Positions 1 to 64,000 of a stretch of DNA of 64,000 nt are shown here, one piece after another; position 1 is the stretch's first letter; each line of letters starts with the position of its first letter. Under the pieces are notes generated by a model. The model searched no databases. It saw only the letters and a list, made by a program, of their open reading frames with translations, and was not told the origin of the DNA. Both the position numbers and the translations under genes were made by a program. This stretch comes from a bacterium (GTDB taxonomy: Bacteria > Oederibacteriota > CAKKQC01): contig CAKKQC010000023.1 of NCBI GenBank assembly GCA_919901855.1, positions 21,876 through 85,875 of the forward strand. The letters are read 5' to 3'.

Positions 1-119
1 ACCTCCGCCGGCGGAGCGCCGGACGGAGCGGAGGCCGCCGGGGACACCCCCGCCGCCATCAGCGCCGCCACGGCCACGATCAGGGGCCGGCGGAAACGGG
101 CCACGCCGGCCGGACTCAC
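1..119 (-). CDS. Exported protein, N-terminal fragment (runs off the left edge)
   Basis: Reading the complementary strand from a GTG that overlaps the upstream PorV-like gene's TGA in a GTGA arrangement gives an open frame to the window edge. The first ~30 residues form a typical signal peptide: two to three arginines (VARFRRP), a hydrophobic core (LIVAVAALMAAGV) and a small-residue cleavage region (SPAASA). Only about 39 residues are visible, so function cannot be assigned. The overlap shows it belongs to the sppA / FlgD-domain / PorV-like run and is translationally coupled to it. The encoded protein should be exported to the periplasm or outer membrane. Confidence 0.6.
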   Translation of the reverse strand, partial: MSPAGVARFRRPLIVAVAALMAAGVSPAASAPSGAPPAE

Positions 120-1210
120 TCCGCGGTCTCGCGTGGCCTCGGCCGCAAGCTGATGCTGAACGAAACGCGAGACACGTTGGTCGAAAGGTCGGACCAGTAG
201 GAGTACGAGTAGTCCAGGGAGTAGACGAACGGATCGACCGAGAAGCGCAGGCCTGCACCGGCCGACGGCGAATCGATGTCACTGCCCACCCGCACCGTCC
301 ACCCGGCGCGCAAGGCGAGAATCCCCGCCAGCCACCACTCCGTCCCGATTCCGTAGTTGTACCGGTTCTGAACCGGATGCTTGAGCGACATCGAGAAGAT
401 CGAGCCGATGCCCCCGCTCGGGATCACGAGCCGGTAGCCGGTCTCCACCGGCTGGGACGCGTCCGCGGCGAACCTGACCGATAGCCACTCGTCCTCGTAG
501 GCCTTCCACGACACCCCCCCGCGCGCCCAGAACGGCGACGGGCTGTTCGCATCGCGGAACCTGAGGCGCGACCCCATGTTCTGCAACGCAACCCCGCCCG
601 AGATCGCCGGCTCCTCGTTTGTGTACTGGACGCCGAGATCGAGCAACGGAGCCGACGCGGCCGAGCGCGGCCGGCCGTTCTGCTCGACCCCCGTGCTGAG
701 GAACTTGAGGCCGCCACCGAGACTCCAACGGTCGGAAACCCTCCAGGCGTAGTAGGGCCCCGCCGCGAAGTTCGTGAGGTCGACGCCCGGCTCGACATCC
801 TCGGGCACGTTCAGTATGCGGGGCACGTGGAAGTAGTTGAAGGACGCTCCCAGGATATGGTCCGCGGCGATGGGCGCCGCGACGCCGACACTGGAGAACG
901 AAGTGTCGGCGAACCAGTCGGTGTAGGACAGGGCAATCTCGAAACCCCGGAGGTGAGCCAGACCGGCCGCGTTCCAGGACATCGCGGACACGTCGTCCGC
1001 GACGCCCGTAAACGCCTCACCCATGCCGGTCGCGCGCGCCCCCGCGGCGATCAGGAGGAAGCTCCCCGCCTGCTGACCGTTGGTCACCGCGCCTCCGGGA
1101 CCCGCCGCCAGGGCCGCGAGCACGAGCCCGGCGGCCACGCCGGCCCCAGGGCGGGACCACCTGCGCGACGACCCCGAATCCCCCATTCCCCCTGATTTTA
1201 CCGGGCTCAC
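116..1210 (-). CDS. PorV/PorQ-family (UPF0164-like) outer-membrane barrel protein
   Basis: The 364-residue product has an N-terminal signal peptide (hydrophobic stretch at about 23-41) followed by the family signature: FLLIAAGARATGMGEAFTG, then SAMSWNAAGLAHL. In PorV, PorQ and UPF0164 proteins this region gives '...gaRa.gmG.a...a.dd.....NPAgl'. The rest alternates short hydrophobic strands and ends in a strand-like tail (VSRVSFSISLRPR), as in a ~14-strand barrel. The GTG start overlaps the TGA of the preceding secreted-protein gene; an ATG 24 nt further in (MGDSGSS) is an alternative. In Bacteroidota PorV carries cargo away from the type IX translocon. The neighbouring three FlgD-domain proteins make a similar role here plausible, but this is inference. 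Confidence 0.72.
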   Translation of the reverse strand: MSPVKSGGMGDSGSSRRWSRPGAGVAAGLVLAALAAGPGGAVTNGQQAGSFLLIAAGARATGMGEAFTGVADDVSAMSWNAAGLAHLRGFEIALSYTDWFADTSFSSVGVAAPIAADHILGASFNYFHVPRILNVPEDVEPGVDLTNFAAGPYYAWRVSDRWSLGGGLKFLSTGVEQNGRPRSAASAPLLDLGVQYTNEEPAISGGVALQNMGSRLRFRDANSPSPFWARGGVSWKAYEDEWLSVRFAADASQPVETGYRLVIPSGGIGSIFSMSLKHPVQNRYNYGIGTEWWLAGILALRAGWTVRVGSDIDSPSAGAGLRFSVDPFVYSLDYSYSYWSDLSTNVSRVSFSISLRPRPRETAE

Positions 1211-3258
1211 CGGATCACCGCCAGTTTCTTGACCCGACGCCCCCCGGGCACCCTGGCCACCACGAAGTACACGCCTGGCGCAACTACGACCCCCGCCTCG
1301 TTACGGGCGTTCCAGGAGACCAGGCGGGCCTCCGCGGGCAGGTCCGCATCCAGCAGGACCTTCACCGACTGCCCGGCCGCGTCGTGCACCTCGACCCGCG
1401 CCGGGCCCGGCCGGTCCATGCGGAGCTGCATCAGGCATTCCTCCCCCAGGGCAGGCCGGATGCTGTTGCACGCGATATCGAGGATGTCGTGCAGAGGATC
1501 CCAGGTCACCTGCCACGCCCGCAGTATCGGCCGCTTGGCGCAGTCGGCCGGATCGCTTTCCATGACGGCTCGCAGGGACAGGGAAGGGCACCGGTACGGG
1601 TCCAGGGCCTCGAGCGAAGCGCCCGAGGCCACATCGGCCAGCAGGATGGCGCCGTCCGGCCCCAGAACGTCCACCCGAATCGTCGCGGCGGGAGAGGGCT
1701 TCTCGATCACGTAGTCCACGGTCCGCCAGCGCTTCACCGATGTCGGCGCGATGCGCCTCGATTGGGCCCTCGCCGCACACACGTAGTAGTGCACCATCAC
1801 CTGCTGCAGGAGGGGACGGAACCCCCCGAAGTACAGGTTCGGAGGCGAAGGCGCCAGATCCGGGTCAAGGCCGGACGCCGCAACGCGACCGAACAGGTCG
1901 GCCGACCACTGGAAATACCGCCCGGTCACGGGCAGCCCCGCCGTGTCGTGGATGGGGTTGCATGCGTTCGTCACCATGTTCATCCCGATGACCCCCGCGA
2001 GCGCCTCTCCCCCGTGCGTGACCGTCCAGATCGCCGGGAGCGGCCCCGGCCCCGAGTTGCTGACCGAGTACGAGAGCCGGACCGGCGTGAGCGGCACGCC
2101 GGGCGGGAGCGCGCTGACGAGGCTGTCGACGTAGATCGTGCTCATGTTCGCCGTCCAGCAGATGTTCACCCATCGCGTCGCCGTCGACAGCGTGTCGAAG
2201 ACGCCGGAGGTGTACCGTCCCTCGTCGGCCGTGAGCCAGATGGGCCCCAGCATCGTGCAGTGACTGCACCCCCAGTCCGTCCCGGGCTCGCGCGGCGGCA
2301 CCTGGCTATATACTTGGAGATCCCACCGGTGCCCGCTCACGTTCTTCGCCGCGTCGAGGTGCACCGAGACCGTGGTCAACTGCTGGAAATCGATCCCTTC
2401 GGGACCCGGCGGAGACTTCCCCGTCATCTCGGGGAGGGTGGCGGTAAAGAACTGGCCCTCGTAGAGCGTCACGGACGCGGCCGCCGATTTCGCGTTCTTA
2501 TCGTAGATCTGGCACATTAGGTACGCCGTCCCGGTGTGCGCGACGTGCCCCGACCCGAGCAGCGCGCCCGCGAGGAACGTCGCAGTGTAGCCCCGGTTCG
2601 CGACCGGCAACCTCAGATTGAGGCCGCCGAGCAGGGGCTCGCCGAGGAAGGTGGCCATGCCGGGCGGGTTCGGCGTGCCATCGCTCGGGCTCTTCGCTTT
2701 GTGGCAGAAGATGTACTCGATCGCCCCCCCGAGCGACGGCAAGTACCCAATCTCGACCTGGGCGTTCCAGCCCGCCGCCGGAATCCAGTTCGTCCCCTCG
2801 TACGGCGCATTCCGGATGCAGAAGGGCACGTAGTCGCCGTTCTGGTAGTTGTTCGCCAGGCCCTTGCATGTCCCGCCTGTCCAACCCTCGCAGCTATACG
2901 GCACATCGAGCTGGGTGCCGGGGTTGTACCGGGCGGACCAGAGCGACAGGTACTCGGCCGTCGATCCGGGGTTCCCCACCGTGATCGTCGGGTCGATCGA
3001 CGCCGTCGGAGCCGAGAACGGCTCGGAGAAGCCCGTCGTGCTGTACGGCCAGGTCAGAGTCTGGATGTTCGAGTCGATCGTGAATCCGCTCGGAGAAGCC
3101 AAGCCCCCCTGCTGGTTCGTGACGAGCCCGGAGAGGTCTGTGAAATCGTCCCGCCACGTGCCCTTCAGCACGTCCATGCGCACGTTCGCGGACGCCGTCG
3201 CGGCACCCCAGAAGAACACCGCCAGCACCACGGCCGCCGTCCGTCGTGCCGCCGTCAT
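1207..3258 (-). CDS. Secreted protein with FlgD-like C-terminal domain (paralogue 1 of 3)
   Basis: This 683-aa protein has a signal peptide (residues 1-24, ending ATASA) and no transmembrane segment after it. The body is unrecognised but shares landmarks with the next two upstream proteins: an early D-F/E-T/D-L-x-G element, YTSGVFDTLSTATRW, GRYFQWSADLFG, and a conserved 'V.VDVLG..GAILLADV' block. The last ~90 residues are a FlgD-type Ig-like fold: ARVEVHDAAGQSVKVLLD, then WNARNEAG, then GVYFVVARV and a basic tail ending KKLAVIR. Several cysteines (CEGWTGGTC, CSHC) suggest disulfides outside the cytoplasm. ATGA overlap with paralogue 2 indicates one transcript. The function of the body is unknown. 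Confidence 0.7.
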   Translation of the reverse strand: MTAARRTAAVVLAVFFWGAATASANVRMDVLKGTWRDDFTDLSGLVTNQQGGLASPSGFTIDSNIQTLTWPYSTTGFSEPFSAPTASIDPTITVGNPGSTAEYLSLWSARYNPGTQLDVPYSCEGWTGGTCKGLANNYQNGDYVPFCIRNAPYEGTNWIPAAGWNAQVEIGYLPSLGGAIEYIFCHKAKSPSDGTPNPPGMATFLGEPLLGGLNLRLPVANRGYTATFLAGALLGSGHVAHTGTAYLMCQIYDKNAKSAAASVTLYEGQFFTATLPEMTGKSPPGPEGIDFQQLTTVSVHLDAAKNVSGHRWDLQVYSQVPPREPGTDWGCSHCTMLGPIWLTADEGRYTSGVFDTLSTATRWVNICWTANMSTIYVDSLVSALPPGVPLTPVRLSYSVSNSGPGPLPAIWTVTHGGEALAGVIGMNMVTNACNPIHDTAGLPVTGRYFQWSADLFGRVAASGLDPDLAPSPPNLYFGGFRPLLQQVMVHYYVCAARAQSRRIAPTSVKRWRTVDYVIEKPSPAATIRVDVLGPDGAILLADVASGASLEALDPYRCPSLSLRAVMESDPADCAKRPILRAWQVTWDPLHDILDIACNSIRPALGEECLMQLRMDRPGPARVEVHDAAGQSVKVLLDADLPAEARLVSWNARNEAGVVVAPGVYFVVARVPGGRRVKKLAVIR

Positions 3259-5129
3259 CGCCGCACCGCGACCTTGCGCGTCCCCGCCCCGCCGGCGGTG
3301 GTGGCCGTTATGAAGTACATGCCCGCGGCCACCGGCCGGCCCCCCGCGCCCCGGCCGTCCCAGGTGAACCGCACCGCCTGGCTACCGTACCACCCGTCCA
3401 CGAGCCGCACGATCGTGTTTCCGGCGGCGTCGTGCACGCGCACCCGGACCCGTCCGTCCCGCTCCACGGCCACGAGCCCGGAGACCGACTCCCCCAGGCC
3501 GGGCGTGAACGCGTTCCGGTCCAGGATCAGGCGTTCGGGCAGGGGAATCCAGGTCGCCTTCCAGCCCTTCAGCACCGGCTTCACCCCCGGATTGCCGGGA
3601 TCCGCGGCCAGGCGTGCGCGCAGGACGAACGACGGGTACCGGTAGGCGTCCAGCGAGCCGGCGAGCGGGAATGTCCTCGGAATCGCGGCGAACAGGAGGG
3701 TGCCATCCGCGGCAAGCAGGTCGACGGCCACCGTGGATCCTCCGGACGTTTCCGCCTCCCAGCTCACACTGTTCCAGGCCTTGAGCGACGAGGGGCTCAC
3801 GGGTTTCGAGACTACCTCGGCCGCCCGCGCGTAGTAGCGAGCGGTCAGCCGGCGGACCACGGGGCGCCATCCCGAGAAGTGCCGGGCTCCCGTCGTCGGA
3901 GCCAGGCCGCTCGCCGCCGCCGCCGCGGTCTCGCGCCCATAGAGCGTCACGCAGAAACCGAGGTAGCGTCCGCCGACACCCGCGGGTACCGGCGCGTTGC
4001 CGATACCCGGGACCGGCAGGGGCACCGCCTGCGAGCAGGCCACCGGCGGGGCCGCACCGGCATCCCAGGCGATCGCGACCGGCGTCAGGGGGCTGCCGGG
4101 CGTCGGGCACGCGCAAGCGGGATCCACGTCGTTCGAGCTCTGGTCCACGTCCCACTCGATCCGTGTCCACGCCGTCTGGTCGGAGAGGGTATCCAGCACC
4201 GGCGACCGGTAGACGCCTTCCTGGGCCGTCAGGTAGACGGGCCCGAGTACCGTGCAGTGCCGCTCCGAGCCCGCCTGCGAGACGACCCGCACGTCATAGG
4301 ACGCGGTCGCCGCCGGAGGCGTGACGGTCACCGTGACGTGGGTCAGCCCCGCAAACGCCGTGCTGAGCGGCAGCCCCAGGTCGCTCTCTGCCACCGTGAC
4401 CGCCCCCGGGGCGGTCTGGTTCGCCGCACGATCCCAGAACCCGAAAGACAGGTACGGAGCGGCGCTGCCGTCGTGGTCGGCCGACGCCGAGAAGCTCGCG
4501 GCGTATTCGTGCCCCGCCGCGAGATTCGCGGCCCCTCCGGAAAGGATCGGGGAACCGCTGAACGGCGAGATGCCGCCGTACACGGGAGTCTGGACGCCCG
4601 CGCAGGCCGGTGGGCTGCCCGCCGGCGCGGCCGGGGTATCCCAGCCTGCCGCGGCGGCGTTCCCGTTTCCGACGAGGGGAAATCCCGACAATCCGCGCGG
4701 ATATGCGCGGCCGTTGACGACGCCGTGCACGGCAGGGTCGATCGGACACGCGGTCGTCCCGACCGGCGCGCAGGCGGAAGCTACCGCGAGCGCCTGCCCC
4801 GGCTCGTAGATCCTCTGCCAGAGGGTCACCGTCTCGCCGCTCGAGCCCGGGGCGAGGATCTCGATCGTCGGGTCCGGCTTCCCCGCGGAGAACCGCGCGT
4901 TCGCCGGGACCGTCCACACCTGTTCAGCCGGGTCCAGGCTCACGCCGCCCCCCGCCACGAGCTTGACGTGCCGGGATGCCGAGATCCCCTTGAGATCCTC
5001 GAAGCCGTCCATCCACGATCCCAGGCGCTGGTCAATGTGCAAAGCGCCGCCGGCAACACCGGCAACACCGGCCAGCCACAGCCCCGCCAGCGTCGTTGCG
5101 GAACGCCGGCGGAATCCCGGTATTCCCAC
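3255..5129 (-). CDS. Secreted protein with FlgD-like C-terminal domain (paralogue 2 of 3)
   Basis: I place the start at a GTG 7 nt after the preceding stop (624 aa, beginning VGIPGFRRRS). The open frame extends eight codons further, to a TTG inside the upstream gene. A signal peptide follows the arginines (LAGLWLAGVAGVAGGA). Shared landmarks with its neighbours are YRSPVLDTLSDQTAW, GRYLGFCVTLYG, 'SLKAWNSVSWE', a 'VAVDLLAADGTLLFAAI' block, and a C-terminal FlgD-like domain: RVRVHDAAGNTIVRLVDG, FTWDGRGAGG, GMYFITA and a final TRKVAVRR. This is the cleanest FlgD/T9SS-type-A-like tail of the three. The core domain has no function I can recognise. Confidence 0.7.
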   Translation of the reverse strand: MGIPGFRRRSATTLAGLWLAGVAGVAGGALHIDQRLGSWMDGFEDLKGISASRHVKLVAGGGVSLDPAEQVWTVPANARFSAGKPDPTIEILAPGSSGETVTLWQRIYEPGQALAVASACAPVGTTACPIDPAVHGVVNGRAYPRGLSGFPLVGNGNAAAAGWDTPAAPAGSPPACAGVQTPVYGGISPFSGSPILSGGAANLAAGHEYAASFSASADHDGSAAPYLSFGFWDRAANQTAPGAVTVAESDLGLPLSTAFAGLTHVTVTVTPPAATASYDVRVVSQAGSERHCTVLGPVYLTAQEGVYRSPVLDTLSDQTAWTRIEWDVDQSSNDVDPACACPTPGSPLTPVAIAWDAGAAPPVACSQAVPLPVPGIGNAPVPAGVGGRYLGFCVTLYGRETAAAAASGLAPTTGARHFSGWRPVVRRLTARYYARAAEVVSKPVSPSSLKAWNSVSWEAETSGGSTVAVDLLAADGTLLFAAIPRTFPLAGSLDAYRYPSFVLRARLAADPGNPGVKPVLKGWKATWIPLPERLILDRNAFTPGLGESVSGLVAVERDGRVRVRVHDAAGNTIVRLVDGWYGSQAVRFTWDGRGAGGRPVAAGMYFITATTAGGAGTRKVAVRR

Positions 5130-5136
5130 GGCCGAC

Positions 5137-7368
5137 TCAGCGCGACACCGCAAGGCGGGCGGTCTCCCGTCCGGCCGGAGTCATGACGGTGACGAAGTAG
5201 AGCCCGGGCGCCGCCGCCACGCCCTGCGGGTTGGTGTTGCTGTCGCTGCATGATGTCGGAGCATGCCCGCCGGGATCGCTCGTTCCGTTCCACCTCTTCT
5301 GGCAGATGTCGCCTGCTCTCAGCTCGCCGTGAAAGAGCCGCTTGACCAATTGGCCCGCCGCGTCGTGGACGGTCACGTCCACGAGCCCGGTCCTGTTCGT
5401 GCAGAACCGGATCGCGACATCCTCGCCGTAGGACATCCTTACGGTGTTCCGGTTCAAGGCGAGACACCCCTGGAGCGGGGTATAGCTTACCTTGAACCAG
5501 TAGACGCGCGGGTCCACCGGCGCCCCATTCCGGTACATCATGAACCTGACGCGGATCGACGGATACCGGCCGGGGTCGATGCCGGCCAGGGAACCGCCGT
5601 CAGGAACGTTCGCGAGGATGATCCCGCCTCCCCCGTCGAGCACGTCGCACACGATCCGGCCCGGCGCGGGGTCGCCCTTCTGGTAGTTAAGCCGCCCCCA
5701 GCGCCAGAGGCGTCCCGGCGTGATGGGCTTCGACACGCACTGACCCGCGTCCGGCTGGTAGGCCACGCGGAACTGGCGGACGCGCGGAAGGAGCGACCCG
5801 TCGTAGGACATGCCCGAATGCAGGCAGGAACCCCACGTATCGTAAAGACCGCCGGGCGGAGGGGGGAAGGGAGCCGGAGGAGGCGGATTGCCCGGAGACA
5901 GGTCGATGGACCACGACGAGAAGTCCGCGCGGTACTGGAAGTAGCGCCCCATGGCCGGCGGCATCACGTATTCGTCCGCCTCGTTCACGGGCAGGATCGA
6001 CGCGTCGAAGGTCGTGTTCGAGAACCCGAACCCCGTCGTGGTGTTCGCGACGCGCCAGCCGAGGCTGACGGGAGTCCGCACGCCCTTGGCGTCCGGATTG
6101 AGGTCGACGTTCCATGCCACCGTCATCCACTGGGTCTTGTCGCTCAGGGAGTCGAACGCGGGGGACAGGTAGGCCCCCGCCCCGGCCGTGATCGACAGCC
6201 CGTCGATGAACAGGGACGCCGCCGCGCGCGAGTTGGTGCACGGAATCGCCGGGGTTCCACATGAGGAGCCGGCATCGTTGCTGTTCGGCGGCGACGACGT
6301 CCCCGTCGTGCTCAGAAAGAATCCCCAGGTCCCGCCCGGCGGCTCATGGCACAGACCGATATTCATCCCGCCGAGGAGGTCTTCCCCGCAGTCCTTAGCA
6401 TCCCACGGACTCCCCGCCCCCCTGGTGCTGCCCGGCACGAAGCTGAAGGAATACGGCGTGTACGGCGCCTGAGACGGCACGCCGGGAGTGTTCAGGTAAA
6501 GCGTCGCCGTACCGCCTTCCGTCGGCGGGTCCGACAGCCGAAGGTGCAGGGGACAGCCGCGACTTCGCTCCAGACACCCGATAATGGGATCCTTCTCGCT
6601 GCACCCGGCATCCGCGCCGCCGAAGTAGTCGGTCCGGATCGTGCCGTTCGTCGTGTAGGTATAGCTGATGACGAAACCCGCGAGCCGGTCGTTGTACGCT
6701 CCCGAAGTCGGCGGAGGGTTGGGGTGCATGCCGGGCGACCGGAGCCACCACGTGGCGTTGTACGGATGGCCCGGCAGCAGGAGGTCGCGATTCGCATCCT
6801 GATAGACGTACAGCGCCGCCATGACGTAGTCCCCCGAGCCCTGGCACGTCTTGTCCGACTGGCACCGGTTGAACCCCGCGACGTCGGGCACCAGCAGGAC
6901 CTGCCTCGACTTCGCTCCATGCAGCACCTCCGCCCCCTGCGCGGAAATCGGGTAGAGCAGGCAGCGGGGGTTTGCCGTGCTGACCGGTGGCAGACAGTCG
7001 TTCTCCCACTCCATCGTGTCCGTCGCCGAGTAGAAGCGTTGGAACAGCTCGAGCGCCTCGCCGTACGGCGTCGCGGTCGCCACCTGGACGAATGTGGTCG
7101 CCGTCCCCGCCACCGAGAAGAGGGTGTCCGTTAGGTAGGTGGCGCTCGGTCCCGGCTGGGCCCAGGTCCACCCGGTCGTCACCCCGATCGAGGTGTTCAC
7201 TGAATTCACGGACACCGCCTGGATGAGGTCGAGTCCGGCGGTGTCCTCGAACTCCTCGGTGTAGACCCCCTCACGCGTGTTCCAGGTCCCCGACCCGAAG
7301 GCCCCGGACGCCCACAGGGCCACCGCGACCGCGGCGAAGAGCCCCCCCGGGCGAGCGGCGTGATCCAC
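5137..7368 (-). CDS. Secreted protein with FlgD-like C-terminal domain (paralogue 3 of 3)
   Basis: The chosen GTG lies 5 nt after the sppA stop and gives 743 aa starting VDHAARP with an immediate signal peptide (GGLFAAVAVALWASGAFG). The frame stays open 32 codons upstream, but only inside sppA. The order of elements matches the two downstream paralogues: EEFEDTAGLD near the N-terminus, YLSPAFDSLSDKTQW, GRYFQYRADF, LWRWGRLNY, 'IVCDVLDGGGGIILANV', LNRNTVRMSYGEDV and the FlgD-like end VDVTVHDAAGQLVKRLFHG ... GLYFVTV ... ARLAVSR. An insertion with two cysteines (TSCSDSNTN) interrupts the FlgD-like domain. It is cysteine-rich throughout. Tandem duplication of a large exported protein is the best explanation for the three-gene array. 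Confidence 0.68.
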   Translation of the reverse strand: MDHAARPGGLFAAVAVALWASGAFGSGTWNTREGVYTEEFEDTAGLDLIQAVSVNSVNTSIGVTTGWTWAQPGPSATYLTDTLFSVAGTATTFVQVATATPYGEALELFQRFYSATDTMEWENDCLPPVSTANPRCLLYPISAQGAEVLHGAKSRQVLLVPDVAGFNRCQSDKTCQGSGDYVMAALYVYQDANRDLLLPGHPYNATWWLRSPGMHPNPPPTSGAYNDRLAGFVISYTYTTNGTIRTDYFGGADAGCSEKDPIIGCLERSRGCPLHLRLSDPPTEGGTATLYLNTPGVPSQAPYTPYSFSFVPGSTRGAGSPWDAKDCGEDLLGGMNIGLCHEPPGGTWGFFLSTTGTSSPPNSNDAGSSCGTPAIPCTNSRAAASLFIDGLSITAGAGAYLSPAFDSLSDKTQWMTVAWNVDLNPDAKGVRTPVSLGWRVANTTTGFGFSNTTFDASILPVNEADEYVMPPAMGRYFQYRADFSSWSIDLSPGNPPPPAPFPPPPGGLYDTWGSCLHSGMSYDGSLLPRVRQFRVAYQPDAGQCVSKPITPGRLWRWGRLNYQKGDPAPGRIVCDVLDGGGGIILANVPDGGSLAGIDPGRYPSIRVRFMMYRNGAPVDPRVYWFKVSYTPLQGCLALNRNTVRMSYGEDVAIRFCTNRTGLVDVTVHDAAGQLVKRLFHGELRAGDICQKRWNGTSDPGGHAPTSCSDSNTNPQGVAAAPGLYFVTVMTPAGRETARLAVSR

Positions 7369-7373
7369 GGCGG

Positions 7374-8465
7374 TCAGCGCAGGAGGTACTTCAGGGCCAC
7401 CGCGCGGCCGGTGACTCCCGAGGGTTCGGGGAGACCCAGCATCCCGCCGAGATAGTCCATCCACGACCGCTCGCGCCGCCGCCGGGGGGGCGACACCGTG
7501 CCGGGCCGCCCACGGAGGTGCGCGAGCGCGGCGGCCCGGTCCAACGCGTCCTCGTATCCGCCGAGCTCGTCCACGAGCCCGTCGTCGTAGGCCAGCCGGC
7601 CCGACAAGACCCGTCCGTCAGCCAGCGACCGGAGCCAGGCCCGCGCCTCGCCGTCACGCACGTTCCCGACTTTCTTCCCGGTCTCCCGGGCGACGGCCTC
7701 GCGCAACTGCCGGCTGCGTCCCTCCCACACGGCATCGAGGAACTGCTCGTACACGTCCTCGACGGTTTCCTGCATGATCTCGCGCTCCTCGGGCGTCATT
7801 TTGCGGGCGAAGTTGCCGCTGTCCTTGTACCGGCCGCTCTTGATGACGACGTATTCGATGCCGACCTTCTTGAGGAGCTCCGCCGCGACCGGAAACTCGA
7901 GGATCACCCCGATCGATCCGGTCAACGTCCCGGGATTGCTGTAGATGGCGTCCGCCGGGCACGCGATGTAGTACCCGCCGGACGCCGCCACGCCCGCGAA
8001 GGACGCGACGATGGGCCGCCGCACCTTCCCCTTGTCCCTGAACTTCACAAGTTCGTCGACGATCTCCTGAACCGCCCCGACATCGCCGCCGGGACTGTCG
8101 ATCCGGAGGACCATGGCGCGGACCAGCGGATGCTTGTCGAGCGCGTGGATCTGGCTGATGATCCACCGGGGGTCCTCGATCGGCCCGTCGACCTCGAGCA
8201 CGCCGATTTTGCCGGGCACCCAGCCACCCCCCCAGTCGAACTTGAACCAGGGTTTCTTGGGCCCCGCCTGCTTGGCGGGCGACTTCGGGGCGGCGGGCGT
8301 GGACGGCTTAGCGGGAGATGCCGGCTTGGCCGGCGACGCCGGCTTGGACGGCGCAGGGTCAAGGTTCGCGGGCGCGGAAAAGCCTGCAGACGCAAGGCAC
8401 CATGCCGCGATCGCGATCGCGGCACCGACCCGGATTCTTCCCTGCTTGGCGCTCCCGACCCGCAT
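7374..8465 (-). CDS. sppA: Signal peptide peptidase SppA-type serine protease (S49)
   Basis: The 363-aa protein is of the short SppA type (single protease domain, like the Bacillus enzyme rather than the ~600-aa E. coli form). Residues 13-30 form the membrane/signal segment. A Pro/Ala/Lys/Ser-rich linker follows (about 37-72, repeated PAKPAS units). The protease core starts near IGVLEVDGPI. Catalytic residues are visible: Ser162 in GVAASGGYYIA and Lys214 in SGRYKDSGN, with the oxyanion-side RIDSPGGDVG motif. These enzymes cut leftover signal peptides in the membrane. It heads the run encoding three secreted paralogues and a PorV-like barrel, so a role in maturing exported proteins is reasonable but unproven. 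Confidence 0.9.
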   Translation of the reverse strand: MRVGSAKQGRIRVGAAIAIAAWCLASAGFSAPANLDPAPSKPASPAKPASPAKPSTPAAPKSPAKQAGPKKPWFKFDWGGGWVPGKIGVLEVDGPIEDPRWIISQIHALDKHPLVRAMVLRIDSPGGDVGAVQEIVDELVKFRDKGKVRRPIVASFAGVAASGGYYIACPADAIYSNPGTLTGSIGVILEFPVAAELLKKVGIEYVVIKSGRYKDSGNFARKMTPEEREIMQETVEDVYEQFLDAVWEGRSRQLREAVARETGKKVGNVRDGEARAWLRSLADGRVLSGRLAYDDGLVDELGGYEDALDRAAALAHLRGRPGTVSPPRRRRERSWMDYLGGMLGLPEPSGVTGRAVALKYLLR

Positions 8466-8529
8466 CTTGTCCCTAATATAACATGCTTGCAGCGACGCAA
8501 CCCGCCCGGTGAGGTAGAATCAGACCCTT
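8466..8529. promoter_or_regulatory. Divergent promoter region between sppA and the LolD-type gene
   Basis: Only 64 nt separate the two divergent start codons, so both promoters must lie here or inside the genes. Two AT-rich hexamers stand out from the GC-rich surroundings. TATATT (minus strand, 8480-8475) lies 9 nt before the sppA ATG. TAGAAT (plus strand, 8515-8520) lies 9 nt before the other ATG. A TTGCGT on the minus strand (8500-8495) is the best -35 candidate for sppA but is only 14 nt from the -10. Neither start has a clear Shine-Dalgarno sequence, so transcripts with a few-nt leader are expected. Confidence 0.4.
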
Positions 8530-9261
8530 ATGGGGCCCACGATCGTCCGGACCATCGGCGTGACCCGCGTCTACCAGCTCGGGAGCGAAGTAGTCGAGGC
8601 GCTCCGCGGCGTGGATCTCGAGGTATCCGCCGGGGAGTATATCTCGATCATGGGCCCTTCCGGCTCGGGCAAGTCCACCCTTTTCAACATGATCGGCGGC
8701 CTGGACAAGCCCTCGGGCGGGCAGGTGCTGATCAACGACATCGATGTCGCCCAACTCGACGCGTACGAGCTCGCCTGGCTCCGGTGCCGGACGATCGGAT
8801 ACATCTTCCAGACTTTCAACCTCATCCCCGTGATGTCCGCACTCGAAAACGTGAAGCTCCCCATGGTCTTCGCCGGGATGAACAACGACGAGTCCCACGA
8901 CAAGGCCGCAGGCCTCCTCAAGCGCGTCGGTCTCGGCGAGCGGCTGTTCCACAAGCCGTCGGAACTCTCGGGCGGCCAGCAGCAGCGGGTCGCGATCGCC
9001 CGCGCGATGGCCAACGACCCCGCCATCATCCTCGCGGACGAGCCGACCGGCAACCTGGACCTGTCCACGGGCAAGGAGATCATCGGCCTGCTCAAGGCGC
9101 TCCAGTCCGAACAGGGCGTGACCGTGATCTCGGCGACGCACGACATGAAGATGCTCGATGCCTCCGACCGCATCGTCTGGATCCGCGACGGCCGCGTGGA
9201 GCGGATCGAGGAGCGCTCGAAGCTCGCGATCGCGGTCGGCACCATCGACGGCAAAGCCTGA
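8530..9261 (+). CDS. ABC transporter ATPase of the LolD/MacB/FtsE type
   Basis: This 243-aa nucleotide-binding subunit is complete: Walker A MGPSGSGKST (41-50), Q-loop YIFQTFN (Q93), signature LSGGQQQRVAIARA (145-158), Walker B IILADEPTGNLD (165-176) and the switch His in SATHDMKML. The PTGNLDLSTG ending is characteristic of the LolD/MacB/FtsE-like branch, which works with FtsX-fold permeases to move lipoproteins or drugs or to remodel the envelope. No permease is adjacent; the next gene is a flippase. The partner must be encoded elsewhere, or the assignment to lipoprotein export (lolD) may be wrong, so I leave the symbol blank. Confidence 0.85.
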   Translation: MGPTIVRTIGVTRVYQLGSEVVEALRGVDLEVSAGEYISIMGPSGSGKSTLFNMIGGLDKPSGGQVLINDIDVAQLDAYELAWLRCRTIGYIFQTFNLIPVMSALENVKLPMVFAGMNNDESHDKAAGLLKRVGLGERLFHKPSELSGGQQQRVAIARAMANDPAIILADEPTGNLDLSTGKEIIGLLKALQSEQGVTVISATHDMKMLDASDRIVWIRDGRVERIEERSKLAIAVGTIDGKA

Positions 9262-9292
9262 CGGGCCGTCCCGTCCCGGTCGAGCGACAGCC

Positions 9293-10528
9293 GTGAATCG
9301 CCGTCCCAGTCCACCCCACCGGTCCGCACTTCATCTGGTTTCGGCCCGCTGGTTCGTCGAGGGAGCCGGCCGGGTCTTCAATGTCGCCCTCTCGATCGTC
9401 GGCGCCCGCTGGCTCGGCCCCGCCGCCTGGGGCGTGTACTGGACGGCCTTCAGCTTCGCGCAGGTGGTCACGCTGGCGACCGACCTCGGCGGCCACCAGA
9501 ACCTCGCCCGGCGCACAGCCGGAGCCCCCGCGCGCGGACCCGAGTTCCTCGCGCCCGCCCTGCGGCTCAAGCACTTGCTGACCCTGTGCGTCATCGCCGG
9601 CTGGGCCCTGCTGGGCACCCGCCTGTCCGGCCTGCCGCCCGCCCTTACCTGGCTCCTCCTGCTCGCCCTCCTCTGCCTGTCTTACGCCGAATTCCTCGGT
9701 TTCTACCTCCGCGGCCTCGGCCGCATCATCGGCGAGGCCGCGATCCTTGGAGGCGACAGCGTGCTCGCGTGCGCTTTCGGACTCTCGGCCCTCGCCCTCG
9801 GCGCCGGGCTGTCCGGGTTCGCGGCGTCCCAGCTCGTTGCCCACGCGGCGGCGCTGGCCGCGGCGTGGGCGTGGGTCCGCGCCAGCGCACCCCGCCCCGG
9901 GCGCCATCGGCCCGGAGCCCTGACCGCCCACCTCGCCGGCTCCGCCCCCCTCGCGATCGCGGTCCTCGCCCTGACGGGATCCTGGCGGCTCGGCATGCTT
10001 TCGCTCCACGGATTCGGGCTGGCCGGAACCCCCGGGGCCGGCTACTACGCCGTCGCCCACCGGCTCCTGGACGCGATCCGTTTCTTCCCCATGATCGCGG
10101 CCGTCGCCCTCTTCCCCTCTTTTGCGCGCGGCCCGGGCTCCCGGAACCCCTGGAAGCCGCTCGCCGGGCTCCTGCCCGCGTCCATCCTGGCCTCGTGGGT
10201 CGCGACCCGCGCGCCGGTCGCAGGATGGATCACGGGGACGCTGCTGGGTACCGCCTACGTCCCGGCCCAGCCCCTGCTCTCGCTCCTGCTCTGGTCAATC
10301 CCCCTGATGACGGTCAGCGCCATGCTCACGAACTGGCTCGTCGTCCGCGGTCACACGGTCACGGCCGCAGCCGTCGCGCTCGCCCACCTCGTGACGCATG
10401 CGGCCGGACTCGTACTCCTCGTCCCCCGGCAGGGCCCCGCCGGCGCCGCCACGGCGCTGGTCGCTGCGGAAGCCGTCGCCACCGTCGCCACCTTCCTGGG
10501 TTGGTGGCGGTTCCGCCGGTTGAAGTAA
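9293..10528 (+). CDS. Polysaccharide/oligosaccharide flippase (Wzx/MATE-like membrane protein)
   Basis: From a GTG 32 nt after the ATPase gene the product is 411 aa, with roughly 12 hydrophobic helices in pairs. The start SARWFVEGAGRVFNVALSIVGARWLGPAAWGVYWTAFSFA matches the opening of PST/Wzx flippases, where an amphipathic first helix precedes 'R.LGp..yG.y..a'. Such proteins flip lipid-linked glycans across the inner membrane for O-antigen or exopolysaccharide assembly. The frame stays open 45 codons upstream inside the ATPase gene; I reject that extension because it lacks flippase features. Two O-antigen-ligase-like proteins elsewhere in the window could act downstream of it. Confidence 0.7.
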   Translation: MNRRPSPPHRSALHLVSARWFVEGAGRVFNVALSIVGARWLGPAAWGVYWTAFSFAQVVTLATDLGGHQNLARRTAGAPARGPEFLAPALRLKHLLTLCVIAGWALLGTRLSGLPPALTWLLLLALLCLSYAEFLGFYLRGLGRIIGEAAILGGDSVLACAFGLSALALGAGLSGFAASQLVAHAAALAAAWAWVRASAPRPGRHRPGALTAHLAGSAPLAIAVLALTGSWRLGMLSLHGFGLAGTPGAGYYAVAHRLLDAIRFFPMIAAVALFPSFARGPGSRNPWKPLAGLLPASILASWVATRAPVAGWITGTLLGTAYVPAQPLLSLLLWSIPLMTVSAMLTNWLVVRGHTVTAAAVALAHLVTHAAGLVLLVPRQGPAGAATALVAAEAVATVATFLGWWRFRRLK

Positions 10529-10558
10529 CCCCGACATGAGACAATCGGGATCGCACTC

Positions 10559-11698
10559 ATGTCCCTGAAGACGCGAAAGGTTCGCATCGGCAGCATCGAG
10601 ATCGGCGGCGGCCTCCCCGTCGCCGTCCAGAGCATGTGCGCGACCCACACGCGCGACGTCGACCCCACCGTCGCCGTAGCCCGGGCGCTGACCGCCGCGG
10701 GCGCGGGGGTAGTCCGGATCGCCGTGGACAGCGACGCCGAGGCGGAGGCCCTCGCCGAGATCCGGAAGCAGACCAAGGGCGCCGTGAACCTCTCCGTGGA
10801 CCTCCAGGAGAGCTGGAGGCTCGCGACGAAGGTCGCCCCGCACGTGGACAAGATCCGGTATAACCCCGGCCACCTCCACCACCACGAAAAGGACAAGCCC
10901 ACCCGGGAGAAGGTCGCGTTCATCATCGGCGCGGCCCGGGACCACGGATGCGCTGTGCGCATCGGCGTCAACTGTGGCTCCGTGGACCCCGAGGTGACGT
11001 CCCGCCACCCGCACGATTCGGTGGCGGCCACGGTCGAGAGCGCGCTCGCCCACTGCGACATTCTGGACGGGCTGAAGTTCGACCAGTACGTCGTCTCGAT
11101 CAAGGACTCGGACCCCCGCAAGGTGGTTGAGGCCAACCGGGCGTTCAGCCGGGCGCGGCCGGACGTGCCCATCCATCTCGGCGTCACGGAGGCGGGCCTC
11201 CCCCCCGGAGGGGTGGTCAAGACCCGGATGGCGTTCGAGCCCCTGCTGACCGAGGGGATCGGCGACACGCTCCGCGTCTCCCTTACAGTCCCCTGCGACC
11301 GCAAGACGCAGGAGATCGAGGAGGGGCTCCGGATCCTCGCGGACGTAAAGGCGGGCCGGCTCACCTCGAAGGGGTTCCAGATCAAGGGGCTGAACATCAT
11401 CTCGTGCCCCTCGTGCTCGCGCGTCGAGAACGAGGAGTTCGTCCATCTCGCCGAGCGCGTGGTGGAGATGGCGCAGTTCGCGAAGGACTCCGAGATCACG
11501 ATCGCGGTCATGGGCTGCCGGGTCAACGGACCCGGCGAGACCGACGACGCCGATTTGGGGTTGTGGTGCGGCCCCACCCACGTGAACCTCAAGCGCGGCC
11601 CCGAGAAGCTCGGGTCGTTCACCTACACGGACGTACTGATCCGGCTGAAGGTCGAACTTGAGGCGATCGTGAAGCGGAAGGGCGGCGCGCCGGCGTGA
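10559..11698 (+). CDS. ispG: 4-hydroxy-3-methylbut-2-enyl-diphosphate synthase
   Basis: This is the penultimate enzyme of the MEP isoprenoid pathway, converting MEcPP to HMBPP with a [4Fe-4S] cluster. The 379-aa product has the N-terminal TIM barrel ([11 protein letters not shown]...[10 protein letters not shown]) and the C-terminal cluster domain. Cluster ligands are Cys283 and Cys286 in SCPSC and Cys320 in GCRVNGPGE, with the conserved Glu of NGPGE. It has the compact form without the plant-type insertion. It is convergent with proS; only 7 nt separate the two stop codons. Together with dxr on the other strand it gives two MEP genes within 5 kb, a common bacterial neighbourhood (dxr-rseP-ispG-proS) in which ispG has here been inverted. 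Confidence 0.96.
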
Positions 11699-11705
11699 CC
11701 GGGAC

Positions 11706-13400
11706 TCAGGCCAGGGACTTGACCTGGGCGACCGCATCCTGCGGCGAGACCTCGATCCCCTGCTTCGTGCCGCGGCGGCGCATCTCGATCAGACCGCGCG
11801 CCTTGAAGGTCTTGCCGACGATGAGCTGGACGGGCACGCCGAGCAGGTCCGCGTCCGCGAACTTGACCCCGGGGGCCTCCGTGCGGTCGTCGAAGAGGAC
11901 CTCGACCCCCGCCGCCTCAAGATCGACGTAGAGCTGCTCGGCCGCGGCCACAAGGTCGGGCTCGGCTCCCACCGGTACCACCATCGCCTTGTACGGCGCG
12001 AGCGAGAACGGCCAGATGATCCCGCGGTCGTCGTGGTTCTGTTCGACGGCCGCCGCCACGATCCGGGTCACCCCGATGCCGTAGCAGCCCATGACCATCA
12101 TCTGCTCTTTCCCACCCTCGTCGAGGAAGACGGCGTGCATGGCCTTGCTGTACTTGAGCCCGAGCTTGAAGATGTGCCCGACCTCGATGCCGTGCATGAG
12201 CTTCAGGGGCTGGCCGCATTTCGGGCACGGGTCGCCTTCACACGCCTTCCGGATCGGCGAGACGAGCGCCGGGGTGAAATCCCGGCCCGGTTTCACGTGG
12301 ACCAGGTGCTCGTCGACCCGGTTCGCGCCCGTCACGATCGACGGCATCGCCGCCAAGTCCCGGTCCGCGATCACGCGGATCCCGGGCAGGTCGACCGGGC
12401 CCATGTAGCCGATCGGGAGGCCCGTCTTGGCGATGATGGTATCGGCCTTCGCCATCACGACCTCGTCCACCCCCAGCAGCCGGGCCAGCCGGACCTCATT
12501 GATCTCGTGGTCGCCGCGCACCATGACGCCGACCAGTTCCTCGCCCACCTGGTAGAACATGAGCTTGGCGATGTCCCGGATCGGCCGGCCCAGCAGCTTC
12601 GACACCGCGTTCGCGGACTTGGTACCCGGGGTGGAGATGGCCTCGGGAGCCGCCTCTGCTGACCCCTCCGGGGCGGGCAGTGGCGCGGATTCCGCCTTCT
12701 CCATGTTCGCCGCATAGTCGCACGACGTGCAGGAGGCGATGATGTCCTCGCCCGCGTCCGCGAGCACCATGAATTCCTGCGAGAACGACCCGCCGATCGG
12801 CCCGGAATCCGCATCCACCATCCGGTAGTTCAGCCCAAGCCGGGTGAAGATCCGGTTGTAGGCGACGCGCATCGTCTCGTACGAGCGCTCCGACGCGGCG
12901 TCGTCGACGTCGAACGAATACGCGTCCTTCATCATGAACTCGCGCGCCCGCATGACCCCGAACCGCGGCCGCATCTCGTCCCGGAACTTGGTCTGGATCT
13001 GGTACATGGTCGCCGGCAGGCGCCGGTAGCTCCGCAGGGTCGCGCGGGCCAGGTCCGTAATGACCTCCTCATGTGTGGGCCCCAGCGCGAAGTCCCGCTC
13101 GTGCCGGTCCTTGAGCCGCATAAGATTCTTCCCGTACGCCCCCCAACGGCCGCTCTCCTCCCAGAGCTCGCGGGGCGATAGCTGGGGCAGGAGCACCTCC
13201 TGCGCCCCGGCACGGTCCATCTCCTCCCGCACGATCGCGGCCGCCTTTAGCACGGCCCGCCACCCGAACGGCAGCCACTCGTACACGCCGGCGGCGACCT
13301 GCCGGATGAGCGAGGCGCGCACCATGAGCTTGTGGCTGACGGTGTCCGCCTCCTTCGGCGCCTCGCGCAGGGTCTGGAATACGAGCCGGGAGAGCCTCAT
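11706..13400 (-). CDS. proS: Prolyl-tRNA synthetase, bacterial type
   Basis: The 564-aa class II synthetase charges tRNA-Pro. The start MRLSRLVFQTLREAPKEAD is the ATG that overlaps the rseP stop (ATGA), and it matches the normal N-terminus of the bacterial form. Motif 2 appears as FRDEMRPRFGVMRAREFMMKDAYSF and motif 3 as GCYGIGVTRIVAAAVEQ. The editing (INS) insertion is present between them (TPGTKSANAVSKLL ... LVGVMVRGDHEINEVRL). The C-terminal anticodon-binding domain runs LAPYKAMVVPVG to the end. A four-cysteine set (CTSCDY and CPKCGQ) in the insertion/core region looks like a metal-binding pair. It is the last gene of a long minus-strand run. Confidence 0.96.
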   Translation of the reverse strand: MRLSRLVFQTLREAPKEADTVSHKLMVRASLIRQVAAGVYEWLPFGWRAVLKAAAIVREEMDRAGAQEVLLPQLSPRELWEESGRWGAYGKNLMRLKDRHERDFALGPTHEEVITDLARATLRSYRRLPATMYQIQTKFRDEMRPRFGVMRAREFMMKDAYSFDVDDAASERSYETMRVAYNRIFTRLGLNYRMVDADSGPIGGSFSQEFMVLADAGEDIIASCTSCDYAANMEKAESAPLPAPEGSAEAAPEAISTPGTKSANAVSKLLGRPIRDIAKLMFYQVGEELVGVMVRGDHEINEVRLARLLGVDEVVMAKADTIIAKTGLPIGYMGPVDLPGIRVIADRDLAAMPSIVTGANRVDEHLVHVKPGRDFTPALVSPIRKACEGDPCPKCGQPLKLMHGIEVGHIFKLGLKYSKAMHAVFLDEGGKEQMMVMGCYGIGVTRIVAAAVEQNHDDRGIIWPFSLAPYKAMVVPVGAEPDLVAAAEQLYVDLEAAGVEVLFDDRTEAPGVKFADADLLGVPVQLIVGKTFKARGLIEMRRRGTKQGIEVSPQDAVAQVKSLA

Positions 13401-14671
13401 CTGGCGAGGTCGTTGAAGAGGGTGAAAGCCACCAGCGCCAATAGGAGCACGACGCCGACCTGCTGAAGCCTGGCGTAGACGGCCATCGAGAACCGGCGTC
13501 GCCGGATTCCCTCGAGGAAGGCCAACACGATCATGCCGCCGTCCACGGCCGGAATCGGCAGGAGGTTCACGACCAGCAGCGAGACGTTCAGGACGCCGAG
13601 GAAATGGAGGAAGTCCCAGATCCCCTGTTCCGCCTTGGCCATCCCGAGCCGCACGATCATGACCGGCCCGCCCAGCACGTCCTTCAGACGCTGCTGCCCA
13701 GCCACCACGCGCCAGATCGACTTCGGGATCTCCCAGGCGATCAGGCCCGCCTCCAGGCTCGCCATCTTCACGCACTCGACCGCCGTGAACCGCTTGGTCA
13801 CCGTCAGCGGGGCCGCGGAGGAGATCCCTATGAACGACCGCTTCTGGATCGCATCGCGGCGCGGGGTCACGACCAGCTCGATCGTCTTGGCACCCCGCCG
13901 CACCCGGACCTTGACCGCCTTCTCGGGCGCGTTCGCGAGCACCAGGGACATCTCGGCCCAGCCGCGGATCGGGCGTTCGCCGATGGCGAGCACCCGGTCG
14001 CCGGCCTTGAATCCCGCCTTGTCGGCCCGGTCCATGGGCACGACCCCCCCGACCACGGCATCGACCCGCGGCTGGAACCCGAGCTCCGCGGCCACCGGCA
14101 GAGGGAGGGTCATCGGTGCGCGGTCGCGGACGATTTTCACCGTGGCGGTCTTCCCCGCGCCGGCCCGGTCGAGCTCGTTGTAGATGTCGTACCAGTTGGC
14201 GACCGCCACCCCGTTGACCGAGACCAACCGGTCCCCGGGCCGGAACCCCGCGGCCCACGCGGCTCCCTTCCTGGAAACCTCTCCCGCGACCGGCGGGTGG
14301 GTCCCGAGCTCTATCCCGTGCGCGTAGACCGCCAGGAAGATCGCCCACGCAAGGATGAGATTCATGGTCACGCCCGCGACATAGACGCCGATCCTCGCGT
14401 ACCACGGCTTGGCCATGAGGTCGTAGGGCTTGAGGCGCCCCGTCTCCTCCCACTCCTCGCCCGAGAGCTTTACGTACCCGCCCAACGGAGTCGCCTGGAC
14501 GACGTACTCCGTGTGCCCGACCTTCACCCCGAAAAGCTTCGGGGGGAAACCGATCGAGAACTTGAGCACCCGGATCTTGACGAGCCGAGCCGCGACGAAG
14601 TGGCCGAACTCGTGCAGGAGGATGGCGAATCCCAGTCCGATTACGAGCTCGACGATATAGAGAGCCGTCAT
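13397..14671 (-). CDS. rseP: RseP-type site-2 zinc metalloprotease (M50)
   Basis: The 424-aa inner-membrane protease cleaves transmembrane segments, classically anti-sigma factors, and clears signal-peptide remnants. The start ATG (MTALYIVELVIG) overlaps the dxr stop in ATGA fashion; the frame stays open further upstream only inside dxr. The zinc motif HEFGH is at residues 20-24 in the first helix. Two PDZ-type segments follow (GAAWAAGFRPGDRLVSVNG and KAGFKAGDRVLAIGERPI). The C-terminal metal-ligand motif reads NLLPIPAVDGG, normally NLLPIPxLDGG. Three to four membrane helices are visible. The dxr-rseP-proS order is a conserved bacterial cluster. Confidence 0.93.
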   Translation of the reverse strand: MTALYIVELVIGLGFAILLHEFGHFVAARLVKIRVLKFSIGFPPKLFGVKVGHTEYVVQATPLGGYVKLSGEEWEETGRLKPYDLMAKPWYARIGVYVAGVTMNLILAWAIFLAVYAHGIELGTHPPVAGEVSRKGAAWAAGFRPGDRLVSVNGVAVANWYDIYNELDRAGAGKTATVKIVRDRAPMTLPLPVAAELGFQPRVDAVVGGVVPMDRADKAGFKAGDRVLAIGERPIRGWAEMSLVLANAPEKAVKVRVRRGAKTIELVVTPRRDAIQKRSFIGISSAAPLTVTKRFTAVECVKMASLEAGLIAWEIPKSIWRVVAGQQRLKDVLGGPVMIVRLGMAKAEQGIWDFLHFLGVLNVSLLVVNLLPIPAVDGGMIVLAFLEGIRRRRFSMAVYARLQQVGVVLLLALVAFTLFNDLAR

Positions 14672-15846
14672 GGCGTCGCCAATGCCGTGAGCCCCGCCGC
14701 CACGACACGGGCCTCCCGGTCGACCTCGAGGACCTCCCCCACGCTGCGGGGCGCCTTCGGGCGCAGATTCGCCAGCGCCCCGCCGATCACGGCGGGAATG
14801 CACCGGAACGGGATCCGGCCGGCCAGGAAGGCCTCGACCGCTACCTCGTTGGCCGCGTTGAGCACGATCGGCGCCGCCCCGCCCGCCTTTACCGCCGTCC
14901 GCGCATGCGCGAGGCACGGAAACCGCGCCTCGTCGGGCGGCTCGAACGTGAGCGTGCCCACCTTAGCGAGGTTCAGCCGTTCGCGCGCCACCGCCGCGCG
15001 CTCCGGCCACGTCAGGGCGACCTGGATCGGCAGGCGCATGTCCGGCAGGCCGAGCTGGGCCAGGACCGACCCGTCCACGAATTCGACCAGCGAGTGCACG
15101 ATCGACTGCGGGTGGATGAGGACGTCGATCGCGTCGACGGCGAGTCCGAAGAGCCAGTGCGCCTCGATGATCTCGAGGCCCTTATTCATCAACGTCGCGG
15201 AGTCGATCGTGACCTTCTTCCCCATCGACCACGTAGGATGCTTCAGCGCCTGCCGGACCGTCACGTGGACGAGCGACCGCCGGGTCCGGAACGGCCCGCC
15301 CGAGCCGGTGAGCACGAGCCGGCGCACGAGGCCGGCGGACCGGCCGTGCAGGCACTGGAAGATGGCGCTGTGCTCGCTGTCCACGGGCACAATCTCGGCT
15401 CCCGTCCGCGCGGCTTCGCGGGTCACCAAGTCGCCGCCCACGACGAGCGTCTCCTTGTTAGCGAGTGCGACGCGCTTCCCCCGCCGGACCGCCTCGAACG
15501 TGGGAGCCAGCCCCGCGCTTCCGACGAGCGCCGAAACCACGATTCCGGCCTCCGGACGCCCGGCGGCCTCCACGACTCCCGCGCGGCCGGGCAGGATCTC
15601 GACGCCGCGGCCGACCCGGCGGCGCAGCTCCTTCGCGGCGGCCGCATCGCAGACGGCGACGAACTTCGGGTGGACCTGGCGGATCTGCCGCTCCAGCCGG
15701 TCGATGTCGCGATGCGCGGCCAGGCCGACGACCGAAAAGCCCGGAAGCCGGCGGATGACTTCGATCGTCGACCGGCCGATCGATCCCGTGGAGCCCAGGA
15801 TGGTGACGGTCCGCACGGCGCGGCGCGAGGAGCGGTTCGTTGGCAC
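14668..15846 (-). CDS. dxr: 1-deoxy-D-xylulose-5-phosphate reductoisomerase
   Basis: This is the first committed step of the MEP pathway (DXP to MEP, NADPH- and metal-dependent). The 392-aa product has the dinucleotide-binding start TVTILGSTGSIGRSTIEVI, the metal/substrate region PVDSEHSAIFQCL and the MNKGLEIIEAHWLF motif, all standard. I chose the GTG giving VPTNRSSRRAV because a TAGAAT box lies 7 nt upstream and an AGG precedes it. A GTG ten codons later (VRTVTILG) would also give a normal N-terminus. The open frame continues far upstream only as an artefact of high GC. The gene may have its own promoter in addition to read-through from the membrane-protein gene 17 nt before it. Confidence 0.95.
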   Translation of the reverse strand: MPTNRSSRRAVRTVTILGSTGSIGRSTIEVIRRLPGFSVVGLAAHRDIDRLERQIRQVHPKFVAVCDAAAAKELRRRVGRGVEILPGRAGVVEAAGRPEAGIVVSALVGSAGLAPTFEAVRRGKRVALANKETLVVGGDLVTREAARTGAEIVPVDSEHSAIFQCLHGRSAGLVRRLVLTGSGGPFRTRRSLVHVTVRQALKHPTWSMGKKVTIDSATLMNKGLEIIEAHWLFGLAVDAIDVLIHPQSIVHSLVEFVDGSVLAQLGLPDMRLPIQVALTWPERAAVARERLNLAKVGTLTFEPPDEARFPCLAHARTAVKAGGAAPIVLNAANEVAVEAFLAGRIPFRCIPAVIGGALANLRPKAPRSVGEVLEVDREARVVAAGLTALATP

Positions 15847-15863
15847 GGGACCTATTCTAACGG

Positions 15864-17918
15864 CTAACGGTTGCGGACGCCGGTAATCGCATAGCCCGTC
15901 CAGCCTTGATGCCGGTATACGACCCCCAGCCGCTTCCACCACGGATTGACTACGCCAAGCTCCCGGTCGGTCAGCCGGAACCCCGGGCCACGGTCCTGGG
16001 AGGCCCGAAACCCGTCCCCGTACAGGATCACGGCCCGGACCCCCGCCTGCCGGGTCTTGACCTCGAACCGGCGGAGACTCCCGGAATCCTCCGCCCATTC
16101 CTTCACCAGCATCCGGTCGTAGATGCTGCCGGCGCGCCACCGCCGGCCCAGTCCCAGGACCCGGTCCTCGCCCACCAGGAGGACGGTCCCGGCGGGCATA
16201 TCCTTGAGGACCGCCCCGAATCCCCGCGCGCCCAGGCGGTCGGTGTACGGCGTCCGCCCGAACGTGTACTCGAACGCCCCGAACCGGTCGTCGAGGTTGA
16301 ACCGGTGGTGCGCCCGCATGACCAGGACGGGAAGGAACCAGAGGATGGCGACGCCCATGAGCACCCGCGCGAACCGCGGCGACTCCTCCTCCACCCGTCC
16401 GATCAGCCAGCCGTACAGTCCGCACGTGGCCGCGAGCGCGGGCAGGAGATACCGGATCAGGTGCGACGAAAGCGACCACGCCAGCCACTCCCCCGCGATC
16501 ACGCCGAGGACGAGCGCGCCGCCCGGAGACCATCGCCGCCGGACAACGACGAGCGGGAGAAGGCCGAGCAGGAGCGGGCTCAGGGCGAATGTCCCGAACT
16601 CGGTGTCCCCGGGCGCGACGGAGGCGCGGTACAGGATTCCGGCCCAGCCTCGGAGCGTCTGTCCGGTCACGCCGTAGTGCGTGTTGTCCTGCATCCAGCG
16701 GGCGAGGTCCGCCGCCGTGAACCGGATCGGGGTGAATATCCCCTGGAGGAACGGGTAGACCGGGTCGCCACCCAGGTACCAGTTCCGGGCCAGCCACGGA
16801 GCGACAACGAGGGAGGCCACGGCCACGAACCAGATAGCGGGCTGCACGCGCGACCTCCCCTTCGTCCCGGCGACCCCGATCACGAGCAGCCCGAGCGCGA
16901 GCAGCCCGCCACGGATCACGGAAAGGTACTTCGACCCCATCGCGATCCCGGCGAAGACGGCGGCCACGGCCAGGGCTGCCCGGCTGCCGCGCACGGCCCG
17001 GATGGCCCAGATCAGGGCGACCGTCTCCATCAGCGCCCGTAAGTTGTCGCCGAATGAGATCTCGTTCTCGACCATGGTGACCGGCAGGGAGACGAACAGG
17101 AAGGCCGCCAGCGCCGCCGTCCAGGCCGCGGCCTTCGTGCCCGCGAGACGTCCCGCCAGCGCGGCCGCCGCGAGGGCGAGCAGGCCCCCCCAGCACCAGT
17201 TCAGGAGCTTGGCCGCCTCCTCCCCGCCGAAGGCGAGCGCCACGCCGTAGATCATCTCCGTGTTCAGCGGAAGGAATGTCAGGAGATTCTCGGGGCACGG
17301 GAAGAATTTGCGCTCGAACAGCAACCGCTCGGGCAACCCGAGATGGTACATCTGCCCGTCCGAGAACCACTCCGGACACAGCGACGCGGCAAGGTCCGTC
17401 AGCAGGATAACGCCGGAGAGCGCCCAGAGGAGCACGCTCAGTCCCCGCGCGCCTCCCGCCTCTCCGCCCCTCCCCCCGGCGGGGACCTTCATCGCCACCA
17501 TCACGACCCCGAGCGCCGCGAGCACGACCGGCGTCATCAGTCCGGCCAGCGCCAGTCCCATCACCGCCACCGCCCAGCCGCCGAGACCCAGGCCGATCCG
17601 GCTCAGGAGACGTTCTCTCCCGTCGATCGGCCTTTCCCGTCCGCCCAGCCACCGCAGGATCCGTCCGCCCGCGCACCAGGCGGCAGCCAGGATCGCGGCG
17701 GCGGCCAGGGCGGCCCGGCCGTGCACCGGCAGCGCCCGCCCCAGCCCCCCCCACCCCGCCCAGTTCTTGAACCACGCGCGCGGCACGAGCGTGACGGCGT
17801 CCTGCAGCGCCCGGGCATCCGGCTGGGCCACCAGAGCCAGCGCCAGCACCGCGAGCCCGCACAGCACGGTCAGCGGGAACAGTATCCGCCGCGGTATCCA
17901 CCACCCCTTCAGGAACAT
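15864..17918 (-). CDS. Polytopic membrane protein, GT39/ArnT-like glycosyltransferase candidate
   Basis: The 684-aa product has about 12-14 hydrophobic helices and a C-terminal soluble region of ~130 residues. A charged loop after the early helices (WFSDGQMYHLGLPERLLFERKFFPCPENL) and the 'GGDPVYPFLQGIF' element resemble GT-C membrane glycosyltransferases that use polyprenyl-linked sugars. I see no decisive catalytic Asp-Glu pair, so the assignment is tentative. The start is the ATG of MFLKGWWIPRRI, which lies one nt inside the boundary of the inserted transposase element. The frame happens to stay open 12 more codons through the element's inverted repeat. The gene's original promoter or leader was therefore replaced by the insertion. 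Confidence 0.6.
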   Translation of the reverse strand: MFLKGWWIPRRILFPLTVLCGLAVLALALVAQPDARALQDAVTLVPRAWFKNWAGWGGLGRALPVHGRAALAAAAILAAAWCAGGRILRWLGGRERPIDGRERLLSRIGLGLGGWAVAVMGLALAGLMTPVVLAALGVVMVAMKVPAGGRGGEAGGARGLSVLLWALSGVILLTDLAASLCPEWFSDGQMYHLGLPERLLFERKFFPCPENLLTFLPLNTEMIYGVALAFGGEEAAKLLNWCWGGLLALAAAALAGRLAGTKAAAWTAALAAFLFVSLPVTMVENEISFGDNLRALMETVALIWAIRAVRGSRAALAVAAVFAGIAMGSKYLSVIRGGLLALGLLVIGVAGTKGRSRVQPAIWFVAVASLVVAPWLARNWYLGGDPVYPFLQGIFTPIRFTAADLARWMQDNTHYGVTGQTLRGWAGILYRASVAPGDTEFGTFALSPLLLGLLPLVVVRRRWSPGGALVLGVIAGEWLAWSLSSHLIRYLLPALAATCGLYGWLIGRVEEESPRFARVLMGVAILWFLPVLVMRAHHRFNLDDRFGAFEYTFGRTPYTDRLGARGFGAVLKDMPAGTVLLVGEDRVLGLGRRWRAGSIYDRMLVKEWAEDSGSLRRFEVKTRQAGVRAVILYGDGFRASQDRGPGFRLTDRELGVVNPWWKRLGVVYRHQGWTGYAITGVRNR

Positions 17919-17919
17919 C

Positions 17920-17945
17920 GGGGACGTATTTAAGTATTTAAGTTG
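17920..17945 (+). repeat. Left terminal inverted repeat of the RAYT element
   Basis: It reads GGGGACG, then two direct copies of TATTTAAG, then TTG. The transposase stop codon (TAA, minus strand) falls inside it. All 26 positions match the reverse complement of the right end. Confidence 0.9.
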
Positions 17946-18960
17946 CGGAGTCAAGCCCCACTCCCAGTTCGATTTCCACGCGACGGCCTCGCTGCACGCC
18001 CTGCGTCACTGCCGCCGAGGTCACTCCCAGGAGCTTGGCTACTGCGACTCCGCGCATCCCGAGATCCTCGACCAACCACTTACACGCGAGTGCCCGCCCC
18101 ATGACAACAGCCTGGCGCCGATTCGGTCGTTGGATTGCATCAGCCGATACACCCACAGCCTTTGCCGCCGCTCGTACGGCCGCCTGCGGACTTACCCGCC
18201 TGCCTGCCCGCTGCCGTCTGCGTTCCGCTGCCTCCACCTTCGCCGCAACGCGGGCGATGAACCGCCCTCCACCCAATATGCGCGGGTCATTGCCTCCGCC
18301 ACCACCCTCTTGCGTAGACTCAACGTCCATGATGATTCCCCTCATGTGCGACCAACCCCTGGCGAGATCGGGATGCCGGCTCTTCCTCACGCCGTCGGCC
18401 AGAAAAGCTGAATACCGGCTCCTCGCCCGAGACCGATCTCTCGAGAACTCCGCCAGCACATCGTCAGTTTCCTGCCATGGAGCGGACCGCCTCCCGAGCA
18501 ACGCGGCGTGCCCCGACCATTGGTAATCCGTCAGCCCTTCCAGCGATCCAACCAGACCAGCCCGTAGAGGATTCAGGTGAATGTACCGGACCAACTCCAG
18601 CAGGTAGCTGTCCTTGTCGCAGAGCAACGACTTGTACCGATTCCCGAATAGATGTCCAAACCGCCTGTGCCGCCGGTTGTACCGGCCGGCGTAGCGAAGA
18701 AGGAGACGATGCATGAGTCTCCAGAGCGGAACGGCTCCCGTCTGGATCAGCATGTGAACGTGATTGGGCATCAGCGACCATGCGAGACACCTTGCCCCTG
18801 CGCGAAGCAGTTCCCGCTCCAGTTCTCCGATGAAGAAACGGTAATCTGACCGGTCGACAAATACAGGAGCGCCCCCAACCCCCCGCACCATGACGTGATG
18901 CAGGGCCCCTGGGAAGTCCAGTCTCGCCTGACGAGGCATCGTGCCATCATTCTCCGTCAT
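17938..18960 (-). CDS. REP-associated tyrosine transposase (Y1/HUH) with DnaA-like C-terminal domain
   Basis: The 340-aa protein opens with the RAYT signature MPRQARLDFPGALHHVMVRG, carries the HUH pair in WSLMPNHVHMLI (His67, His69) and the RYIHLNPLRAGLV motif. Tyr119 in YLLELVRY is the likely nucleophile, with Tyr126 the alternative. Family members are single-strand nucleases that recognise and move palindromic (REP-type) sequences. Unlike the short ~165-aa forms, it has a ~130-residue extension after residue 210. The end of this extension (RRQAVVMGRALACKWLVEDL, then VAKLLGVTSAAVTQGVQRG) resembles the DnaA C-terminal helix-turn-helix. The start could be the first ATG or the internal MPRQARL ATG, which has GGAG upstream. 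Confidence 0.88.
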   Translation of the reverse strand: MTENDGTMPRQARLDFPGALHHVMVRGVGGAPVFVDRSDYRFFIGELERELLRAGARCLAWSLMPNHVHMLIQTGAVPLWRLMHRLLLRYAGRYNRRHRRFGHLFGNRYKSLLCDKDSYLLELVRYIHLNPLRAGLVGSLEGLTDYQWSGHAALLGRRSAPWQETDDVLAEFSRDRSRARSRYSAFLADGVRKSRHPDLARGWSHMRGIIMDVESTQEGGGGGNDPRILGGGRFIARVAAKVEAAERRRQRAGRRVSPQAAVRAAAKAVGVSADAIQRPNRRQAVVMGRALACKWLVEDLGMRGVAVAKLLGVTSAAVTQGVQRGRRVEIELGVGLDSAT

Positions 18961-18974
18961 TCAGCGGCTGCATA

Positions 18975-19000
18975 CAACTTAAATACTTAAATACGTCCCC
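18975..19000 (-). repeat. Right terminal inverted repeat of the RAYT element
   Basis: It is an exact inverted copy of the left end: CAA, two copies of CTTAAATA, then CGTCCCC on the plus strand. It begins about 14 nt upstream of the transposase start, so it may also supply promoter-like AT-rich sequence for that gene. Confidence 0.9.
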
Positions 19001-19009
19001 TAGGATCCG

Positions 19010-19780
19010 CTAGGTGAGATGCGGGATGGAGCGCCAGTCGAAGCCGAGGAGGGAGGCGGCGAGACGGTCGACCTCGACCGGATCGGCACCCGCGACCAGT
19101 TTCATCACGCGCGGCGAGCACTCGGCGCCGCCTAGGTGGTATTCGGCCAGCCCGACCCGGGCGTCGAGCAGCGTGAGGTCGGGCGTCCGATGGCGGTTGA
19201 GGTCCCGGATCGCCTCGTGCATCGCGCCATGGAACGCGGACTTCTTCCAGTGGCCTCCCTGTTGGTAGTGCGCCGGGGGGGCGAACCCCATCATGTTCTT
19301 GAGCGTGCCCGTGATCTTCGCCAGACTGTGCGCCTTGAGCACGGGCACCGAGATCACGAAGTGGTCCATCGCGACGGCCGGCATGTGAAATGCGGGGAAA
19401 ACCCGGCAGGCGGCGTTCCGCAGCAGGATCGTTGGCGCGGTGTTGAGGTTCAGGAGCGGCACCCCCGTGCGCTTCGACAGCGCCGCGTACCCGAGCTTAT
19501 CGAACGCCAGCTCAGTGTCGTATGACGCCGCGCCGCAGCCCTCGGCGACAACCAGGGACGCCTTCGAGCACGCGCGGCAGTAGGCGATGACGGCCTCCAC
19601 GCACTCGACCGGGGTCGTCACCGGAGGCGGTACGGCCTCGACCAGGTTCGGCTTGATCAGGATCGCGTTCTGGCGGGAAAGGAGGCTGGCCGCGCCGGCG
19701 GCGTCAAGGACGCGCGGGACGGATTCGGCATAGGAGACGAACGGCACGACGGAGGGCCGGACGGCCGTCGCCCGGCCCAT
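19010..19780 (-). CDS. DUF362 family protein
   Basis: The 256-aa product matches the DUF362 pattern: ILIKPNLV near residue 50, a C-P-rich middle (VIAYCRACSKASLVVAEGCG), 'VISVPVLKAHSLAKITGTLKNMMG' and a late LLDARVGL / LVAGADPVEVD segment. The biochemical role of the family is unsettled; some members carry ferredoxin clusters, but this one has no CxxCxxC set. The chosen ATG (MGRATAV) lies 14 nt after the nuoN stop with GGGGGA upstream. An ATG 24 nt earlier overlaps nuoN. It is probably cotranscribed with the complex I genes. The inserted transposase element lies 10 nt after its stop. Confidence 0.75.
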   Translation of the reverse strand: MGRATAVRPSVVPFVSYAESVPRVLDAAGAASLLSRQNAILIKPNLVEAVPPPVTTPVECVEAVIAYCRACSKASLVVAEGCGAASYDTELAFDKLGYAALSKRTGVPLLNLNTAPTILLRNAACRVFPAFHMPAVAMDHFVISVPVLKAHSLAKITGTLKNMMGFAPPAHYQQGGHWKKSAFHGAMHEAIRDLNRHRTPDLTLLDARVGLAEYHLGGAECSPRVMKLVAGADPVEVDRLAASLLGFDWRSIPHLT

Positions 19781-19794
19781 GGACGGATCCCCCG

Positions 19795-21234
19795 CTACTG
19801 CCATCCCTGGGCCACGCCCATGGCCAGGTCCAGGAGATACCGCGGCGCCAGCCCGAGCGCGAGGATCCCGAGCACGCATAGAAGAAGGGCCAGCCCTGCC
19901 GTGAACCCCGGCTCGATCGGGGCCGTCGTCGTCGGCTCCTCGATATACATGCGCCGGATCACGAGCAGGTAGTAGTAGAGCGACACGATCGACAGGAGGA
20001 CCGCCAGCACGACGAGCCACAGGAAGCGGGAGGGAAACTCCATCGCCGCCGCGAAGAGGTATACCTTCCCGACGAATCCGCCCAACGGAGGGATGCCCGC
20101 CAGCGACAGCAGGGAGAGCATCATCACGAGCGCCACCAGCGGCGACCGGCGGGACAATCCGGCGAACGCCGCGATCTCGTCCGATCCGGCCGACCGGGAC
20201 ACCACGATCACGGAGATGAACGCGCCCAGGTTGGTGAAGACGTAGATCGCCAGGAACAGCAGGACCGCGGAGACGCCCCGGGGCGTGCCCGGCACGAACC
20301 CGACCAGCAGGTACCCGGCCTGGGCGATCGACGAGTACGCGAGAAGGCGCTTGATGTTCGTCTGCGGGATCGCCAGGAAGCTCCCGACCAGGAGCGTGCC
20401 CGCGGCCATGACCGAGACCAGGAGGGTCCAGTCCTCCTGGAGGACCCGGAACGGCCCCAGGAGCAGCCGGATCATGATCACGAACCCCGCCGCCTTCGAG
20501 GCGACGGAGGCGAAGGCGACCATGGGGGTGGGGCCGCCCTCGTAGACATCGGGCGCCCACATGTGGAACGGCACCGCGGCCACCTTGAACCCAACCGCCG
20601 CGAGCATGAAGACGAGTCCGACCAGGAACAGGGGTTCGGAGGCGTGCAGGGGACCCGCCACCGCGAGGTCCCGCAGCGCGGTGGAGCCGCCGATGGCGTA
20701 GACGAAGGAGGCGCCGAAGAGGAAGAGCGCGGTCGAGAACGCGCCCACCAGCAGGTACTTTAGCCCCGCCTCCTGCGACTTAGGCTCGCCCCGCCGGAGG
20801 GCCGCCATCACGTACAGCGAGAGGCTCGTGAGCTCGAGAGCGACGAAGAGCGATACCAGCTCGTTGGCGCCCGAGAGGAGGAGCATGCCCGTCGTGGACG
20901 ACCCCAGGCAGAGGTAATACTCCCCCGCCCACGATTGGTCCCGCATGTCGCGCAGCGACGCGAGCGTCACGATTACCAGCGCGGACAGGAAGAGGATCTT
21001 GAAGTAGCGCGCGAGGCCGTCCACGACGAACACGCCGTCCCAGAGCGAGGCGTTCGGCACCGGCCACGCGAAGGCCGCCACCAGGGCCGCAACCGCGCCC
21101 GCCAACAGCAGCCAGCCCGCCGGGGACCGCCAGTTCCGCGGCCGGATGAGATCGGCGAGGAAGCCCGCCCCAATCCCGGCGAGCAGGATGGCTTCCACGC
21201 GGAAGACGCTCAAGTCCACGGCGGGGAAGCCCAT
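19795..21234 (-). CDS. nuoN: NADH-quinone oxidoreductase subunit N
   Basis: The 479-aa antiporter-like subunit sits in the membrane arm of complex I. About 14 helices are visible. Family landmarks include the central LKYLLVGAFSTALFLFGASF helix, FHMWAPDVYEGGPTPMVAF and IPQTNIKRLLAYSSIAQAGYLLVG. The ATG shares one nt with the nuoM stop (TGATG). Frame extensions upstream lie inside nuoM and are rejected. It is the last nuo gene in the run. Confidence 0.96.
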   Translation of the reverse strand: MGFPAVDLSVFRVEAILLAGIGAGFLADLIRPRNWRSPAGWLLLAGAVAALVAAFAWPVPNASLWDGVFVVDGLARYFKILFLSALVIVTLASLRDMRDQSWAGEYYLCLGSSTTGMLLLSGANELVSLFVALELTSLSLYVMAALRRGEPKSQEAGLKYLLVGAFSTALFLFGASFVYAIGGSTALRDLAVAGPLHASEPLFLVGLVFMLAAVGFKVAAVPFHMWAPDVYEGGPTPMVAFASVASKAAGFVIMIRLLLGPFRVLQEDWTLLVSVMAAGTLLVGSFLAIPQTNIKRLLAYSSIAQAGYLLVGFVPGTPRGVSAVLLFLAIYVFTNLGAFISVIVVSRSAGSDEIAAFAGLSRRSPLVALVMMLSLLSLAGIPPLGGFVGKVYLFAAAMEFPSRFLWLVVLAVLLSIVSLYYYLLVIRRMYIEEPTTTAPIEPGFTAGLALLLCVLGILALGLAPRYLLDLAMGVAQGWQ

Positions 21235-22820
21235 CAGCCCCCTCCCGCCACGCGCGCGAGCACGGGTCCGACGCCGCTGTTGATGATCGATACGAGCCAC
21301 CCCGGGAGCATCCCCACCGCCACCAGGACGGAGGCCAGGATCGTGAGGCACAGGATCTGCACGGGGCTGGCATCGGTGATTTCATCGTAGTGCGGGTTGG
21401 TCAAGGGACCCCAGAAGCACTTCTGGAGCACGCGCAGGACGTAGGCCGCCGTCACCACGATCCCGACGGCCGCGATCGCGCACATGACCCGGTTCATCTG
21501 CCAGGCGCCGAGGAAAACCATGAACTCGGCCACGAACCCCGAGAGGCCGGGCAGGCCGAGCGAGGCCAGCCCCGCGATGGTGAAGAAGGTCGCGATCACG
21601 GGCATCTTGGCCCCCAGCCCGCCGTACTCGGCGATCATGCGCGTGTGAGTCTTTTCGTAGGTGAATCCCACGAGGGCGAAGAACATGCCGGTCATGATCC
21701 CGTGCGAGAACATCTGCAGCACCGCCCCGTTCAGCCCCGCGTCGTTGAGCGTGCAGATGCCGAGGATTACGATCCCCATGTGCGAGACGGAGGAGTAGGC
21801 GATCACGTACTTGAGGTCCACCTGCGACATGGCCGAGAACGCGCCGTAGGTGATGTTAACGAGCGTGAAGACCGAGAAGTACGGGAGCCAGAACCGGGCG
21901 CCCTCGGGGCACAGCTCGACGCCAATGCGGATGATGCCGAACGCGCCGAGTTTCATGAGCACCCCCGCATGCAGCATCGAAACGGCGGTCGGGGCGGAGG
22001 CGTGGCCGTCCGGGGACCACGTGTGCAGGGGCCAGAACCCGGAAAGGATGCCGAACCCGATGAACAGGAACGGGAAGTAGAACTTCTGCACCCCGATCGG
22101 GTACGCCGTGCGCCGCATCGCGTCGAGGCTGAACGTGAGCGTGTGGGCGCCCGGCGCGCCGTAGGTCTCGGTCCCGAAGTACAGCGCGAGGAACCCGACG
22201 AGCATGAGCGCGCTACCCATCAAGAGGTAGAGCGTGAGCTTCATGGCCGAGTACTCCTTGGGCCCGGTCCCCCAGATCCCGATCAGGAGGTACATGGGCA
22301 GCACGGCGACCTCGTAGAACAGGAAGAAGACGAAGAGGTCCTGCGCGGCGAACACGCCGAACACGCCGGTCACGAGGAGCAGGAGAAGCGCGAAGAACTC
22401 CCGAGGACGGTGCTCGACCCGCCACGAGGCCAGCACGCCGCAGAAGATGATGATCCCCGTCAGCAGCTCCATGGCGACGCCGATCCCGTCAACGGCCAGC
22501 AAATAGCTTGCACCCAGCCCCGGAATCCACGCCGAGCTCTCGGCGAACTGGAAGGTCGAGACGCCCTCCCCGCGCTGGAACTGCAGGGCGAGGCAGATGG
22601 AGAGCACGAGGGCCGCGAACGCGAAGACGGCCGAGATCCACTTGATGAACCGCTCGTAGCGGTCCGGGATCGCCATCACGATCACGGACGCCGTTGCCGT
22701 GACGGCCATGAGGTTCGAGATCCAGTAGACCGTGTCGCCGGCGAGCTGGAGCCCGACGAACCAGCCCAAACCGGCCAGCGCCGCGGCCACGGTCCCCCAT
22801 GCGCACACGGTCGTAACCAC
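21234..22820 (-). CDS. nuoM: NADH-quinone oxidoreductase subunit M
   Basis: This 528-aa antiporter-like subunit provides one of three proton channels. Recognisable elements are FALLLLLVTGVFGVFAAQDLFVFFLFYEVAVLPMYLLIGIWG (proton-channel Glu in FYEV), FPFLFIGFGILSGFWPLHTWSPDGHASAPTAVSMLHAGVLMKLG and KYVIAYSSVSHMGIVILG. It starts 3 nt after the nuoL stop. The first ~30 residues (MVTTVCAWGTVAA) replace the more usual short N-terminus but are hydrophobic and plausible. Confidence 0.96.
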   Translation of the reverse strand: MVTTVCAWGTVAAALAGLGWFVGLQLAGDTVYWISNLMAVTATASVIVMAIPDRYERFIKWISAVFAFAALVLSICLALQFQRGEGVSTFQFAESSAWIPGLGASYLLAVDGIGVAMELLTGIIIFCGVLASWRVEHRPREFFALLLLLVTGVFGVFAAQDLFVFFLFYEVAVLPMYLLIGIWGTGPKEYSAMKLTLYLLMGSALMLVGFLALYFGTETYGAPGAHTLTFSLDAMRRTAYPIGVQKFYFPFLFIGFGILSGFWPLHTWSPDGHASAPTAVSMLHAGVLMKLGAFGIIRIGVELCPEGARFWLPYFSVFTLVNITYGAFSAMSQVDLKYVIAYSSVSHMGIVILGICTLNDAGLNGAVLQMFSHGIMTGMFFALVGFTYEKTHTRMIAEYGGLGAKMPVIATFFTIAGLASLGLPGLSGFVAEFMVFLGAWQMNRVMCAIAAVGIVVTAAYVLRVLQKCFWGPLTNPHYDEITDASPVQILCLTILASVLVAVGMLPGWLVSIINSGVGPVLARVAGGG

Positions 22821-22823
22821 GGC

Positions 22824-24734
22824 CTACCTCGCCCCCCCCAGACGCGCGAGCAGGAGCAGCAGGGCCACCCCCCCGAAAACCGCGGCCGCGTAGTGCTGGA
22901 CCCGGCCGGTCTGGAGGTACCGGAGCTGCGCCCCCGTCTGCCGGGCCAGCCACGCCACTCCGTTGACCGCCCCGTCCACGACGTTCCGGTCGAACCAGCC
23001 GATGCCGGCCGAGAACCGCATCACCACGCGGTCGATCAACCAGTCGTACGCCTCGTCCACGTAGTACCGGTGGCGCAGGAGATTGTACACGCCCGGGAAC
23101 CGGTTCGACAGGGCCTCGGGATCGGGCGAGCGGTAGACGTACATCCCGGCGGCCAGAAGCAGGCCGGCGAGGGGGACGAGCTGGGTGGCGGCCGCGAGCC
23201 CGAGGTGGATGTGGACCTCCTCCATCTCCCCGGCGTAGACGAATCGCGCGAAGTCCCAGACCCACCAGCCGACCGCGATCGAGAGGCCCGCGAGGATCAC
23301 GAGCGGTCCGCGCATGACGAGCGGTGCTTCGTGCGCGTGGGCGGCGCCGCCGCCCCGGGCCGTGCCGAGGAAGGCGACGAACACGACGCGGCCCATATAG
23401 AACGCGGTGCAGAACGATCCGGCGACCGCGAGCGCGAAGAGCGCGGGCGAGTAGGCGAGCACATGTACCAGGATTTCGTCCTTGCTGAAGAAGCCCGAGA
23501 ACGGGAAGAAGCCCGCGAGCGCAAGCGAGCCGATGGCGAACGTCCAGAATGTCCAGGGCATCGACTTCCGCAGTCCACCCATTTCCCACATGTCGTTCGT
23601 ATGCACCGCGTGAATGACCGCCCCGGCGCCGAGGAAGAGCAGGGCCTTGAAGAAGGCGTGCGTGAAGAGGTGGAACATGCCCGCGGTCACGGAGCCCGCC
23701 CCGAGCGCGAGCATCATGTAACCGAGCTGGCTGATCGTCGAATACGCCAGGACCCGCTTGATGTCGTCCTGGACGAGTGCGATCGTCGCCGCGAAGAACG
23801 CCGTGATCCCGCCGACCACGGCCACCGTGGCCATTGCGTCGGGCGAGCCGTGGAAGATGAACGAGAACCGGGCCACCATGTAGACGCCCGCCGCGACCAT
23901 GGTGGCGGCGTGAATGAGGGCGGACACGGGGGTCGGACCCTCCATCGCATCGGGCAGCCAGACGTGCAGGGGCACCTGGGCGCTCTTCCCCACCGCCCCG
24001 CAGAACAGGAGGAGCGCCGCGAGGGTGAGGGTTCGGGGATCAAGGAGTCCCGCCCCGATCTTCGCCTGCACCTCCGAGAACTCGAATGATCCCGCCGTCG
24101 TGCAGACGAGCAGGACCCCGAGCAGGAAACCGAGATCCCCCAGCCGCGTCGTCACGAACGCCTTCTTCGCCGCGAAGGCGGGCGCGTCGCGGTCGTACCA
24201 GAACCCGATCAGGAGGTAAGAGCACAGCCCAACGAGCTCCCAGCATACGAACAGTTGCACGAAGCTGTGGGCCATAACGAGACCGAGCATCGCCGCGCAG
24301 AATAGCGAGAGGTAGGCATAGAAGCGCGACAACCCGGCCTCGCCCGCCATGTATCCCAGCGAATAGATCTGGACCATGAGCGCCACCGTCGTCACCACCA
24401 GCAGCATGACCGCGGACAACGGGTCCACCTGGAGCCCGACCATGGGGTGCAGGGTCCCCGTCGTGAACCACGGCAGGGAGGACGCCAGGACGGTGTCGGG
24501 GCCCGCCTTGACCTGCGCGATGAAGGTCCAGAGCGAGAAAACGAACGAGAGGCCGATCGCGACGACCCCCACCGCCGCGGACAGCAGGCGCCACGGGCGG
24601 GTCACGAGCCCGATCACGACGAACGCGGCCAGCGGCAGGCCCGGGATGAGCCAGAGGTATCCGGGCGCCTCGACGACCGTGATCGCCGGCGCCGCCGCGA
24701 GCGCGGAAACGGCGACGGCGCCGGCGGCTACCAC
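22824..24734 (-). CDS. nuoL: NADH-quinone oxidoreductase subunit L
   Basis: The 636-aa distal antiporter subunit is close to the usual 610-660 length and keeps the C-terminal extension that forms the lateral helix. Motifs are FYAYLSLFCAAMLGLVMAHSFVQLFVCWELVGLCSYLLIGFWYDR, LHVWLPDAMEGPTPVSALIHAATMVAAGVYM, DDIKRVLAYSTISQLGYMMLALG and the FFSKDEIL loop. The start is a GTG whose bases overlap the end of nuoK (GTGGTAG). Confidence 0.97.
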   Translation of the reverse strand: MVAAGAVAVSALAAAPAITVVEAPGYLWLIPGLPLAAFVVIGLVTRPWRLLSAAVGVVAIGLSFVFSLWTFIAQVKAGPDTVLASSLPWFTTGTLHPMVGLQVDPLSAVMLLVVTTVALMVQIYSLGYMAGEAGLSRFYAYLSLFCAAMLGLVMAHSFVQLFVCWELVGLCSYLLIGFWYDRDAPAFAAKKAFVTTRLGDLGFLLGVLLVCTTAGSFEFSEVQAKIGAGLLDPRTLTLAALLLFCGAVGKSAQVPLHVWLPDAMEGPTPVSALIHAATMVAAGVYMVARFSFIFHGSPDAMATVAVVGGITAFFAATIALVQDDIKRVLAYSTISQLGYMMLALGAGSVTAGMFHLFTHAFFKALLFLGAGAVIHAVHTNDMWEMGGLRKSMPWTFWTFAIGSLALAGFFPFSGFFSKDEILVHVLAYSPALFALAVAGSFCTAFYMGRVVFVAFLGTARGGGAAHAHEAPLVMRGPLVILAGLSIAVGWWVWDFARFVYAGEMEEVHIHLGLAAATQLVPLAGLLLAAGMYVYRSPDPEALSNRFPGVYNLLRHRYYVDEAYDWLIDRVVMRFSAGIGWFDRNVVDGAVNGVAWLARQTGAQLRYLQTGRVQHYAAAVFGGVALLLLLARLGGAR

Positions 24735-25039
24735 TTGAGCGCCGTGAAGCGGTCGAGCGCCGCCGACTTCAGGGCCCGGTACAGGGCCAGGATGATTGCG
24801 AGACCCACGATCGCCTCCGCGGCCGCGATCGCGATGATGAAGATCGCGAAGACCTGGCCCGACGCCGCCTGCGGATTGCCCTGCAGGCGCGAAAACGTCA
24901 CGAAGTTGAGGGACGCGGCGTTCAGCATGAGCTCGATCGAGATCAGGACCGCGATCGCGTGCCGCCGCGCCAGGGCCCCGTAGATGCCGAGCCCGAACAG
25001 CAGGCTGGCCACGACGGCGTAGGCCTTGACGGTCAGCAC
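24728..25039 (-). CDS. nuoK: NADH-quinone oxidoreductase subunit K
   Basis: The 103-aa subunit has three helices. Both conserved membrane glutamates are in place: ISIELMLNAASLNFV (helix 2) and AIAAAEAIVGLAI (helix 3). The start GTG overlaps the nuoJ stop (GTGCTGA). It forms part of the hydrophilic axis linking quinone chemistry to the antiporter subunits. Confidence 0.96.
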   Translation of the reverse strand: MLTVKAYAVVASLLFGLGIYGALARRHAIAVLISIELMLNAASLNFVTFSRLQGNPQAASGQVFAIFIIAIAAAEAIVGLAIILALYRALKSAALDRFTALKW

Positions 25040-25563
25040 GAACCGTCCTCCGGCCGGCCCGAACCGCTCGAATCCCGCGGGTCGTCCCGGGCGATCACCA
25101 GACCCCCGACCAGCGCCACCAGCAGGAGCAGGGACACGGCCTCGAACGGAACGAGAAACTGGTTCAGCAGGGAGCCGCCCAGGTCCCGGGCGGAGACGGC
25201 CGCCGGCGGCGGGTCCACGAAGGGCGCCCGCACCACGGCCCAGGCGGTTGCCAGGGCAAGCACCGTCCCGAGGACGATCCCGGGCATCACGAGGCCCCGG
25301 TTCAACGTGACCCGCAGGACCGAGCCCTCGCGCTCGGTCAGCATGATCGCGAAGATGATGAGGACCGAGACGCCGCCGACATAGACGAGGACCTGGACGA
25401 CGGCCAGGAACTCCGCCCGCTGGAGCAGGAACAACCCCGCCACCCCGAATAGCGAGAGCATGAGCCCGAGCGCCGCACGGAAGACGTTGCGAACCACGAC
25501 GGCGAGGAATCCGCCCGCCAGCGCCATCAGCGCGAATACCGCGAAGGCCGCCTCAGCGGGCAT
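25033..25563 (-). CDS. nuoJ: NADH-quinone oxidoreductase subunit J
   Basis: The 176-aa product has five predicted helices. The conserved segment VQVLVYVGGVSVLIIFAIMLTER is standard NuoJ. It overlaps the end of nuoH by 11 nt (ATG start). In E. coli nuoI lies between H and J; here it is absent and J follows H directly. Confidence 0.95.
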   Translation of the reverse strand: MPAEAAFAVFALMALAGGFLAVVVRNVFRAALGLMLSLFGVAGLFLLQRAEFLAVVQVLVYVGGVSVLIIFAIMLTEREGSVLRVTLNRGLVMPGIVLGTVLALATAWAVVRAPFVDPPPAAVSARDLGGSLLNQFLVPFEAVSLLLLVALVGGLVIARDDPRDSSGSGRPEDGSC

Positions 25564-26800
25564 GGACCACCTCCCGCGGCCGGTTCATGCGGGCGAACTC
25601 GCGCTCGATCAGCGCCGACAGCCCCAGCCATCCCGCGCCCAGGAGGCCCCCGCATACCCCCCACGCCGCCAACCATCTCCCCACCGACGGCGGCGGAACG
25701 CCCGGCCCCGCGGCCAGCATGAAGTGCCAGATCGCCGCGGCCACGATCACCAGGAGGCTCATGGGAAACAGGAACTTCCACGCGAATCCGAGAAGCTGAT
25801 CGATCCGGAGGCGCGGGAAGGTCCCCCGGAACCACATGAACAGGAAGAACATGGCGTAGAGCTTGAGATGGAACCAGGCCCAGGAAGGCACCACCCCCGC
25901 GACTCCCTGCAGGAAGCCGGGCAGGTAGGGTTGGGGACCCTGCCAGCCGCCGAGGAAGACCGTGGCCGCCAGCCCGCCGGAGGCGAAAGTGCCAAGGAAC
26001 TCGGCCATCTGGAACATCGCGAACTTCATCCCCGTGAACTCCGTGTGGAACCCCGCGGCCAGCTCGGACTCCGCCTCGGCCAGGTCGAACGGCGTGCGGT
26101 TCGCCTCCGCGGCTCCGGCGAGGACGAAAACCACGAAAGCCGCCAACCCCCAGGGCGTTCCGATGAACCAGCCGGACGCCTGGGCGTCCACGATCGACGC
26201 CGTGGACATCGTCCCCGAGGACATTACGACCGCCACGAGCACCACGACCATCGGGATCTCGTAGGAGAGGATCTGGGCCGCTGCCCGCATGCTGCCCAGC
26301 ACGGGATACTTCGACCGGGAGCTCCAGCCCGCGGCGATCACGAGCGGGGTCTGCACCGCCGACATGCCGAGGAAGAAGAGGAGTCCGACGTTGAGGTCAA
26401 GAGCCGTCATGTCGCGCCCGAACGGCAGAACGAGGAAGAGCATGAAGACCGGCGCCGTCGCGAGCGCCGGAATCAGGAAGTGCATGACCACATCGGCGTC
26501 GCGGGGCACGATGTCCTCCTTGAGGAACATCTTGATGCCGTCCGCGATGGGCTGCAGCAACCCCGCGGGCCCGACGCGGTTCGGCCCGTAGCGGTCCTGG
26601 AACCTCGCCACGGTCTTCCGCTCGAGCCACGTCAGGAACATCATCGTCACCGGCGCGAACACCAGGATGGCCGCCGAGATCACGAGGGCGGACACGAGCG
26701 GACTCAATGCCGCGTACCACGCGTTCGGCAGGAGAGTCGAGAGCACGTTAAGCAGGAACCGCTTCCCCTCGACGAAGATCCCGTCCAACGCGCCCGTCAC
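25553..26800 (-). CDS. nuoH: NADH-quinone oxidoreductase subunit H
   Basis: The 415-aa subunit contacts the quinone site. Key stretches: LTWLERKTVARFQDRYGPNRVGPAGLLQPIADGIKMFLKED, SYEIPMVVVL and the acidic loop FDLAEAESELAAGFHTEFTGMKF. It is longer than the usual 320-350 aa because of C-terminal helices (VGRWLAAWGVCGGLLGAGWLGLSALIEREFARM). The chosen GTG has GGGAG 8 nt upstream and lies 4 nt after the nuoA stop; the frame stays open 13 codons further into nuoA. Confidence 0.95.
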   Translation of the reverse strand: MTGALDGIFVEGKRFLLNVLSTLLPNAWYAALSPLVSALVISAAILVFAPVTMMFLTWLERKTVARFQDRYGPNRVGPAGLLQPIADGIKMFLKEDIVPRDADVVMHFLIPALATAPVFMLFLVLPFGRDMTALDLNVGLLFFLGMSAVQTPLVIAAGWSSRSKYPVLGSMRAAAQILSYEIPMVVVLVAVVMSSGTMSTASIVDAQASGWFIGTPWGLAAFVVFVLAGAAEANRTPFDLAEAESELAAGFHTEFTGMKFAMFQMAEFLGTFASGGLAATVFLGGWQGPQPYLPGFLQGVAGVVPSWAWFHLKLYAMFFLFMWFRGTFPRLRIDQLLGFAWKFLFPMSLLVIVAAAIWHFMLAAGPGVPPPSVGRWLAAWGVCGGLLGAGWLGLSALIEREFARMNRPREVVHAR

Positions 26801-26804
26801 GGTG

Positions 26805-27167
26805 TCACTCCCATTCGAGCGCCCGGTTCCGCCAGGCATAGGCCCAGGCGAGGACGAGCAGCCCTATGAACACCATCGCCTCCACGAACCCGGCAGCGCC
26901 CGCATCCTTGAAGACCATGGCCCACGGATACAGGAAGAGGGACTCCACGTCGAAGACGAGGAAGACGAGCGCGTAGAGGTAGAACTGGATCCGGAACTGC
27001 CCCCACGGGTCGCCCGCCTCGACCGCGCCGCACTCGTAGGGCGAGGACTTGACCCGCCCCGGGTTCCGAGGGGCGACGAGCCGGGTGGCCACGAGCGCGC
27101 CCACGGGGCCTCCGATGGCAAGTGCAGCGAAGACGCCGAGGAGGAGAACGGGGTCGGCGATCGTCAC
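26805..27167 (-). CDS. nuoA: NADH-quinone oxidoreductase subunit A
   Basis: The 120-aa, three-helix subunit has the conserved loop SSPYECGAVEAGDPWGQFRI and YALVFLVFDVESLFLYPWA. The GTG start overlaps the ridA stop (GTGA). It is the first nuo gene of the cluster. The next gene is nuoH, so nuoB-G and nuoI, which build the peripheral arm, are missing from this locus. Confidence 0.96.
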   Translation of the reverse strand: MTIADPVLLLGVFAALAIGGPVGALVATRLVAPRNPGRVKSSPYECGAVEAGDPWGQFRIQFYLYALVFLVFDVESLFLYPWAMVFKDAGAAGFVEAMVFIGLLVLAWAYAWRNRALEWE

Positions 27168-27550
27168 GAGCCCAGGTACGCCACGACGTCGATCGCCAGC
27201 ACGGCATCCTTGGGCAGGCGCGACACCTCGACCGTCGACCGCGCCGGCTTCTCCCCGGGGAAGAACTCGGCGTACACCTCGTTCATCTGGCCGAAATCGT
27301 CGAGATTCTTCAGGAACACGGTGACCTTCACGATGTGCGCCAGCGTGGCCCCCGATCCCTCGACTACCGCCTTGATGTTCTCCATGACCCTGCGGGTTTG
27401 ACCTCTGACACCCGAACGGATGAGCGTGCCCGTCATCGGGTCGAAGGGCAACTGGGCCGAGACGTGGAGGAAGTCGCCCGCGCGCACGCCCTGGGAGTAG
27501 GGCCCGACCGGCTGCGGCGCCTGCGAGGTCAAAATGGTCTGTCTGGGCAT
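27164..27550 (-). CDS. ridA: RidA family enamine/imine deaminase
   Basis: The 128-aa trimeric RidA/YjgF fold hydrolyses reactive 2-aminoacrylate and other enamines or imines. Typical features: PVGPYSQGVRAGDFLHVSAQLPFDP, 'MENIKAVVEGSGATLAHIVKVTVFLKNLDDFGQMNEVY' and the catalytic-Arg segment ARSTVEVSRLPKD. It is the promoter-proximal gene of the nuo run. Its coupling to nuoA by a GTGA overlap is unusual and suggests co-expression with complex I. Confidence 0.93.
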   Translation of the reverse strand: MPRQTILTSQAPQPVGPYSQGVRAGDFLHVSAQLPFDPMTGTLIRSGVRGQTRRVMENIKAVVEGSGATLAHIVKVTVFLKNLDDFGQMNEVYAEFFPGEKPARSTVEVSRLPKDAVLAIDVVAYLGS

Positions 27551-27556
27551 GGCGCT

Positions 27557-27562
27557 AGTATC
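27557..27562 (-). promoter_or_regulatory. Candidate -10 box for the ridA-nuo run
   Basis: GATACT on the minus strand ends 6 nt before the ridA ATG. No Shine-Dalgarno sequence lies between them, so transcription would begin at or within a few nt of the start codon. The whole gap to the next gene is only 30 nt. Confidence 0.35.
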
Positions 27563-27580
27563 TCACATCACCGCAAGGAA

Positions 27581-29389
27581 TCAGCGGGCCCGGCGAAGAC
27601 GTCGCCCCCCTTCGCGGGCCAATCCCTCCAGGCTCTGCCGGGCCCCTGCCAGCTCCGGGTTCTCGCGCAACGCGCGACGCCACGCCGCCGCTGCGCCCGC
27701 GCGATCTCCGCGCAGGAAGGCGATATTCCCGAGCGTGTGCCAGCTCTCCGACTGGTGCGCATTCAGCCGGATCGCCTCCCGGCAGGCCGCATCCGCCTCG
27801 TCCAGCCTCCCCTGCCGGGCCAGCGCGAGCCCGAGCTGGTTCCAGGTGGCCGGCAGGCCCGGGGCGTCCGCGAGGGAAGCCCGGGCCCACTTCTCGGCCT
27901 CCGGCAGGCGCCCGAGGGAGTAGGCGGCCAGGGCCGCATTGCCGGCCGCGCGCGACCGCCCGTCCCATATCCCCCAGGCATTGTAGCTCCGCTCCGCGCA
28001 GACCCCGGTCTCCGGCCACCGGCTAGCCGCCGCGAAGTCCCCCGAGAGCTTGAGCCAGCCGTCGGCAACGAGCTGGCGGCCCATGCCCCCCCCCACGAGC
28101 AGGACCGCCGCAATGAACACCCACCCGCCCCGCCGCGGCGCCGCCATCGCCGCGGCCGGCAACCGGGACCCGCGCGATGCCAGCCACGCGAACGAGAACC
28201 AGACCCAACCCTGCGCCGGGACGAGATACCAGGGAAAGTTCACCTGCGCGTCGACGACCAGGGCCACGAGACCCAGCAGTACCGGGAGCGCCTCGGGGTC
28301 TCCGGTCCGGTGCGCGTTCCACCCGAGCCGCCAGAAGACGGCAAGCAGCCAGACCACGATCCCGAGGCCCACGACTCCGGCCTCGGAGGCGAGCTGGAGA
28401 ATGTCATTGTGCGCGTTCTCGCTGAAGAACCACGGGCGGTCGGGATTCTCGGCCAGGAGCCGCGCGTGGTATTCGGGATACTTGCCCGCGTAGGATCCGG
28501 GACCGGCCCCGAGGAGCGGACGGTCCCGGACCATCCACATCGTCGCCCGCCACATCATGATCCGGCCCGTCGCGTCGAAGTGCCCGGTCGAGAACATGGC
28601 GGCCATGCGCGCCCGCCCCTGCCCGTGGACGGCGAGGTAGCCCGCGGCCACCAGCACCGCGATCGCCGCGGCCGACGCCATCCGGCGCGTGACCACGAGC
28701 CGGCCGCCCCCCGCCCGCCAGAGGATCGGCGCCGCCACGGCCGCGGCGGCGACCCCGAGCCACGCGCCGCGCGACTGCGCGATCAGAAGCGCGAGTCCGG
28801 TCACGGCCGTGGCGGCCCACCAGTGCGCGTTCCCGCGCGAGAGCACCCGGGCGACCATGAGGGGAAAGACCGCCACGAGGTAGGCCGCCAGAAAGTCCGG
28901 GTTCCCCATCGTCGAGAACGGCCGCAGGCCGCGGGTCTCCATTCCGCCTGCGAGGTCCGACCAGAAGAACTGGATGAGGCTGTAAGCCGCGCTCACGGCG
29001 CCCGCCGCCGCCATCGCCACCGGAAGCGGCACCCCTTCATCGCGGCGGACGAGACGGCTGCCCATGAGGGCGAGGAGGGCAAACGCGATCCACCGCAACG
29101 ACTCCAACATCGGACCTGGCGCCCCCAGTCCGGGATGCGCGACGACGCCGAAGGCGGCAATCAGGATCACGCCCCATACGGGCCACCCCCAGACCGGCCA
29201 TCGCGCTGCGGGAGCGGTCCATTCCGGCCAGGCGGCCCACGCGACCAGGCCCACCAGCACGCCGACCAGCAGGAGGGTCTGGGGCAGCTTGAACGCGTCC
29301 TCGAACGGGGGCCAGAACGCGAGCGGCAGGAGAATGGCGCCCCACAGGAGGACGATCCGGTTCAGCCGCCGCTGAACCGCGGCTACCAC
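27581..29389 (-). CDS. O-antigen-ligase-like membrane protein with C-terminal TPR repeats
   Basis: The 602-aa product starts at GTG (VVAAVQRRLNRIVLLWG), since the long upstream open frame lies inside the TPR gene. About 10-12 helices come first. The Wzy_C/WaaL-type periplasmic loop follows: TGRIMMWRATMWMVRDRPLLGAGPGSYAGKYPEYH and FFSENAHNDILQLASEAGVVGLG, with the conserved His-Asn-Asp. The last ~160 residues are TPR-like helical repeats (LPATWNQLGLALARQGRLDEADAACREAIRLN; SWHTLGNIAFLRGDRAGAAAAWRRAL). Such proteins transfer or polymerise glycans at the periplasmic face; TPR-bearing versions are also linked to protein O-glycosylation. Confidence 0.75.
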   Translation of the reverse strand: MVAAVQRRLNRIVLLWGAILLPLAFWPPFEDAFKLPQTLLLVGVLVGLVAWAAWPEWTAPAARWPVWGWPVWGVILIAAFGVVAHPGLGAPGPMLESLRWIAFALLALMGSRLVRRDEGVPLPVAMAAAGAVSAAYSLIQFFWSDLAGGMETRGLRPFSTMGNPDFLAAYLVAVFPLMVARVLSRGNAHWWAATAVTGLALLIAQSRGAWLGVAAAAVAAPILWRAGGGRLVVTRRMASAAAIAVLVAAGYLAVHGQGRARMAAMFSTGHFDATGRIMMWRATMWMVRDRPLLGAGPGSYAGKYPEYHARLLAENPDRPWFFSENAHNDILQLASEAGVVGLGIVVWLLAVFWRLGWNAHRTGDPEALPVLLGLVALVVDAQVNFPWYLVPAQGWVWFSFAWLASRGSRLPAAAMAAPRRGGWVFIAAVLLVGGGMGRQLVADGWLKLSGDFAAASRWPETGVCAERSYNAWGIWDGRSRAAGNAALAAYSLGRLPEAEKWARASLADAPGLPATWNQLGLALARQGRLDEADAACREAIRLNAHQSESWHTLGNIAFLRGDRAGAAAAWRRALRENPELAGARQSLEGLAREGGRRLRRAR

Positions 29390-29394
29390 CGTCG

Positions 29395-30783
29395 TTACCC
29401 GACCTTCCGCTGGCGGGCCTTGAGGGTCTTGATCTGCGCCCGGACCTTCTCCATGGCGTCCTGGTCCGTGCTGACGGTGAGGAAGATCTCGTAGTTGCGC
29501 TGGGCCGAGATGAGGTCGCCGGACGATTCGTAGGCCCACCCCAGGTTCACGTAGACGTCGTCCAGATTCGGGTCCCGGGACAGCGCCTTCTCGTAGGCCC
29601 CGATCGCGTCGCGCCACTGCGACCGCGAGCTGTAGACATCCCCGAGGTACCGGTACCCGGCCGCGAGGTTGGGGTCCAGCTCGAGGGCCTTCCGGGCCGA
29701 CCGCTCGGCCTCGTCCTTGTCGCCGTTCTGCAGGGCGATCCACGACATCTGCGTGAGGTATCCGGGCTCCTTCGGATTTCCGCGAATGGCTTTCCGCAGC
29801 ATCACCATGGCCTCCGTGAGCTTCCCCTGCCGGGCCAGCGCCACAGCGAGCTGGGCCTGCGACGAATCCGCAGGCTTGATCTTGAGATCCAGGGCGCGCC
29901 GGAAGTGCGTCTCGGCTTCGCGCGCATCCGCGAGCTGGAGCTTGATCATGCCGATGGAATAGTGCGCCTCGGGGGTTTCCTTGATCGCGAGCGCGTTCCG
30001 GTACTCGTCCGCCGAGTGTTTGAGGTCGCGCATCATGAAGTAGTAGTGCCCGTACATCATGTGCGACTCGAACGGCTTCTTCATGTCCTGATAGAAGGAG
30101 CCCATGACCCCGTACGGCAGGCCGTTCCCCGGGGACGCCGCCGCGGCGTTCTCGAGGAGGGCGAAGGCCTCGGGCACATTGCCCATCTCGTAGTAGACGG
30201 ATGCTTTCCCCACCATCGCCCCCGCGTGCTTCGGTTCGATACGCAGCGCCTCCTCGAATTCGCGCAGCGCCTTGTCGTTGCGCCCCTTCCCCCGCAGGGC
30301 CACCCCGTGACCGTAGTGCAGGTCGGCGTTCTGCGAGTCGTTCTTGAGCCCCCGTTCGTAGACCGCGACCGCCTCGTCCCACCGGCGGTCGTAGAGCAGG
30401 ATCTCCCCGATCCGCGTCAGCGCGAGCGTGTGGAACGTCTTGAGCTCGGGCGTGGCGTAGGTCGCCTTGAGGACGCCCTCGAACCGTTCCACGGCAGTCT
30501 TCCGCCTGCCCAACTGCATGGCGGCGAATCCCGCTCCGTAGAGCGCCTCGGGATGCCCCGGCCTCAGCTCGAGCGCCTTGAGGAACGAGCGTTCCGCCAC
30601 CTTGAACCGGCCCACGGAAATCGCATCCTTCCCCGCCGCGACCTGCGTATCGAAGTCGTCACCCCGGGCCGGACCGGCTGCCGACAGGGCGAGGAGTCCC
30701 GCGAGGAACAGGGCGGAACTGCAGGCCGTCCGACGGCCTGTGGCGGCGTGGGCGTTCCGCCCACGCCGTCTATCGGTGCGCAT
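29395..30783 (-). CDS. Exported tetratricopeptide-repeat protein
   Basis: The 462-aa product has a signal peptide (about residues 22-41, ALFLAGLLALSAAGPARG) and then ten or more TPR units, for example KVAERSFLKALELRPGHPEALYGAGF, DKALREFEEALRIEPKHAGAM and WRDAIGAYEKALSRDPNLDDVYVNLGWAY. It is probably a periplasmic scaffold. It ends 5 nt before the O-antigen-ligase-like gene, which also has TPRs, so the two may form a glycan- or envelope-assembly pair. Its ATG overlaps the rpe end by 14 nt. Codons 6-21 contain two perfect palindromes (see the repeat feature). Confidence 0.8.
   Translation of the reverse strand: MRTDRRRGRNAHAATGRRTACSSALFLAGLLALSAAGPARGDDFDTQVAAGKDAISVGRFKVAERSFLKALELRPGHPEALYGAGFAAMQLGRRKTAVERFEGVLKATYATPELKTFHTLALTRIGEILLYDRRWDEAVAVYERGLKNDSQNADLHYGHGVALRGKGRNDKALREFEEALRIEPKHAGAMVGKASVYYEMGNVPEAFALLENAAAASPGNGLPYGVMGSFYQDMKKPFESHMMYGHYYFMMRDLKHSADEYRNALAIKETPEAHYSIGMIKLQLADAREAETHFRRALDLKIKPADSSQAQLAVALARQGKLTEAMVMLRKAIRGNPKEPGYLTQMSWIALQNGDKDEAERSARKALELDPNLAAGYRYLGDVYSSRSQWRDAIGAYEKALSRDPNLDDVYVNLGWAYESSGDLISAQRNYEIFLTVSTDQDAMEKVRAQIKTLKARQRKVG
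30722..30767. repeat. Two adjacent perfect palindromes (REP-like) inside a coding N-terminus
   Basis: Stem 1 pairs CAGGCCGT (30722-30729) with ACGGCCTG (30733-30740) around a 3-nt loop. Stem 2 pairs GGCGTGGGCG (30745-30754) with CGCCCACGCC (30758-30767) around TTC. Both are perfect and only 4 nt apart. They lie in the first ~20 codons of the TPR gene, immediately downstream of the rpe stop, and encode an Arg/Gly/Ala-rich segment before the signal peptide. This looks like a short REP/BIME-type unit absorbed into coding sequence. Confidence 0.6.
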
Positions 30784-31504
30784 GACTCCGGTGCCGGGCG
30801 GATTCGGCCGCGCGGCGCAGGCGCGCGATCGCCCGGGCGGGATCGGGAGCGCCGAAGATCGCGACGCCGGCGACGAGCACGTTGGCGCCAGCGCGTACGG
30901 CCGTGCCGGCAGTCCGCACCGTCACGCCGCCGTCCACCTGGATGTCGAGCCGCAGTCCCAGACGCCGGGCGCGATGCCGGAGCGCCCGGATCTTGGGCAC
31001 GACGCGCACCTGGAACGGCTGCCCGCCGAATCCTGGCTCCACCGTCATGAGAAGCACCATGTCCGCATGCTCGAGGAGACCGTGAAGCGCCGGAAGCGGT
31101 GTCCTCGGACGCAGGGCCAGCGCGGCCCCGGCACCCAGGGACCGTATCCGGTCCAGCAGGCGCCTGACCCCGCGTCCGCCCTCCGCGTGCACGGTGAGGC
31201 TCGACGCGCCGGCTCGCACGAAGGGCCCCACGAACTGCTCCGGATTCGTGACCATGAGATGCACGTCGATCGGAAGGTCCGTGTGGCGGCGGAGGGATTC
31301 GACCATGTGGGGCCCCATCGACAGGTTCGGGACAAAATGGCCGTCCATTACGTCCACGTGGACGCCGTCGGCCCGGCCACGCTCGAGCATCCGCAGGCTC
31401 TCCCGCAGGGCCGCGAGATCGGCATTCAGGATCGAAGGGACGAGGCGTATCGGCGGATCCTGATCGGATCCAAGGGGGCGATTGTGCCGGGCGGCGGGCA
31501 TCAT
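30770..31504 (-). CDS. rpe: Ribulose-phosphate 3-epimerase
   Basis: The 244-aa TIM-barrel enzyme of the pentose phosphate pathway interconverts ribulose-5-P and xylulose-5-P. Metal ligands and active-site motifs are intact: VHVDVMDGHFVPNLSMGP (His49, Asp51), DVHLMV (His82), MTVEPGFGGQPF and IQVDGGV. I chose the ATG-ATG pair preceded by AGG rather than the TTG two codons earlier. It starts 7 nt after the stop of the PorV-OmpA fusion. An Arg-rich tail (RRAAESARHRSHAHR) extends past the usual C-terminus. Confidence 0.94.
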   Translation of the reverse strand: MMPAARHNRPLGSDQDPPIRLVPSILNADLAALRESLRMLERGRADGVHVDVMDGHFVPNLSMGPHMVESLRRHTDLPIDVHLMVTNPEQFVGPFVRAGASSLTVHAEGGRGVRRLLDRIRSLGAGAALALRPRTPLPALHGLLEHADMVLLMTVEPGFGGQPFQVRVVPKIRALRHRARRLGLRLDIQVDGGVTVRTAGTAVRAGANVLVAGVAIFGAPDPARAIARLRRAAESARHRSHAHR

Positions 31505-31511
31505 TACCAAC

Positions 31512-33581
31512 CTATCGACGGACGTTGATGACGAGGTCCACCCGCTGACGCTGCTCCTCCTCGGGGAGGTTCGGATAGCGCGGCGCCGGCCGGCTCCGCC
31601 CGTAGACGCGCAGGGAGACCCGCGACGCCTCGAGCCGGTACTCCTCGACGAGGGCGCGCAGAACCCGCTCCGCCCGCGCCTTGGCCAGCTCGTAATTTAC
31701 GTCGTCACCTCCGGGCACGTCCGAGAATGCCTCGATCGCCAGCGAACTACCCGGATGCTCGGCGATGAACGCCGCGGCCTTCTGGAGCACGAGCCGGTGC
31801 TCGTCGGTGAGCTCGGACGCGGTGCCCGTGTAGCGCACCCCGACCATGCGGACGCGGTTGCCGAGCAGCTCGGGCCGCACCTCCGCCTCGACCTGCGGGA
31901 TCGGCCGCTCTCCCTTGGTCGTCTGCCCGTCCTCGTCCTGGAACTTCCAGCTGAACTTGGGCGCTTTGAGCGCCGTCATCCGGCCCTCGGCGTCCCGGCC
32001 GTCCCACCGTATCGGCGTGTCCGGCGTGCCCTGACCCTGCCAGGTCCGGACGATCCGTCCGGCGTCCAGGATCTGAAGTTGCCAGAGCTGGTAGTTGCCC
32101 TGCGGAAGGGCGAACGCCACCTCGGGGTAGAACGGCTTCCCGGCCACGGGCCGGATCTGGGGCTCCGCGCTCACGGAGGCGATGCTCGAAGCCGACGAGG
32201 ACTCCCGGTTCGCCACGTCCTTCGCCTTAAGCACGAACCGGAACTTCGAGACGTCGGTCACGATCCGGCCCCGCTCGTCCGCGCCGTCCCAGTTCAGGCT
32301 CTTGGGCGGGAGACCGGTGCCCGCGAAGGTCTTGACCACCCGGCCGCGGTCGTCGGTGATTTCGACCTTCCACTCTTTGGGCGGCTGTTCGAACCGGATC
32401 GTCTTGGGCTCGATGACGAGGGCGGGCTTCACGGCCCGCTTGTCGATCGACACGGGCGCTTCCGTCGTCACCGCCTTCGGGATCCGGGGGATGCTCCAGC
32501 GAACCAGCATGGCCACCTGGTGCACGCTCCCGAGCGTGCCGAACGGCGCCAGTGCGTAATCGAGCTGGACCAGCGCCGTCGGCGAGACTTTCCACCGGAA
32601 GCCCAGGCCGGTCCGCAGCGGCGAGGGCAGCTTCGCGAGGCCCGAGGAGTTCCCGTAGTCGAGCGCCGTCTTGCCGAAGCGCTGATCCAGCGGCTGCTCC
32701 CACCCGGCCCGGACGAACGCGATCCCCGCCACCCCGTATTCCGCCCCGAGGGACAGCCGCGGCCGGCCGACGGAGTCGATGAACGAGGTCAGGTCCGCCG
32801 TCGTCAGGAGTTGGGATCCCCATAGTGGGGTCCGCAGGACCCCCCCGAGCCGGAAGGTCACCGGCAGGATCTCGCCGGCCCCGAGCGCGAATCCGAATCC
32901 CTGACCGAACCCCCCGATCGCCCCCATGTTCTGGACGGAGGCGCCCGCCGCCATCGTCCGGTCCAGGTTCTCCCACAGGACCCCGACGTCCGCGCCCAGA
33001 CCGCCCGCCTGGAAATCGACTGACCGGGTCGGAACCGAGTCCCCGGTGACCGGGTCGGTCCGGTAACTGGCCGGATCCGCGCCGGTCAGCGACCGCCGGA
33101 TCACCTTGAGGCTGGCGCCGACCGCGATCGATTCCGTCAGCGGCGCGGAATAGGTCACGAAGCCCATGAGGTCGGAGGCATCGCCGGCCGCCGCCCGCAC
33201 GAGCGCCTGGGGGTCCGTCGAATCGAAACTGCCCGTGGCGAGCGCCATGAAGCCGGCGCCCCCGTTGCCGAACCCGAACGGCTGGCCCGGGAACTCCACC
33301 GCTCCCGTGACCAGGTACACCCCCGTGATCTGGTCGGATTGGTAGAGCTTGACGTATGAGAACGCCCCCTCGGGCGCCGTAAGGTTCGCAGTGCCCGCAG
33401 GATTCCAGTAGACGGAATAGATGTCCTCCCCGACCGCGGTGTAGGAGCCGCCCATTGCCACCGCGCGCACCCCGGCCGCGATCTTGAGGAAGTCCGCGCC
33501 GGCCTCGCCCCGCGAGAGCGCGGCGGCGGGCCCCGCGGCCAACGCCAAGCCAAGAACCAACGTGACAGACCACCGCCTCAT
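31512..33581 (-). CDS. PorV-like barrel fused to FlgD-like Ig domains and an OmpA domain
   Basis: The 689-aa product has a signal peptide (1-21), then a PorV/UPF0164 barrel (about 22-360: FLKIAAGVRAVAMGGSYTAVGEDIYSVYWNPAGTA). Two FlgD-like Ig modules follow, each with the W-D-G-x-D-x-x-G hallmark: WKVEITDDRGRVVKTF ... LNWDGADERGRIV, and WQLQILDAGRIVRTWQG ... IRWDGRDAEGRM. The C-terminus is an OmpA peptidoglycan-binding domain (about 585-689: IEAFSDVPGGDDVNYELAKARAERVL, VDLVINVRR). The start is the ATG overlapping the thpR stop. The architecture could anchor a PorV-type barrel to the cell wall. I know of no characterised protein with this arrangement. Confidence 0.8.
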   Translation of the reverse strand: MRRWSVTLVLGLALAAGPAAALSRGEAGADFLKIAAGVRAVAMGGSYTAVGEDIYSVYWNPAGTANLTAPEGAFSYVKLYQSDQITGVYLVTGAVEFPGQPFGFGNGGAGFMALATGSFDSTDPQALVRAAAGDASDLMGFVTYSAPLTESIAVGASLKVIRRSLTGADPASYRTDPVTGDSVPTRSVDFQAGGLGADVGVLWENLDRTMAAGASVQNMGAIGGFGQGFGFALGAGEILPVTFRLGGVLRTPLWGSQLLTTADLTSFIDSVGRPRLSLGAEYGVAGIAFVRAGWEQPLDQRFGKTALDYGNSSGLAKLPSPLRTGLGFRWKVSPTALVQLDYALAPFGTLGSVHQVAMLVRWSIPRIPKAVTTEAPVSIDKRAVKPALVIEPKTIRFEQPPKEWKVEITDDRGRVVKTFAGTGLPPKSLNWDGADERGRIVTDVSKFRFVLKAKDVANRESSSASSIASVSAEPQIRPVAGKPFYPEVAFALPQGNYQLWQLQILDAGRIVRTWQGQGTPDTPIRWDGRDAEGRMTALKAPKFSWKFQDEDGQTTKGERPIPQVEAEVRPELLGNRVRMVGVRYTGTASELTDEHRLVLQKAAAFIAEHPGSSLAIEAFSDVPGGDDVNYELAKARAERVLRALVEEYRLEASRVSLRVYGRSRPAPRYPNLPEEEQRQRVDLVINVRR

Positions 33582-34147
33582 GCGGATCGCCCGCCGTCGA
33601 GCGGAATCACGCACAGCGATCGGTACTCGGCCCCCTCCGGAGAAAGGAGGCTCTGGTGCAAAATCACGCGATTGATAAGGCATCTCCCCCCACCAGTGTC
33701 CCGCGATTCCCCTGCCAGTTCAACGTGGCCGAGATCGCAGGGCGGGCGGAACCGGGCCAGCGTCAGATGCGCCACGAAAGGCTTGTCATCAGCCCTCTCC
33801 AGACCCAGGGCGGCGGTCAGGGCCCGGACCCGCCGGACCAGGGCGGACAGGCCCCCCCCCGCCGACTCCAGCCCGATCCACAGCACCCGGGCCCGGCCGA
33901 ACCCCGGAAACGCCCCGACGCGCCCGAGGCGCGCCTGGACCGGCGGTTCCCCCCGCAGGGACTCCAGCGAGTCCCGGAGACGGGCCACGTCCGCGTCCCC
34001 GATCTCCCCCAGGAAATCGAGCGTGAGATGGATCGCCTCCGGACGCGGCCACCGTCCCTCCGGAATCCGGGCCCGCAGCCGCTCGCTCGCGCGCGCCACT
34101 TCCGCGCGCGCCCCGGCCCCGATATCCGCCGCCACGAAACACCGCAC
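33578..34147 (-). CDS. thpR: RNA 2',3'-cyclic phosphodiesterase (LigT family)
   Basis: The 189-aa product belongs to the 2H phosphoesterase superfamily. Both HxT motifs are clear: HLTLDFLG (His40, Thr42) and HLTLARF (His127, Thr129). The GTG start (VRCFVAADIG) lies 2 nt after the cinA stop and gives the normal N-terminal R-x-F-(V/I)-A strand. Family members hydrolyse 2',3'-cyclic phosphate ends of RNA. The end overlaps the downstream barrel gene (ATGA). Confidence 0.92.
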   Translation of the reverse strand: MRCFVAADIGAGARAEVARASERLRARIPEGRWPRPEAIHLTLDFLGEIGDADVARLRDSLESLRGEPPVQARLGRVGAFPGFGRARVLWIGLESAGGGLSALVRRVRALTAALGLERADDKPFVAHLTLARFRPPCDLGHVELAGESRDTGGGRCLINRVILHQSLLSPEGAEYRSLCVIPLDGGRSA

Positions 34148-34149
34148 GA

Positions 34150-35415
34150 TCAGCCGGCTGATCCGGACAGCCGGGACAGGGACCGGCGGACGAGATCGAG
34201 GGCGAACGTCACCGCGTAGTCGCGCACCTGCGAGCGGCCGCCGCGGAACCACCGCCGCTCCGCCGCGTCGCCGCCCGCCCAGGCCGCGCCGAGATAGACC
34301 GTGCCCACGGGGTCCTCGGCCGTTCCGCCGTCTGGCCCGGCCCATCCCGTGGTCGACACGGCCAGATCCGCGCCCGATGCCTCCCGCGCCCGCCGCGCCA
34401 TCGCCAGCGCGGCCTCGCGACTCACCGCCGAGTGCTCCGTCAGGAGGGCCGCATTGACGCCAAGCCAGCCCGTCTTGGCCTCATCCCCGTAGACCACCCA
34501 GCCGCCACGGACCGCCTCGGAGGCCCCCGGGACCGACGTCAGCCGGGCCGCCACGAGGCCACCGGTCAGCGACTCCGCTGTCGCCAGCGTGAGGCCCGCG
34601 GCCGCCATACGCCGGACGAGGTGCGCCTCCAGCGACTCCTCCTCCGTGGTCCAGACGGCTTCGCCGAGCGCGTCGCGGATGCCGCGATCCATCCCGTCGA
34701 ATCCCGGCCACCCCGCGGGCGCCAGCAGGCGAAGCATGACCTCGCCCGAATCGATCTGGAGGGCGAACCGCACCTCCGGAGGCGCGCCGGCCCAGAGCGA
34801 GGCGACCCGCCGGTCGACCTCGCCCTCCGGCAGGCCGAGGATCCGGTATACGCGGGACCGCGGAGGCACGACGCGCGCGGCCAGGAGGCCGAATACGTGG
34901 TCCGCGGCTATGCGCTTCATTTCCGCCGGCACGCCGGGCAGCATGACGATCACGCCTCCGCCCGTCTCTACCCAGATGCCGGGCGCGGTCCCCACCGCGT
35001 TCCCGAGCGCGACGGCGCCGGCCGGCACGCGCGCCATGCGGCGTGCGCCGGCCGTCACCGTCGCGCCGCGTGCGCGGTAGATCTCCTCGATGCGTCCCAT
35101 CGTTCCCGGGTCCTCGATCAGCCCAACCCCCAGCGCGGCCGCGACCGTCTCGACGGTCAGGTCGTCCCGCGTGGGCCCGAGCCCGCCCGTCATCCACACG
35201 ACCTCGGCGCGAAGACGGGCGAGCGCGAGGGCGTCGAGGATCGCCTCAGGCACATCGTCGACCGCAAGTTCGAGAACGACGTTCCAGCCGCGTTTCGTCA
35301 GCTCCGCCGCCGCCCACTGCGCGTTCGTGTCCGCGACCCGCCCCGTCGTGACCTCGGATCCCACCGACAGGATCGCGAGCCGGCCGGGCGCGGATTGGCT
35401 GGCGGACCCGCTCAT
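34150..35415 (-). CDS. cinA: CinA: MoaB-like plus nicotinamide-nucleotide amidase protein
   Basis: The 421-aa two-domain CinA has an N-terminal MoaB/MogA-like part (LAILSVGSEVTTGRVADTNAQWAA, MTGGLGPTRDDLTVE, MLPGVPAEMKR) and a C-terminal NMN deamidase part (TAESLTGGLVAARLTSVPGASEAVRGGWVVYGDEAKTGWLGV; STTGWAGPDGGTAEDPVGTVYLG). The usual AESCTGG has Leu in place of Cys. It acts in pyridine-nucleotide salvage or repair. It heads the minus-strand run thpR, PorV-OmpA, rpe, TPR, ligase. A TATTTT box lies 8 nt before the ATG. Confidence 0.93.
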   Translation of the reverse strand: MSGSASQSAPGRLAILSVGSEVTTGRVADTNAQWAAAELTKRGWNVVLELAVDDVPEAILDALALARLRAEVVWMTGGLGPTRDDLTVETVAAALGVGLIEDPGTMGRIEEIYRARGATVTAGARRMARVPAGAVALGNAVGTAPGIWVETGGGVIVMLPGVPAEMKRIAADHVFGLLAARVVPPRSRVYRILGLPEGEVDRRVASLWAGAPPEVRFALQIDSGEVMLRLLAPAGWPGFDGMDRGIRDALGEAVWTTEEESLEAHLVRRMAAAGLTLATAESLTGGLVAARLTSVPGASEAVRGGWVVYGDEAKTGWLGVNAALLTEHSAVSREAALAMARRAREASGADLAVSTTGWAGPDGGTAEDPVGTVYLGAAWAGGDAAERRWFRGGRSQVRDYAVTFALDLVRRSLSRLSGSAG

Positions 35416-35445
35416 GTCCCGGTAAAATAGGTGCAAGTCGCCACC
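35416..35445. promoter_or_regulatory. Shared AT-rich divergent promoter between cinA and the PilZ gene
   Basis: Thirty nt separate the two start codons and contain one AT-rich patch (35423-35429). On the plus strand it reads TAAAAT and on the minus strand TATTTT, so the same bases can serve as both -10 boxes. No Shine-Dalgarno sequence precedes cinA. Confidence 0.4.
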
Positions 35446-35826
35446 ATGCTCCGCACCGACGAGAAACGCACCGCTCCCCGCGTCACGACGATCGTCCCGG
35501 TCAACTGCCGGGTGCTCGGCGCCGGCACCGTCGCGATCCCGAGCCAGCGGGGCGCCCCGCCCACCCGCGATTTCGCCGCCAAGACCGTGAACGTGAGCCG
35601 GGATGGCCTGCTCATCAACTGCGACGCGGATCTCCTCCTGGGAACGCCTCTCGAGGTTACGCTCAACGCTCCGAACGACGGACACGTGGTGCGCATCACG
35701 GCGGATGTCGCGTGGTCGCGACGCAACTCGATCAACCTCTTCGGACGGTACGCTGCGGGCCTCAGGATCAGAAAGGTCTCCGAAGCCGACCGCAAGGTGC
35801 TGACCGACTTCTTCAAGCCGCTCTAG
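35446..35826 (+). CDS. Single-domain PilZ protein (c-di-GMP receptor)
   Basis: This 126-aa protein (from the ATG; a GTG 15 nt earlier is possible) is a lone PilZ domain. The c-di-GMP contact motifs are present: RxxxR as R8-TAP-R12 and NxSxxG as N49-VSRD-G54. It ends in the helix SEADRKVLTDFFKPL. It should sense cyclic di-GMP and signal to an unknown partner; no GGDEF or EAL protein is encoded in the window. It is convergent with galU. Confidence 0.88.
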   Translation: MLRTDEKRTAPRVTTIVPVNCRVLGAGTVAIPSQRGAPPTRDFAAKTVNVSRDGLLINCDADLLLGTPLEVTLNAPNDGHVVRITADVAWSRRNSINLFGRYAAGLRIRKVSEADRKVLTDFFKPL

Positions 35827-35848
35827 CGCTCGCGGACGCGATCGCCGC

Positions 35849-35886
35849 GGTCGCGGACGCGACCGTTGCGGTCCTTCCCGGACCGC
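35849..35886. terminator. Tandem GC-rich hairpins between convergent pilZ and galU
   Basis: Two adjacent perfect stems fill most of the 69-nt gap: GGTCGC/GCGACC (35849-35864) and GCGGTCC/GGACCGC with loop TTCCC (35868-35886). Neither has a U-tract, so a strict intrinsic terminator is not shown. The position between convergent genes fits a bidirectional stop. Confidence 0.4.
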
Positions 35887-35895
35887 GCTCCCGCC

Positions 35896-36765
35896 TCAAC
35901 ACATCCTGCGCAAGAGCGACCGGATCTTCGGACCCGCTTCCCGGTCCTTGAGCCCGTACGCGAGGCAGGCCTCCACGTACCCGACCTTGTTCCCGACGTC
36001 GTAGCGGGTGCCCTGGAACCGGTACGCGAAGACTGGTTCCTCGGCGGCGAGGCGGGTGAGCGCGTCCGTGAGCTGGATCTCACCTTTGGCACCCCGGCGC
36101 GTGCGCTCGAGGATCGAGAATACGCGCGGCGAAAGAACATATCGGCCGACGATGCCGAGCCGGGACGGCGCCCGTGACGGCGAGGGCTTTTCGACCATCT
36201 CCCGGATCCGCATGACCCGGTTCGACACCCAATCCCCGGCGACTATGCCGTAGGACGACACCTGCGATGCAGGCACCTCCATGACCGCGATGACCGAGCC
36301 GCCGTACCGGACAGCCGTGTCCCACAACTGGCGCACGGCGGGCACCTCGGCATCGATGAGGTCGTCCGCGAGCTGGACGGCGAACGGCTCGTCCCCCACC
36401 AGCGTGCGCGCGCACAGGACCGCGTGGCCGAGGCCGAGCGGCTCCTTCTGTCGCGTGTAGATGAGATTCGCGAGATCGCTGATCCGGCGCACTTCGGCCA
36501 GGTTGGCCTTTTGCCCGTGCTGCCGCAGGAAGGCCTCGAGCTCGAGGGAACGATCGAAGTGGTTCTCGATCGCCTGCTTGTTGCGTCCCGTGATGACGAT
36601 GACGTCCTCGACACCCGACGCCACCGCCTCCTCGACCACGTACTGGATGGCGGGCTTGTCGTAGATCGGGAGCATCTCCTTGGGCTGGGCCTTCGTCGCG
36701 GGCAGGAACCGCGTCCCCAATCCCGCCGCCGGAATGACGACCTTGCGCAGCGAGCCCTGTATCAT
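35896..36765 (-). CDS. galU: UTP-glucose-1-phosphate uridylyltransferase
   Basis: The 289-aa enzyme makes UDP-glucose for glycans. The nucleotide-binding start VVIPAAGLGTRFLPATKAQPKEMLPIYDKPAIQYVVEEA is diagnostic, with 'GLGHAVLCAR', FAVQLADDLI, 'GIVGRYVLSPRVFSIL' and GTRYDVGNKVGYVEA. The ATG overlaps the tatC stop and has GGAGG 11 nt upstream. It is the last gene of the purL-purF-tatA-OMP-tatC-galU run. Confidence 0.96.
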   Translation of the reverse strand: MIQGSLRKVVIPAAGLGTRFLPATKAQPKEMLPIYDKPAIQYVVEEAVASGVEDVIVITGRNKQAIENHFDRSLELEAFLRQHGQKANLAEVRRISDLANLIYTRQKEPLGLGHAVLCARTLVGDEPFAVQLADDLIDAEVPAVRQLWDTAVRYGGSVIAVMEVPASQVSSYGIVAGDWVSNRVMRIREMVEKPSPSRAPSRLGIVGRYVLSPRVFSILERTRRGAKGEIQLTDALTRLAAEEPVFAYRFQGTRYDVGNKVGYVEACLAYGLKDREAGPKIRSLLRRMC

Positions 36766-37493
36766 CGTCGCCTCACCTCCCTGTTCGTTGTCCCTCGTTC
36801 CACGAGCCACGCCGTGACGATCCCCGCGAAATAGAGCGCGACGAGCGGCACGGCCAGCATCAACATCGTACCCGCATCCGGCGAGGGCGTCACCCATGCG
36901 GCGATCACGAGGCAGGCGATGATCGCCAGCCGCCATTGCCGCAACAGCGCCCTGGAGCGCAGGATCCCGGCCTTGGCGAGCGCGGCGGACACCACCGGGA
37001 ACTCGAAAGCCACCCCGCATCCGCCCACGGTCCAGACGAGGAACTGCAGGTACTGGTCCACCGTCACCTGGGGCCGCATGTGCTCGGTCCGGAAGCCGAG
37101 CAGGAACGTCATCATCGCCGGCAGCAGGAACCGGTACGCGAACCAGCTCCCGAGGAGGAACATGCCCGAGCCGACGAAACCGGCCAGCGCCGCGAGCCGG
37201 CGCTCCCGGGCCTTGAGCGCGGGCGAGAGGAAGGCGGACACCTGCCATAGCCACACGGGGGAAGCCAGCAGCGCGCCGAGCACGAAGTCGAGTTTCACGA
37301 CCGCCATGAATCCCCCGGCGGGACCCAGGTAGATGGCCGGCTCCCCCAGCGGCGCCAGCAGCCAGTCGAGCAGCGGCAGGGCCCGGGGCCAGACTGCGGC
37401 GCACGCGACCAGCCACGCGGCCAGGCAGATCAACAGACGGCGGCGCAGCTCCGCGAGATGGCCGAGTATCGTGAGCCGGGGGGACGAGGCCAC
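36762..37493 (-). CDS. tatC: Sec-independent translocase TatC
   Basis: The 243-aa core receptor of the twin-arginine pathway has six helices. The N-terminal HLAELRRRL motif and the first periplasmic loop Pro/Glu region are typical, as are FEFPVVSAALAKAGI and WVTPSPDAGTMLMLAVPL. The start is a GTG (VASSPRLT). It lies 28 nt after an outer-membrane protein gene, which separates it from tatA. No tatB is visible, as in minimal TatAC systems. Confidence 0.94.
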   Translation of the reverse strand: MASSPRLTILGHLAELRRRLLICLAAWLVACAAVWPRALPLLDWLLAPLGEPAIYLGPAGGFMAVVKLDFVLGALLASPVWLWQVSAFLSPALKARERRLAALAGFVGSGMFLLGSWFAYRFLLPAMMTFLLGFRTEHMRPQVTVDQYLQFLVWTVGGCGVAFEFPVVSAALAKAGILRSRALLRQWRLAIIACLVIAAWVTPSPDAGTMLMLAVPLVALYFAGIVTAWLVERGTTNREVRRR

Positions 37494-37521
37494 GGTCAGG
37501 CTCCGGACCGCGCGTCCGCCG

Positions 37522-38199
37522 CTAGAATCTCAGGCGCAGGGCGATGTTCCCATACGGGCCGTAGATGGGCCGGATCGGCGCGACGTTGGTGGCACCGCCC
37601 GCGTTCGTGGTCACCACCTTCACCAACCCGCGCGTCTGCCGGTACCCGGCGATGACGTCGAAGAAGGTCTTCCCGATGGGGAACGAGAAGCCGGCCTGTC
37701 CATAGCCGCCCCACGCCGAGCCCTTCTTCCCGCCCGTGTACGGATCGTTGTTAATCAGCTTGAGGACCGTCGAGTCGTACGACACGAGCGTCACGCCGGC
37801 GCCGAAAATCCAGTGGTGCCACCCGAGCGCCATCCCGAGATCGAGGAACGTCTGGTCCGTCTTCCACTCCGTGAAGTTCCCCGCCTTGCGCTTGTACCCC
37901 CCCGTCAGGGACTTGTACAACCATGGCACGACGAGGACCGCGTCGAGAGCCTTGCCGAAGCCCGAGGGCTTCCGGGTGTAGTACCAACTGCCGATCCCGG
38001 GCGCCACGGTGAGGTAGATCGCCGCCTCCGGGTCGTCCGGCGCGAGGTTCCATCGCCCCTCGATCTTTCCGCCACCTCGGTCGCTGTCCTGTACGTAGGC
38101 CACGATTCCGACGTCGGCTTTGTGCCCCCCCGGCACGCCGGCCAGGGCGGGCGACGCGAATACCGCGATCGTCAGCGATGCCAGTACCAGGTTACGCAT
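37522..38199 (-). CDS. Predicted outer-membrane beta-barrel protein
   Basis: The 225-aa product has a clean signal peptide (MRNLVLASLTIAVFASPALA|G). The mature part is rich in aromatic and Gly-terminated strands (TFLDLGMALGWHHWIFGAGVTLVSYD; GGYGQAGFSFPIGKTFFDVIAGYRQTRG) and ends in a barrel-type beta signal, IALRLRF. No family is recognised. It is inserted between tatA and tatC and overlaps the tatA stop by 8 nt. Confidence 0.65.
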   Translation of the reverse strand: MRNLVLASLTIAVFASPALAGVPGGHKADVGIVAYVQDSDRGGGKIEGRWNLAPDDPEAAIYLTVAPGIGSWYYTRKPSGFGKALDAVLVVPWLYKSLTGGYKRKAGNFTEWKTDQTFLDLGMALGWHHWIFGAGVTLVSYDSTVLKLINNDPYTGGKKGSAWGGYGQAGFSFPIGKTFFDVIAGYRQTRGLVKVVTTNAGGATNVAPIRPIYGPYGNIALRLRF

Positions 38200-38389
38200 C
38201 TTTCTTTACCCCCCGGCGATTCCGCGCGCGTGGCTCCACGGTCTCCACGCCCTCGCCGGACATGCCCTTCTTGAACTCGCTGATCGCCTGCCCGAGCGAG
38301 CGGCCGATCTCGGGGATCCGATTCGCCCCGAACAGGAGCATGGCGATGGCCAGGATGGCCACCAACTCCGGAAATCCGATATTTCCCAT
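38192..38389 (-). CDS. tatA: Sec-independent translocase TatA
   Basis: The 65-aa product has the one-helix TatA layout: MGNIGFPELVAILAIAMLLFG, then the amphipathic helix ANRIPEIGRSLGQAISEFKKGM and a charged tail. The FG hinge and the ELV start are conserved. A strong AAGGA Shine-Dalgarno precedes this ATG, so I prefer it to the longer frame that starts inside purF. The stop is 4 nt beyond the downstream gene's ATG. Confidence 0.93.
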   Translation of the reverse strand: MGNIGFPELVAILAIAMLLFGANRIPEIGRSLGQAISEFKKGMSGEGVETVEPRARNRRGVKKDA

Positions 38390-38393
38390 GACG

Positions 38394-39848
38394 TTATCCT
38401 TTCCTTCCTGCGACCTTGGCGGACGGGGCCGCTTCCAGGGCACCTTTGGTCGGCGCCTGCTCGAAATCCACGGGGTAGCGGCCGTCGAAACAGGCCAGGC
38501 AGAACCCGGCCTTCACGTTTCGGACGGCCTTGAGCAGGCCCTCAACTGAAATGTATTCCAGGCTTTCGACGTTCAGGAACTTCCGTATCTCCTCCCGAGA
38601 GTGCGTCGCCGCAATCAGCTCCTCGCGCGTCGGGAAATCGATCCCATAGAAGCACGGCCACTTGTGCGGAGGAGACGAGATCCGCACGTGGATCTCCTTC
38701 GCGCCCGCGTCGCGGATCATCTTCGTGATCTTCCTGAGCGTCGTGCCCCGGACGATGGAATCGTCCACGAGCACGACGCGCTTGCCCTCGATGGCCGCCC
38801 GCACGGGGTTGAGCTTGATCTTCGTGCCGAAGTCCCGGATGTGCTGGGACGGCTCGATGAACGTCCGACCGACGTAGTGGTTCCGGATCAGCCCCGCCTC
38901 GTAGGGAATCTTGGAGAAGTCCGCATACCCGAGGGCCGCCACCAGCGCGGAGTCCGGGACGGGCACCACCACGTCCGCCCGCGCTGGAGCTTCCCACGCG
39001 AGCTGGCGGCCGAGTTCCTTGCGTATGGCCTGGACCGAATGACCGAAGATCAGGGAATCCGGCCGCGAGAAGTAGATGAACTCGAAGATGCACATGGCCG
39101 CCCGTGCCGGCTCGAAGGGACGGTACGAGGCGAGTCCGGCCTTGTTGATCACGAGGACCTCGCCCGGCTCGACGTCGCGCACGTACTTGGCCTCGATCAG
39201 GTCGAACGCGCACGTCTCGGACGCCACCGCCCAGGCGCCGTTCTTGAGCTTGCCCAGCGCGAGCGGACGGAACCCGCTGGGATCCCGCACCGCCACGAGG
39301 GTATCCTCGCTCATGAGGGTGAGCGAGAACGCTCCCTTCATCGGCTTGAGACCGTTGACGACACGCTCGCCAAAATCCTTCCCTTCCGCAAGACGGATCG
39401 CGTGCATCATGCACTCGCTGTCGGTCGTGCCGCCCAACTCGACGCCCTGGCTTTCCAGCGTGGAGCGGATCTCGGGCGTGTTAACGAGGTTCCCGTTGTG
39501 GGCCACTGCCACCGAGCATCCGTCACCGCAGCGCCCGAGGAACGGGGATGCGTTGCGGACGTGACTGCCCCCCGTCGTCGAGTAGCGCACGTGCCCGATC
39601 GAGAGCATCCCCGGCAGGGCTTCGAGCACGTCGCGGGTGAAGATGTCGGCAACCTGCCCCTGCGCCTTGTGCAACCTGACTTCGGTCCCGGTGGAGGCTG
39701 CGATGCCCGCGGCCTCCTGCCCGCGATGCTGGAGCGCGTACAGTGCCAGGTAGGCAAGGTTCGACGCCTCCGGGTGGCCGAAGATCCCGCAGATCCCGCA
39801 CTCCTCCCGGGGACGATCGCCGGCGAAATCGGGCAGGGCATTCATCAT
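38394..39848 (-). CDS. purF: Amidophosphoribosyltransferase (Fe-S type)
   Basis: This enzyme catalyses the first step of purine synthesis: PRPP plus glutamine to phosphoribosylamine. The 484-aa product has a 16-residue propeptide ending in EE before the Ntn nucleophile Cys17 (CGICGIFGH). Glutaminase residues appear in IGHVRYSTTG and VAHNGNLVN. The PRPP motif is VVLVDDSIVRGTT. Cysteines for a [4Fe-4S] cluster, as in the Bacillus type, are present (HKWPCFYG and GFCLACFDG). Two adjacent ATGs are possible starts. A TATAAT box lies 12 nt upstream. Confidence 0.96.
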   Translation of the reverse strand: MMNALPDFAGDRPREECGICGIFGHPEASNLAYLALYALQHRGQEAAGIAASTGTEVRLHKAQGQVADIFTRDVLEALPGMLSIGHVRYSTTGGSHVRNASPFLGRCGDGCSVAVAHNGNLVNTPEIRSTLESQGVELGGTTDSECMMHAIRLAEGKDFGERVVNGLKPMKGAFSLTLMSEDTLVAVRDPSGFRPLALGKLKNGAWAVASETCAFDLIEAKYVRDVEPGEVLVINKAGLASYRPFEPARAAMCIFEFIYFSRPDSLIFGHSVQAIRKELGRQLAWEAPARADVVVPVPDSALVAALGYADFSKIPYEAGLIRNHYVGRTFIEPSQHIRDFGTKIKLNPVRAAIEGKRVVLVDDSIVRGTTLRKITKMIRDAGAKEIHVRISSPPHKWPCFYGIDFPTREELIAATHSREEIRKFLNVESLEYISVEGLLKAVRNVKAGFCLACFDGRYPVDFEQAPTKGALEAAPSAKVAGRKG

Positions 39849-39860
39849 CTGGCCGTGGTC

Positions 39861-39866
39861 ATTATA
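39861..39866 (-). promoter_or_regulatory. Consensus -10 box upstream of purF
   Basis: A perfect TATAAT on the minus strand lies in the 34-nt gap between purL and purF, 12 nt before the ATG. It stands out in GC-rich sequence. It suggests purF and the tat genes can be expressed independently of purL with a leader of about 5 nt. Confidence 0.45.
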
Positions 39867-39882
39867 ACGCCGCCAAGTGGAC

Positions 39883-42123
39883 TCACTCGAAGAGGCGCTT
39901 CAGCGTCCGCTCCCGGGCATCGGCGAGCCGCGGAATACCGACACCTACCCGTTCCCTCGTGCCGGCTCGAACCCGCAGGGCGTCGCCGCCGACGCGTCCC
40001 AGCACCGTCACCGTCACGCCGCGGGCGACCGATCTGAAGTCCCCCAGCGCCCGCTCGGGCAGGCTCACGATCGCGCGCGAAGGCCCCTCCCCGAAGTAGA
40101 ACTCCGCCACCGCGCCGGCCGGTTCCCGCACGTCGATCCCGCAGCCCAGCATGGGGACATCCGCGTCGGCGCCCGAGACGCAGCACTCGGCCAGCCCCAG
40201 CAGAAAACCGCCGTCGGCCAGGTCGTGGGCCGACGAGAGCAGCCCCCGCTTCGCGCCCTCGATCAACAGGGCGTGCAGAGCCAGCTCCGACTTCCAGTCG
40301 ACGGCAACCGGCACCCCCCCGAATCGTCCGGCGAAATGCGCCTGGTAGGCGCTCGCGTTAAGCGAGACACGCCCCGGCCCCAGCAGGACCACCAGGTCCC
40401 CCTCCCGGCGGAACCATTGAGGCACGGGCGGGTATCCGTCGAGGACGCCGAGCATGCCGATGATCGGGGTGGGGTCGATCCCGGCCGCCTGATGCTCGTT
40501 GTAGAAGCTCACGTTTCCGGACACGACGGGAGTCCGGAGGCGGCGGGCGGCGAGCGCGATGCCGCGCACCGCTTCGCGGAACTGCCAAAGATTCCCGGGA
40601 CGGTCCGGATTGGGGAAGTTGAGCCCATTCGTGAAGGCCAGGACCTTGCCACCGGCGCAGGCGACATTGCGGGCCGCCTCCGCCATCGCGAGTTGGCCGC
40701 CGATGAACGGATGCGCGGCCACGAGCCGCCCCGGCCCGTCGACCGTGATCGCGATGCAGAAGTCCGTGCCCTTGAGCCGGAGCACGCCGGCGTCCGACCC
40801 CGGGAGGATCGCCGTGTTCGTCCGGACCATGTGGTCGTACTGGCGCCATACCGGGCGCTTGGAACCCAGCGATGGATCGGCCAGCATGGAGAGGAGGTCG
40901 CGCTGGGGATCGCACCGCCGGCGAAGCGGCGGAGCCTTGGGGTACGCCAGCCGCACCGGCTTCGGGAGCGGGCACAACGGCACGCCGTCGGCCATCACCG
41001 CGGGCGGGATGTCGACGACGAGCCGGCCGTGGTGCATAAGACGCACGCGCTTGTGGGACCGGACCTTGCCGACCACGGCGAACGGGATGCCGTACTTGCG
41101 CACGACCGCCCGGACGGCTTTCCACTTCCGGGGCTCGACGACGAAGAACATGCGCTCCTGCGATTCCGAGAGCAGAATCTCGTAGGGCGTCATCCCCGCG
41201 GCGCGCTGCGGGATACGATCGAGGTCGACGTCCATGCCCGAGTTCCCCTTGGCCGACATCTCGATCGTCGAGCACGTGAGCCCGGCCGCCCCCATGTCCT
41301 GCATACCGACCAGGAGGTGCTTGGTGCACAGCTCGATGGACGCCTCCATCAGGAGCTTGCCGAGGAAGGGATCGGATACCTGCACGGCGCTGATCCCGCC
41401 CCCCTCGTCCTTCCGCTTCTTCGTGAACCCCTGCGAAGCCAGCAGGGAGGCACCGTGTATTCCGTCACGCCCCGTCATCGACCCCATGTATACGACGAGG
41501 TTGCCCGCCCCCGCCGCCTTCGCCCTGGTCAGGTCCTTGGGGTCGATGACCCCGACCGCCATCGCGTTCACGAGGCAGTTGTACTTGTAGCTCGGCGAGA
41601 ACTCGAGCTCGCCCCCGACGGTCGGGATGCCGATGCAGTTCCCGTATCCCCCGATGCCGGCCACGACCCCGGTCACGATCCGCCGCGTCTTCGGGTCGTT
41701 TGGAAGCCCGAACCGCAGCGAATCCATGAGCGCGATCGGCCGGGCCCCCATCGTGAAGATGTCCCGGAGGATGCCGCCCACGCCCGTGGCCGCGCCCTGG
41801 TACGGCTCGACCATCGAGGGGTGGTTGTGGCTCTCGACCTTGAGCAGGACGGCGAGGTTGGGCGCCAGCCGGACCCCCCCCGCGTTCTCCCCCGGTCCCT
41901 GCAGGACAAGCGGGCCCTTCTTCGGGTACATGGCGATGATCCGGCGCGAGTGCTTGTAGGAGCAGTGCTCGGACCACATCACGGAGAACATGCCGAGCTC
42001 CGCGTACGTGGGGGTACGGCCGAGCGAGCGCACGATCGCGCGATACTCGGCGGCCGTCAGCCCCAGCTTCGTGGCCAGGGCCGCGTTGACGACCGGATCT
42101 CCGGGAGCCGGGACAGGCCTCAT
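39883..42123 (-). CDS. purL: Phosphoribosylformylglycinamidine synthase, small PurL type
   Basis: The 746-aa ATP-dependent synthase subunit converts FGAR to FGAM. Its length marks it as the small form that needs separate PurS and PurQ, neither of which is in the window. Motifs: MWSEHCSYKHSR, ESHNHPSMVEPYQGAATGVGGILRDIFTMGARPIA, VGMQDMGAAGLTCSTIEM and SGNVSFYNE. I chose the ATG of MRPVPAPGDP; the frame is open 248 codons further upstream but only opposite the divergent gene. A TAGAAT box is 11 nt upstream. Confidence 0.96.
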   Translation of the reverse strand: MRPVPAPGDPVVNAALATKLGLTAAEYRAIVRSLGRTPTYAELGMFSVMWSEHCSYKHSRRIIAMYPKKGPLVLQGPGENAGGVRLAPNLAVLLKVESHNHPSMVEPYQGAATGVGGILRDIFTMGARPIALMDSLRFGLPNDPKTRRIVTGVVAGIGGYGNCIGIPTVGGELEFSPSYKYNCLVNAMAVGVIDPKDLTRAKAAGAGNLVVYMGSMTGRDGIHGASLLASQGFTKKRKDEGGGISAVQVSDPFLGKLLMEASIELCTKHLLVGMQDMGAAGLTCSTIEMSAKGNSGMDVDLDRIPQRAAGMTPYEILLSESQERMFFVVEPRKWKAVRAVVRKYGIPFAVVGKVRSHKRVRLMHHGRLVVDIPPAVMADGVPLCPLPKPVRLAYPKAPPLRRRCDPQRDLLSMLADPSLGSKRPVWRQYDHMVRTNTAILPGSDAGVLRLKGTDFCIAITVDGPGRLVAAHPFIGGQLAMAEAARNVACAGGKVLAFTNGLNFPNPDRPGNLWQFREAVRGIALAARRLRTPVVSGNVSFYNEHQAAGIDPTPIIGMLGVLDGYPPVPQWFRREGDLVVLLGPGRVSLNASAYQAHFAGRFGGVPVAVDWKSELALHALLIEGAKRGLLSSAHDLADGGFLLGLAECCVSGADADVPMLGCGIDVREPAGAVAEFYFGEGPSRAIVSLPERALGDFRSVARGVTVTVLGRVGGDALRVRAGTRERVGVGIPRLADARERTLKRLFE

Positions 42124-42177
42124 GGAACGGGGGTATTCTACATGAACCGCGGGCGTCATGGGTGTTAAAATCCCCTC
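42124..42177. promoter_or_regulatory. Divergent promoter region between purL and the unknown barrel gene
   Basis: Fifty-four nt separate the starts. TAGAAT (minus, 42140-42135) lies 11 nt before the purL ATG. TAAAAT (plus, 42166-42171) lies 6 nt before the other ATG. Neither gene has a Shine-Dalgarno sequence. Confidence 0.42.
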
Positions 42178-43035
42178 ATGAGCACATTCCCCCGCACCAC
42201 CGTCGGCGGCGTGTCGGTCTCCCGCATGATCATCGGCACCAACTGGTTCCTCGGGTTCAGCCACACCACCGCGGCCAAGGACAACCTGATCAAGTCCACG
42301 ATGGACGCCCGCAAGGTCGCGGACGTCATCGAGGTCTTCCTCAACGCCGGCGTGGACACGATCATGGGGCTCCACCAGTGGCCGGTCATGCGGGACGCCG
42401 TCAAGGAAGCCCAGCAGCGCACGGGGAAGAAACTGATCGTCGTCTCGACACCGCACCTGCCCGTCACTCCCGAGACGCCCGCGCAGGGCCTGGACCTGGG
42501 CGAAGTCGCGAAGATACTGGACGCGGAGCGGGCGCTTGGCACGACGTTCTGCTTCCCGCACGGCGTCACCGTGGACGCGCTCCTCGACCGGTGCACGCGC
42601 CAGATCCGGCACCTGCCTCCCGTCATGAAGATGATCCGCGAGCGCGGCCTGATCCCCGGGCTTTCGACGCACATGCCCGAATCCGTGATCTATGCGGACG
42701 AGTCCGGGCTCGACGTCGAGACCTACATCCAGCTTTACAACTCGATGGGGTTCCTGATGCAGGTCGAGGTGGACTGGATCGCGAACGTCATCCGCAACGC
42801 AAAGAAGCCGGTCATGACGATCAAGCCCTTCGCCGCCGGCCAGCTCCGGCCCTTCCAGGCCCTGCATTTCGTCTGGAACACGCTCCGCGACCAGGACATG
42901 GTGACCGTGGGCACGATGACGCCGGACGAGGCGAAGGAGTGCGTGGAGCTATCGCTTGCCATCCTCGAGCGCCGCAAGGCCGACGTCACCCTCCAGGAAA
43001 CCCGCTCGAAAGGCTCGATCAAGCCAAGAGCCTAG
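42178..43035 (+). CDS. Unknown protein, aldo/keto-reductase-like TIM-barrel candidate
   Basis: The 285-aa product has no signal peptide or membrane helix. It opens RTTVGGVSVSRMIIGTNWFLGF and has alternating strand/helix spacing (GVDTIMGLHQWPVM; KLIVVSTPHLPV; KPVMTIKPFAAGQL). Its end, MVTVGTMTPDEAKECVELSLAIL, is similar to the closing motif of aldo/keto reductases (vt.iGt.tpe...en). The AKR Asp-Tyr-Lys-His tetrad is not evident, so catalysis is unassigned. It stands alone, with a leaderless-type promoter and the palindromic element directly after its stop. Confidence 0.5.
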   Translation: MSTFPRTTVGGVSVSRMIIGTNWFLGFSHTTAAKDNLIKSTMDARKVADVIEVFLNAGVDTIMGLHQWPVMRDAVKEAQQRTGKKLIVVSTPHLPVTPETPAQGLDLGEVAKILDAERALGTTFCFPHGVTVDALLDRCTRQIRHLPPVMKMIRERGLIPGLSTHMPESVIYADESGLDVETYIQLYNSMGFLMQVEVDWIANVIRNAKKPVMTIKPFAAGQLRPFQALHFVWNTLRDQDMVTVGTMTPDEAKECVELSLAILERRKADVTLQETRSKGSIKPRA

Positions 43036-43306
43036 CTCCCGGACGGGTGACAGTGGCCGAAGTCGCAAGAGCGCGCCGCATAGGCGGCGACATAGGTTAG
43101 GCGACTGCAGGTCTGGCCGCGCCTGCTCGCAGACGGAGTTGCGTCGTCCGCTCCTGCGGACGGCAGCAACTCCGGGGGTCCGTCCTCGGACCCGCTCTGC
43201 AGGCAGGCGCTCGCCAGCAGTTGGTAATGGAGCCAGCTCGCTTGGGCCTCAGCCGCGACAGGCGCGCGGGTTGCGACAAGGCCACTGGCAGGACCCGTCC
43301 GGGAGC
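43035..43306. repeat. 272-bp palindromic non-coding element (MITE/BIME-like)
   Basis: The gap between two convergent genes is bounded by imperfect inverted repeats. Four blocks pair in order: GCTCCCGGACGGGT (43035-43048 with 43293-43306), CAGTGGCC (43051-43058 with 43280-43287), GTCGCAA (43062-43068 with 43271-43277) and GCGCGCC (43071-43077 with 43261-43267). The centre holds nested or tandem hairpins: CGGAGTTGC/GCAACTCCG (43134-43174) enclosing GTCCGC-TCCT-GCGGAC (43146-43161), then GGTCCG-TCCT-CGGACC (43177-43192). No convincing ORF is present. It could be a non-autonomous HUH-mobilised element, a structured RNA or a bulky bidirectional terminator. Confidence 0.75.
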
Positions 43307-43311
43307 CGGGC

Positions 43312-44241
43312 CTAGAACTTGACGAAGAGCGAGAAGCAGTTCGTGGGCTCGAACGAGTCGATCACGCGGAACGGCAGGTACGCGTAGTCGAGATGGTACT
43401 CGGCCTCGGGGCCCAGGACCGTCGACCGGAACTGCCAGCCACCCCCGAGCGTGAACGACGTCCCGCCGTATCGGTTGTAACTTCCCCCCGCGCGAACCGC
43501 GAGATGCCCCGCCTGGAGCCACTCCACCCCCACCGCGACCTTCGTGTTCTGCTCCGTGTTTAGGAGGGCGTCCGCCGCCACCGTGAGGGCGTGCGGATAC
43601 CAGCCGCGCGTCCAGCTCAATCCCCCGCGCACGGTGATCGGCAGGGGCTCGCCGGCCTCGAGGTGCTTGATCGGGTTGCCGAGGTTCGTGATCGACAGCC
43701 CGTACCGGATCGGGTACCGGCCGGTGCCCTGGCTGAGCATCCCCAGATCGACGGCGACGGAGGTCGCCCGGATGTCCCCCAGGGCGGAATTGAAGACCTT
43801 GATGCTCACGCCGCCCGCGCCGCCCAGGCCGCCCATCCGCCGCGCGAAGGTCATGAGAATCGCTCCGTCGCTCACCGCCACCGGCTCGTCGATCGCGTCC
43901 TGGTTGGCGATGTCCGGGAGGGACCGGAAAAGCACGCTGCCGGCCCAGATCCCGAAGGACCCGAGGGGCACCGAGTAGGACGCGTACTCCGTGCGGTTGT
44001 CGGCCACGCCCGGCCAGTGCATGAGCATGAGCGACCGGGCCCCGACCGGGGCCAGCATGGCCGGGTTCACGAGCAGGGCCGAGAGGTCGCCGGCCAGCGC
44101 CGTCCCCGCGCCTCCCATCGCCAGACTGCGCGCGCCCGCCTGAACCTTGAGGAGTCCCGCCCCGGTGGTGCCGACCCCGGCCGCCCGGAGCGGCGCGGGC
44201 ACGGCGGCCAGCAGGGCGAGGAGAACGGCGATGGACCTCAC
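43312..44241 (-). CDS. PorV/PorQ-family outer-membrane barrel protein
   Basis: The 309-aa product starts at a GTG overlapping the preceding TGA (GTGA) and has a signal peptide (SIAVLLALLAAVPAPLRA|A). The family signature follows: GLLKVQAGARSLAMGGAGTALAGDLSALLVNPAMLAPV. The rest is strand-rich and ends with a beta-signal phenylalanine (CFSLFVKF). Its position directly behind a DUF11/FlgD-domain protein and a SprA-like giant barrel recreates the SprA-PorV-cargo association of type IX secretion. I infer a role as shuttle or anchor for exported proteins. Confidence 0.75.
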   Translation of the reverse strand: MRSIAVLLALLAAVPAPLRAAGVGTTGAGLLKVQAGARSLAMGGAGTALAGDLSALLVNPAMLAPVGARSLMLMHWPGVADNRTEYASYSVPLGSFGIWAGSVLFRSLPDIANQDAIDEPVAVSDGAILMTFARRMGGLGGAGGVSIKVFNSALGDIRATSVAVDLGMLSQGTGRYPIRYGLSITNLGNPIKHLEAGEPLPITVRGGLSWTRGWYPHALTVAADALLNTEQNTKVAVGVEWLQAGHLAVRAGGSYNRYGGTSFTLGGGWQFRSTVLGPEAEYHLDYAYLPFRVIDSFEPTNCFSLFVKF

Positions 44242-46367
44242 CGGATCACCGCCACGGTCCGGAAGTCCCGCTTGCGGTTGACCTCGAGCACGACGAGGTA
44301 GACGCCGCTGGCCACCAGTTCCCCGTTGCCGTTGGTGCCGTCCCAGACGAGGGGCGGCAGGCCGTAGTTGTGCGAGTTGAACGGGGTATCCTGCGTGTAG
44401 GGACCCTGCTGGTCCTGGTCGTAGAGCTTGCGGACTAGTTCGCCCGCCTGGGTCCATACCGACACCCGGAGCCGGCCTGGCTCCGTGATCTGGTAAATGA
44501 TATCGAGCCGCTCGCCCCGCGCCGGCCGCATGCGGTTCCGGTTGAGGTAGGTCCGGTTGGTCGGCAGCACGACGTCGATGATCGTGCTCGGGTACGCGTC
44601 ACCGAGGTTCCCCGCCGCGTCGATGGGCCGGATGATGTACAGGTACCGCTTGCCGTAGGTCGGCACGGTCAGGTCCACGAAGAAGAGATCCGTGCATGGG
44701 GTGGGATTGAGGCGGAGCAGGGACGACCCGCCGTCGTCGCTCCGGAAGATCGCGTAGCCGGCCAGCGGGGCGAAGCTGCCGTTCGTCGCCGCGGTCCAGG
44801 ACAGCCGCACGGCCCGGGGACCTGAAGGGTCCATCCGGGCGACGGGCTGGCCCCGCCCCGACGCCGGCCGGAAGGGAATCGCGGACAGGAACGACGGCCG
44901 GCGGTCCGGACAGCACGGCACGAACATGTACCAGTACGTCTGAAGGTTCGTCAGGGGGGGGGACCCGGCAAGGGTCGTCAGGTACTCGTCCTTTACGGCT
45001 CCCGCATTCGTGACCGGCGAGCCCCGAATGCCGGCGAACGGCCCGCCGGGGTCCGTGGACCTGAAGATGCTGTAGCTGGCGACCGTTGGTTCCGGGTAGG
45101 GATTAGACGGCCAGAACAGCTTGACGTACCCGTCCCCCGGCTGAACAGTCAACGGCGTCGCGCTCAGCGTGTGGCCCGAATCCACGAGCGCCGTCACCGT
45201 CATCGGCACCACGCCCCCAATCGCGTCCGAGAACGCGCTGGCCCCGCACGCCGAAAGCGTCTGGATCCGGTACGTGTAGCTGGCGCCGTTCGCAAGCCCC
45301 TGGTCCCAGAACATCCTCGTATCCAGATCGTGCAGCGTGCCGCCGGTCACTCCTTCGGCTCCCACCGGGGCGTAGGTCGAACCACCGTCGGCGCTCCGCC
45401 AGATCTCGTAGCCCGCGGTGACGCCTCCCCCGGCCTCCCCCGTCGGGGACCAGGTGAGGACGGCCCAGGAGTCCCCCCCATATGCGGTGGCGGAGATCCA
45501 CGGGACCGCCTCGACCACGTCGGCCGACTGCGTCCACAACTGCGGCGGACTCACCACCGCAGCCGCGCCGCATCCCGTACCGCCGGTCGCGAACGCGGTG
45601 AGCGTCGTCGACCACGAAATCGAGACGCAGGTCGGCGAGGCGCTGAGAGAGAAGCTGAGCAGGCCGAACGGAGGCAGTTCCACGGCCTGCGCGCTCCACA
45701 CGAAGAGCGTCCCGGAACCGGGCTGGGAGATCACGGCGGGCGCCCCGAACGGGGCGGGCTGGCCGGACGCATAGACGCCCGCGGCCGGGGGCAGGGTGTC
45801 CGTGATCGTGATATCCATGACGGTCGCGGTGCCAGTGTTCAGGAGCGCGATCGCGTAGTTCCGGCTGTCTCCGGACTTGACGAGGTTCACCTGGTAGGCG
45901 TGGCCCAGGATGAATCCCGGCGCGCTCGCCGCCGCCTCGACCGTGGTCGCCCCAGTGGCCGCGACCCACACGGTCGAGCCCACCCAGGCGGCGTCGCATG
46001 TCACCCCCACGGTGCCCGTGATCGTGAAGGTGTAGGTCGAGAGCGGCGCCATGGTCAGCCCGGTGGCGCTCCACGCGTAGATCGTCCCGGTCGCCCCCGA
46101 AGTGACGGCCACCGAGAATGCGTCGTCATGCCAGGTCGTCGTGCCCGTGACCTGCGGCGCCACCGTGTCCACGAGCTCGATCGACGTTATGGACTCGTCT
46201 CCCGTGTTCTCGACCACGACCTGCCAGCTCACCGCACCGCCCGAGACCGGGGCGGCGGGAGTCTGACCGACCGAAATCCCGACGTTCACGGTGGCCGCCG
46301 CGGCCCCCGCAAGGCAGGCGGCGACGACGGCCGGCACCAGGCGCGAAATCGGCATCCGGTTCCCCAT
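44238..46367 (-). CDS. Surface protein with DUF11-like, fibronectin III and FlgD-like domains
   Basis: The 709-aa protein has a signal peptide (about 1-25). Two DUF11-like modules span roughly 26-280 (VENTGDESITSIELVDTVAP; LLNTGTATVMDITITDTLPP). Three fibronectin-III-type modules follow (GYEIWRSADGGSTY...YTYRIQTLSACG; SYSIFRSTDPGGPF; GYAIFRSDDGGSSLLRL...YLYIIRPIDAAGN). The FlgD-like C-terminal domain (about 620-709) reads GRLRVSVWTQAGELVRKLYD, LVWDGTNGNGELVASGVYLVVLEV and a final FRTVAVIR. It looks like a secreted or surface-displayed adhesin or stalk and the likely cargo of this locus. Confidence 0.78.
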   Translation of the reverse strand: MGNRMPISRLVPAVVAACLAGAAAATVNVGISVGQTPAAPVSGGAVSWQVVVENTGDESITSIELVDTVAPQVTGTTTWHDDAFSVAVTSGATGTIYAWSATGLTMAPLSTYTFTITGTVGVTCDAAWVGSTVWVAATGATTVEAAASAPGFILGHAYQVNLVKSGDSRNYAIALLNTGTATVMDITITDTLPPAAGVYASGQPAPFGAPAVISQPGSGTLFVWSAQAVELPPFGLLSFSLSASPTCVSISWSTTLTAFATGGTGCGAAAVVSPPQLWTQSADVVEAVPWISATAYGGDSWAVLTWSPTGEAGGGVTAGYEIWRSADGGSTYAPVGAEGVTGGTLHDLDTRMFWDQGLANGASYTYRIQTLSACGASAFSDAIGGVVPMTVTALVDSGHTLSATPLTVQPGDGYVKLFWPSNPYPEPTVASYSIFRSTDPGGPFAGIRGSPVTNAGAVKDEYLTTLAGSPPLTNLQTYWYMFVPCCPDRRPSFLSAIPFRPASGRGQPVARMDPSGPRAVRLSWTAATNGSFAPLAGYAIFRSDDGGSSLLRLNPTPCTDLFFVDLTVPTYGKRYLYIIRPIDAAGNLGDAYPSTIIDVVLPTNRTYLNRNRMRPARGERLDIIYQITEPGRLRVSVWTQAGELVRKLYDQDQQGPYTQDTPFNSHNYGLPPLVWDGTNGNGELVASGVYLVVLEVNRKRDFRTVAVIR

Positions 46368-46368
46368 C

Positions 46369-49300
46369 CTAGAAGTTGAACATGAACGTCCCGAAGAAGG
46401 AAAATGCCTTGAAACTCGATATCGGCGTCGTGAAGTCCTTGACCTGGTCGAACTGCGCGCGGAACCGCAGATTGATGCCCTTCAGCATCTCGTATTCGAA
46501 CTCGGTGAAATCCTGGAGCTCCTGGGCCTTCCGGTTCCCGAAGGTCTGCCCGATCGCCTCGTTGTTAATGAAGTTCATCCGGAAGTTGTGGCGGATCGTG
46601 AACAGGTTCGTGAGCTTGAGCCGCCACCAGATCAGGGGGATGTCGAGCCCCGCGCTCTTGCTGTAGCTCAAGGATGCGCTCGGCTGGAGGCTCCGCTGGA
46701 TGGTCTTGACCACGGGCGGAATCCTCGTCATCGACACGTCGGCGGACATCGAAACGTTCCCGCTGAGATTCTTGACCGGACTGAACCCCATGCTGCCCGT
46801 CGCGTTGTGGTTCTCGGTGATGTTCGTCGGCTGATCCCTGAAATCGAAGGTCGTCGCCTTCCGGAAGTTGTACGTGGACTCCAACCCGTCGAACTTCATC
46901 CAGAAGAGCGGGGTCACGCCGAAAAACTTGGTAATGAGCTCGTGCCGCGTCAGCGAGAATCCGGTTCCCGCGGTCGTCGACGTCGTCCGGGTTCGAAGCT
47001 TCTGCTGGAGCAGAGTCGATTCGCGGAAACTCCAGTTTGGCGTGAACTGGAGGGCCCGGAGGAACACCATGCGCCCCCCCGCGACATACGTCTCGGCGAA
47101 CGAGTTCGCGGCCGATAGATTGTCGTTCTTCCGGTCGATCCACCACAGGTCCCGGAGCGGCACCCGGCGCGTGACCGGATCGATGACCACCGTCTTGGTG
47201 CCGGTCGTCTGCGTCACGTCGTTGTAGGTCCCGCTCGTCTCGATCGTGTAGCCGAGGTTGAAACTCTGGTCGATCAGGGCCTTCCACCACTCGCCCGGCC
47301 GCAGATCGAGGTTGTTCGTGAGCATGCTGTTGCTCGCGAGGTTAGCCCGCGTGAAGTCGCGCGAGACCTTGCCGTTCCAGTTGGACGACGGCGTGACGCC
47401 CTTCATGCCGTCGATCCGGTTGTCCAACCCGGCGGAGACGTCCTGGAGGACGGGGACGAACCGGCCCGCGCTGTTGATCGAGTTCGGATTCTCGATGTTG
47501 GCCACCTGGAGCGACCCGATGATCCCGCGCGTCCGGTTCATGTGGTAGCCCGCCCGGGGCGAGGTCGCGTAACCGGGCAGGATCGGCACCTTGAGCTTCT
47601 TGAGAACGGCCAGCGGATGGTAGGTCGTGCGAGCGTCGTACTGCTCGTCCAGGGTCTCGGAGGTGCGGTCCACGAGATTCTTGAAGATCTCGGACGGCCC
47701 GTAGTTCGTCCGGTCCTTGGTGTAGCGGGCGGACGCGCGCGCCTCCCCTCCGCTTCCGAGCGGGATGACGCGGAACAGGTTCCCGTCCAGCGGCGCGCGC
47801 ACCTGGGGCTGGGCCGACCACGTAACCCGGTTGTAGTCCGCCCCGGCCACCCCGGTCAGATATGCGACCGTCTGTTCCGACCGGTTCGCGGACACGTCCA
47901 CCGACACGGGGGCGAGGTGCTGGCTCGACACGGTGACCTGGTACGAGTCGGCTTGCGTGTCCGGCGAGAAGAAGTACACGGGGTCGTCGCGGTGCGAGCT
48001 CTCGACGTAGGCGACGTCGTGCTGCCAGTTCCCCGTGATCGGGAGCTTCGGGATCTGCCGGATCTGCAGGTTCGACCCGATGGACCGGCGGTGCTGGTCG
48101 TTCGCGATGAATGCGGCCTGGTCCAGCAGGCGGAAGTCGTTGTCCAGCTCCCGGTAGGTCGTGTCGAGGATGATGCCGGCGTTCGCCGGCAGTATCTCCT
48201 GGTTGGGATCGACGATGAAGGTCGAACCCATGGGCGTGGACATCCTGACGTTCACCTTCCGGGCGATGCCCGTCTTGTGCGCGGGAGTGACGAGCCGGAT
48301 GTTGTTGATCCAGAGGCTCTCGGTCGCGGCCGACGCCGCCGGGTCGTACCGGATCACGCCGATCGCGAACTGGCGCACGCCCGAGAGGGTGGGCGTGCCG
48401 ACGCGCGCCCGGTTGCGCTGGTCGCGGAGGTTGATCACGACGGTCTGCCAGCCCGGCCCGATGTGGTCCAGGGGCACGTTGAACTGGAAGTAGTTGCTGT
48501 CGTCGCCTCCCGCCCGCAGGAAGAGGATCTCGCCGTTGTTCTCGTTGAACACGTGCGCCTTGAACACGTCGAGACGCAGCTCCTCGTAATCCAGGAGGTT
48601 GACGGGCGTCGGAAAGGCCCGCGAGGCGAAGTAGTTGCCCCCGAGGTCGTCGTAGAGGTTGTAGTCGAGCTTGAGGGCCTGCTCCCGGCGCTCGGCATCG
48701 GTCTCGCGCACCTGGTAGTAGGTCAGCAGCGGCACGTACTCGGCCGCCGTCTCCTCGCTGATCGCGCTCACGTTGAATCTCGTATTGTCCACCGGCAGCG
48801 TGCTCCCCGGCGTCGTCCGCAGGACCCAGCGGTTGCCGGTCACCCCCAGGCTCTCGATCCTGATCTTGCCGGACGGGTGGGCGCCCGAGGCGTCGCCCTG
48901 GAGCCAGATGCGCATGTGCCGGATGACCGACTTGTCGGGGGCGTCGGGCGTCTTGGCGAAGGTGACGGTCAGGTTGGGCACGGCCTCGGTCTTCACCACC
49001 AGGTCCCCGGCCAGGCTGGTGAAGGAAAGCGGGATCTTGACGTAGTTCCAGCCGGTCCAGGACACGCGCATCCGGTACTCGAAGTACTGGTTCCGCGTGT
49101 CGAGCACGCCGTTACCGTTCATGTCCTCGGTGTTCAGGAGCGTCCCGCCGGGCCCCGGGTACCCGGTGCCGTTGATCGTCATCACGCCGTTGCCGCCCCA
49201 GAACGGGCTCCCGTCGTGGTTGATCCCCGTATCCTCCCCCGCGTTCAGGACGAAGTCCCCGTTGAGGTCCTCGGTATCCAGCGCCGGGTGGGTAGCCGCG

Positions 49301-52224
49301 TTCCCGTTGCCGTCCTCGGACACCACGCCCAGGCTGACCGAGAGCATGTTGTTGCTGTTATCGCCGTACACCCACATCTCCAGGTACTGGTAGTTCGTCA
49401 GATCGAGCCCCACCGGCGACAGCACGTACCGGAGCCCCTCCCACTGCCCGGGCCCCAGCCCTTCGTAGTTCAGGTCCAGCGTCCGCGCCAGGTCCGAGAA
49501 GTGCCCTCCCTGCTCGGTCTTCCAGGCCAGCTTCGCCGTCCGATTGGCTTGGCTCGTCGTCGGCGTCTCCGGCGCGGAACCCGGGAACCAGCTCGACGCC
49601 TCCGACCCCGCGTCGATCACGTCGTCCACGCCCTCCATGCTGTCGATCATGGCCACGCCCTTCTCCGCGACGCCCGACGGGTCGTACGAGTTCGGATTGA
49701 TGTTCGAGCGCGCCACCTCGCCCCTGATCTCCATCTCGAGCGGCACGACGGCGCGCTGGAACCCCGGCAGGACGCGCAGGACCTCGGACAGGTCGCCCCG
49801 GGACAGGAACGTCCGTCCGTCCAGCCCCGCGATCGACGTGGCTTTCGGCGCCGCGGAGGGCGAAGGCACGTCCTGGGGATTCTGCGCCGCGTTCGACAGG
49901 TAGGTCACCCCGAGCCCCGACCGCTCCGACATCGCGTACTGCGCCCGAGCCCCCCACAGGAAGCTCTGGAACTGGCCCCCGAACGGCAGGTACTCGTAAT
50001 CGATCTGGATCCGGGAGTCGTACCGGATCTGCTCGGGGCGCAGGAAGGTCACGTTCCCGAAGTCGTAGTCGATGAAGTAGTCCACGTCCCGCATGAGCAC
50101 CCGTCCGTCCATCGTGACGCGCTCGCTGCCGCGGACGATGCTGATGTTCTTGAGGCGGAATGACGTCGCCCGCACGAGGAAGCTCATGACGAGCTTGTAC
50201 CGGGGACTCGAGAACCGTGTCATCGTCCCGTAGCCGTAGGCGTTACCTCCCGGCTTGGTGGCGCTCTGCCACCACGGCTGGTTCGCCGCGTCCCATGCGA
50301 AGGGCTGCTCCGTCGCCGGCGCGTCCATGTAGTCCGCGTTGTTCGGCGGAACGCCGCAAGCGGACCCGAGGGCGCGGTTCGGATAGCTCGTGTAGTGTCC
50401 CGCCGGGTCGTAGTAGGGCGAGGATACATCCGGCGAGAGCCTCGGGTGGCCGCCCCGCCCCGCGGCCCCCAGGACTTTGAGGACGCCGAAGTCGTAGAAG
50501 TCGGAATCCAGGAGAGGGTTGATGATGCCGAGCACCTCGTTGCCCGCCGAGTCGTAGACGCGGATCGTGAACTCGGCGTCGAAGTCCTTGGGCACGATGT
50601 TGCGGAAGCCGAGCTGGTACCAATTCGTGATCATGTGGGCGTCGCCGGCCCCCGTATGGGGCCCGTCGAAGATCAGGTGCGCATCCCCCGTCGTGTCAGC
50701 CCAGAAGGTCGTCGTGATGTCCCAGTTCGACTTGAGGTTGCAGAGCGTCTCCGAATTGATGCGCGCCCCCGGCAGCCCGCCGAAGTTGACCGGAAGTCCG
50801 TCCCCGTAGGTGAAGGACACGGCGATCGCCGCCGTGTTCGAGATCGTGCGGTTGAAGGTCAGGACGCCGGTGGCGTAGTCGATCGAGTAGTCGACGCCCT
50901 GGTACAGGGGATCGAAGTGGAAGGTGCCGACCTGCATAGTGACACCCGGCACGTCGTTCGACGCCAGCCCGTCGTCCAGCCAGACCTGCTCCGATCCCGG
51001 CTTGATCCCCAGGTGGGTCTTTACCATCGCCGGGTTCGTGATGTAGAAGTACCGGTTGGCCACGTAAGAGTAGTCGAAGAACTCCGGCTTCTGCCGGGAG
51101 GCCGTCCCCACGAACTGCTCGCTCGCGTTGATCCCCTGGGTCTGGGTCGCCACGCCCGTGACCTTCAGCCGCTCGAGGGGACGCGCCTGGAGGCGCACGC
51201 CGAAGAGCGTCTTGTTGTAACCGGTGAACTCGGTGTCGGAAAGCTGCAGGTTGATGTCCCCGAACTCGGCCCGCTCGATGGTCTCCTGCGGTTCGCCCTG
51301 GTAGACCACCTGGATGCGCTGGCGCGTCGTCTCGGGGGCGGTGTCGTCGTAGTCCACGTCGACCGTGATCTTCTTCCCCACCGTGCCCATCAGCCGGACC
51401 TGCAACTGCTGCTGGAGGTCGAGCCGCTGGTTCTGCGCCCCCGAGATCTGGGACGTCCCCGGCGAGTTCTTGGGCGTCCGGATCGTGTAGCCGAGGGACA
51501 CGACCTTGCGGCCGGAAACGGATAGCTGGCTCTCGCCGAATCCGTACTCGACCTTCGGGATTTCGCTGATCACGACCGCGCCCTCCGGCCGCGCGCGCCC
51601 CTCCTCCGACGGCGTCGACAGACGCCCCTGCTCATCCACCCCCCGGACCGTGTAGTAGTACGTCAGGCCGTTCTCGGGCGGCCCCGTGGACGCCCCCTCG
51701 GTGTCCGAAAACTCCGTACCGGTCACGAGGGACCGGTTGACGGGCACCGGCCCGTAGACGCCCTCCTCGGTCGAGCGGTACACGTTGTAGCCGAGGATGC
51801 CGGGGGCCGGGGAGGGCAGCCATGACAGGTTCACGCTCTTGTCGGCACCGATCGCGACGAGGGCTTCCGGCGGCGGCGGGCCTCCGCCATCCGGCATCCC
51901 GGCTTCGCTCCCCAAGCCGGGAACAGGCTGGCCTTGGATCTCGCCGGGCATCTGCGCCGATTCGGTTCCCACCGGGGCGGCGGCCTCCCCGCCGGTCGCC
52001 GAAGCGGTCAGGGCTGGCATCCCGCCGGACGGCGAGAAAGCCGTAGAAGCAATCGAGACGGCGGGTTCTGACCGGGCTTGGGCCTGCGGCTGCATTGGAG
52101 CCGCCGCGGGAGCCGCGCCCAACGCGGGCCCCGCGAGCAGTCCGACGGCGATCAGTGCCCCCAGATGCACGCCCAAGATGACCTCCCGCGAACAGACGCG
52201 CACGCCGGTGATCGTGACGCCCAT
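46369..52224 (-). CDS. SprA-like giant outer-membrane protein with N-terminal FN3 domain
   Basis: The 1951-aa product has an N-terminal signal segment (~20-37), a Pro/Ala linker, an FN3 domain (about 118-212: VNLSWLPSPAPGILGYNVYRST...YYYTVRGVDEQG), then a very long strand-rich barrel. The stretch QQLQVRLMGTVGKKITVDVDYDD, RAEFGDINLQLSDTEFTGYNKTLFGVRLQ and TQTQGINASEQFVG...RYFYITNP parallels SprA/Sov of type IX secretion. So do two Asp-rich calcium-type loops (~985 EDLNGDFVLNAGED; ~1035 EDMNGNGVLDTRNQYFEYR). The end FSFFGTFMFNF is a barrel beta signal. SprA is the ~36-strand outer-membrane conduit; here it is shorter than the ~2400-aa Flavobacterium form. Confidence 0.8.
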   Translation of the reverse strand: MGVTITGVRVCSREVILGVHLGALIAVGLLAGPALGAAPAAAPMQPQAQARSEPAVSIASTAFSPSGGMPALTASATGGEAAAPVGTESAQMPGEIQGQPVPGLGSEAGMPDGGGPPPPEALVAIGADKSVNLSWLPSPAPGILGYNVYRSTEEGVYGPVPVNRSLVTGTEFSDTEGASTGPPENGLTYYYTVRGVDEQGRLSTPSEEGRARPEGAVVISEIPKVEYGFGESQLSVSGRKVVSLGYTIRTPKNSPGTSQISGAQNQRLDLQQQLQVRLMGTVGKKITVDVDYDDTAPETTRQRIQVVYQGEPQETIERAEFGDINLQLSDTEFTGYNKTLFGVRLQARPLERLKVTGVATQTQGINASEQFVGTASRQKPEFFDYSYVANRYFYITNPAMVKTHLGIKPGSEQVWLDDGLASNDVPGVTMQVGTFHFDPLYQGVDYSIDYATGVLTFNRTISNTAAIAVSFTYGDGLPVNFGGLPGARINSETLCNLKSNWDITTTFWADTTGDAHLIFDGPHTGAGDAHMITNWYQLGFRNIVPKDFDAEFTIRVYDSAGNEVLGIINPLLDSDFYDFGVLKVLGAAGRGGHPRLSPDVSSPYYDPAGHYTSYPNRALGSACGVPPNNADYMDAPATEQPFAWDAANQPWWQSATKPGGNAYGYGTMTRFSSPRYKLVMSFLVRATSFRLKNISIVRGSERVTMDGRVLMRDVDYFIDYDFGNVTFLRPEQIRYDSRIQIDYEYLPFGGQFQSFLWGARAQYAMSERSGLGVTYLSNAAQNPQDVPSPSAAPKATSIAGLDGRTFLSRGDLSEVLRVLPGFQRAVVPLEMEIRGEVARSNINPNSYDPSGVAEKGVAMIDSMEGVDDVIDAGSEASSWFPGSAPETPTTSQANRTAKLAWKTEQGGHFSDLARTLDLNYEGLGPGQWEGLRYVLSPVGLDLTNYQYLEMWVYGDNSNNMLSVSLGVVSEDGNGNAATHPALDTEDLNGDFVLNAGEDTGINHDGSPFWGGNGVMTINGTGYPGPGGTLLNTEDMNGNGVLDTRNQYFEYRMRVSWTGWNYVKIPLSFTSLAGDLVVKTEAVPNLTVTFAKTPDAPDKSVIRHMRIWLQGDASGAHPSGKIRIESLGVTGNRWVLRTTPGSTLPVDNTRFNVSAISEETAAEYVPLLTYYQVRETDAERREQALKLDYNLYDDLGGNYFASRAFPTPVNLLDYEELRLDVFKAHVFNENNGEILFLRAGGDDSNYFQFNVPLDHIGPGWQTVVINLRDQRNRARVGTPTLSGVRQFAIGVIRYDPAASAATESLWINNIRLVTPAHKTGIARKVNVRMSTPMGSTFIVDPNQEILPANAGIILDTTYRELDNDFRLLDQAAFIANDQHRRSIGSNLQIRQIPKLPITGNWQHDVAYVESSHRDDPVYFFSPDTQADSYQVTVSSQHLAPVSVDVSANRSEQTVAYLTGVAGADYNRVTWSAQPQVRAPLDGNLFRVIPLGSGGEARASARYTKDRTNYGPSEIFKNLVDRTSETLDEQYDARTTYHPLAVLKKLKVPILPGYATSPRAGYHMNRTRGIIGSLQVANIENPNSINSAGRFVPVLQDVSAGLDNRIDGMKGVTPSSNWNGKVSRDFTRANLASNSMLTNNLDLRPGEWWKALIDQSFNLGYTIETSGTYNDVTQTTGTKTVVIDPVTRRVPLRDLWWIDRKNDNLSAANSFAETYVAGGRMVFLRALQFTPNWSFRESTLLQQKLRTRTTSTTAGTGFSLTRHELITKFFGVTPLFWMKFDGLESTYNFRKATTFDFRDQPTNITENHNATGSMGFSPVKNLSGNVSMSADVSMTRIPPVVKTIQRSLQPSASLSYSKSAGLDIPLIWWRLKLTNLFTIRHNFRMNFINNEAIGQTFGNRKAQELQDFTEFEYEMLKGINLRFRAQFDQVKDFTTPISSFKAFSFFGTFMFNF

Positions 52225-52263
52225 CCGGGGGCGTTACGTCCCGACGCCGGCCCTCAGCTCCCC

Positions 52264-52461
52264 TTAAGCGCCCGTCCCGGACGTCGCCCGGCCCGCGAGC
52301 TCCGGCACGCGATCATCCCGCCGCGCCGGTTCGGTCCCGGCCTCGCCGCGCGCCGGCTCGGCCAGGAGCGTTTCCAGTTCCTGGGCGACCGCGCGGTCGG
52401 AGTTGCGCCCCGACGCTCTGAGGGTCTCGATCTCTCCCCAGCGATCCAGCGACCAGCACAT
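52264..52461 (-). CDS. Small ORF, 65 aa, unknown
   Basis: An ATG 20 nt after the pepA stop, with GGAGG about 11 nt upstream, opens a 65-codon frame. The product is MCWSLDRWGEIETLRASG, followed by an acidic helix (AVAQELETLLAEP) and a disordered Arg/Gly/Glu tail. It fits neatly between pepA and the SprA-like gene in the same direction. No family is recognised. In this GC range chance frames of this size are common, so the Shine-Dalgarno sequence and spacing are the main support. Confidence 0.4.
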   Translation of the reverse strand: MCWSLDRWGEIETLRASGRNSDRAVAQELETLLAEPARGEAGTEPARRDDRVPELAGRATSGTGA

Positions 52462-52480
52462 GGTTACCCGGTCCTCCCCG

Positions 52481-53968
52481 TCAGCCCGCGACCTTGACGA
52501 GATACCCGAGGAGCGCCCGCACCGGGCATCCGGTGGCTCCCGCCTGGGTGTAGGCTCCCTCGCGGTCCGACCACGCCGTCCCCGCGATGTCCAGGTGCGC
52601 CCACGAGGCGCCTCCGACGGCATCCTTGAGGAACAGCCCGCCCATGATCGTGCTGGCTTCCTTCCGGGTCGCCGTGTTGCGGAGATCCGCCACCCGGCTC
52701 TTGAGCATCTCCTCGTAGTCCTTGACCAGCGGGAGCTGCCACATCGGCTCGCCCGCGGCCTCGCCGGCCGCGATGAGCGCCGTCACGAGAGCCTGGTCCG
52801 TCCCCATGATCGCGGTCACGCCCGTCCCCAGCGCGGTCACCGCCCCGCCCGTCAGGGTCGCGATGTCGATGACGTGGTCGGGCTTCTCCTTGACCGCGTG
52901 CGCGAGCGCGTCGGCGATTATCAACCTGCCCTCGGCGTCCGTATTGAGGACTTCGACTGTCTTCCCGCTGGCGAGCTTCAGGACGTCTCCGGGCTTGATG
53001 GCCGAGCCTGATGGCATGTTCTCGACCGCCGGGATGTACCCGTCGATCTGGATCGGAAGCTTGAGCGCGTCCGCGGCTTTCATCACGGCCATGACCGTCG
53101 CCGCCCCCGCCATGTCGCACTTCATCGTCTCCATCGACTCCGCCGGCTTGAGGGAGAGGCCGCCCGAGTCGAAGGTCACGCCTTTGCCGACCAGCGCGAT
53201 CCGGGTCTTGGGCTTGCTCCCCTGGTACTTGAGGTAGATGAACACCGGCGGGTTGACGCTCCCCCGTCCGACGCCCGCCACGCCGCCCATTCCCATGCGC
53301 TCCAGCGTCTTGAGGTCGAAGACCTTCGCCCGGACGCGGCCGCCGAGCTTCGAGGCGCGTTCCGCCAGCTTCTGCGGAGTCAGGTGGGACGGCGGCTCGT
53401 TGACGAGGTCCCGGGCCAGCACGGCCGCATTCGCGGCGGCTTCGCCTAGCGCGGCCCCCGCGTTGATTTCCTTCGCCCCCGCGTCCTCCGGGTGCAGGAG
53501 AACGGCATGCTCGAGCGGCCCGGGCGTCCCGTCGGACGTCGTCTTGTGGGCCGTGAACCGGTACGATCCCAGGATCGCGCCCTCGACGATGGCCTGCGCG
53601 CACCGCCGAACCTTCCCCGCGTCGCCCTTCTCGGGGAACAGGATCGTGACGCCCTTGAGATGGGCCGCCGCGGCCGCCTTGCACGCCACGGCCGCGCCGC
53701 GCCGGTAGGCCTCGTCACCGAGGCCCTGGAGCGGCCCCACCCCGGCCAGCAGGACCCGCCGGGCGGGATCCTCGTCTTCCGGATGCACGAGCGCGACCTG
53801 GGCCACCTTGCCCGTGAAACCCTCGTGCCGAACGGCCACCATCAGCCGCTTGAGCGAGGCCTCGCCGCCCTTCCACCCCATCGGTGCCGGCGCCCCTTCC
53901 GCCATGAAAACGACCAGCGTCTGTTCCGAGCCCTTCCACCGCGAGAGTCCGAGGACCTTCACCTGCAC
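52481..53968 (-). CDS. pepA: Leucyl aminopeptidase (M17)
   Basis: The 495-aa cytosolic di-metal aminopeptidase has the catalytic C-terminal half intact: VGKGVTFDSGGLSLKPAESMETMKCDMAGAATVM, AVENMPSGSAIKPGDVL and the signature NTDAEGRLIIADAL. The N-terminal P-loop-like regulatory domain is present. The start GTG (VQVKVLGL) has a perfect AAGGAGG 6 nt upstream, one of the few strong Shine-Dalgarno sites in the window. It leads the run into the SprA-like locus. It may simply be a housekeeping neighbour. Confidence 0.95.
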   Translation of the reverse strand: MQVKVLGLSRWKGSEQTLVVFMAEGAPAPMGWKGGEASLKRLMVAVRHEGFTGKVAQVALVHPEDEDPARRVLLAGVGPLQGLGDEAYRRGAAVACKAAAAAHLKGVTILFPEKGDAGKVRRCAQAIVEGAILGSYRFTAHKTTSDGTPGPLEHAVLLHPEDAGAKEINAGAALGEAAANAAVLARDLVNEPPSHLTPQKLAERASKLGGRVRAKVFDLKTLERMGMGGVAGVGRGSVNPPVFIYLKYQGSKPKTRIALVGKGVTFDSGGLSLKPAESMETMKCDMAGAATVMAVMKAADALKLPIQIDGYIPAVENMPSGSAIKPGDVLKLASGKTVEVLNTDAEGRLIIADALAHAVKEKPDHVIDIATLTGGAVTALGTGVTAIMGTDQALVTALIAAGEAAGEPMWQLPLVKDYEEMLKSRVADLRNTATRKEASTIMGGLFLKDAVGGASWAHLDIAGTAWSDREGAYTQAGATGCPVRALLGYLVKVAG

Positions 53969-54060
53969 TTTGAGCCTCCTTGACGGGACCGCCCTCTACT
54001 GTTGATTCTATTGATACTGCATAGAATATTCCGTTGAGCGGACCGGTCACTTATGGTATC
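53969..54060. promoter_or_regulatory. Divergent promoter region between pepA and the LivK-type gene
   Basis: The stretch is markedly AT-rich for this genome. Plus strand: TGTTGA (54000-54005), then TAGAAT (54022-54027) 16 nt later, a fair sigma-70 pair for the substrate-binding gene. A TATGGT just before its ATG is an alternative. Minus strand: TAGAAT at 54010-54005, with the AAGGAGG of pepA at 53981-53975. Confidence 0.45.
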
Positions 54061-55251
54061 ATGCGCGCTACCGTGAACAGAAGCCCCATCCGCGATCGTG
54101 CTTTCATCAGCGTTCCCGCGATGATCACGGGCCTCCTGACCGCCACTCTCCTGGCCGGCTGTAACCGCGAGCCCGACGCCGTGCTTATCGGCGTGAGCTG
54201 TCCCCTGACCGGCGACCAGGCCAAGATCGGCTCCGACATGCTGCACGGCGCCGAACTCGCGGTGGCCGAGGCCAACGCGGCCGGGGGCCTGTTGGCCAAG
54301 CCGGTCCGCGTCTTCGCCCTCGACGACCAGCACAACGCGACCCAGGCGGTCGCCGCCGCCCACCGCTTCGTCTCCTCGAAGGCCGTGCTCGGCGCCATCG
54401 CGCACCTCAACTCCGCCTGCAGCCTCCCCGCCTCCGACATCTACGCCCGCGGCGGGCTCGTGCAGGTCACGCCGTGCTCGACGAACATCGGCCTCACGCG
54501 GCGCGGCCTCCAGACGCTCTTCCGCATGTGCGCGCACGACGGCACCCAGGGGTCGGCGGCCGCCGTCTTCGCGGTGCGGACGGTCAAGGCCGTGCGCGTG
54601 TTCGTCCTGGACGACAAGTCGACGTACGGGCAGGGCCTTTCGGACGAGTTCGCGAAGGCCGCGGTCGTGCTCGGGGCGAAGATCATCGGACGCGACAGCC
54701 TCAACCAGGGCGAGAAGGACTTCAGCGCCCTCCTGACCCGGATCCGGACCCTCAAACCCCAGCTCGTCTTCTTCGGCGGCATGTACCCGGAGGCGGCCCT
54801 GCTGGCCAAGCAGTCCCGCGACCTCGGGCTCAAGGCCACGCTCCTCGGGGGCGACGGACTCTACGACAAGACCCTGATCCAGCTCGCCGGCCCGGCCTCC
54901 GCCGAAGGCGTCTGCGCTACGATGGTGGGGCTCGACATGAGCCGCATCCGCGCCGCGAAGTCGTTCGTGGAAGCCTACGAGAAGCGCTTCGGCCAGGTCG
55001 GCCCCTACTCCCCCTACGCCTACGACGCGACCCGGGTCGTGATCGAGGCGATCCGCCGCGCCGGGGTTGCCGACCGGGCCAAGGTCGTCGCCGAGGTGCG
55101 GAACACGAAGCACTTCAAAGGCGTGACGGGCGAGACCACGTTCGATGCCAACGGCGACACGCTCAACCAGGTGATCAGCATCTACACCGTGCGCAACGGC
55201 GTCTGGGTGTACCGGGGCGAGTCCAAGGGCCTCCCCGCAGGCAAGCCCTGA
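54061..55251 (+). CDS. Branched-chain amino-acid type ABC substrate-binding lipoprotein
   Basis: The 396-aa protein begins with a lipoprotein signal ending in LLTATLLAGC (lipobox LAGC). The type I periplasmic-binding fold of the LivK/Leu-Ile-Val family follows: VLIGVSCPLTGDQAKIGSDMLHGAELAVAEANAAGGL, QVTPCSTNIGLTRRG, YGQGLSDEFAKAAV, GEKDFSALLTRIR and YSPYAYDATRVVIEAI. I use the ATG giving MRATVNRS; a TTG nine codons earlier only extends the frame. No permease or ATPase of the Liv type is nearby, so its transporter must be elsewhere or it acts as an orphan sensor. Confidence 0.88.
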   Translation: MRATVNRSPIRDRAFISVPAMITGLLTATLLAGCNREPDAVLIGVSCPLTGDQAKIGSDMLHGAELAVAEANAAGGLLAKPVRVFALDDQHNATQAVAAAHRFVSSKAVLGAIAHLNSACSLPASDIYARGGLVQVTPCSTNIGLTRRGLQTLFRMCAHDGTQGSAAAVFAVRTVKAVRVFVLDDKSTYGQGLSDEFAKAAVVLGAKIIGRDSLNQGEKDFSALLTRIRTLKPQLVFFGGMYPEAALLAKQSRDLGLKATLLGGDGLYDKTLIQLAGPASAEGVCATMVGLDMSRIRAAKSFVEAYEKRFGQVGPYSPYAYDATRVVIEAIRRAGVADRAKVVAEVRNTKHFKGVTGETTFDANGDTLNQVISIYTVRNGVWVYRGESKGLPAGKP

Positions 55252-55321
55252 CGCCCGACTTCGGCGTGGGTCGCACTTTCGAGTTCGGCCACTGTCACCC
55301 GCTCCCACGACACTGCACCTC
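55252..55321. repeat. Intergenic spacer with a copy of the 43-kb element's arm
   Basis: The spacer contains an 18-nt block (55284-55301, TTCGGCCACTGTCACCCG) that is the exact reverse complement of 43044-43061 in the arm of the palindromic element, with partial similarity on both sides. A 6-bp stem, CGTGGG/CCCACG (55265-55270 with 55304-55309), encloses it. Confidence 0.55.
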
Positions 55322-57256
55322 ATGCGACTGATCCTGCTCACCGTCGTGCTCGTGACCGCCCGGCTTCTGGCCGGCTGGCGCGGCGCCGGATATCTCTCGG
55401 ACCTAAACACTGTAGACCCCGGCCAGTGGCTCGACGCCGGCGACCGGATTCTCGCCGGATCGTGGCCGTTCCGCGACTGGACCGGAATCTACGGCCCGCT
55501 GCTCTACGCCTGGGGCGCCGGCTGGTACAAGTTACTGGGCGCCGACTGGCACGCCGCCGCCCTCATGCTCGAGGCCGTGTCCCCCGCCGTCTGCCTCGTC
55601 CTCGCCGCGCTCGTCGCGGCATGGGCCCTGCCCACCGCGGGCTGGCGCCTGCTCTTCCTCCTCGCGGTCGCCGCGCTCGGGCTGGACGCCTGCTACTGGG
55701 CGCCCGCCCTGCGCGTCTGGCTTCCGCTGGCCGGGCTCGCATGGGCCACGGCCTCGCTGCGGCACGGCCACGGCCTCCGCGCGGGCCTGGCCGCCGCCCT
55801 CTGCGGCCTCAGCCCGTTCGTGAGCCCCGAGGCCGGGCTCGCGGCCGTCGCCGCCTGCCTGATCGCCCTGCTGCGTCCCGTCGCGACTCCGCTCGCGCCT
55901 CCGCGCCGTGCCGTCTTCGTTGCCTGTCTGCTGGCCCCGGCCGTGGCCGCGCTCGTCTTCGCCCCGCGACCCACGCTGACCTTCATCCATGCCACGGCCT
56001 CGCTCTCTACTTCCGCGAACTGGATCTGGGGCGTGCCCTTCCCGGGGTCCGCCTACCCGTGGCGGCGCGTCCTCTTCCTCGCGCCGTTCGCGCTGACCGC
56101 GGCCGCCCTCCTGTTCGCCGGGCTGGGATTCCTGCGGCGGCGCGAGCAGGCGGACCCCGCGGGCGACCTCGCGCACGCCGTCTTCGCCGCACTCGTCCTC
56201 CGAACCGTGCTGGGCCGCACGGACATTCCGCATCTCCTCTTCTCCCTGCCCCCCGTGCTCGTCCTCTGGTTCCGGCTCGGCGCCCGACTGCCCCTGCTCC
56301 CCGGCATCGTCTCCGGCGCCGTCGTCGTTGCCGGAGCGGTCCCCTACGCGATGATGAGCGTCGCGGAGGGCCAGACCGGGCGACTCACCCGCCTGGCCCT
56401 GCCTCGCCCCGCGACCCGGCCGGTCATGGGAGAGCGGGTAGCGGCCCCTTCCGCCTTCGCCGCGCGGCTGGATCGCATCGTCGCGGCAGCCCGGCCGTTC
56501 ACCCGGCCGGATCGGCCGGTGCTCTCCCTGCCCGGGCCGGTCTTCGCCCATCTCCTGCGCCGGCCAAACGCGCTGCCCCTCGCGATCCCGGAGCTGCTGG
56601 GCGGACGCGCCGCTGGGGGGCCGTGGGCGCTCGCGGTCCTCAACACGGCGCCTCCCTCGGTCGTCGTCATCGACGACGCCCAGTGCCTGCCCTGGGATGG
56701 CCAGTTCGTCCCGCCGGATTCGCGGAGCCGTCCGCCGGGCCGCCTGACCTGGTCCACGCCCGCCGACGAGGCGATCACCCGGGACCTGCGGCGCTGGCTC
56801 GCGGCAAACTACTCCCTGGCAGCCACCGTCGACGGGGCGAGAATCATGGTCCCGCGCCACCCGTCCCGGCCGCCCGCCGAACTCATCCTGGCGAGCCTCG
56901 CCCCTGCCCCGGCGGAGCTCGGGCACCTGCCCGGCGGCGACCTGGCCCGGATCCCGGTGGCGGGGCTCGCGTGCGACGAGATCCGGCTCACCGTCCTCTG
57001 CCGGTATGCCCCCGGACTCGCGTCGTTCGCGAAGACCTACGTGCGGGTGCACGCCGTCGACCGGACCGGACGGATTCACGGCGGCGTCCTGCCGGTTCCC
57101 CCGGCGTCCCTCGCCCTCGATCTCCGCGTCCCCGTGCCGCGCGTCCCCCTCGTCCGCATCGACCTCGAGGTGGGCAGTCCCGGCACGTTCAACCCCGCGC
57201 CGCGGATCGTGGACGTGCCCGTCGTTCGACTGGTCCGGTATACTGGGACCCCATGA
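55322..57256 (+). CDS. Polytopic membrane protein, glycosyltransferase-like (GT-C candidate)
   Basis: The 644-aa product has roughly 10-12 helices in the first ~370 residues, then a ~270-residue soluble part. The first loop, LNTVDPGQWLDAGDRILAGSWPFRDWTGIYGPLLYAWGAGWYKLLG, resembles the first periplasmic loop of GT39-type proteins, where acidic residues act in catalysis and 'P..dw....pPl' recurs. The C-terminal part (VVIDDAQCLPWDGQFVPPDS; IRLTVLCRYAPGL) is unrecognised. It overlaps the next gene's ATG (ATGA). Confidence 0.55.
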   Translation: MRLILLTVVLVTARLLAGWRGAGYLSDLNTVDPGQWLDAGDRILAGSWPFRDWTGIYGPLLYAWGAGWYKLLGADWHAAALMLEAVSPAVCLVLAALVAAWALPTAGWRLLFLLAVAALGLDACYWAPALRVWLPLAGLAWATASLRHGHGLRAGLAAALCGLSPFVSPEAGLAAVAACLIALLRPVATPLAPPRRAVFVACLLAPAVAALVFAPRPTLTFIHATASLSTSANWIWGVPFPGSAYPWRRVLFLAPFALTAAALLFAGLGFLRRREQADPAGDLAHAVFAALVLRTVLGRTDIPHLLFSLPPVLVLWFRLGARLPLLPGIVSGAVVVAGAVPYAMMSVAEGQTGRLTRLALPRPATRPVMGERVAAPSAFAARLDRIVAAARPFTRPDRPVLSLPGPVFAHLLRRPNALPLAIPELLGGRAAGGPWALAVLNTAPPSVVVIDDAQCLPWDGQFVPPDSRSRPPGRLTWSTPADEAITRDLRRWLAANYSLAATVDGARIMVPRHPSRPPAELILASLAPAPAELGHLPGGDLARIPVAGLACDEIRLTVLCRYAPGLASFAKTYVRVHAVDRTGRIHGGVLPVPPASLALDLRVPVPRVPLVRIDLEVGSPGTFNPAPRIVDVPVVRLVRYTGTP

Positions 57257-57861
57257 GGCGCGCCTGGCCGATCCTGCTGGCGGTCGTGGTCGCGGGCTGC
57301 CACGAGCCCGTCAAGCGCGTTCAGCACGACACGCCCTTCCCGGCCTCCATCGCCCTCCTGCCGATGAACAACTTCGCGAACAATGTCCGGGGGCCTCACC
57401 TGATCCGCAAGCTCGTCGAGATGCGGCTCATCGGCGCGGGATTCGATTCCATGGACCTCAGGGAGATCGACCGTCGGCTGGATGGGATCGGCATCACGGA
57501 CGGCGGCCAGCTCGGCGCCGTCCAGCCGCAGAAGCTGGGGGAAGTCCTCGGGGTCCAGGGCCTCCTCTACGGCGAAGTCCTCCAGTTCGGGTACACGAAT
57601 CTCGGCGTCTTCAACAAGCGCGTCGTCGAGGTCCACCTCGTGCTCGTGGAGACCGCCACAGGCCGCAAGCTCTGGGAGGCGACGAGGAAGGAAACCACCT
57701 CGAAGGTCGGGCTGAACGCCGACACCATCAAGGAGAACCTCGTGACGGGTCTGGTGGAGAAATACGCGGAGACCATCCTCAAGAATCCCCTGCGTCCCGA
57801 AGCGGAGACCGTGGTCCAATCGCTGATGCGGGACCTCAACCGGACGAAGCGTAGCTGGTAG
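57253..57861 (+). CDS. GNA1162/DUF799-like outer-membrane-associated lipoprotein
   Basis: The 202-aa protein has a lipoprotein signal with lipobox VVAGC (MRRAWPILLAVVVAGC). The mature part matches the DUF799/GNA1162 pattern: SIALLPMNNFANNVRGPHL, an 'LIGAGFDSMDL..ID..L...GI' stretch, QKLGEVLGVQGLLYGEVLQFGYTN and VEVHLVLVETATGRKLWEA. The family is TolB/CsgG-like in fold and thought to assist outer-membrane assemblies. A TATACT box (57239-57244), inside the end of the upstream gene, lies 8 nt before the ATG. Confidence 0.75.
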   Translation: MRRAWPILLAVVVAGCHEPVKRVQHDTPFPASIALLPMNNFANNVRGPHLIRKLVEMRLIGAGFDSMDLREIDRRLDGIGITDGGQLGAVQPQKLGEVLGVQGLLYGEVLQFGYTNLGVFNKRVVEVHLVLVETATGRKLWEATRKETTSKVGLNADTIKENLVTGLVEKYAETILKNPLRPEAETVVQSLMRDLNRTKRSW

Positions 57862-57865
57862 GGGG

Positions 57866-57899
57866 TTAAAAGAGCGACTTCGGCTTTTCCGGCTCTTTC
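57866..57899 (-). terminator. Candidate intrinsic terminator at the end of the minus-strand lipoprotein gene
   Basis: On the minus strand AAAGAGC (57898-57892) pairs with GCTCTTT (57875-57869), followed by further T and the stop codon. The stem overlaps the last codons of the gene. The facing plus-strand gene ends 4 nt away, so it may act in both directions. Confidence 0.4.
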
Positions 57900-58402
57900 G
57901 GCGGCGGCGACGGCGCCGCGGCCGGCGCACTCTCTCCCGTCTCCTTGTCGGCCCCCGACTGCTTCGACTCCCCCGCGACCGTCGGGGTCTTGCGGGTCCC
58001 CGCGCCCGGGGCCGCGGTAGCCGCCTTCGCCGGCACCACCGCCCCCCGCAGCCGGCTCCCCAGTCCCTGCTGGATCGCCATCAGCGCCCGGTCGCCCCAC
58101 GGGTTCATGGCCCCGGGAGCCGTCACGGTCGCCATGGGCACCTGCGCGTTCGTGATAACGACCTGGATCGTGTTTCCGCCCGTAAAGAATCCCGTGGTCT
58201 GGAGGTTCAGGACGCCCTTCTCCTGGTCCGCCTCGTAGAGCACGGCGCCCTTCTGGCCGCAGAGCCCCGCGATCGCGGCCCGGAACACCTCGTCGTACGA
58301 GTGGTCCGGGTAGGTTGCCATCCGCACGGTCTGGCACCCGGACAACGCGATCGCCGCCAGCAGGCAAGGGGCGATGAGGCGGCACGCGCGGGTCACCGTC
58401 AT
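57866..58402 (-). CDS. Lipoprotein of unknown function
   Basis: The 178-aa product has a lipobox (LLAAIALSGC). A compact domain follows (SYDEVFRAAIAGLCGQKGAVLYEADQEKGVLNLQTTG; NTIQVVITNAQVP), then a ~60-residue disordered Pro/Ala/Lys-rich tail ending PEKPKSLF. Its ATG overlaps the stop of the upstream barrel gene. No family is recognised. The compact part has the alpha-beta spacing seen in small periplasmic accessory domains. Confidence 0.6.
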   Translation of the reverse strand: MTVTRACRLIAPCLLAAIALSGCQTVRMATYPDHSYDEVFRAAIAGLCGQKGAVLYEADQEKGVLNLQTTGFFTGGNTIQVVITNAQVPMATVTAPGAMNPWGDRALMAIQQGLGSRLRGAVVPAKAATAAPGAGTRKTPTVAGESKQSGADKETGESAPAAAPSPPPKEPEKPKSLF

Positions 58403-59241
58403 GCTCCGCAGATCGACCGGAACTTCTTGACGAACCGGAGATGGAGCATCAACGTCTTCTGCTTGTTTCCGCTCGCTTCGTTAACCGTCTGGTACGCGCC
58501 GCCCAGGCTGAGGTTGAGCGGCCGGAGTAGCAGGTCGAACCCCGGCGTGGCCACGATCGGCTGGGACGGCAGGGACGCGGAAGACGAGAACGAATACCCG
58601 CCCGACGTCACCGACACCAACGTCAGCCCGCCCATCTCCATCGAGAAGTCGACGTACGGGATGAACTTGAGCGCACTGCCGAGGTTAAGCCCGAGCTGGA
58701 TGCCGGCCTGAAACCCGTACATGAGCGCCATCATCATCATCGTCGAATAGACGGTTTGGCGCCGCCCCCAGTAGTCGGTGTACGAGTAACTCGAGGACCC
58801 GATCATGTCGACGAAGTTGAAGTGCAGCCCGGCGTAGATCGGCATGCTGTTGTCGTCCGAGTCCTTGCTGAGCGGATCGATGAAGACGTTCACGGGAAAG
58901 CTCTCGCCGAATCCGAAGATCGACATCTTGCCCCCGCCGTCCGTGTCCTGGCTCCCGATGATGAGGGGGACGCCCATGCCGTAGGACCACCCGCCGTTCT
59001 CCCACGCCTTCTCCATCCGCCCGAACCCGAAGTTGAAGCTGTTCAGGCTGAACGGCCCGTCCGGGTTGTCCATCGACACGTGCATGTAGTCGATGCTCGT
59101 GACCTGCGTGATCTCGGTCGATGTCATGTTCATCATCGGATTCGGCGGGGGCGCGAACTTGATCGGGAACTCCGCCCGGACCGGCGCGGCCACGACAGCC
59201 ACCGCCAGCACCACCGCGAACCGCAACCCGTTTCCCGTCAT
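58399..59241 (-). CDS. Predicted outer-membrane protein, Met-rich
   Basis: The 280-aa product has a signal peptide (FAVVLAVAVVAAPVRA|E). The mature part contains strand-like segments rich in Gly, Ser and aromatics (FSLNSFNFGFGRMEKAWENGGWSYGMGVPL; MPIYAGLHFNFVDMIGSSSYSYTDYWG) and two methionine clusters (PNPMMNM and STMMMMALMYG). The last strand, KQKTLMLHLRFVKKF, fits a barrel end. No family is recognised. Confidence 0.6.
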   Translation of the reverse strand: MTGNGLRFAVVLAVAVVAAPVRAEFPIKFAPPPNPMMNMTSTEITQVTSIDYMHVSMDNPDGPFSLNSFNFGFGRMEKAWENGGWSYGMGVPLIIGSQDTDGGGKMSIFGFGESFPVNVFIDPLSKDSDDNSMPIYAGLHFNFVDMIGSSSYSYTDYWGRRQTVYSTMMMMALMYGFQAGIQLGLNLGSALKFIPYVDFSMEMGGLTLVSVTSGGYSFSSSASLPSQPIVATPGFDLLLRPLNLSLGGAYQTVNEASGNKQKTLMLHLRFVKKFRSICGA

Positions 59242-59273
59242 GGAGTCAGGCTACGTCCGAAACGTCGAGCCTG

Positions 59274-60770
59274 TCAAGCGACCGGGGCGGACGCCCCGCG
59301 CTGCGGCGCATAGTCCCGCTCGTGCCCGAGCAGGGACCTGAGTCCCCGGAACGCGAGCTCGAGGTCGCGCCATGACCGCACGCTGGCCAGCGACCGGAGG
59401 AGAAACCGGGGGTCGCGGTGGAGCCCCCAGATCCGGCGGGCCCAGAGGACGGGGTCGACGGGCGACTTCACGATCGGCCGCGACTCCCCGTACCGGTCGT
59501 AGTCGCCGGGGGGGATCGAGAACCAGCCGCGGTCCAGGATGTAGCGGTGAAGCGGGGTCCCGGGATACGGAATCACGATGTTGGCCTCCAGGCAGTCGCC
59601 GGGCTTCGCCTTGTAGAGCAGGAGCTCGCGTGCCACGTCGTACGTGCGCCGGATCTCGGCCTCGCCCTCCCACGGGAACCCGACCATGGTCGTCACCATG
59701 ACCGCGAACCCGTGGTCCTTGGCCAGCTTCACCCCGCGGACGATCTCGGCCACGGTCTCGTCCTTCGCGATCCGCTTCAGCGTGTCGTCGTTCCCCGACT
59801 CCAGCGCGATCTTGAGCAGCCGGAACCCCGCCCGCTTCATGAGCTCGACCCGGTCGGGCGTCACGCTGTCCGCCCGGCAGTTCGACGAGATCATGACCTT
59901 CCCCGCGACGCCGATCCGCTCGAGCTCCTCCGTGAAAGCCCGGAGCCAGGCGAGATCCCAGATGCCGCCGGCCTCGTTGTCGTCGAAGACCTCGCGGACC
60001 CCGTACCGATCCACGAGGCTCTTGATCTCGCGCGCCACGTCCCCGGGGTCCCGCAGCCGCGCCTTGTTCCCCCAGAACGCGTACTGCCAGATGCAGAACG
60101 TGCACCGCCCCGGCCCCTTTACGGTCCCGCACCCGCGTCCGCTCAGTATGTACGCCACGGGCCGGTGGAGGTAGGCCTCGCCGTACCGCCACCACTGCGT
60201 GAGATCCCGGTCGATCCACGGCAGGGAGCTGAGATCCCTGACCGGCCGGCAGGTCCCGGTCGAGGCCGCCCTCCCCCCCTCGAGCCGCCATACGCCGCCC
60301 GGGAGGGCGCGGGTGTCCCCGCGCAGGTGCCGAGCGATCCCGAGAACGGAGAGGTCGTAGTCGCCGCCCGTCGCGACGAAGTCCACGGGGCACGCGCGGA
60401 GCGACTCTTTCGGGAAATAGGAGACGTGGTCGCCCGCGAGCACGACGCGGGTCCGCGGGAGCCGGACCTTGAGGTCGCGGATGAACTCCCAGTGGCGGGT
60501 CACGAGCGACGCCTTGGTCTCGAGGACGACGAGGTCGGGATCGCCCGCCTCGAGCCGGGCGCGCCAGGCCGCGGGAGTTTCGCCCGCGGCTATGCCGTCC
60601 ATCCACGCGACTTCGAAGCCCTCCCGCTTGAGCAGGCTCGCGGCCTGCGCCATCACGAGGGGGTAGATGCGGACTTCCTTGGAGTGCGTGAAGGAGAAGA
60701 TCCGGCTCTGGGTCATCACCGGGATCCTCCCCTCGTGGAGCAGCGGGGGGTAGCAGAGGGCGACGCGCAC
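59274..60770 (-). CDS. B12-binding-domain radical SAM enzyme with atypical cluster motif
   Basis: The 498-aa product begins with a cobalamin-binding-like Rossmann domain (MRVALCYPPLLHEGRIP; AQAASLLKREGFEVAWMDG; DPDLVVLETKASL). A radical SAM barrel follows (EIKSLVDRYGVREVFDDNE; MISSNCRADSVTPDRVELMKRAGFRLLKIALESGNDDTLKRI; MVTTMVGFPWEGEAEI). The cluster cysteines are spaced C214-x8-C223-x2-C226 (RGCGTVKGPGRCTFC) rather than C-x3-C-x2-C. The DNA is unambiguous there. The substrate is unknown; relatives include BchE, HpnJ and many lipid- or pigment-modifying enzymes. The start is a GTG 12 nt after the upstream lipoprotein's stop. Confidence 0.85.
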   Translation of the reverse strand: MRVALCYPPLLHEGRIPVMTQSRIFSFTHSKEVRIYPLVMAQAASLLKREGFEVAWMDGIAAGETPAAWRARLEAGDPDLVVLETKASLVTRHWEFIRDLKVRLPRTRVVLAGDHVSYFPKESLRACPVDFVATGGDYDLSVLGIARHLRGDTRALPGGVWRLEGGRAASTGTCRPVRDLSSLPWIDRDLTQWWRYGEAYLHRPVAYILSGRGCGTVKGPGRCTFCIWQYAFWGNKARLRDPGDVAREIKSLVDRYGVREVFDDNEAGGIWDLAWLRAFTEELERIGVAGKVMISSNCRADSVTPDRVELMKRAGFRLLKIALESGNDDTLKRIAKDETVAEIVRGVKLAKDHGFAVMVTTMVGFPWEGEAEIRRTYDVARELLLYKAKPGDCLEANIVIPYPGTPLHRYILDRGWFSIPPGDYDRYGESRPIVKSPVDPVLWARRIWGLHRDPRFLLRSLASVRSWRDLELAFRGLRSLLGHERDYAPQRGASAPVA

Positions 60771-60782
60771 CTCGAGGCCCCC

Positions 60783-61523
60783 CTACTCCGCCCGCAGGGC
60801 CTTGTCGCCCCAGCCCAGGGTCAGCTCGACCGAGCCGGATTTCGCGGTCGCCTTCCACGCCGCCATGCCGCCGGCCTCGTGGAACCAGGCCGCGGGGAAC
60901 AGGACGCGGGAGAAGGTGCCCGTGGGCGAGGCCATCACGACGTCGAGGTGGGCTTCCTCGCCCGACGTCATGACCGTGTTGATCTCTTCGGCCATCCGGA
61001 ACCCTTCGCCGTTCACGATCCAGGCGTCCCCGCGGGCGCTCGCCAGCTCGGCCCAGACCCGGATGCCCCCGGGCCCTTTGGCCTCCAGCGGGAACGGCGT
61101 GACCTTGATGAACGCCCGGACGGTCCCGTCCTCGGACGCGGCGCCAAGATCGTAGGCCTCCCCCCGCGCCAGCCCCCAGGCATGCAGCTCAGCCTCCTGC
61201 CGGTCCTTGACCGAGACCAGCCGGCCGTCGTCGGCCAGGTAGACGCCGGGGACGCGGACAGGCCTCCCTCCGCGCGACTTGTGCCAGAGTAGAAGGAGGC
61301 GGCCCTTGGGAACCCCGGTGGCGCGCAGCCGGAACACGACGTCGACTTTCCCCTCGACCTTCTCCCGCCGGAGCTCCTCGAGGTTCAACTGGACGTCATG
61401 GGTCTCCCACGCCGAGCCCCACTTCGTCGACATCGTGGGCCCCGCGCACCCGCCCAGCGTGACGGCGGCCCCCAGTGCCGCCGCCATCCATGCCCCATGA
61501 GTCCGTCTCCACCTATCCCCCAT
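60783..61523 (-). CDS. Lipoprotein of unknown function
   Basis: The 246-aa protein has a lipobox (AALGAAVTLGGC). The mature part is strand-rich (VQLNLEELRREKVEGKVDVVFRLRATGVPKGRLLLLWHK; AHLDVVMASPTGTFSRVLFPAAWF). No family is recognised. I chose the ATG of MGDRWRRTHG, since it places Arg residues just before the hydrophobic core and sits 11 nt after a TATACT box. The gene is first in a two-gene unit with the radical SAM enzyme. Confidence 0.6.
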   Translation of the reverse strand: MGDRWRRTHGAWMAAALGAAVTLGGCAGPTMSTKWGSAWETHDVQLNLEELRREKVEGKVDVVFRLRATGVPKGRLLLLWHKSRGGRPVRVPGVYLADDGRLVSVKDRQEAELHAWGLARGEAYDLGAASEDGTVRAFIKVTPFPLEAKGPGGIRVWAELASARGDAWIVNGEGFRMAEEINTVMTSGEEAHLDVVMASPTGTFSRVLFPAAWFHEAGGMAAWKATAKSGSVELTLGWGDKALRAE

Positions 61524-61548
61524 CAAGCGGTTATAGTATACCCAGACC
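61524..61548. promoter_or_regulatory. Overlapping divergent -10 boxes
   Basis: The 25-nt gap contains TATAGTATA (61532-61540). Plus strand TATAGT (61532-61537) lies 11 nt before the plus ATG. Minus strand TATACT (61540-61535) lies 11 nt before the minus ATG. The arrangement is almost symmetric, so one AT-rich core appears to drive both genes and the -35 regions would lie inside the opposite genes. Confidence 0.45.
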
Positions 61549-63912
61549 ATGCGAAGCCGAGACCGAATCATCGACCTGTTCCTGCGGCTGTCCGTCCTGA
61601 CGGCGGCCGTTCTCCTGCCGGGCGTCTTCTTCCTCAAGGCCTACGAGGTGTTCAACGACACCAAGAGCCTGGCGCTCAAGATCTTCGGCTTGCTCGTCGG
61701 CGTCGCCCTGTGCGCCCGCGGCGGGACGCTGCGCACGAGGACCCTCCCCGCCGGCGTCGCCTTCCTGGCCGCATGCACGATCTCGACCATGCACACGCCG
61801 CTCCTGAAGGCCAGCCTGGAACGGCTTGGCGAGCTGGCGTCTTTCGTCGTCCTGCTGCTCGCCGTCGAGGCCGGGGCGGTCGGGCTGGGTAAGCTCCTCG
61901 CGGTCGCGCTCTGGGCGCACGGCCTCGTGATCGTCTACGCGACCTGCCAGTTCTTCGGATACGACGTGATTCAATGGACGCAGTTCGGCATCCGGCGCGT
62001 ATACGCGACGATGGGTAACTGCGATTTCCTCGCCGCACACAGTTCGTTCCTCATCCCGATCCAGATCGGGCTCGTGCTGGGACTGTCGACCTCCCCTCCC
62101 CTCGTGGCCCTGCGGAACTGGGGCCGCACGCTCACGGAACGCGGCTGGGGGGCTCTCCTCGGCCCGGTCCTGTCGCAGACCGGCCGCACCGTGTTCCTGG
62201 GGCTTGGGCTCGTCTGCGGGCTCCCGGCGGCCCTCGTCGCCCTCTTCAGCGCCTTCCATCCCCTCGACGACGCCGACCGCCAGACCGCCCTCTACCTGAT
62301 CGGCGGGGCGGGCGCCATCCTGTTCGCGCTCTCGCTGGCCTTGCGGGTCACGCGGCGCGATGCCCGCAACCTGTGCATCCTGGCGCTCATACTCTCCGTC
62401 CCCTCGCTTGTCTACACCCAGGCGCGCGGCGCCCTGATCGGGTTCGTCGCCGGGTTCCTCGCGCTGGAGTGGATGACCCTGCGCCGGATCGCGGGCGTCG
62501 AAAGGTTGAAAGCCGCCGGCTGGATGGCAATCCTGACCGCCGTCCAGATTCCGGTTGTCGTCGGGGTCCTCATGCTCCACGAATCGGGACGGGCCTTCAT
62601 CGACCGATTCCTCGAGCTCAAGAACCCCGTCGCGGCTGCGACCCTCCAGCAGCGGCTCGCCTACTGGTACGCAGGATGGCTCATGGGCCGCGGCGAGCCC
62701 ACGGCCCCCGGCCGCAACGACGTTCTGCTCCCCGTCGGCGCCGGCATCGGCGCGTTCCACCTGGCGGGCGCGCGGGCCCAGGGGCGCGCCCAGCAGATCT
62801 GGGACGTGAAATGGCCCCGGGCCGCCGAGGTCGTGAGCCCGCACCTCGAGCTCTACGCCCACAACGACTACGTCCAGCTCTTCGCCGAGATCGGGCCTAT
62901 CGGCCTTGGCATCTACCTCTGGATCGCGGTCGTGCTCCTGATCGCGGGCTTCCAGGCACTGGCCCGGTGCCCCCCCGGGGACGACCGCACCCGCTGGATG
63001 CTCATGGCGCTCATGGCGGCCACGGTCTCGTGGTACGTGAACAGCCTCCTGAACTTCCCGTTCAAGGTGGTCCCGAACGCCCACCTCTTCTTCGCCGTCA
63101 TCGCCGCCGTCCTGGCCGCCAAGACCGCCCTACCGGTCATGGAAGTCCCGTTCCGGGTTCCGGTGGCCGCCACCGCGCTACTGGCTGCCGGCGCTCTCTT
63201 CCTCGCCACCCGCATGACCGCCCGGCAGGCCGCGAGCGAGTATCTGAAGTATGGGCACCAGCTCACGCAGGCTGCCCAGAACGGACAGGCCAACTACGGC
63301 GCCATGGCCCTCGGCTACTTCGACCGGGCCGCCCGGCTCTCCCCCGTCCACACGGACGGCATCCTCGTCCACTACTACCGCGGCATGGCCAACAAGGCCG
63401 CGAACCGATTCGAGGATGCGGACGCCGACTTCACCAGCGCCATCGGCGTCTTCGTCAACTTCCCCGAGGGGTACATGCAGCGGGGGCTTACCCGGTTCCT
63501 CAAGGCCTCATCGCTTCTGACCCCGCCCGTCAGGGGTATCGGGGTCTCGGAGGCGGCGAAGGTCGAGGCCGGCCGGTGGCTCGACGGCGCCGTCGCGGAC
63601 CTGCGGGAATCGGCCTACCTCAACTCCAAGGAACCGGTGACGTGGTGGTACCTCGGCAACGCGTGTCGCCTCCAGATGCATTTCGCCGAGGCGGCTTCGG
63701 CGTTCGCCGAGTCCGTCCGGTTCTCCCAGGACCGGATTCCCGACGCCTACTTCGCGCTCGCCGTGACCCAGATCGAGTTGGGCCGGCTCGCCGAGGCCCG
63801 CGCGACCCTCGAGGCGGCGGTGGCCAAGTTCCCCGCCACCGCCATCCCGCCCACCGCGAAATCCATGCTGGCCTCGCTCAAAGCGGGCCGCAAACCCACG
63901 CTTCCCCACTAG
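61549..63912 (+). CDS. O-antigen-ligase-like membrane protein with C-terminal TPR region
   Basis: The 787-aa product has ~12-13 helices over the first ~560 residues. The Wzy_C-type loop is clear: VYTQARGALIGFVAGFLALEWM, the GAGIGAFHLAG element and LELYAHNDYVQLFAEIGPIGLG (His-Asn-Asp). The C-terminal ~220 residues are TPR-like (LVHYYRGMANKAANRFEDADADFTSAI; VTWWYLGNACRLQMHFAEAASAFAESV; AYFALAVTQIELGRLAEARATLEAAV). It is the same architecture as the 602-aa protein near 28 kb but clearly divergent. Its TAG shares its G with the first base of a transposon-end-like sequence, so the natural C-terminus may have been longer. Confidence 0.75.
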   Translation: MRSRDRIIDLFLRLSVLTAAVLLPGVFFLKAYEVFNDTKSLALKIFGLLVGVALCARGGTLRTRTLPAGVAFLAACTISTMHTPLLKASLERLGELASFVVLLLAVEAGAVGLGKLLAVALWAHGLVIVYATCQFFGYDVIQWTQFGIRRVYATMGNCDFLAAHSSFLIPIQIGLVLGLSTSPPLVALRNWGRTLTERGWGALLGPVLSQTGRTVFLGLGLVCGLPAALVALFSAFHPLDDADRQTALYLIGGAGAILFALSLALRVTRRDARNLCILALILSVPSLVYTQARGALIGFVAGFLALEWMTLRRIAGVERLKAAGWMAILTAVQIPVVVGVLMLHESGRAFIDRFLELKNPVAAATLQQRLAYWYAGWLMGRGEPTAPGRNDVLLPVGAGIGAFHLAGARAQGRAQQIWDVKWPRAAEVVSPHLELYAHNDYVQLFAEIGPIGLGIYLWIAVVLLIAGFQALARCPPGDDRTRWMLMALMAATVSWYVNSLLNFPFKVVPNAHLFFAVIAAVLAAKTALPVMEVPFRVPVAATALLAAGALFLATRMTARQAASEYLKYGHQLTQAAQNGQANYGAMALGYFDRAARLSPVHTDGILVHYYRGMANKAANRFEDADADFTSAIGVFVNFPEGYMQRGLTRFLKASSLLTPPVRGIGVSEAAKVEAGRWLDGAVADLRESAYLNSKEPVTWWYLGNACRLQMHFAEAASAFAESVRFSQDRIPDAYFALAVTQIELGRLAEARATLEAAVAKFPATAIPPTAKSMLASLKAGRKPTLPH

Positions 63913-64000
63913 GGGACGCGCTTAAGTAATTCAGTAACTCGCAAGCTAATGAGCCTCGCGTAATAGGGTGACATAAGCGCATCGACTGTGATATCGTGGG
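63912..64000 (+). repeat. Probable end of a second RAYT-type element (cut by the window edge)
   Basis: Directly at the stop codon the sequence reads GGGGACG, then CGCTTAAGTAATTCAGTAA. Aligned without gaps to the 26-bp terminal repeat of the element at 17.9 kb, about 19 of 26 positions agree, including the GGGGACG head and TTAAGTA. The remaining ~60 nt show no ORF I can support before the edge. Confidence 0.5.

Follow-up and report, generated by a model that had tools for sequence, protein, structure and literature searches.

A SprA-based, T9SS-like locus with candidate dedicated PorV-family carriers in a bacterium of the Coatesbacteria lineage

The DNA analyzed here (the window) is a 64,000-nucleotide stretch of contig CAKKQC010000023.1, from a genome of 4.68 Mb in 91 contigs that is 93% complete. 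Among named relatives, the nearest is a Candidatus Coatesbacteria MAG, with 65% identity over a SprA fragment (a single record). Three abutting genes on the minus strand at 43312–52224 encode proteins of 1951, 709, and 309 amino acids. The initial annotation described these as consecutive genes for a SprA-like, an exported, and a PorV-like protein, and all three are present as open reading frames. A single nucleotide separates the SprA stop from the ATG of the putative cargo gene, and the stop of the latter overlaps the GTG start of the PorV gene by 4 nt (ORF coordinates). The features of this locus, and of related genes elsewhere in the window, are as follows.

46369–52224, minus strand: SprA-family outer-membrane translocon, 1951 amino acids, with a signal peptide, N-terminal FN3, and an invariant C-terminal Phe (TIGR04189, 6h3i, F1951).
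51586–51852, minus strand: FN3 domain of SprA, residues ~125–213 (3mpc match; phylum profile).
44238–46367, minus strand: exported DUF11/FN3 protein, 709 amino acids, with a C-terminal sorting-type domain; putative SprA cargo or surface component (Pfam; a CTD protein follows SprA in ~15 loci).
44241–44480, minus strand: Ig-like CTD of the 709-amino acid putative cargo, residues ~630–709 (model, Foldseek, VIA-align, profile).
43312–44241, minus strand: PorV-family barrel, 309 amino acids, GTG start, putative dedicated carrier (NF033709 PorV_fam, 106.4 bits, cut-off 90).
116–1210, minus strand: second PorV-family gene, 364 amino acids, at the end of a cargo-cargo-cargo-PorV operon (NF033709, 166.8 bits).
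1207–3258, minus strand: putative CTD cargo protein, 683 amino acids, with a 4-nt overlap with the PorV start (C-terminus VAPGVYFVVARVPGGRRVKKLAVIR; member of the CTD-HMM training set).
3255–5153, minus strand: putative CTD cargo protein, 632 amino acids (FlgD_ig match at genome C23:25169–25327; aligned CTD).
5137–7464, minus strand: putative CTD cargo protein, 775 amino acids (FlgD_ig match at genome C23:27132–27257; aligned CTD).
31512–33683, minus strand: 723-amino acid fusion of a PorV-family barrel, a FlgD_ig-like domain, and an OmpA peptidoglycan-binding domain (PorV_fam 96.5 bits, cut-off 90; FlgD_ig 27.8 and OmpA 37.9 bits, both over cut-off).

The 1951-amino acid protein scores 263.5 bits against TIGR04189 in five stretches, above the cut-off of 200, and matches the PDB SprA structure 6h3i_A (phmmer, E = 8e-19), confirming its earlier identification as SprA-like. 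It is the only SprA copy in this genome. The comparison with the SprA structure that had been proposed as a check succeeded in part: a profile of 30 SprA relatives is colinear with residues 153–1578 of 6h3i_A (E = 1.4e-52), and the carboxy-terminal third of the barrel had no match to the solved structure with this profile. F1951 is invariant in 30/30 sequences, as expected for the C-terminal Phe of an outer-membrane barrel. Residues 125–197 match the Fn3-like protein 3mpc, and positions ~100–330 of the phylum profile match FN3 domains of titin and fibronectin. By score and colinearity, the locus encodes a translocon of the SprA/Sov type that characterizes the type IX secretion system (T9SS).

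SprA is widespread in the phylum, being matched in 40 of 45 genomes and in 24 of the 25 of high quality, with only 3 of the 45 passing the TIGR04189 cut-off. Members of the PorV family occur in all 45, at between at least 6 and at least 42 matches per genome (up to 37 first-look candidates were scored in each). Five draft genomes (G015, G021, G010, G033, and G034) have no SprA match and keep many PorV genes, which counts against a SprA-based system; G015 is rated 99% complete, and the missing matches may reflect assembly gaps or true losses. In ~15 fetched loci from several families of the phylum, SprA is directly followed by a CTD protein without PorV, and the CTD of this protein is of one conserved type across those loci. 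By analogy with PorZ and PorU in Bacteroidota, such a protein might be a fixed component instead of mere cargo. The gene after SprA in other families is ComF-like or of another kind. Hence the trio described as an operon is present here but is not a conserved unit, since a CTD gene accompanies SprA in other families and PorV does not; we reject the three-gene T9SS operon in that sense.

Pfam matches in the 709-amino acid protein are to fn3 (2e-7), DUF11 (1.4e-5), and, below cut-off, FlgD_ig (E = 0.0039). Its CTD is modeled as a β-sandwich (pLDDT 77). The best Foldseek match to this model is PorZ (5m11, E = 2.1e-4), with PorU at rank 8, and VIA-align places PorU (6za2) first with a Z of 10.0 and unrelated Ig-like domains at 9.5 and below. 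A CTD profile finds FlgD first (2e-6) and then the C-terminus of Porphyromonas gingivalis PorZ (E = 2.3e-4). The FlgD-like domain noted initially is seen weakly by Pfam and matches PorZ by both profile and fold. As unrelated Ig folds score near PorU, the fold is compatible with T9SS CTDs and is not proof of one. Genome-wide, TIGR04183 has 27 matches, 15 of them over cut-off. A GxY motif occurs in 48/49 CTDs and a terminal basic-hydrophobic motif in 45/49, and the glycine of GxY is the only invariant residue across 42 putative cargo proteins. The passenger regions comprise β-propellers (Kelch, NHL, SBBP), DUF11, CARDB, and FN3. Proteins with a C-terminal Ig-like domain of the sorting type, as carried by T9SS cargo, are thus encoded here, and the domain is a putative signal.

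The CTD could instead be a mere Ig-like domain with an anchoring or folding role in surface proteins that take a different export route, with SprA serving another role in this phylum. The wide occurrence of FlgD_ig domains, the closeness of unrelated Ig folds to PorU in VIA-align, and the weakness of most CTDs against TIGR04183 all speak for such an explanation, but it is hard to reconcile with the placement of the domain at the extreme C-terminus together with its near-constant GxY and terminal motifs, with CTD genes lying directly after SprA in many families, and with PorZ and PorU being among its best structural relatives. We regard it as very improbable.

The 309-amino acid protein exceeds the PorV_fam (NF033709) cut-off of 90 with its 106.4 bits, in agreement with the original assignment, and scores 29.5 bits against the PorV equivalog model (cut-off 250); it belongs to the general PorV/PorQ family, and in this sense a PorV-type outer-membrane carrier of the T9SS kind is present. 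At E ≤ 1e-3 this genome has 58 distinct PorV-like places, corresponding to about 58 genes, of which 17 score over the curated cut-off and 41 below. The predicted structures of the three window PorV proteins have a mean pLDDT of 31.6. Two PorV proteins in all are fused to OmpA domains, the second lying at L180:6435–8810; these fusions suggest a tethering to the cell wall that would resemble PorP-PorE. Three PorV genes (L245, L246, and L249) have no CTD neighbor, and each follows a gene of ~940 amino acids with a UvrA-like C-terminus. They possibly represent a conserved stand-alone PorV.

Most PorV-like genes are physically paired with putative cargo genes. The upstream gene was readable for 56 of the 58, and in 49 of these 56 the PorV-like gene directly follows a gene ending in a CTD, the order, cargo gene first and carrier gene next, that type B systems show. 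An overlap of 1–4 nt between cargo stop and PorV start occurs in 36 of the 49 pairs. When only FlgD_ig and TIGR04183 HMM hits are counted, a CTD lies within 343 bp upstream (105–343 bp) on the same strand in 28/58, versus 0.27 expected; one HMM-detected CTD lies downstream and none on the opposite strand. A CTD profile made from those 28 recovers 21/28 held-out upstream genes as compared to 6/802 control ORFs, and some of these six are visible CTD proteins from the same loci. The unpaired exceptions include barrels beside apparently unrelated genes. Elsewhere in the phylum, 16 of 40 PorV genes sampled from the top-scoring hits have a CTD upstream, and the pairing is therefore widespread and not universal.

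PorV and CTD sequences have also diverged together. Their distances are correlated (Mantel r = 0.60, 0/5000 permutations), with r = 0.47 when limited to PorV pairs that are less than 40% identical. Linked genes that were duplicated together could show this pattern even if their products do not interact. Because ~50 cargo/PorV pairs sit in translationally coupled genes, each carrier probably serves its adjacent cargo. At 116–7464 in the window (minus strand), three CTD proteins precede PorV in an operon-like array, with one carrier for three putative cargo proteins.

These same pairs bear on whether the barrels are carriers at all. The PorV-like proteins might be FadL/UPF0164 small-molecule transporters and the CTD proteins surface proteins that happen to share operons with them, with SprA acting alone or with few partners. 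UPF0164 is indeed a Pfam match among these barrels, one window PorV matches FadL/Toluene_X below threshold, and the literature describes expanded FadL families in Treponema; an uptake function, however, predicts neither a CTD gene directly preceding 49 of 56 on the same strand, nor the mostly overlapping reading frames, nor the matched divergence, and the diversity of the passengers (Kelch, NHL, DUF11, CARDB, FN3) likewise argues against it. The initial annotation had held that FadL-type transporters without interaction would overturn a T9SS-like reading. Sequence alone cannot separate PorV from FadL, but the genome-wide pairing with CTD genes counts against FadL, and we find the transporter explanation improbable.

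The motor, ring, and sortase of a T9SS present a different picture. The initial annotation saw no motor gene in the window, and its proposed search of the remaining genome for motor and PorU homologues came back negative for GldL, GldM, GldN, and a C25/PorU-type peptidase. In profile searches with permissive E-values, GldM was found in 0/31 phylum genomes, GldN in 0/45, and GldL over cut-off in 0/45. The GldM and GldN absences are provisional because none of the named control genomes matched either model, and that of GldL is likewise provisional; the GldL/GldM motor and GldN ring are to this extent missing. Weak GldL matches in three genomes (E = 2e-4 to 7e-3, ~16–21 bits, cut-off 68) we attribute to chance or to coiled coils. 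In plasmids searched for a control carrying SprA, the sole match, in Salinibacter, covered the FN3 region. Judging by neighboring genes, all three ExbB/MotA-family genes of this genome belong to other systems, namely two ExbB-ExbD-TonB sets and one flagellar MotAB set. At the latter locus (L265), a hook/rod-like gene accompanies the MotAB-like ones, all of flagellar type; a flagellum is therefore probable in this organism, and one FlgD_ig match may be a true FlgD.

C25 peptidases (PF01364), the family sought for a PorU sortase, number none in this genome and occur in 4/45 phylum genomes (loci L108–L111, in G017, G011, G002, and G044). Uncleaved cargo might not need PorU. The type B carrier family PorP_SprF (TIGR03519) is similarly without a match in this genome and over cut-off in 0/45. 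Weak PorP_SprF-like proteins occur at three loci (L267–L269; 63–65 bits, cut-off 90.6), and in G018, G031, and G032 a PorP_SprF-like protein lies on the SprA contig within ~10 kb.

An ordinary T9SS would account for these absences if its motor, ring, and sortase had diverged past Bacteroidota profiles or fell into assembly gaps. The TIGRFAM models for GldL, GldM, and GldN are tuned to Bacteroidota, no positive-control genome stands behind the absences, and the genome is 93% complete; moreover, because SprA passes its cut-off in only 3/45 genomes, other T9SS parts may be as diverged. Yet SprA and PorV match in most of the same genomes in which the three Gld searches failed, the ExbB/MotA-family genes here occur only in ExbB-ExbD-TonB or flagellar sets (GldL might or might not match that family), and C25 peptidases, absent here, are detectable in four other phylum genomes. 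On balance, we think an ordinary T9SS with diverged or missing parts somewhat unlikely.

Since SprA, carrier, and CTD are found and the motor, ring, and sortase provisionally are not, we consider this a T9SS-like variant and not a full T9SS. The locus quite likely encodes the translocon of a T9SS-like system of the Coatesbacteria lineage that, built on SprA and equipped with dedicated PorV carriers, secretes proteins and anchors them at the surface, a function deduced from sequence. Its basis is the homology of SprA, PorV, and CTD and the pairing, coupling, and co-divergence of the genes. The divergent T9SS-like system outside Bacteroidota proposed in the initial annotation is supported by SprA and PorV passing curated cut-offs and by a CTD that is T9SS-like in sequence and fold; taken as a whole, the initial interpretation is partly supported.

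We infer from this basis a secretion route, docking, carrier specificity, surface location, and motor independence along the following lines. Sec would take cargo to the periplasm, where the C-terminal Ig-like domain would enter the single SprA channel. A PorV-type barrel would dock at the side opening of SprA and bind the cargo CTD, and the carrier-cargo complex would exit SprA sideways. The cargo would then remain on the cell surface, held by its own carrier, and the PorV-OmpA fusions would tether cargo to the cell wall. As no GldL, GldM, GldN, or PorU-type peptidase was found in the genome, release from SprA may draw on a different source of energy or need none.

We tentatively extend this to a motor-independent type IX-like system, in which a single SprA would serve ~50 cargo proteins, each having a PorV-type carrier of its own that extracts it and holds it permanently, with cognate binding and anchoring replacing the proton-driven GldKLMN chain and the PorU sortase throughout the phylum. 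This is plausible but falls short of probable. In Flavobacterium johnsoniae, motor energy extracts the PorV-cargo pair from SprA, and substrate becomes trapped on SprA once the motor is removed (PMC10994853), which argues against motor independence. In the open literature (most subscription papers lay outside its scope), we found no earlier account of an expanded PorV family or of SprA operating without a motor. A phylum with SprA, dozens of PorV/CTD pairs, and no detectable motor makes the role of the motor directly testable, as well as the question of which component of the machinery performs the work. The cargo/PorV pairs are in addition a natural data set for recognition of CTDs by carriers, and suggest that dedicated carriers extend beyond the PorP/SprF family.

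The literature places the T9SS in Bacteroidota alone, with the wider FCB group as a possible outer limit. The present system shares with the T9SS of F. johnsoniae and P. gingivalis (SprA/Sov, PorV) a SprA homologue, PorV-family barrels, and Ig-like CTDs on exported proteins. In F. johnsoniae, PorV docks at the side opening of SprA, and its loops hold the CTD within the channel (PMC10994853). In contrast to Bacteroidota, GldL, GldM, GldN, and a C25/PorU-type peptidase were not found here, SprA has one or more N-terminal FN3 domains, and many PorV-like genes take the place of one general PorV.

In Bacteroidota, type A cargo uses one shared PorV, whereas type B cargo relies on dedicated carriers whose genes come immediately after those of the cargo (PMC12618676, PMC12635249). 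The known analogue of the pairs described here is type B cargo whose gene is followed at once by that of a SprF-like carrier (PMC12618676); the two systems share an outer-membrane barrel gene directly after the cargo gene and, presumably, cargo that stays bound to its carrier (PMC12618676, PMC9143113). They differ in that the carriers here belong to the PorV family and the CTDs are type-A/FlgD-like, with no PorP_SprF match in the genome, and in number, with ~50 cargo/PorV pairs as compared to the 12 type B substrates of F. johnsoniae. Cell-wall anchoring of type B proteins is the task of PorP-PorE (PMC9143113), and the link of an outer-membrane carrier to an OmpA-type peptidoglycan-binding domain is shared, but here the PorV and OmpA domains are joined in one polypeptide (31512–33683; L180). 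Lastly, the FadL/UPF0164 barrels are a related family, as indicated by the UPF0164 Pfam match, and the barrels here are distinguished from them by their systematic coupling to CTD cargo genes.
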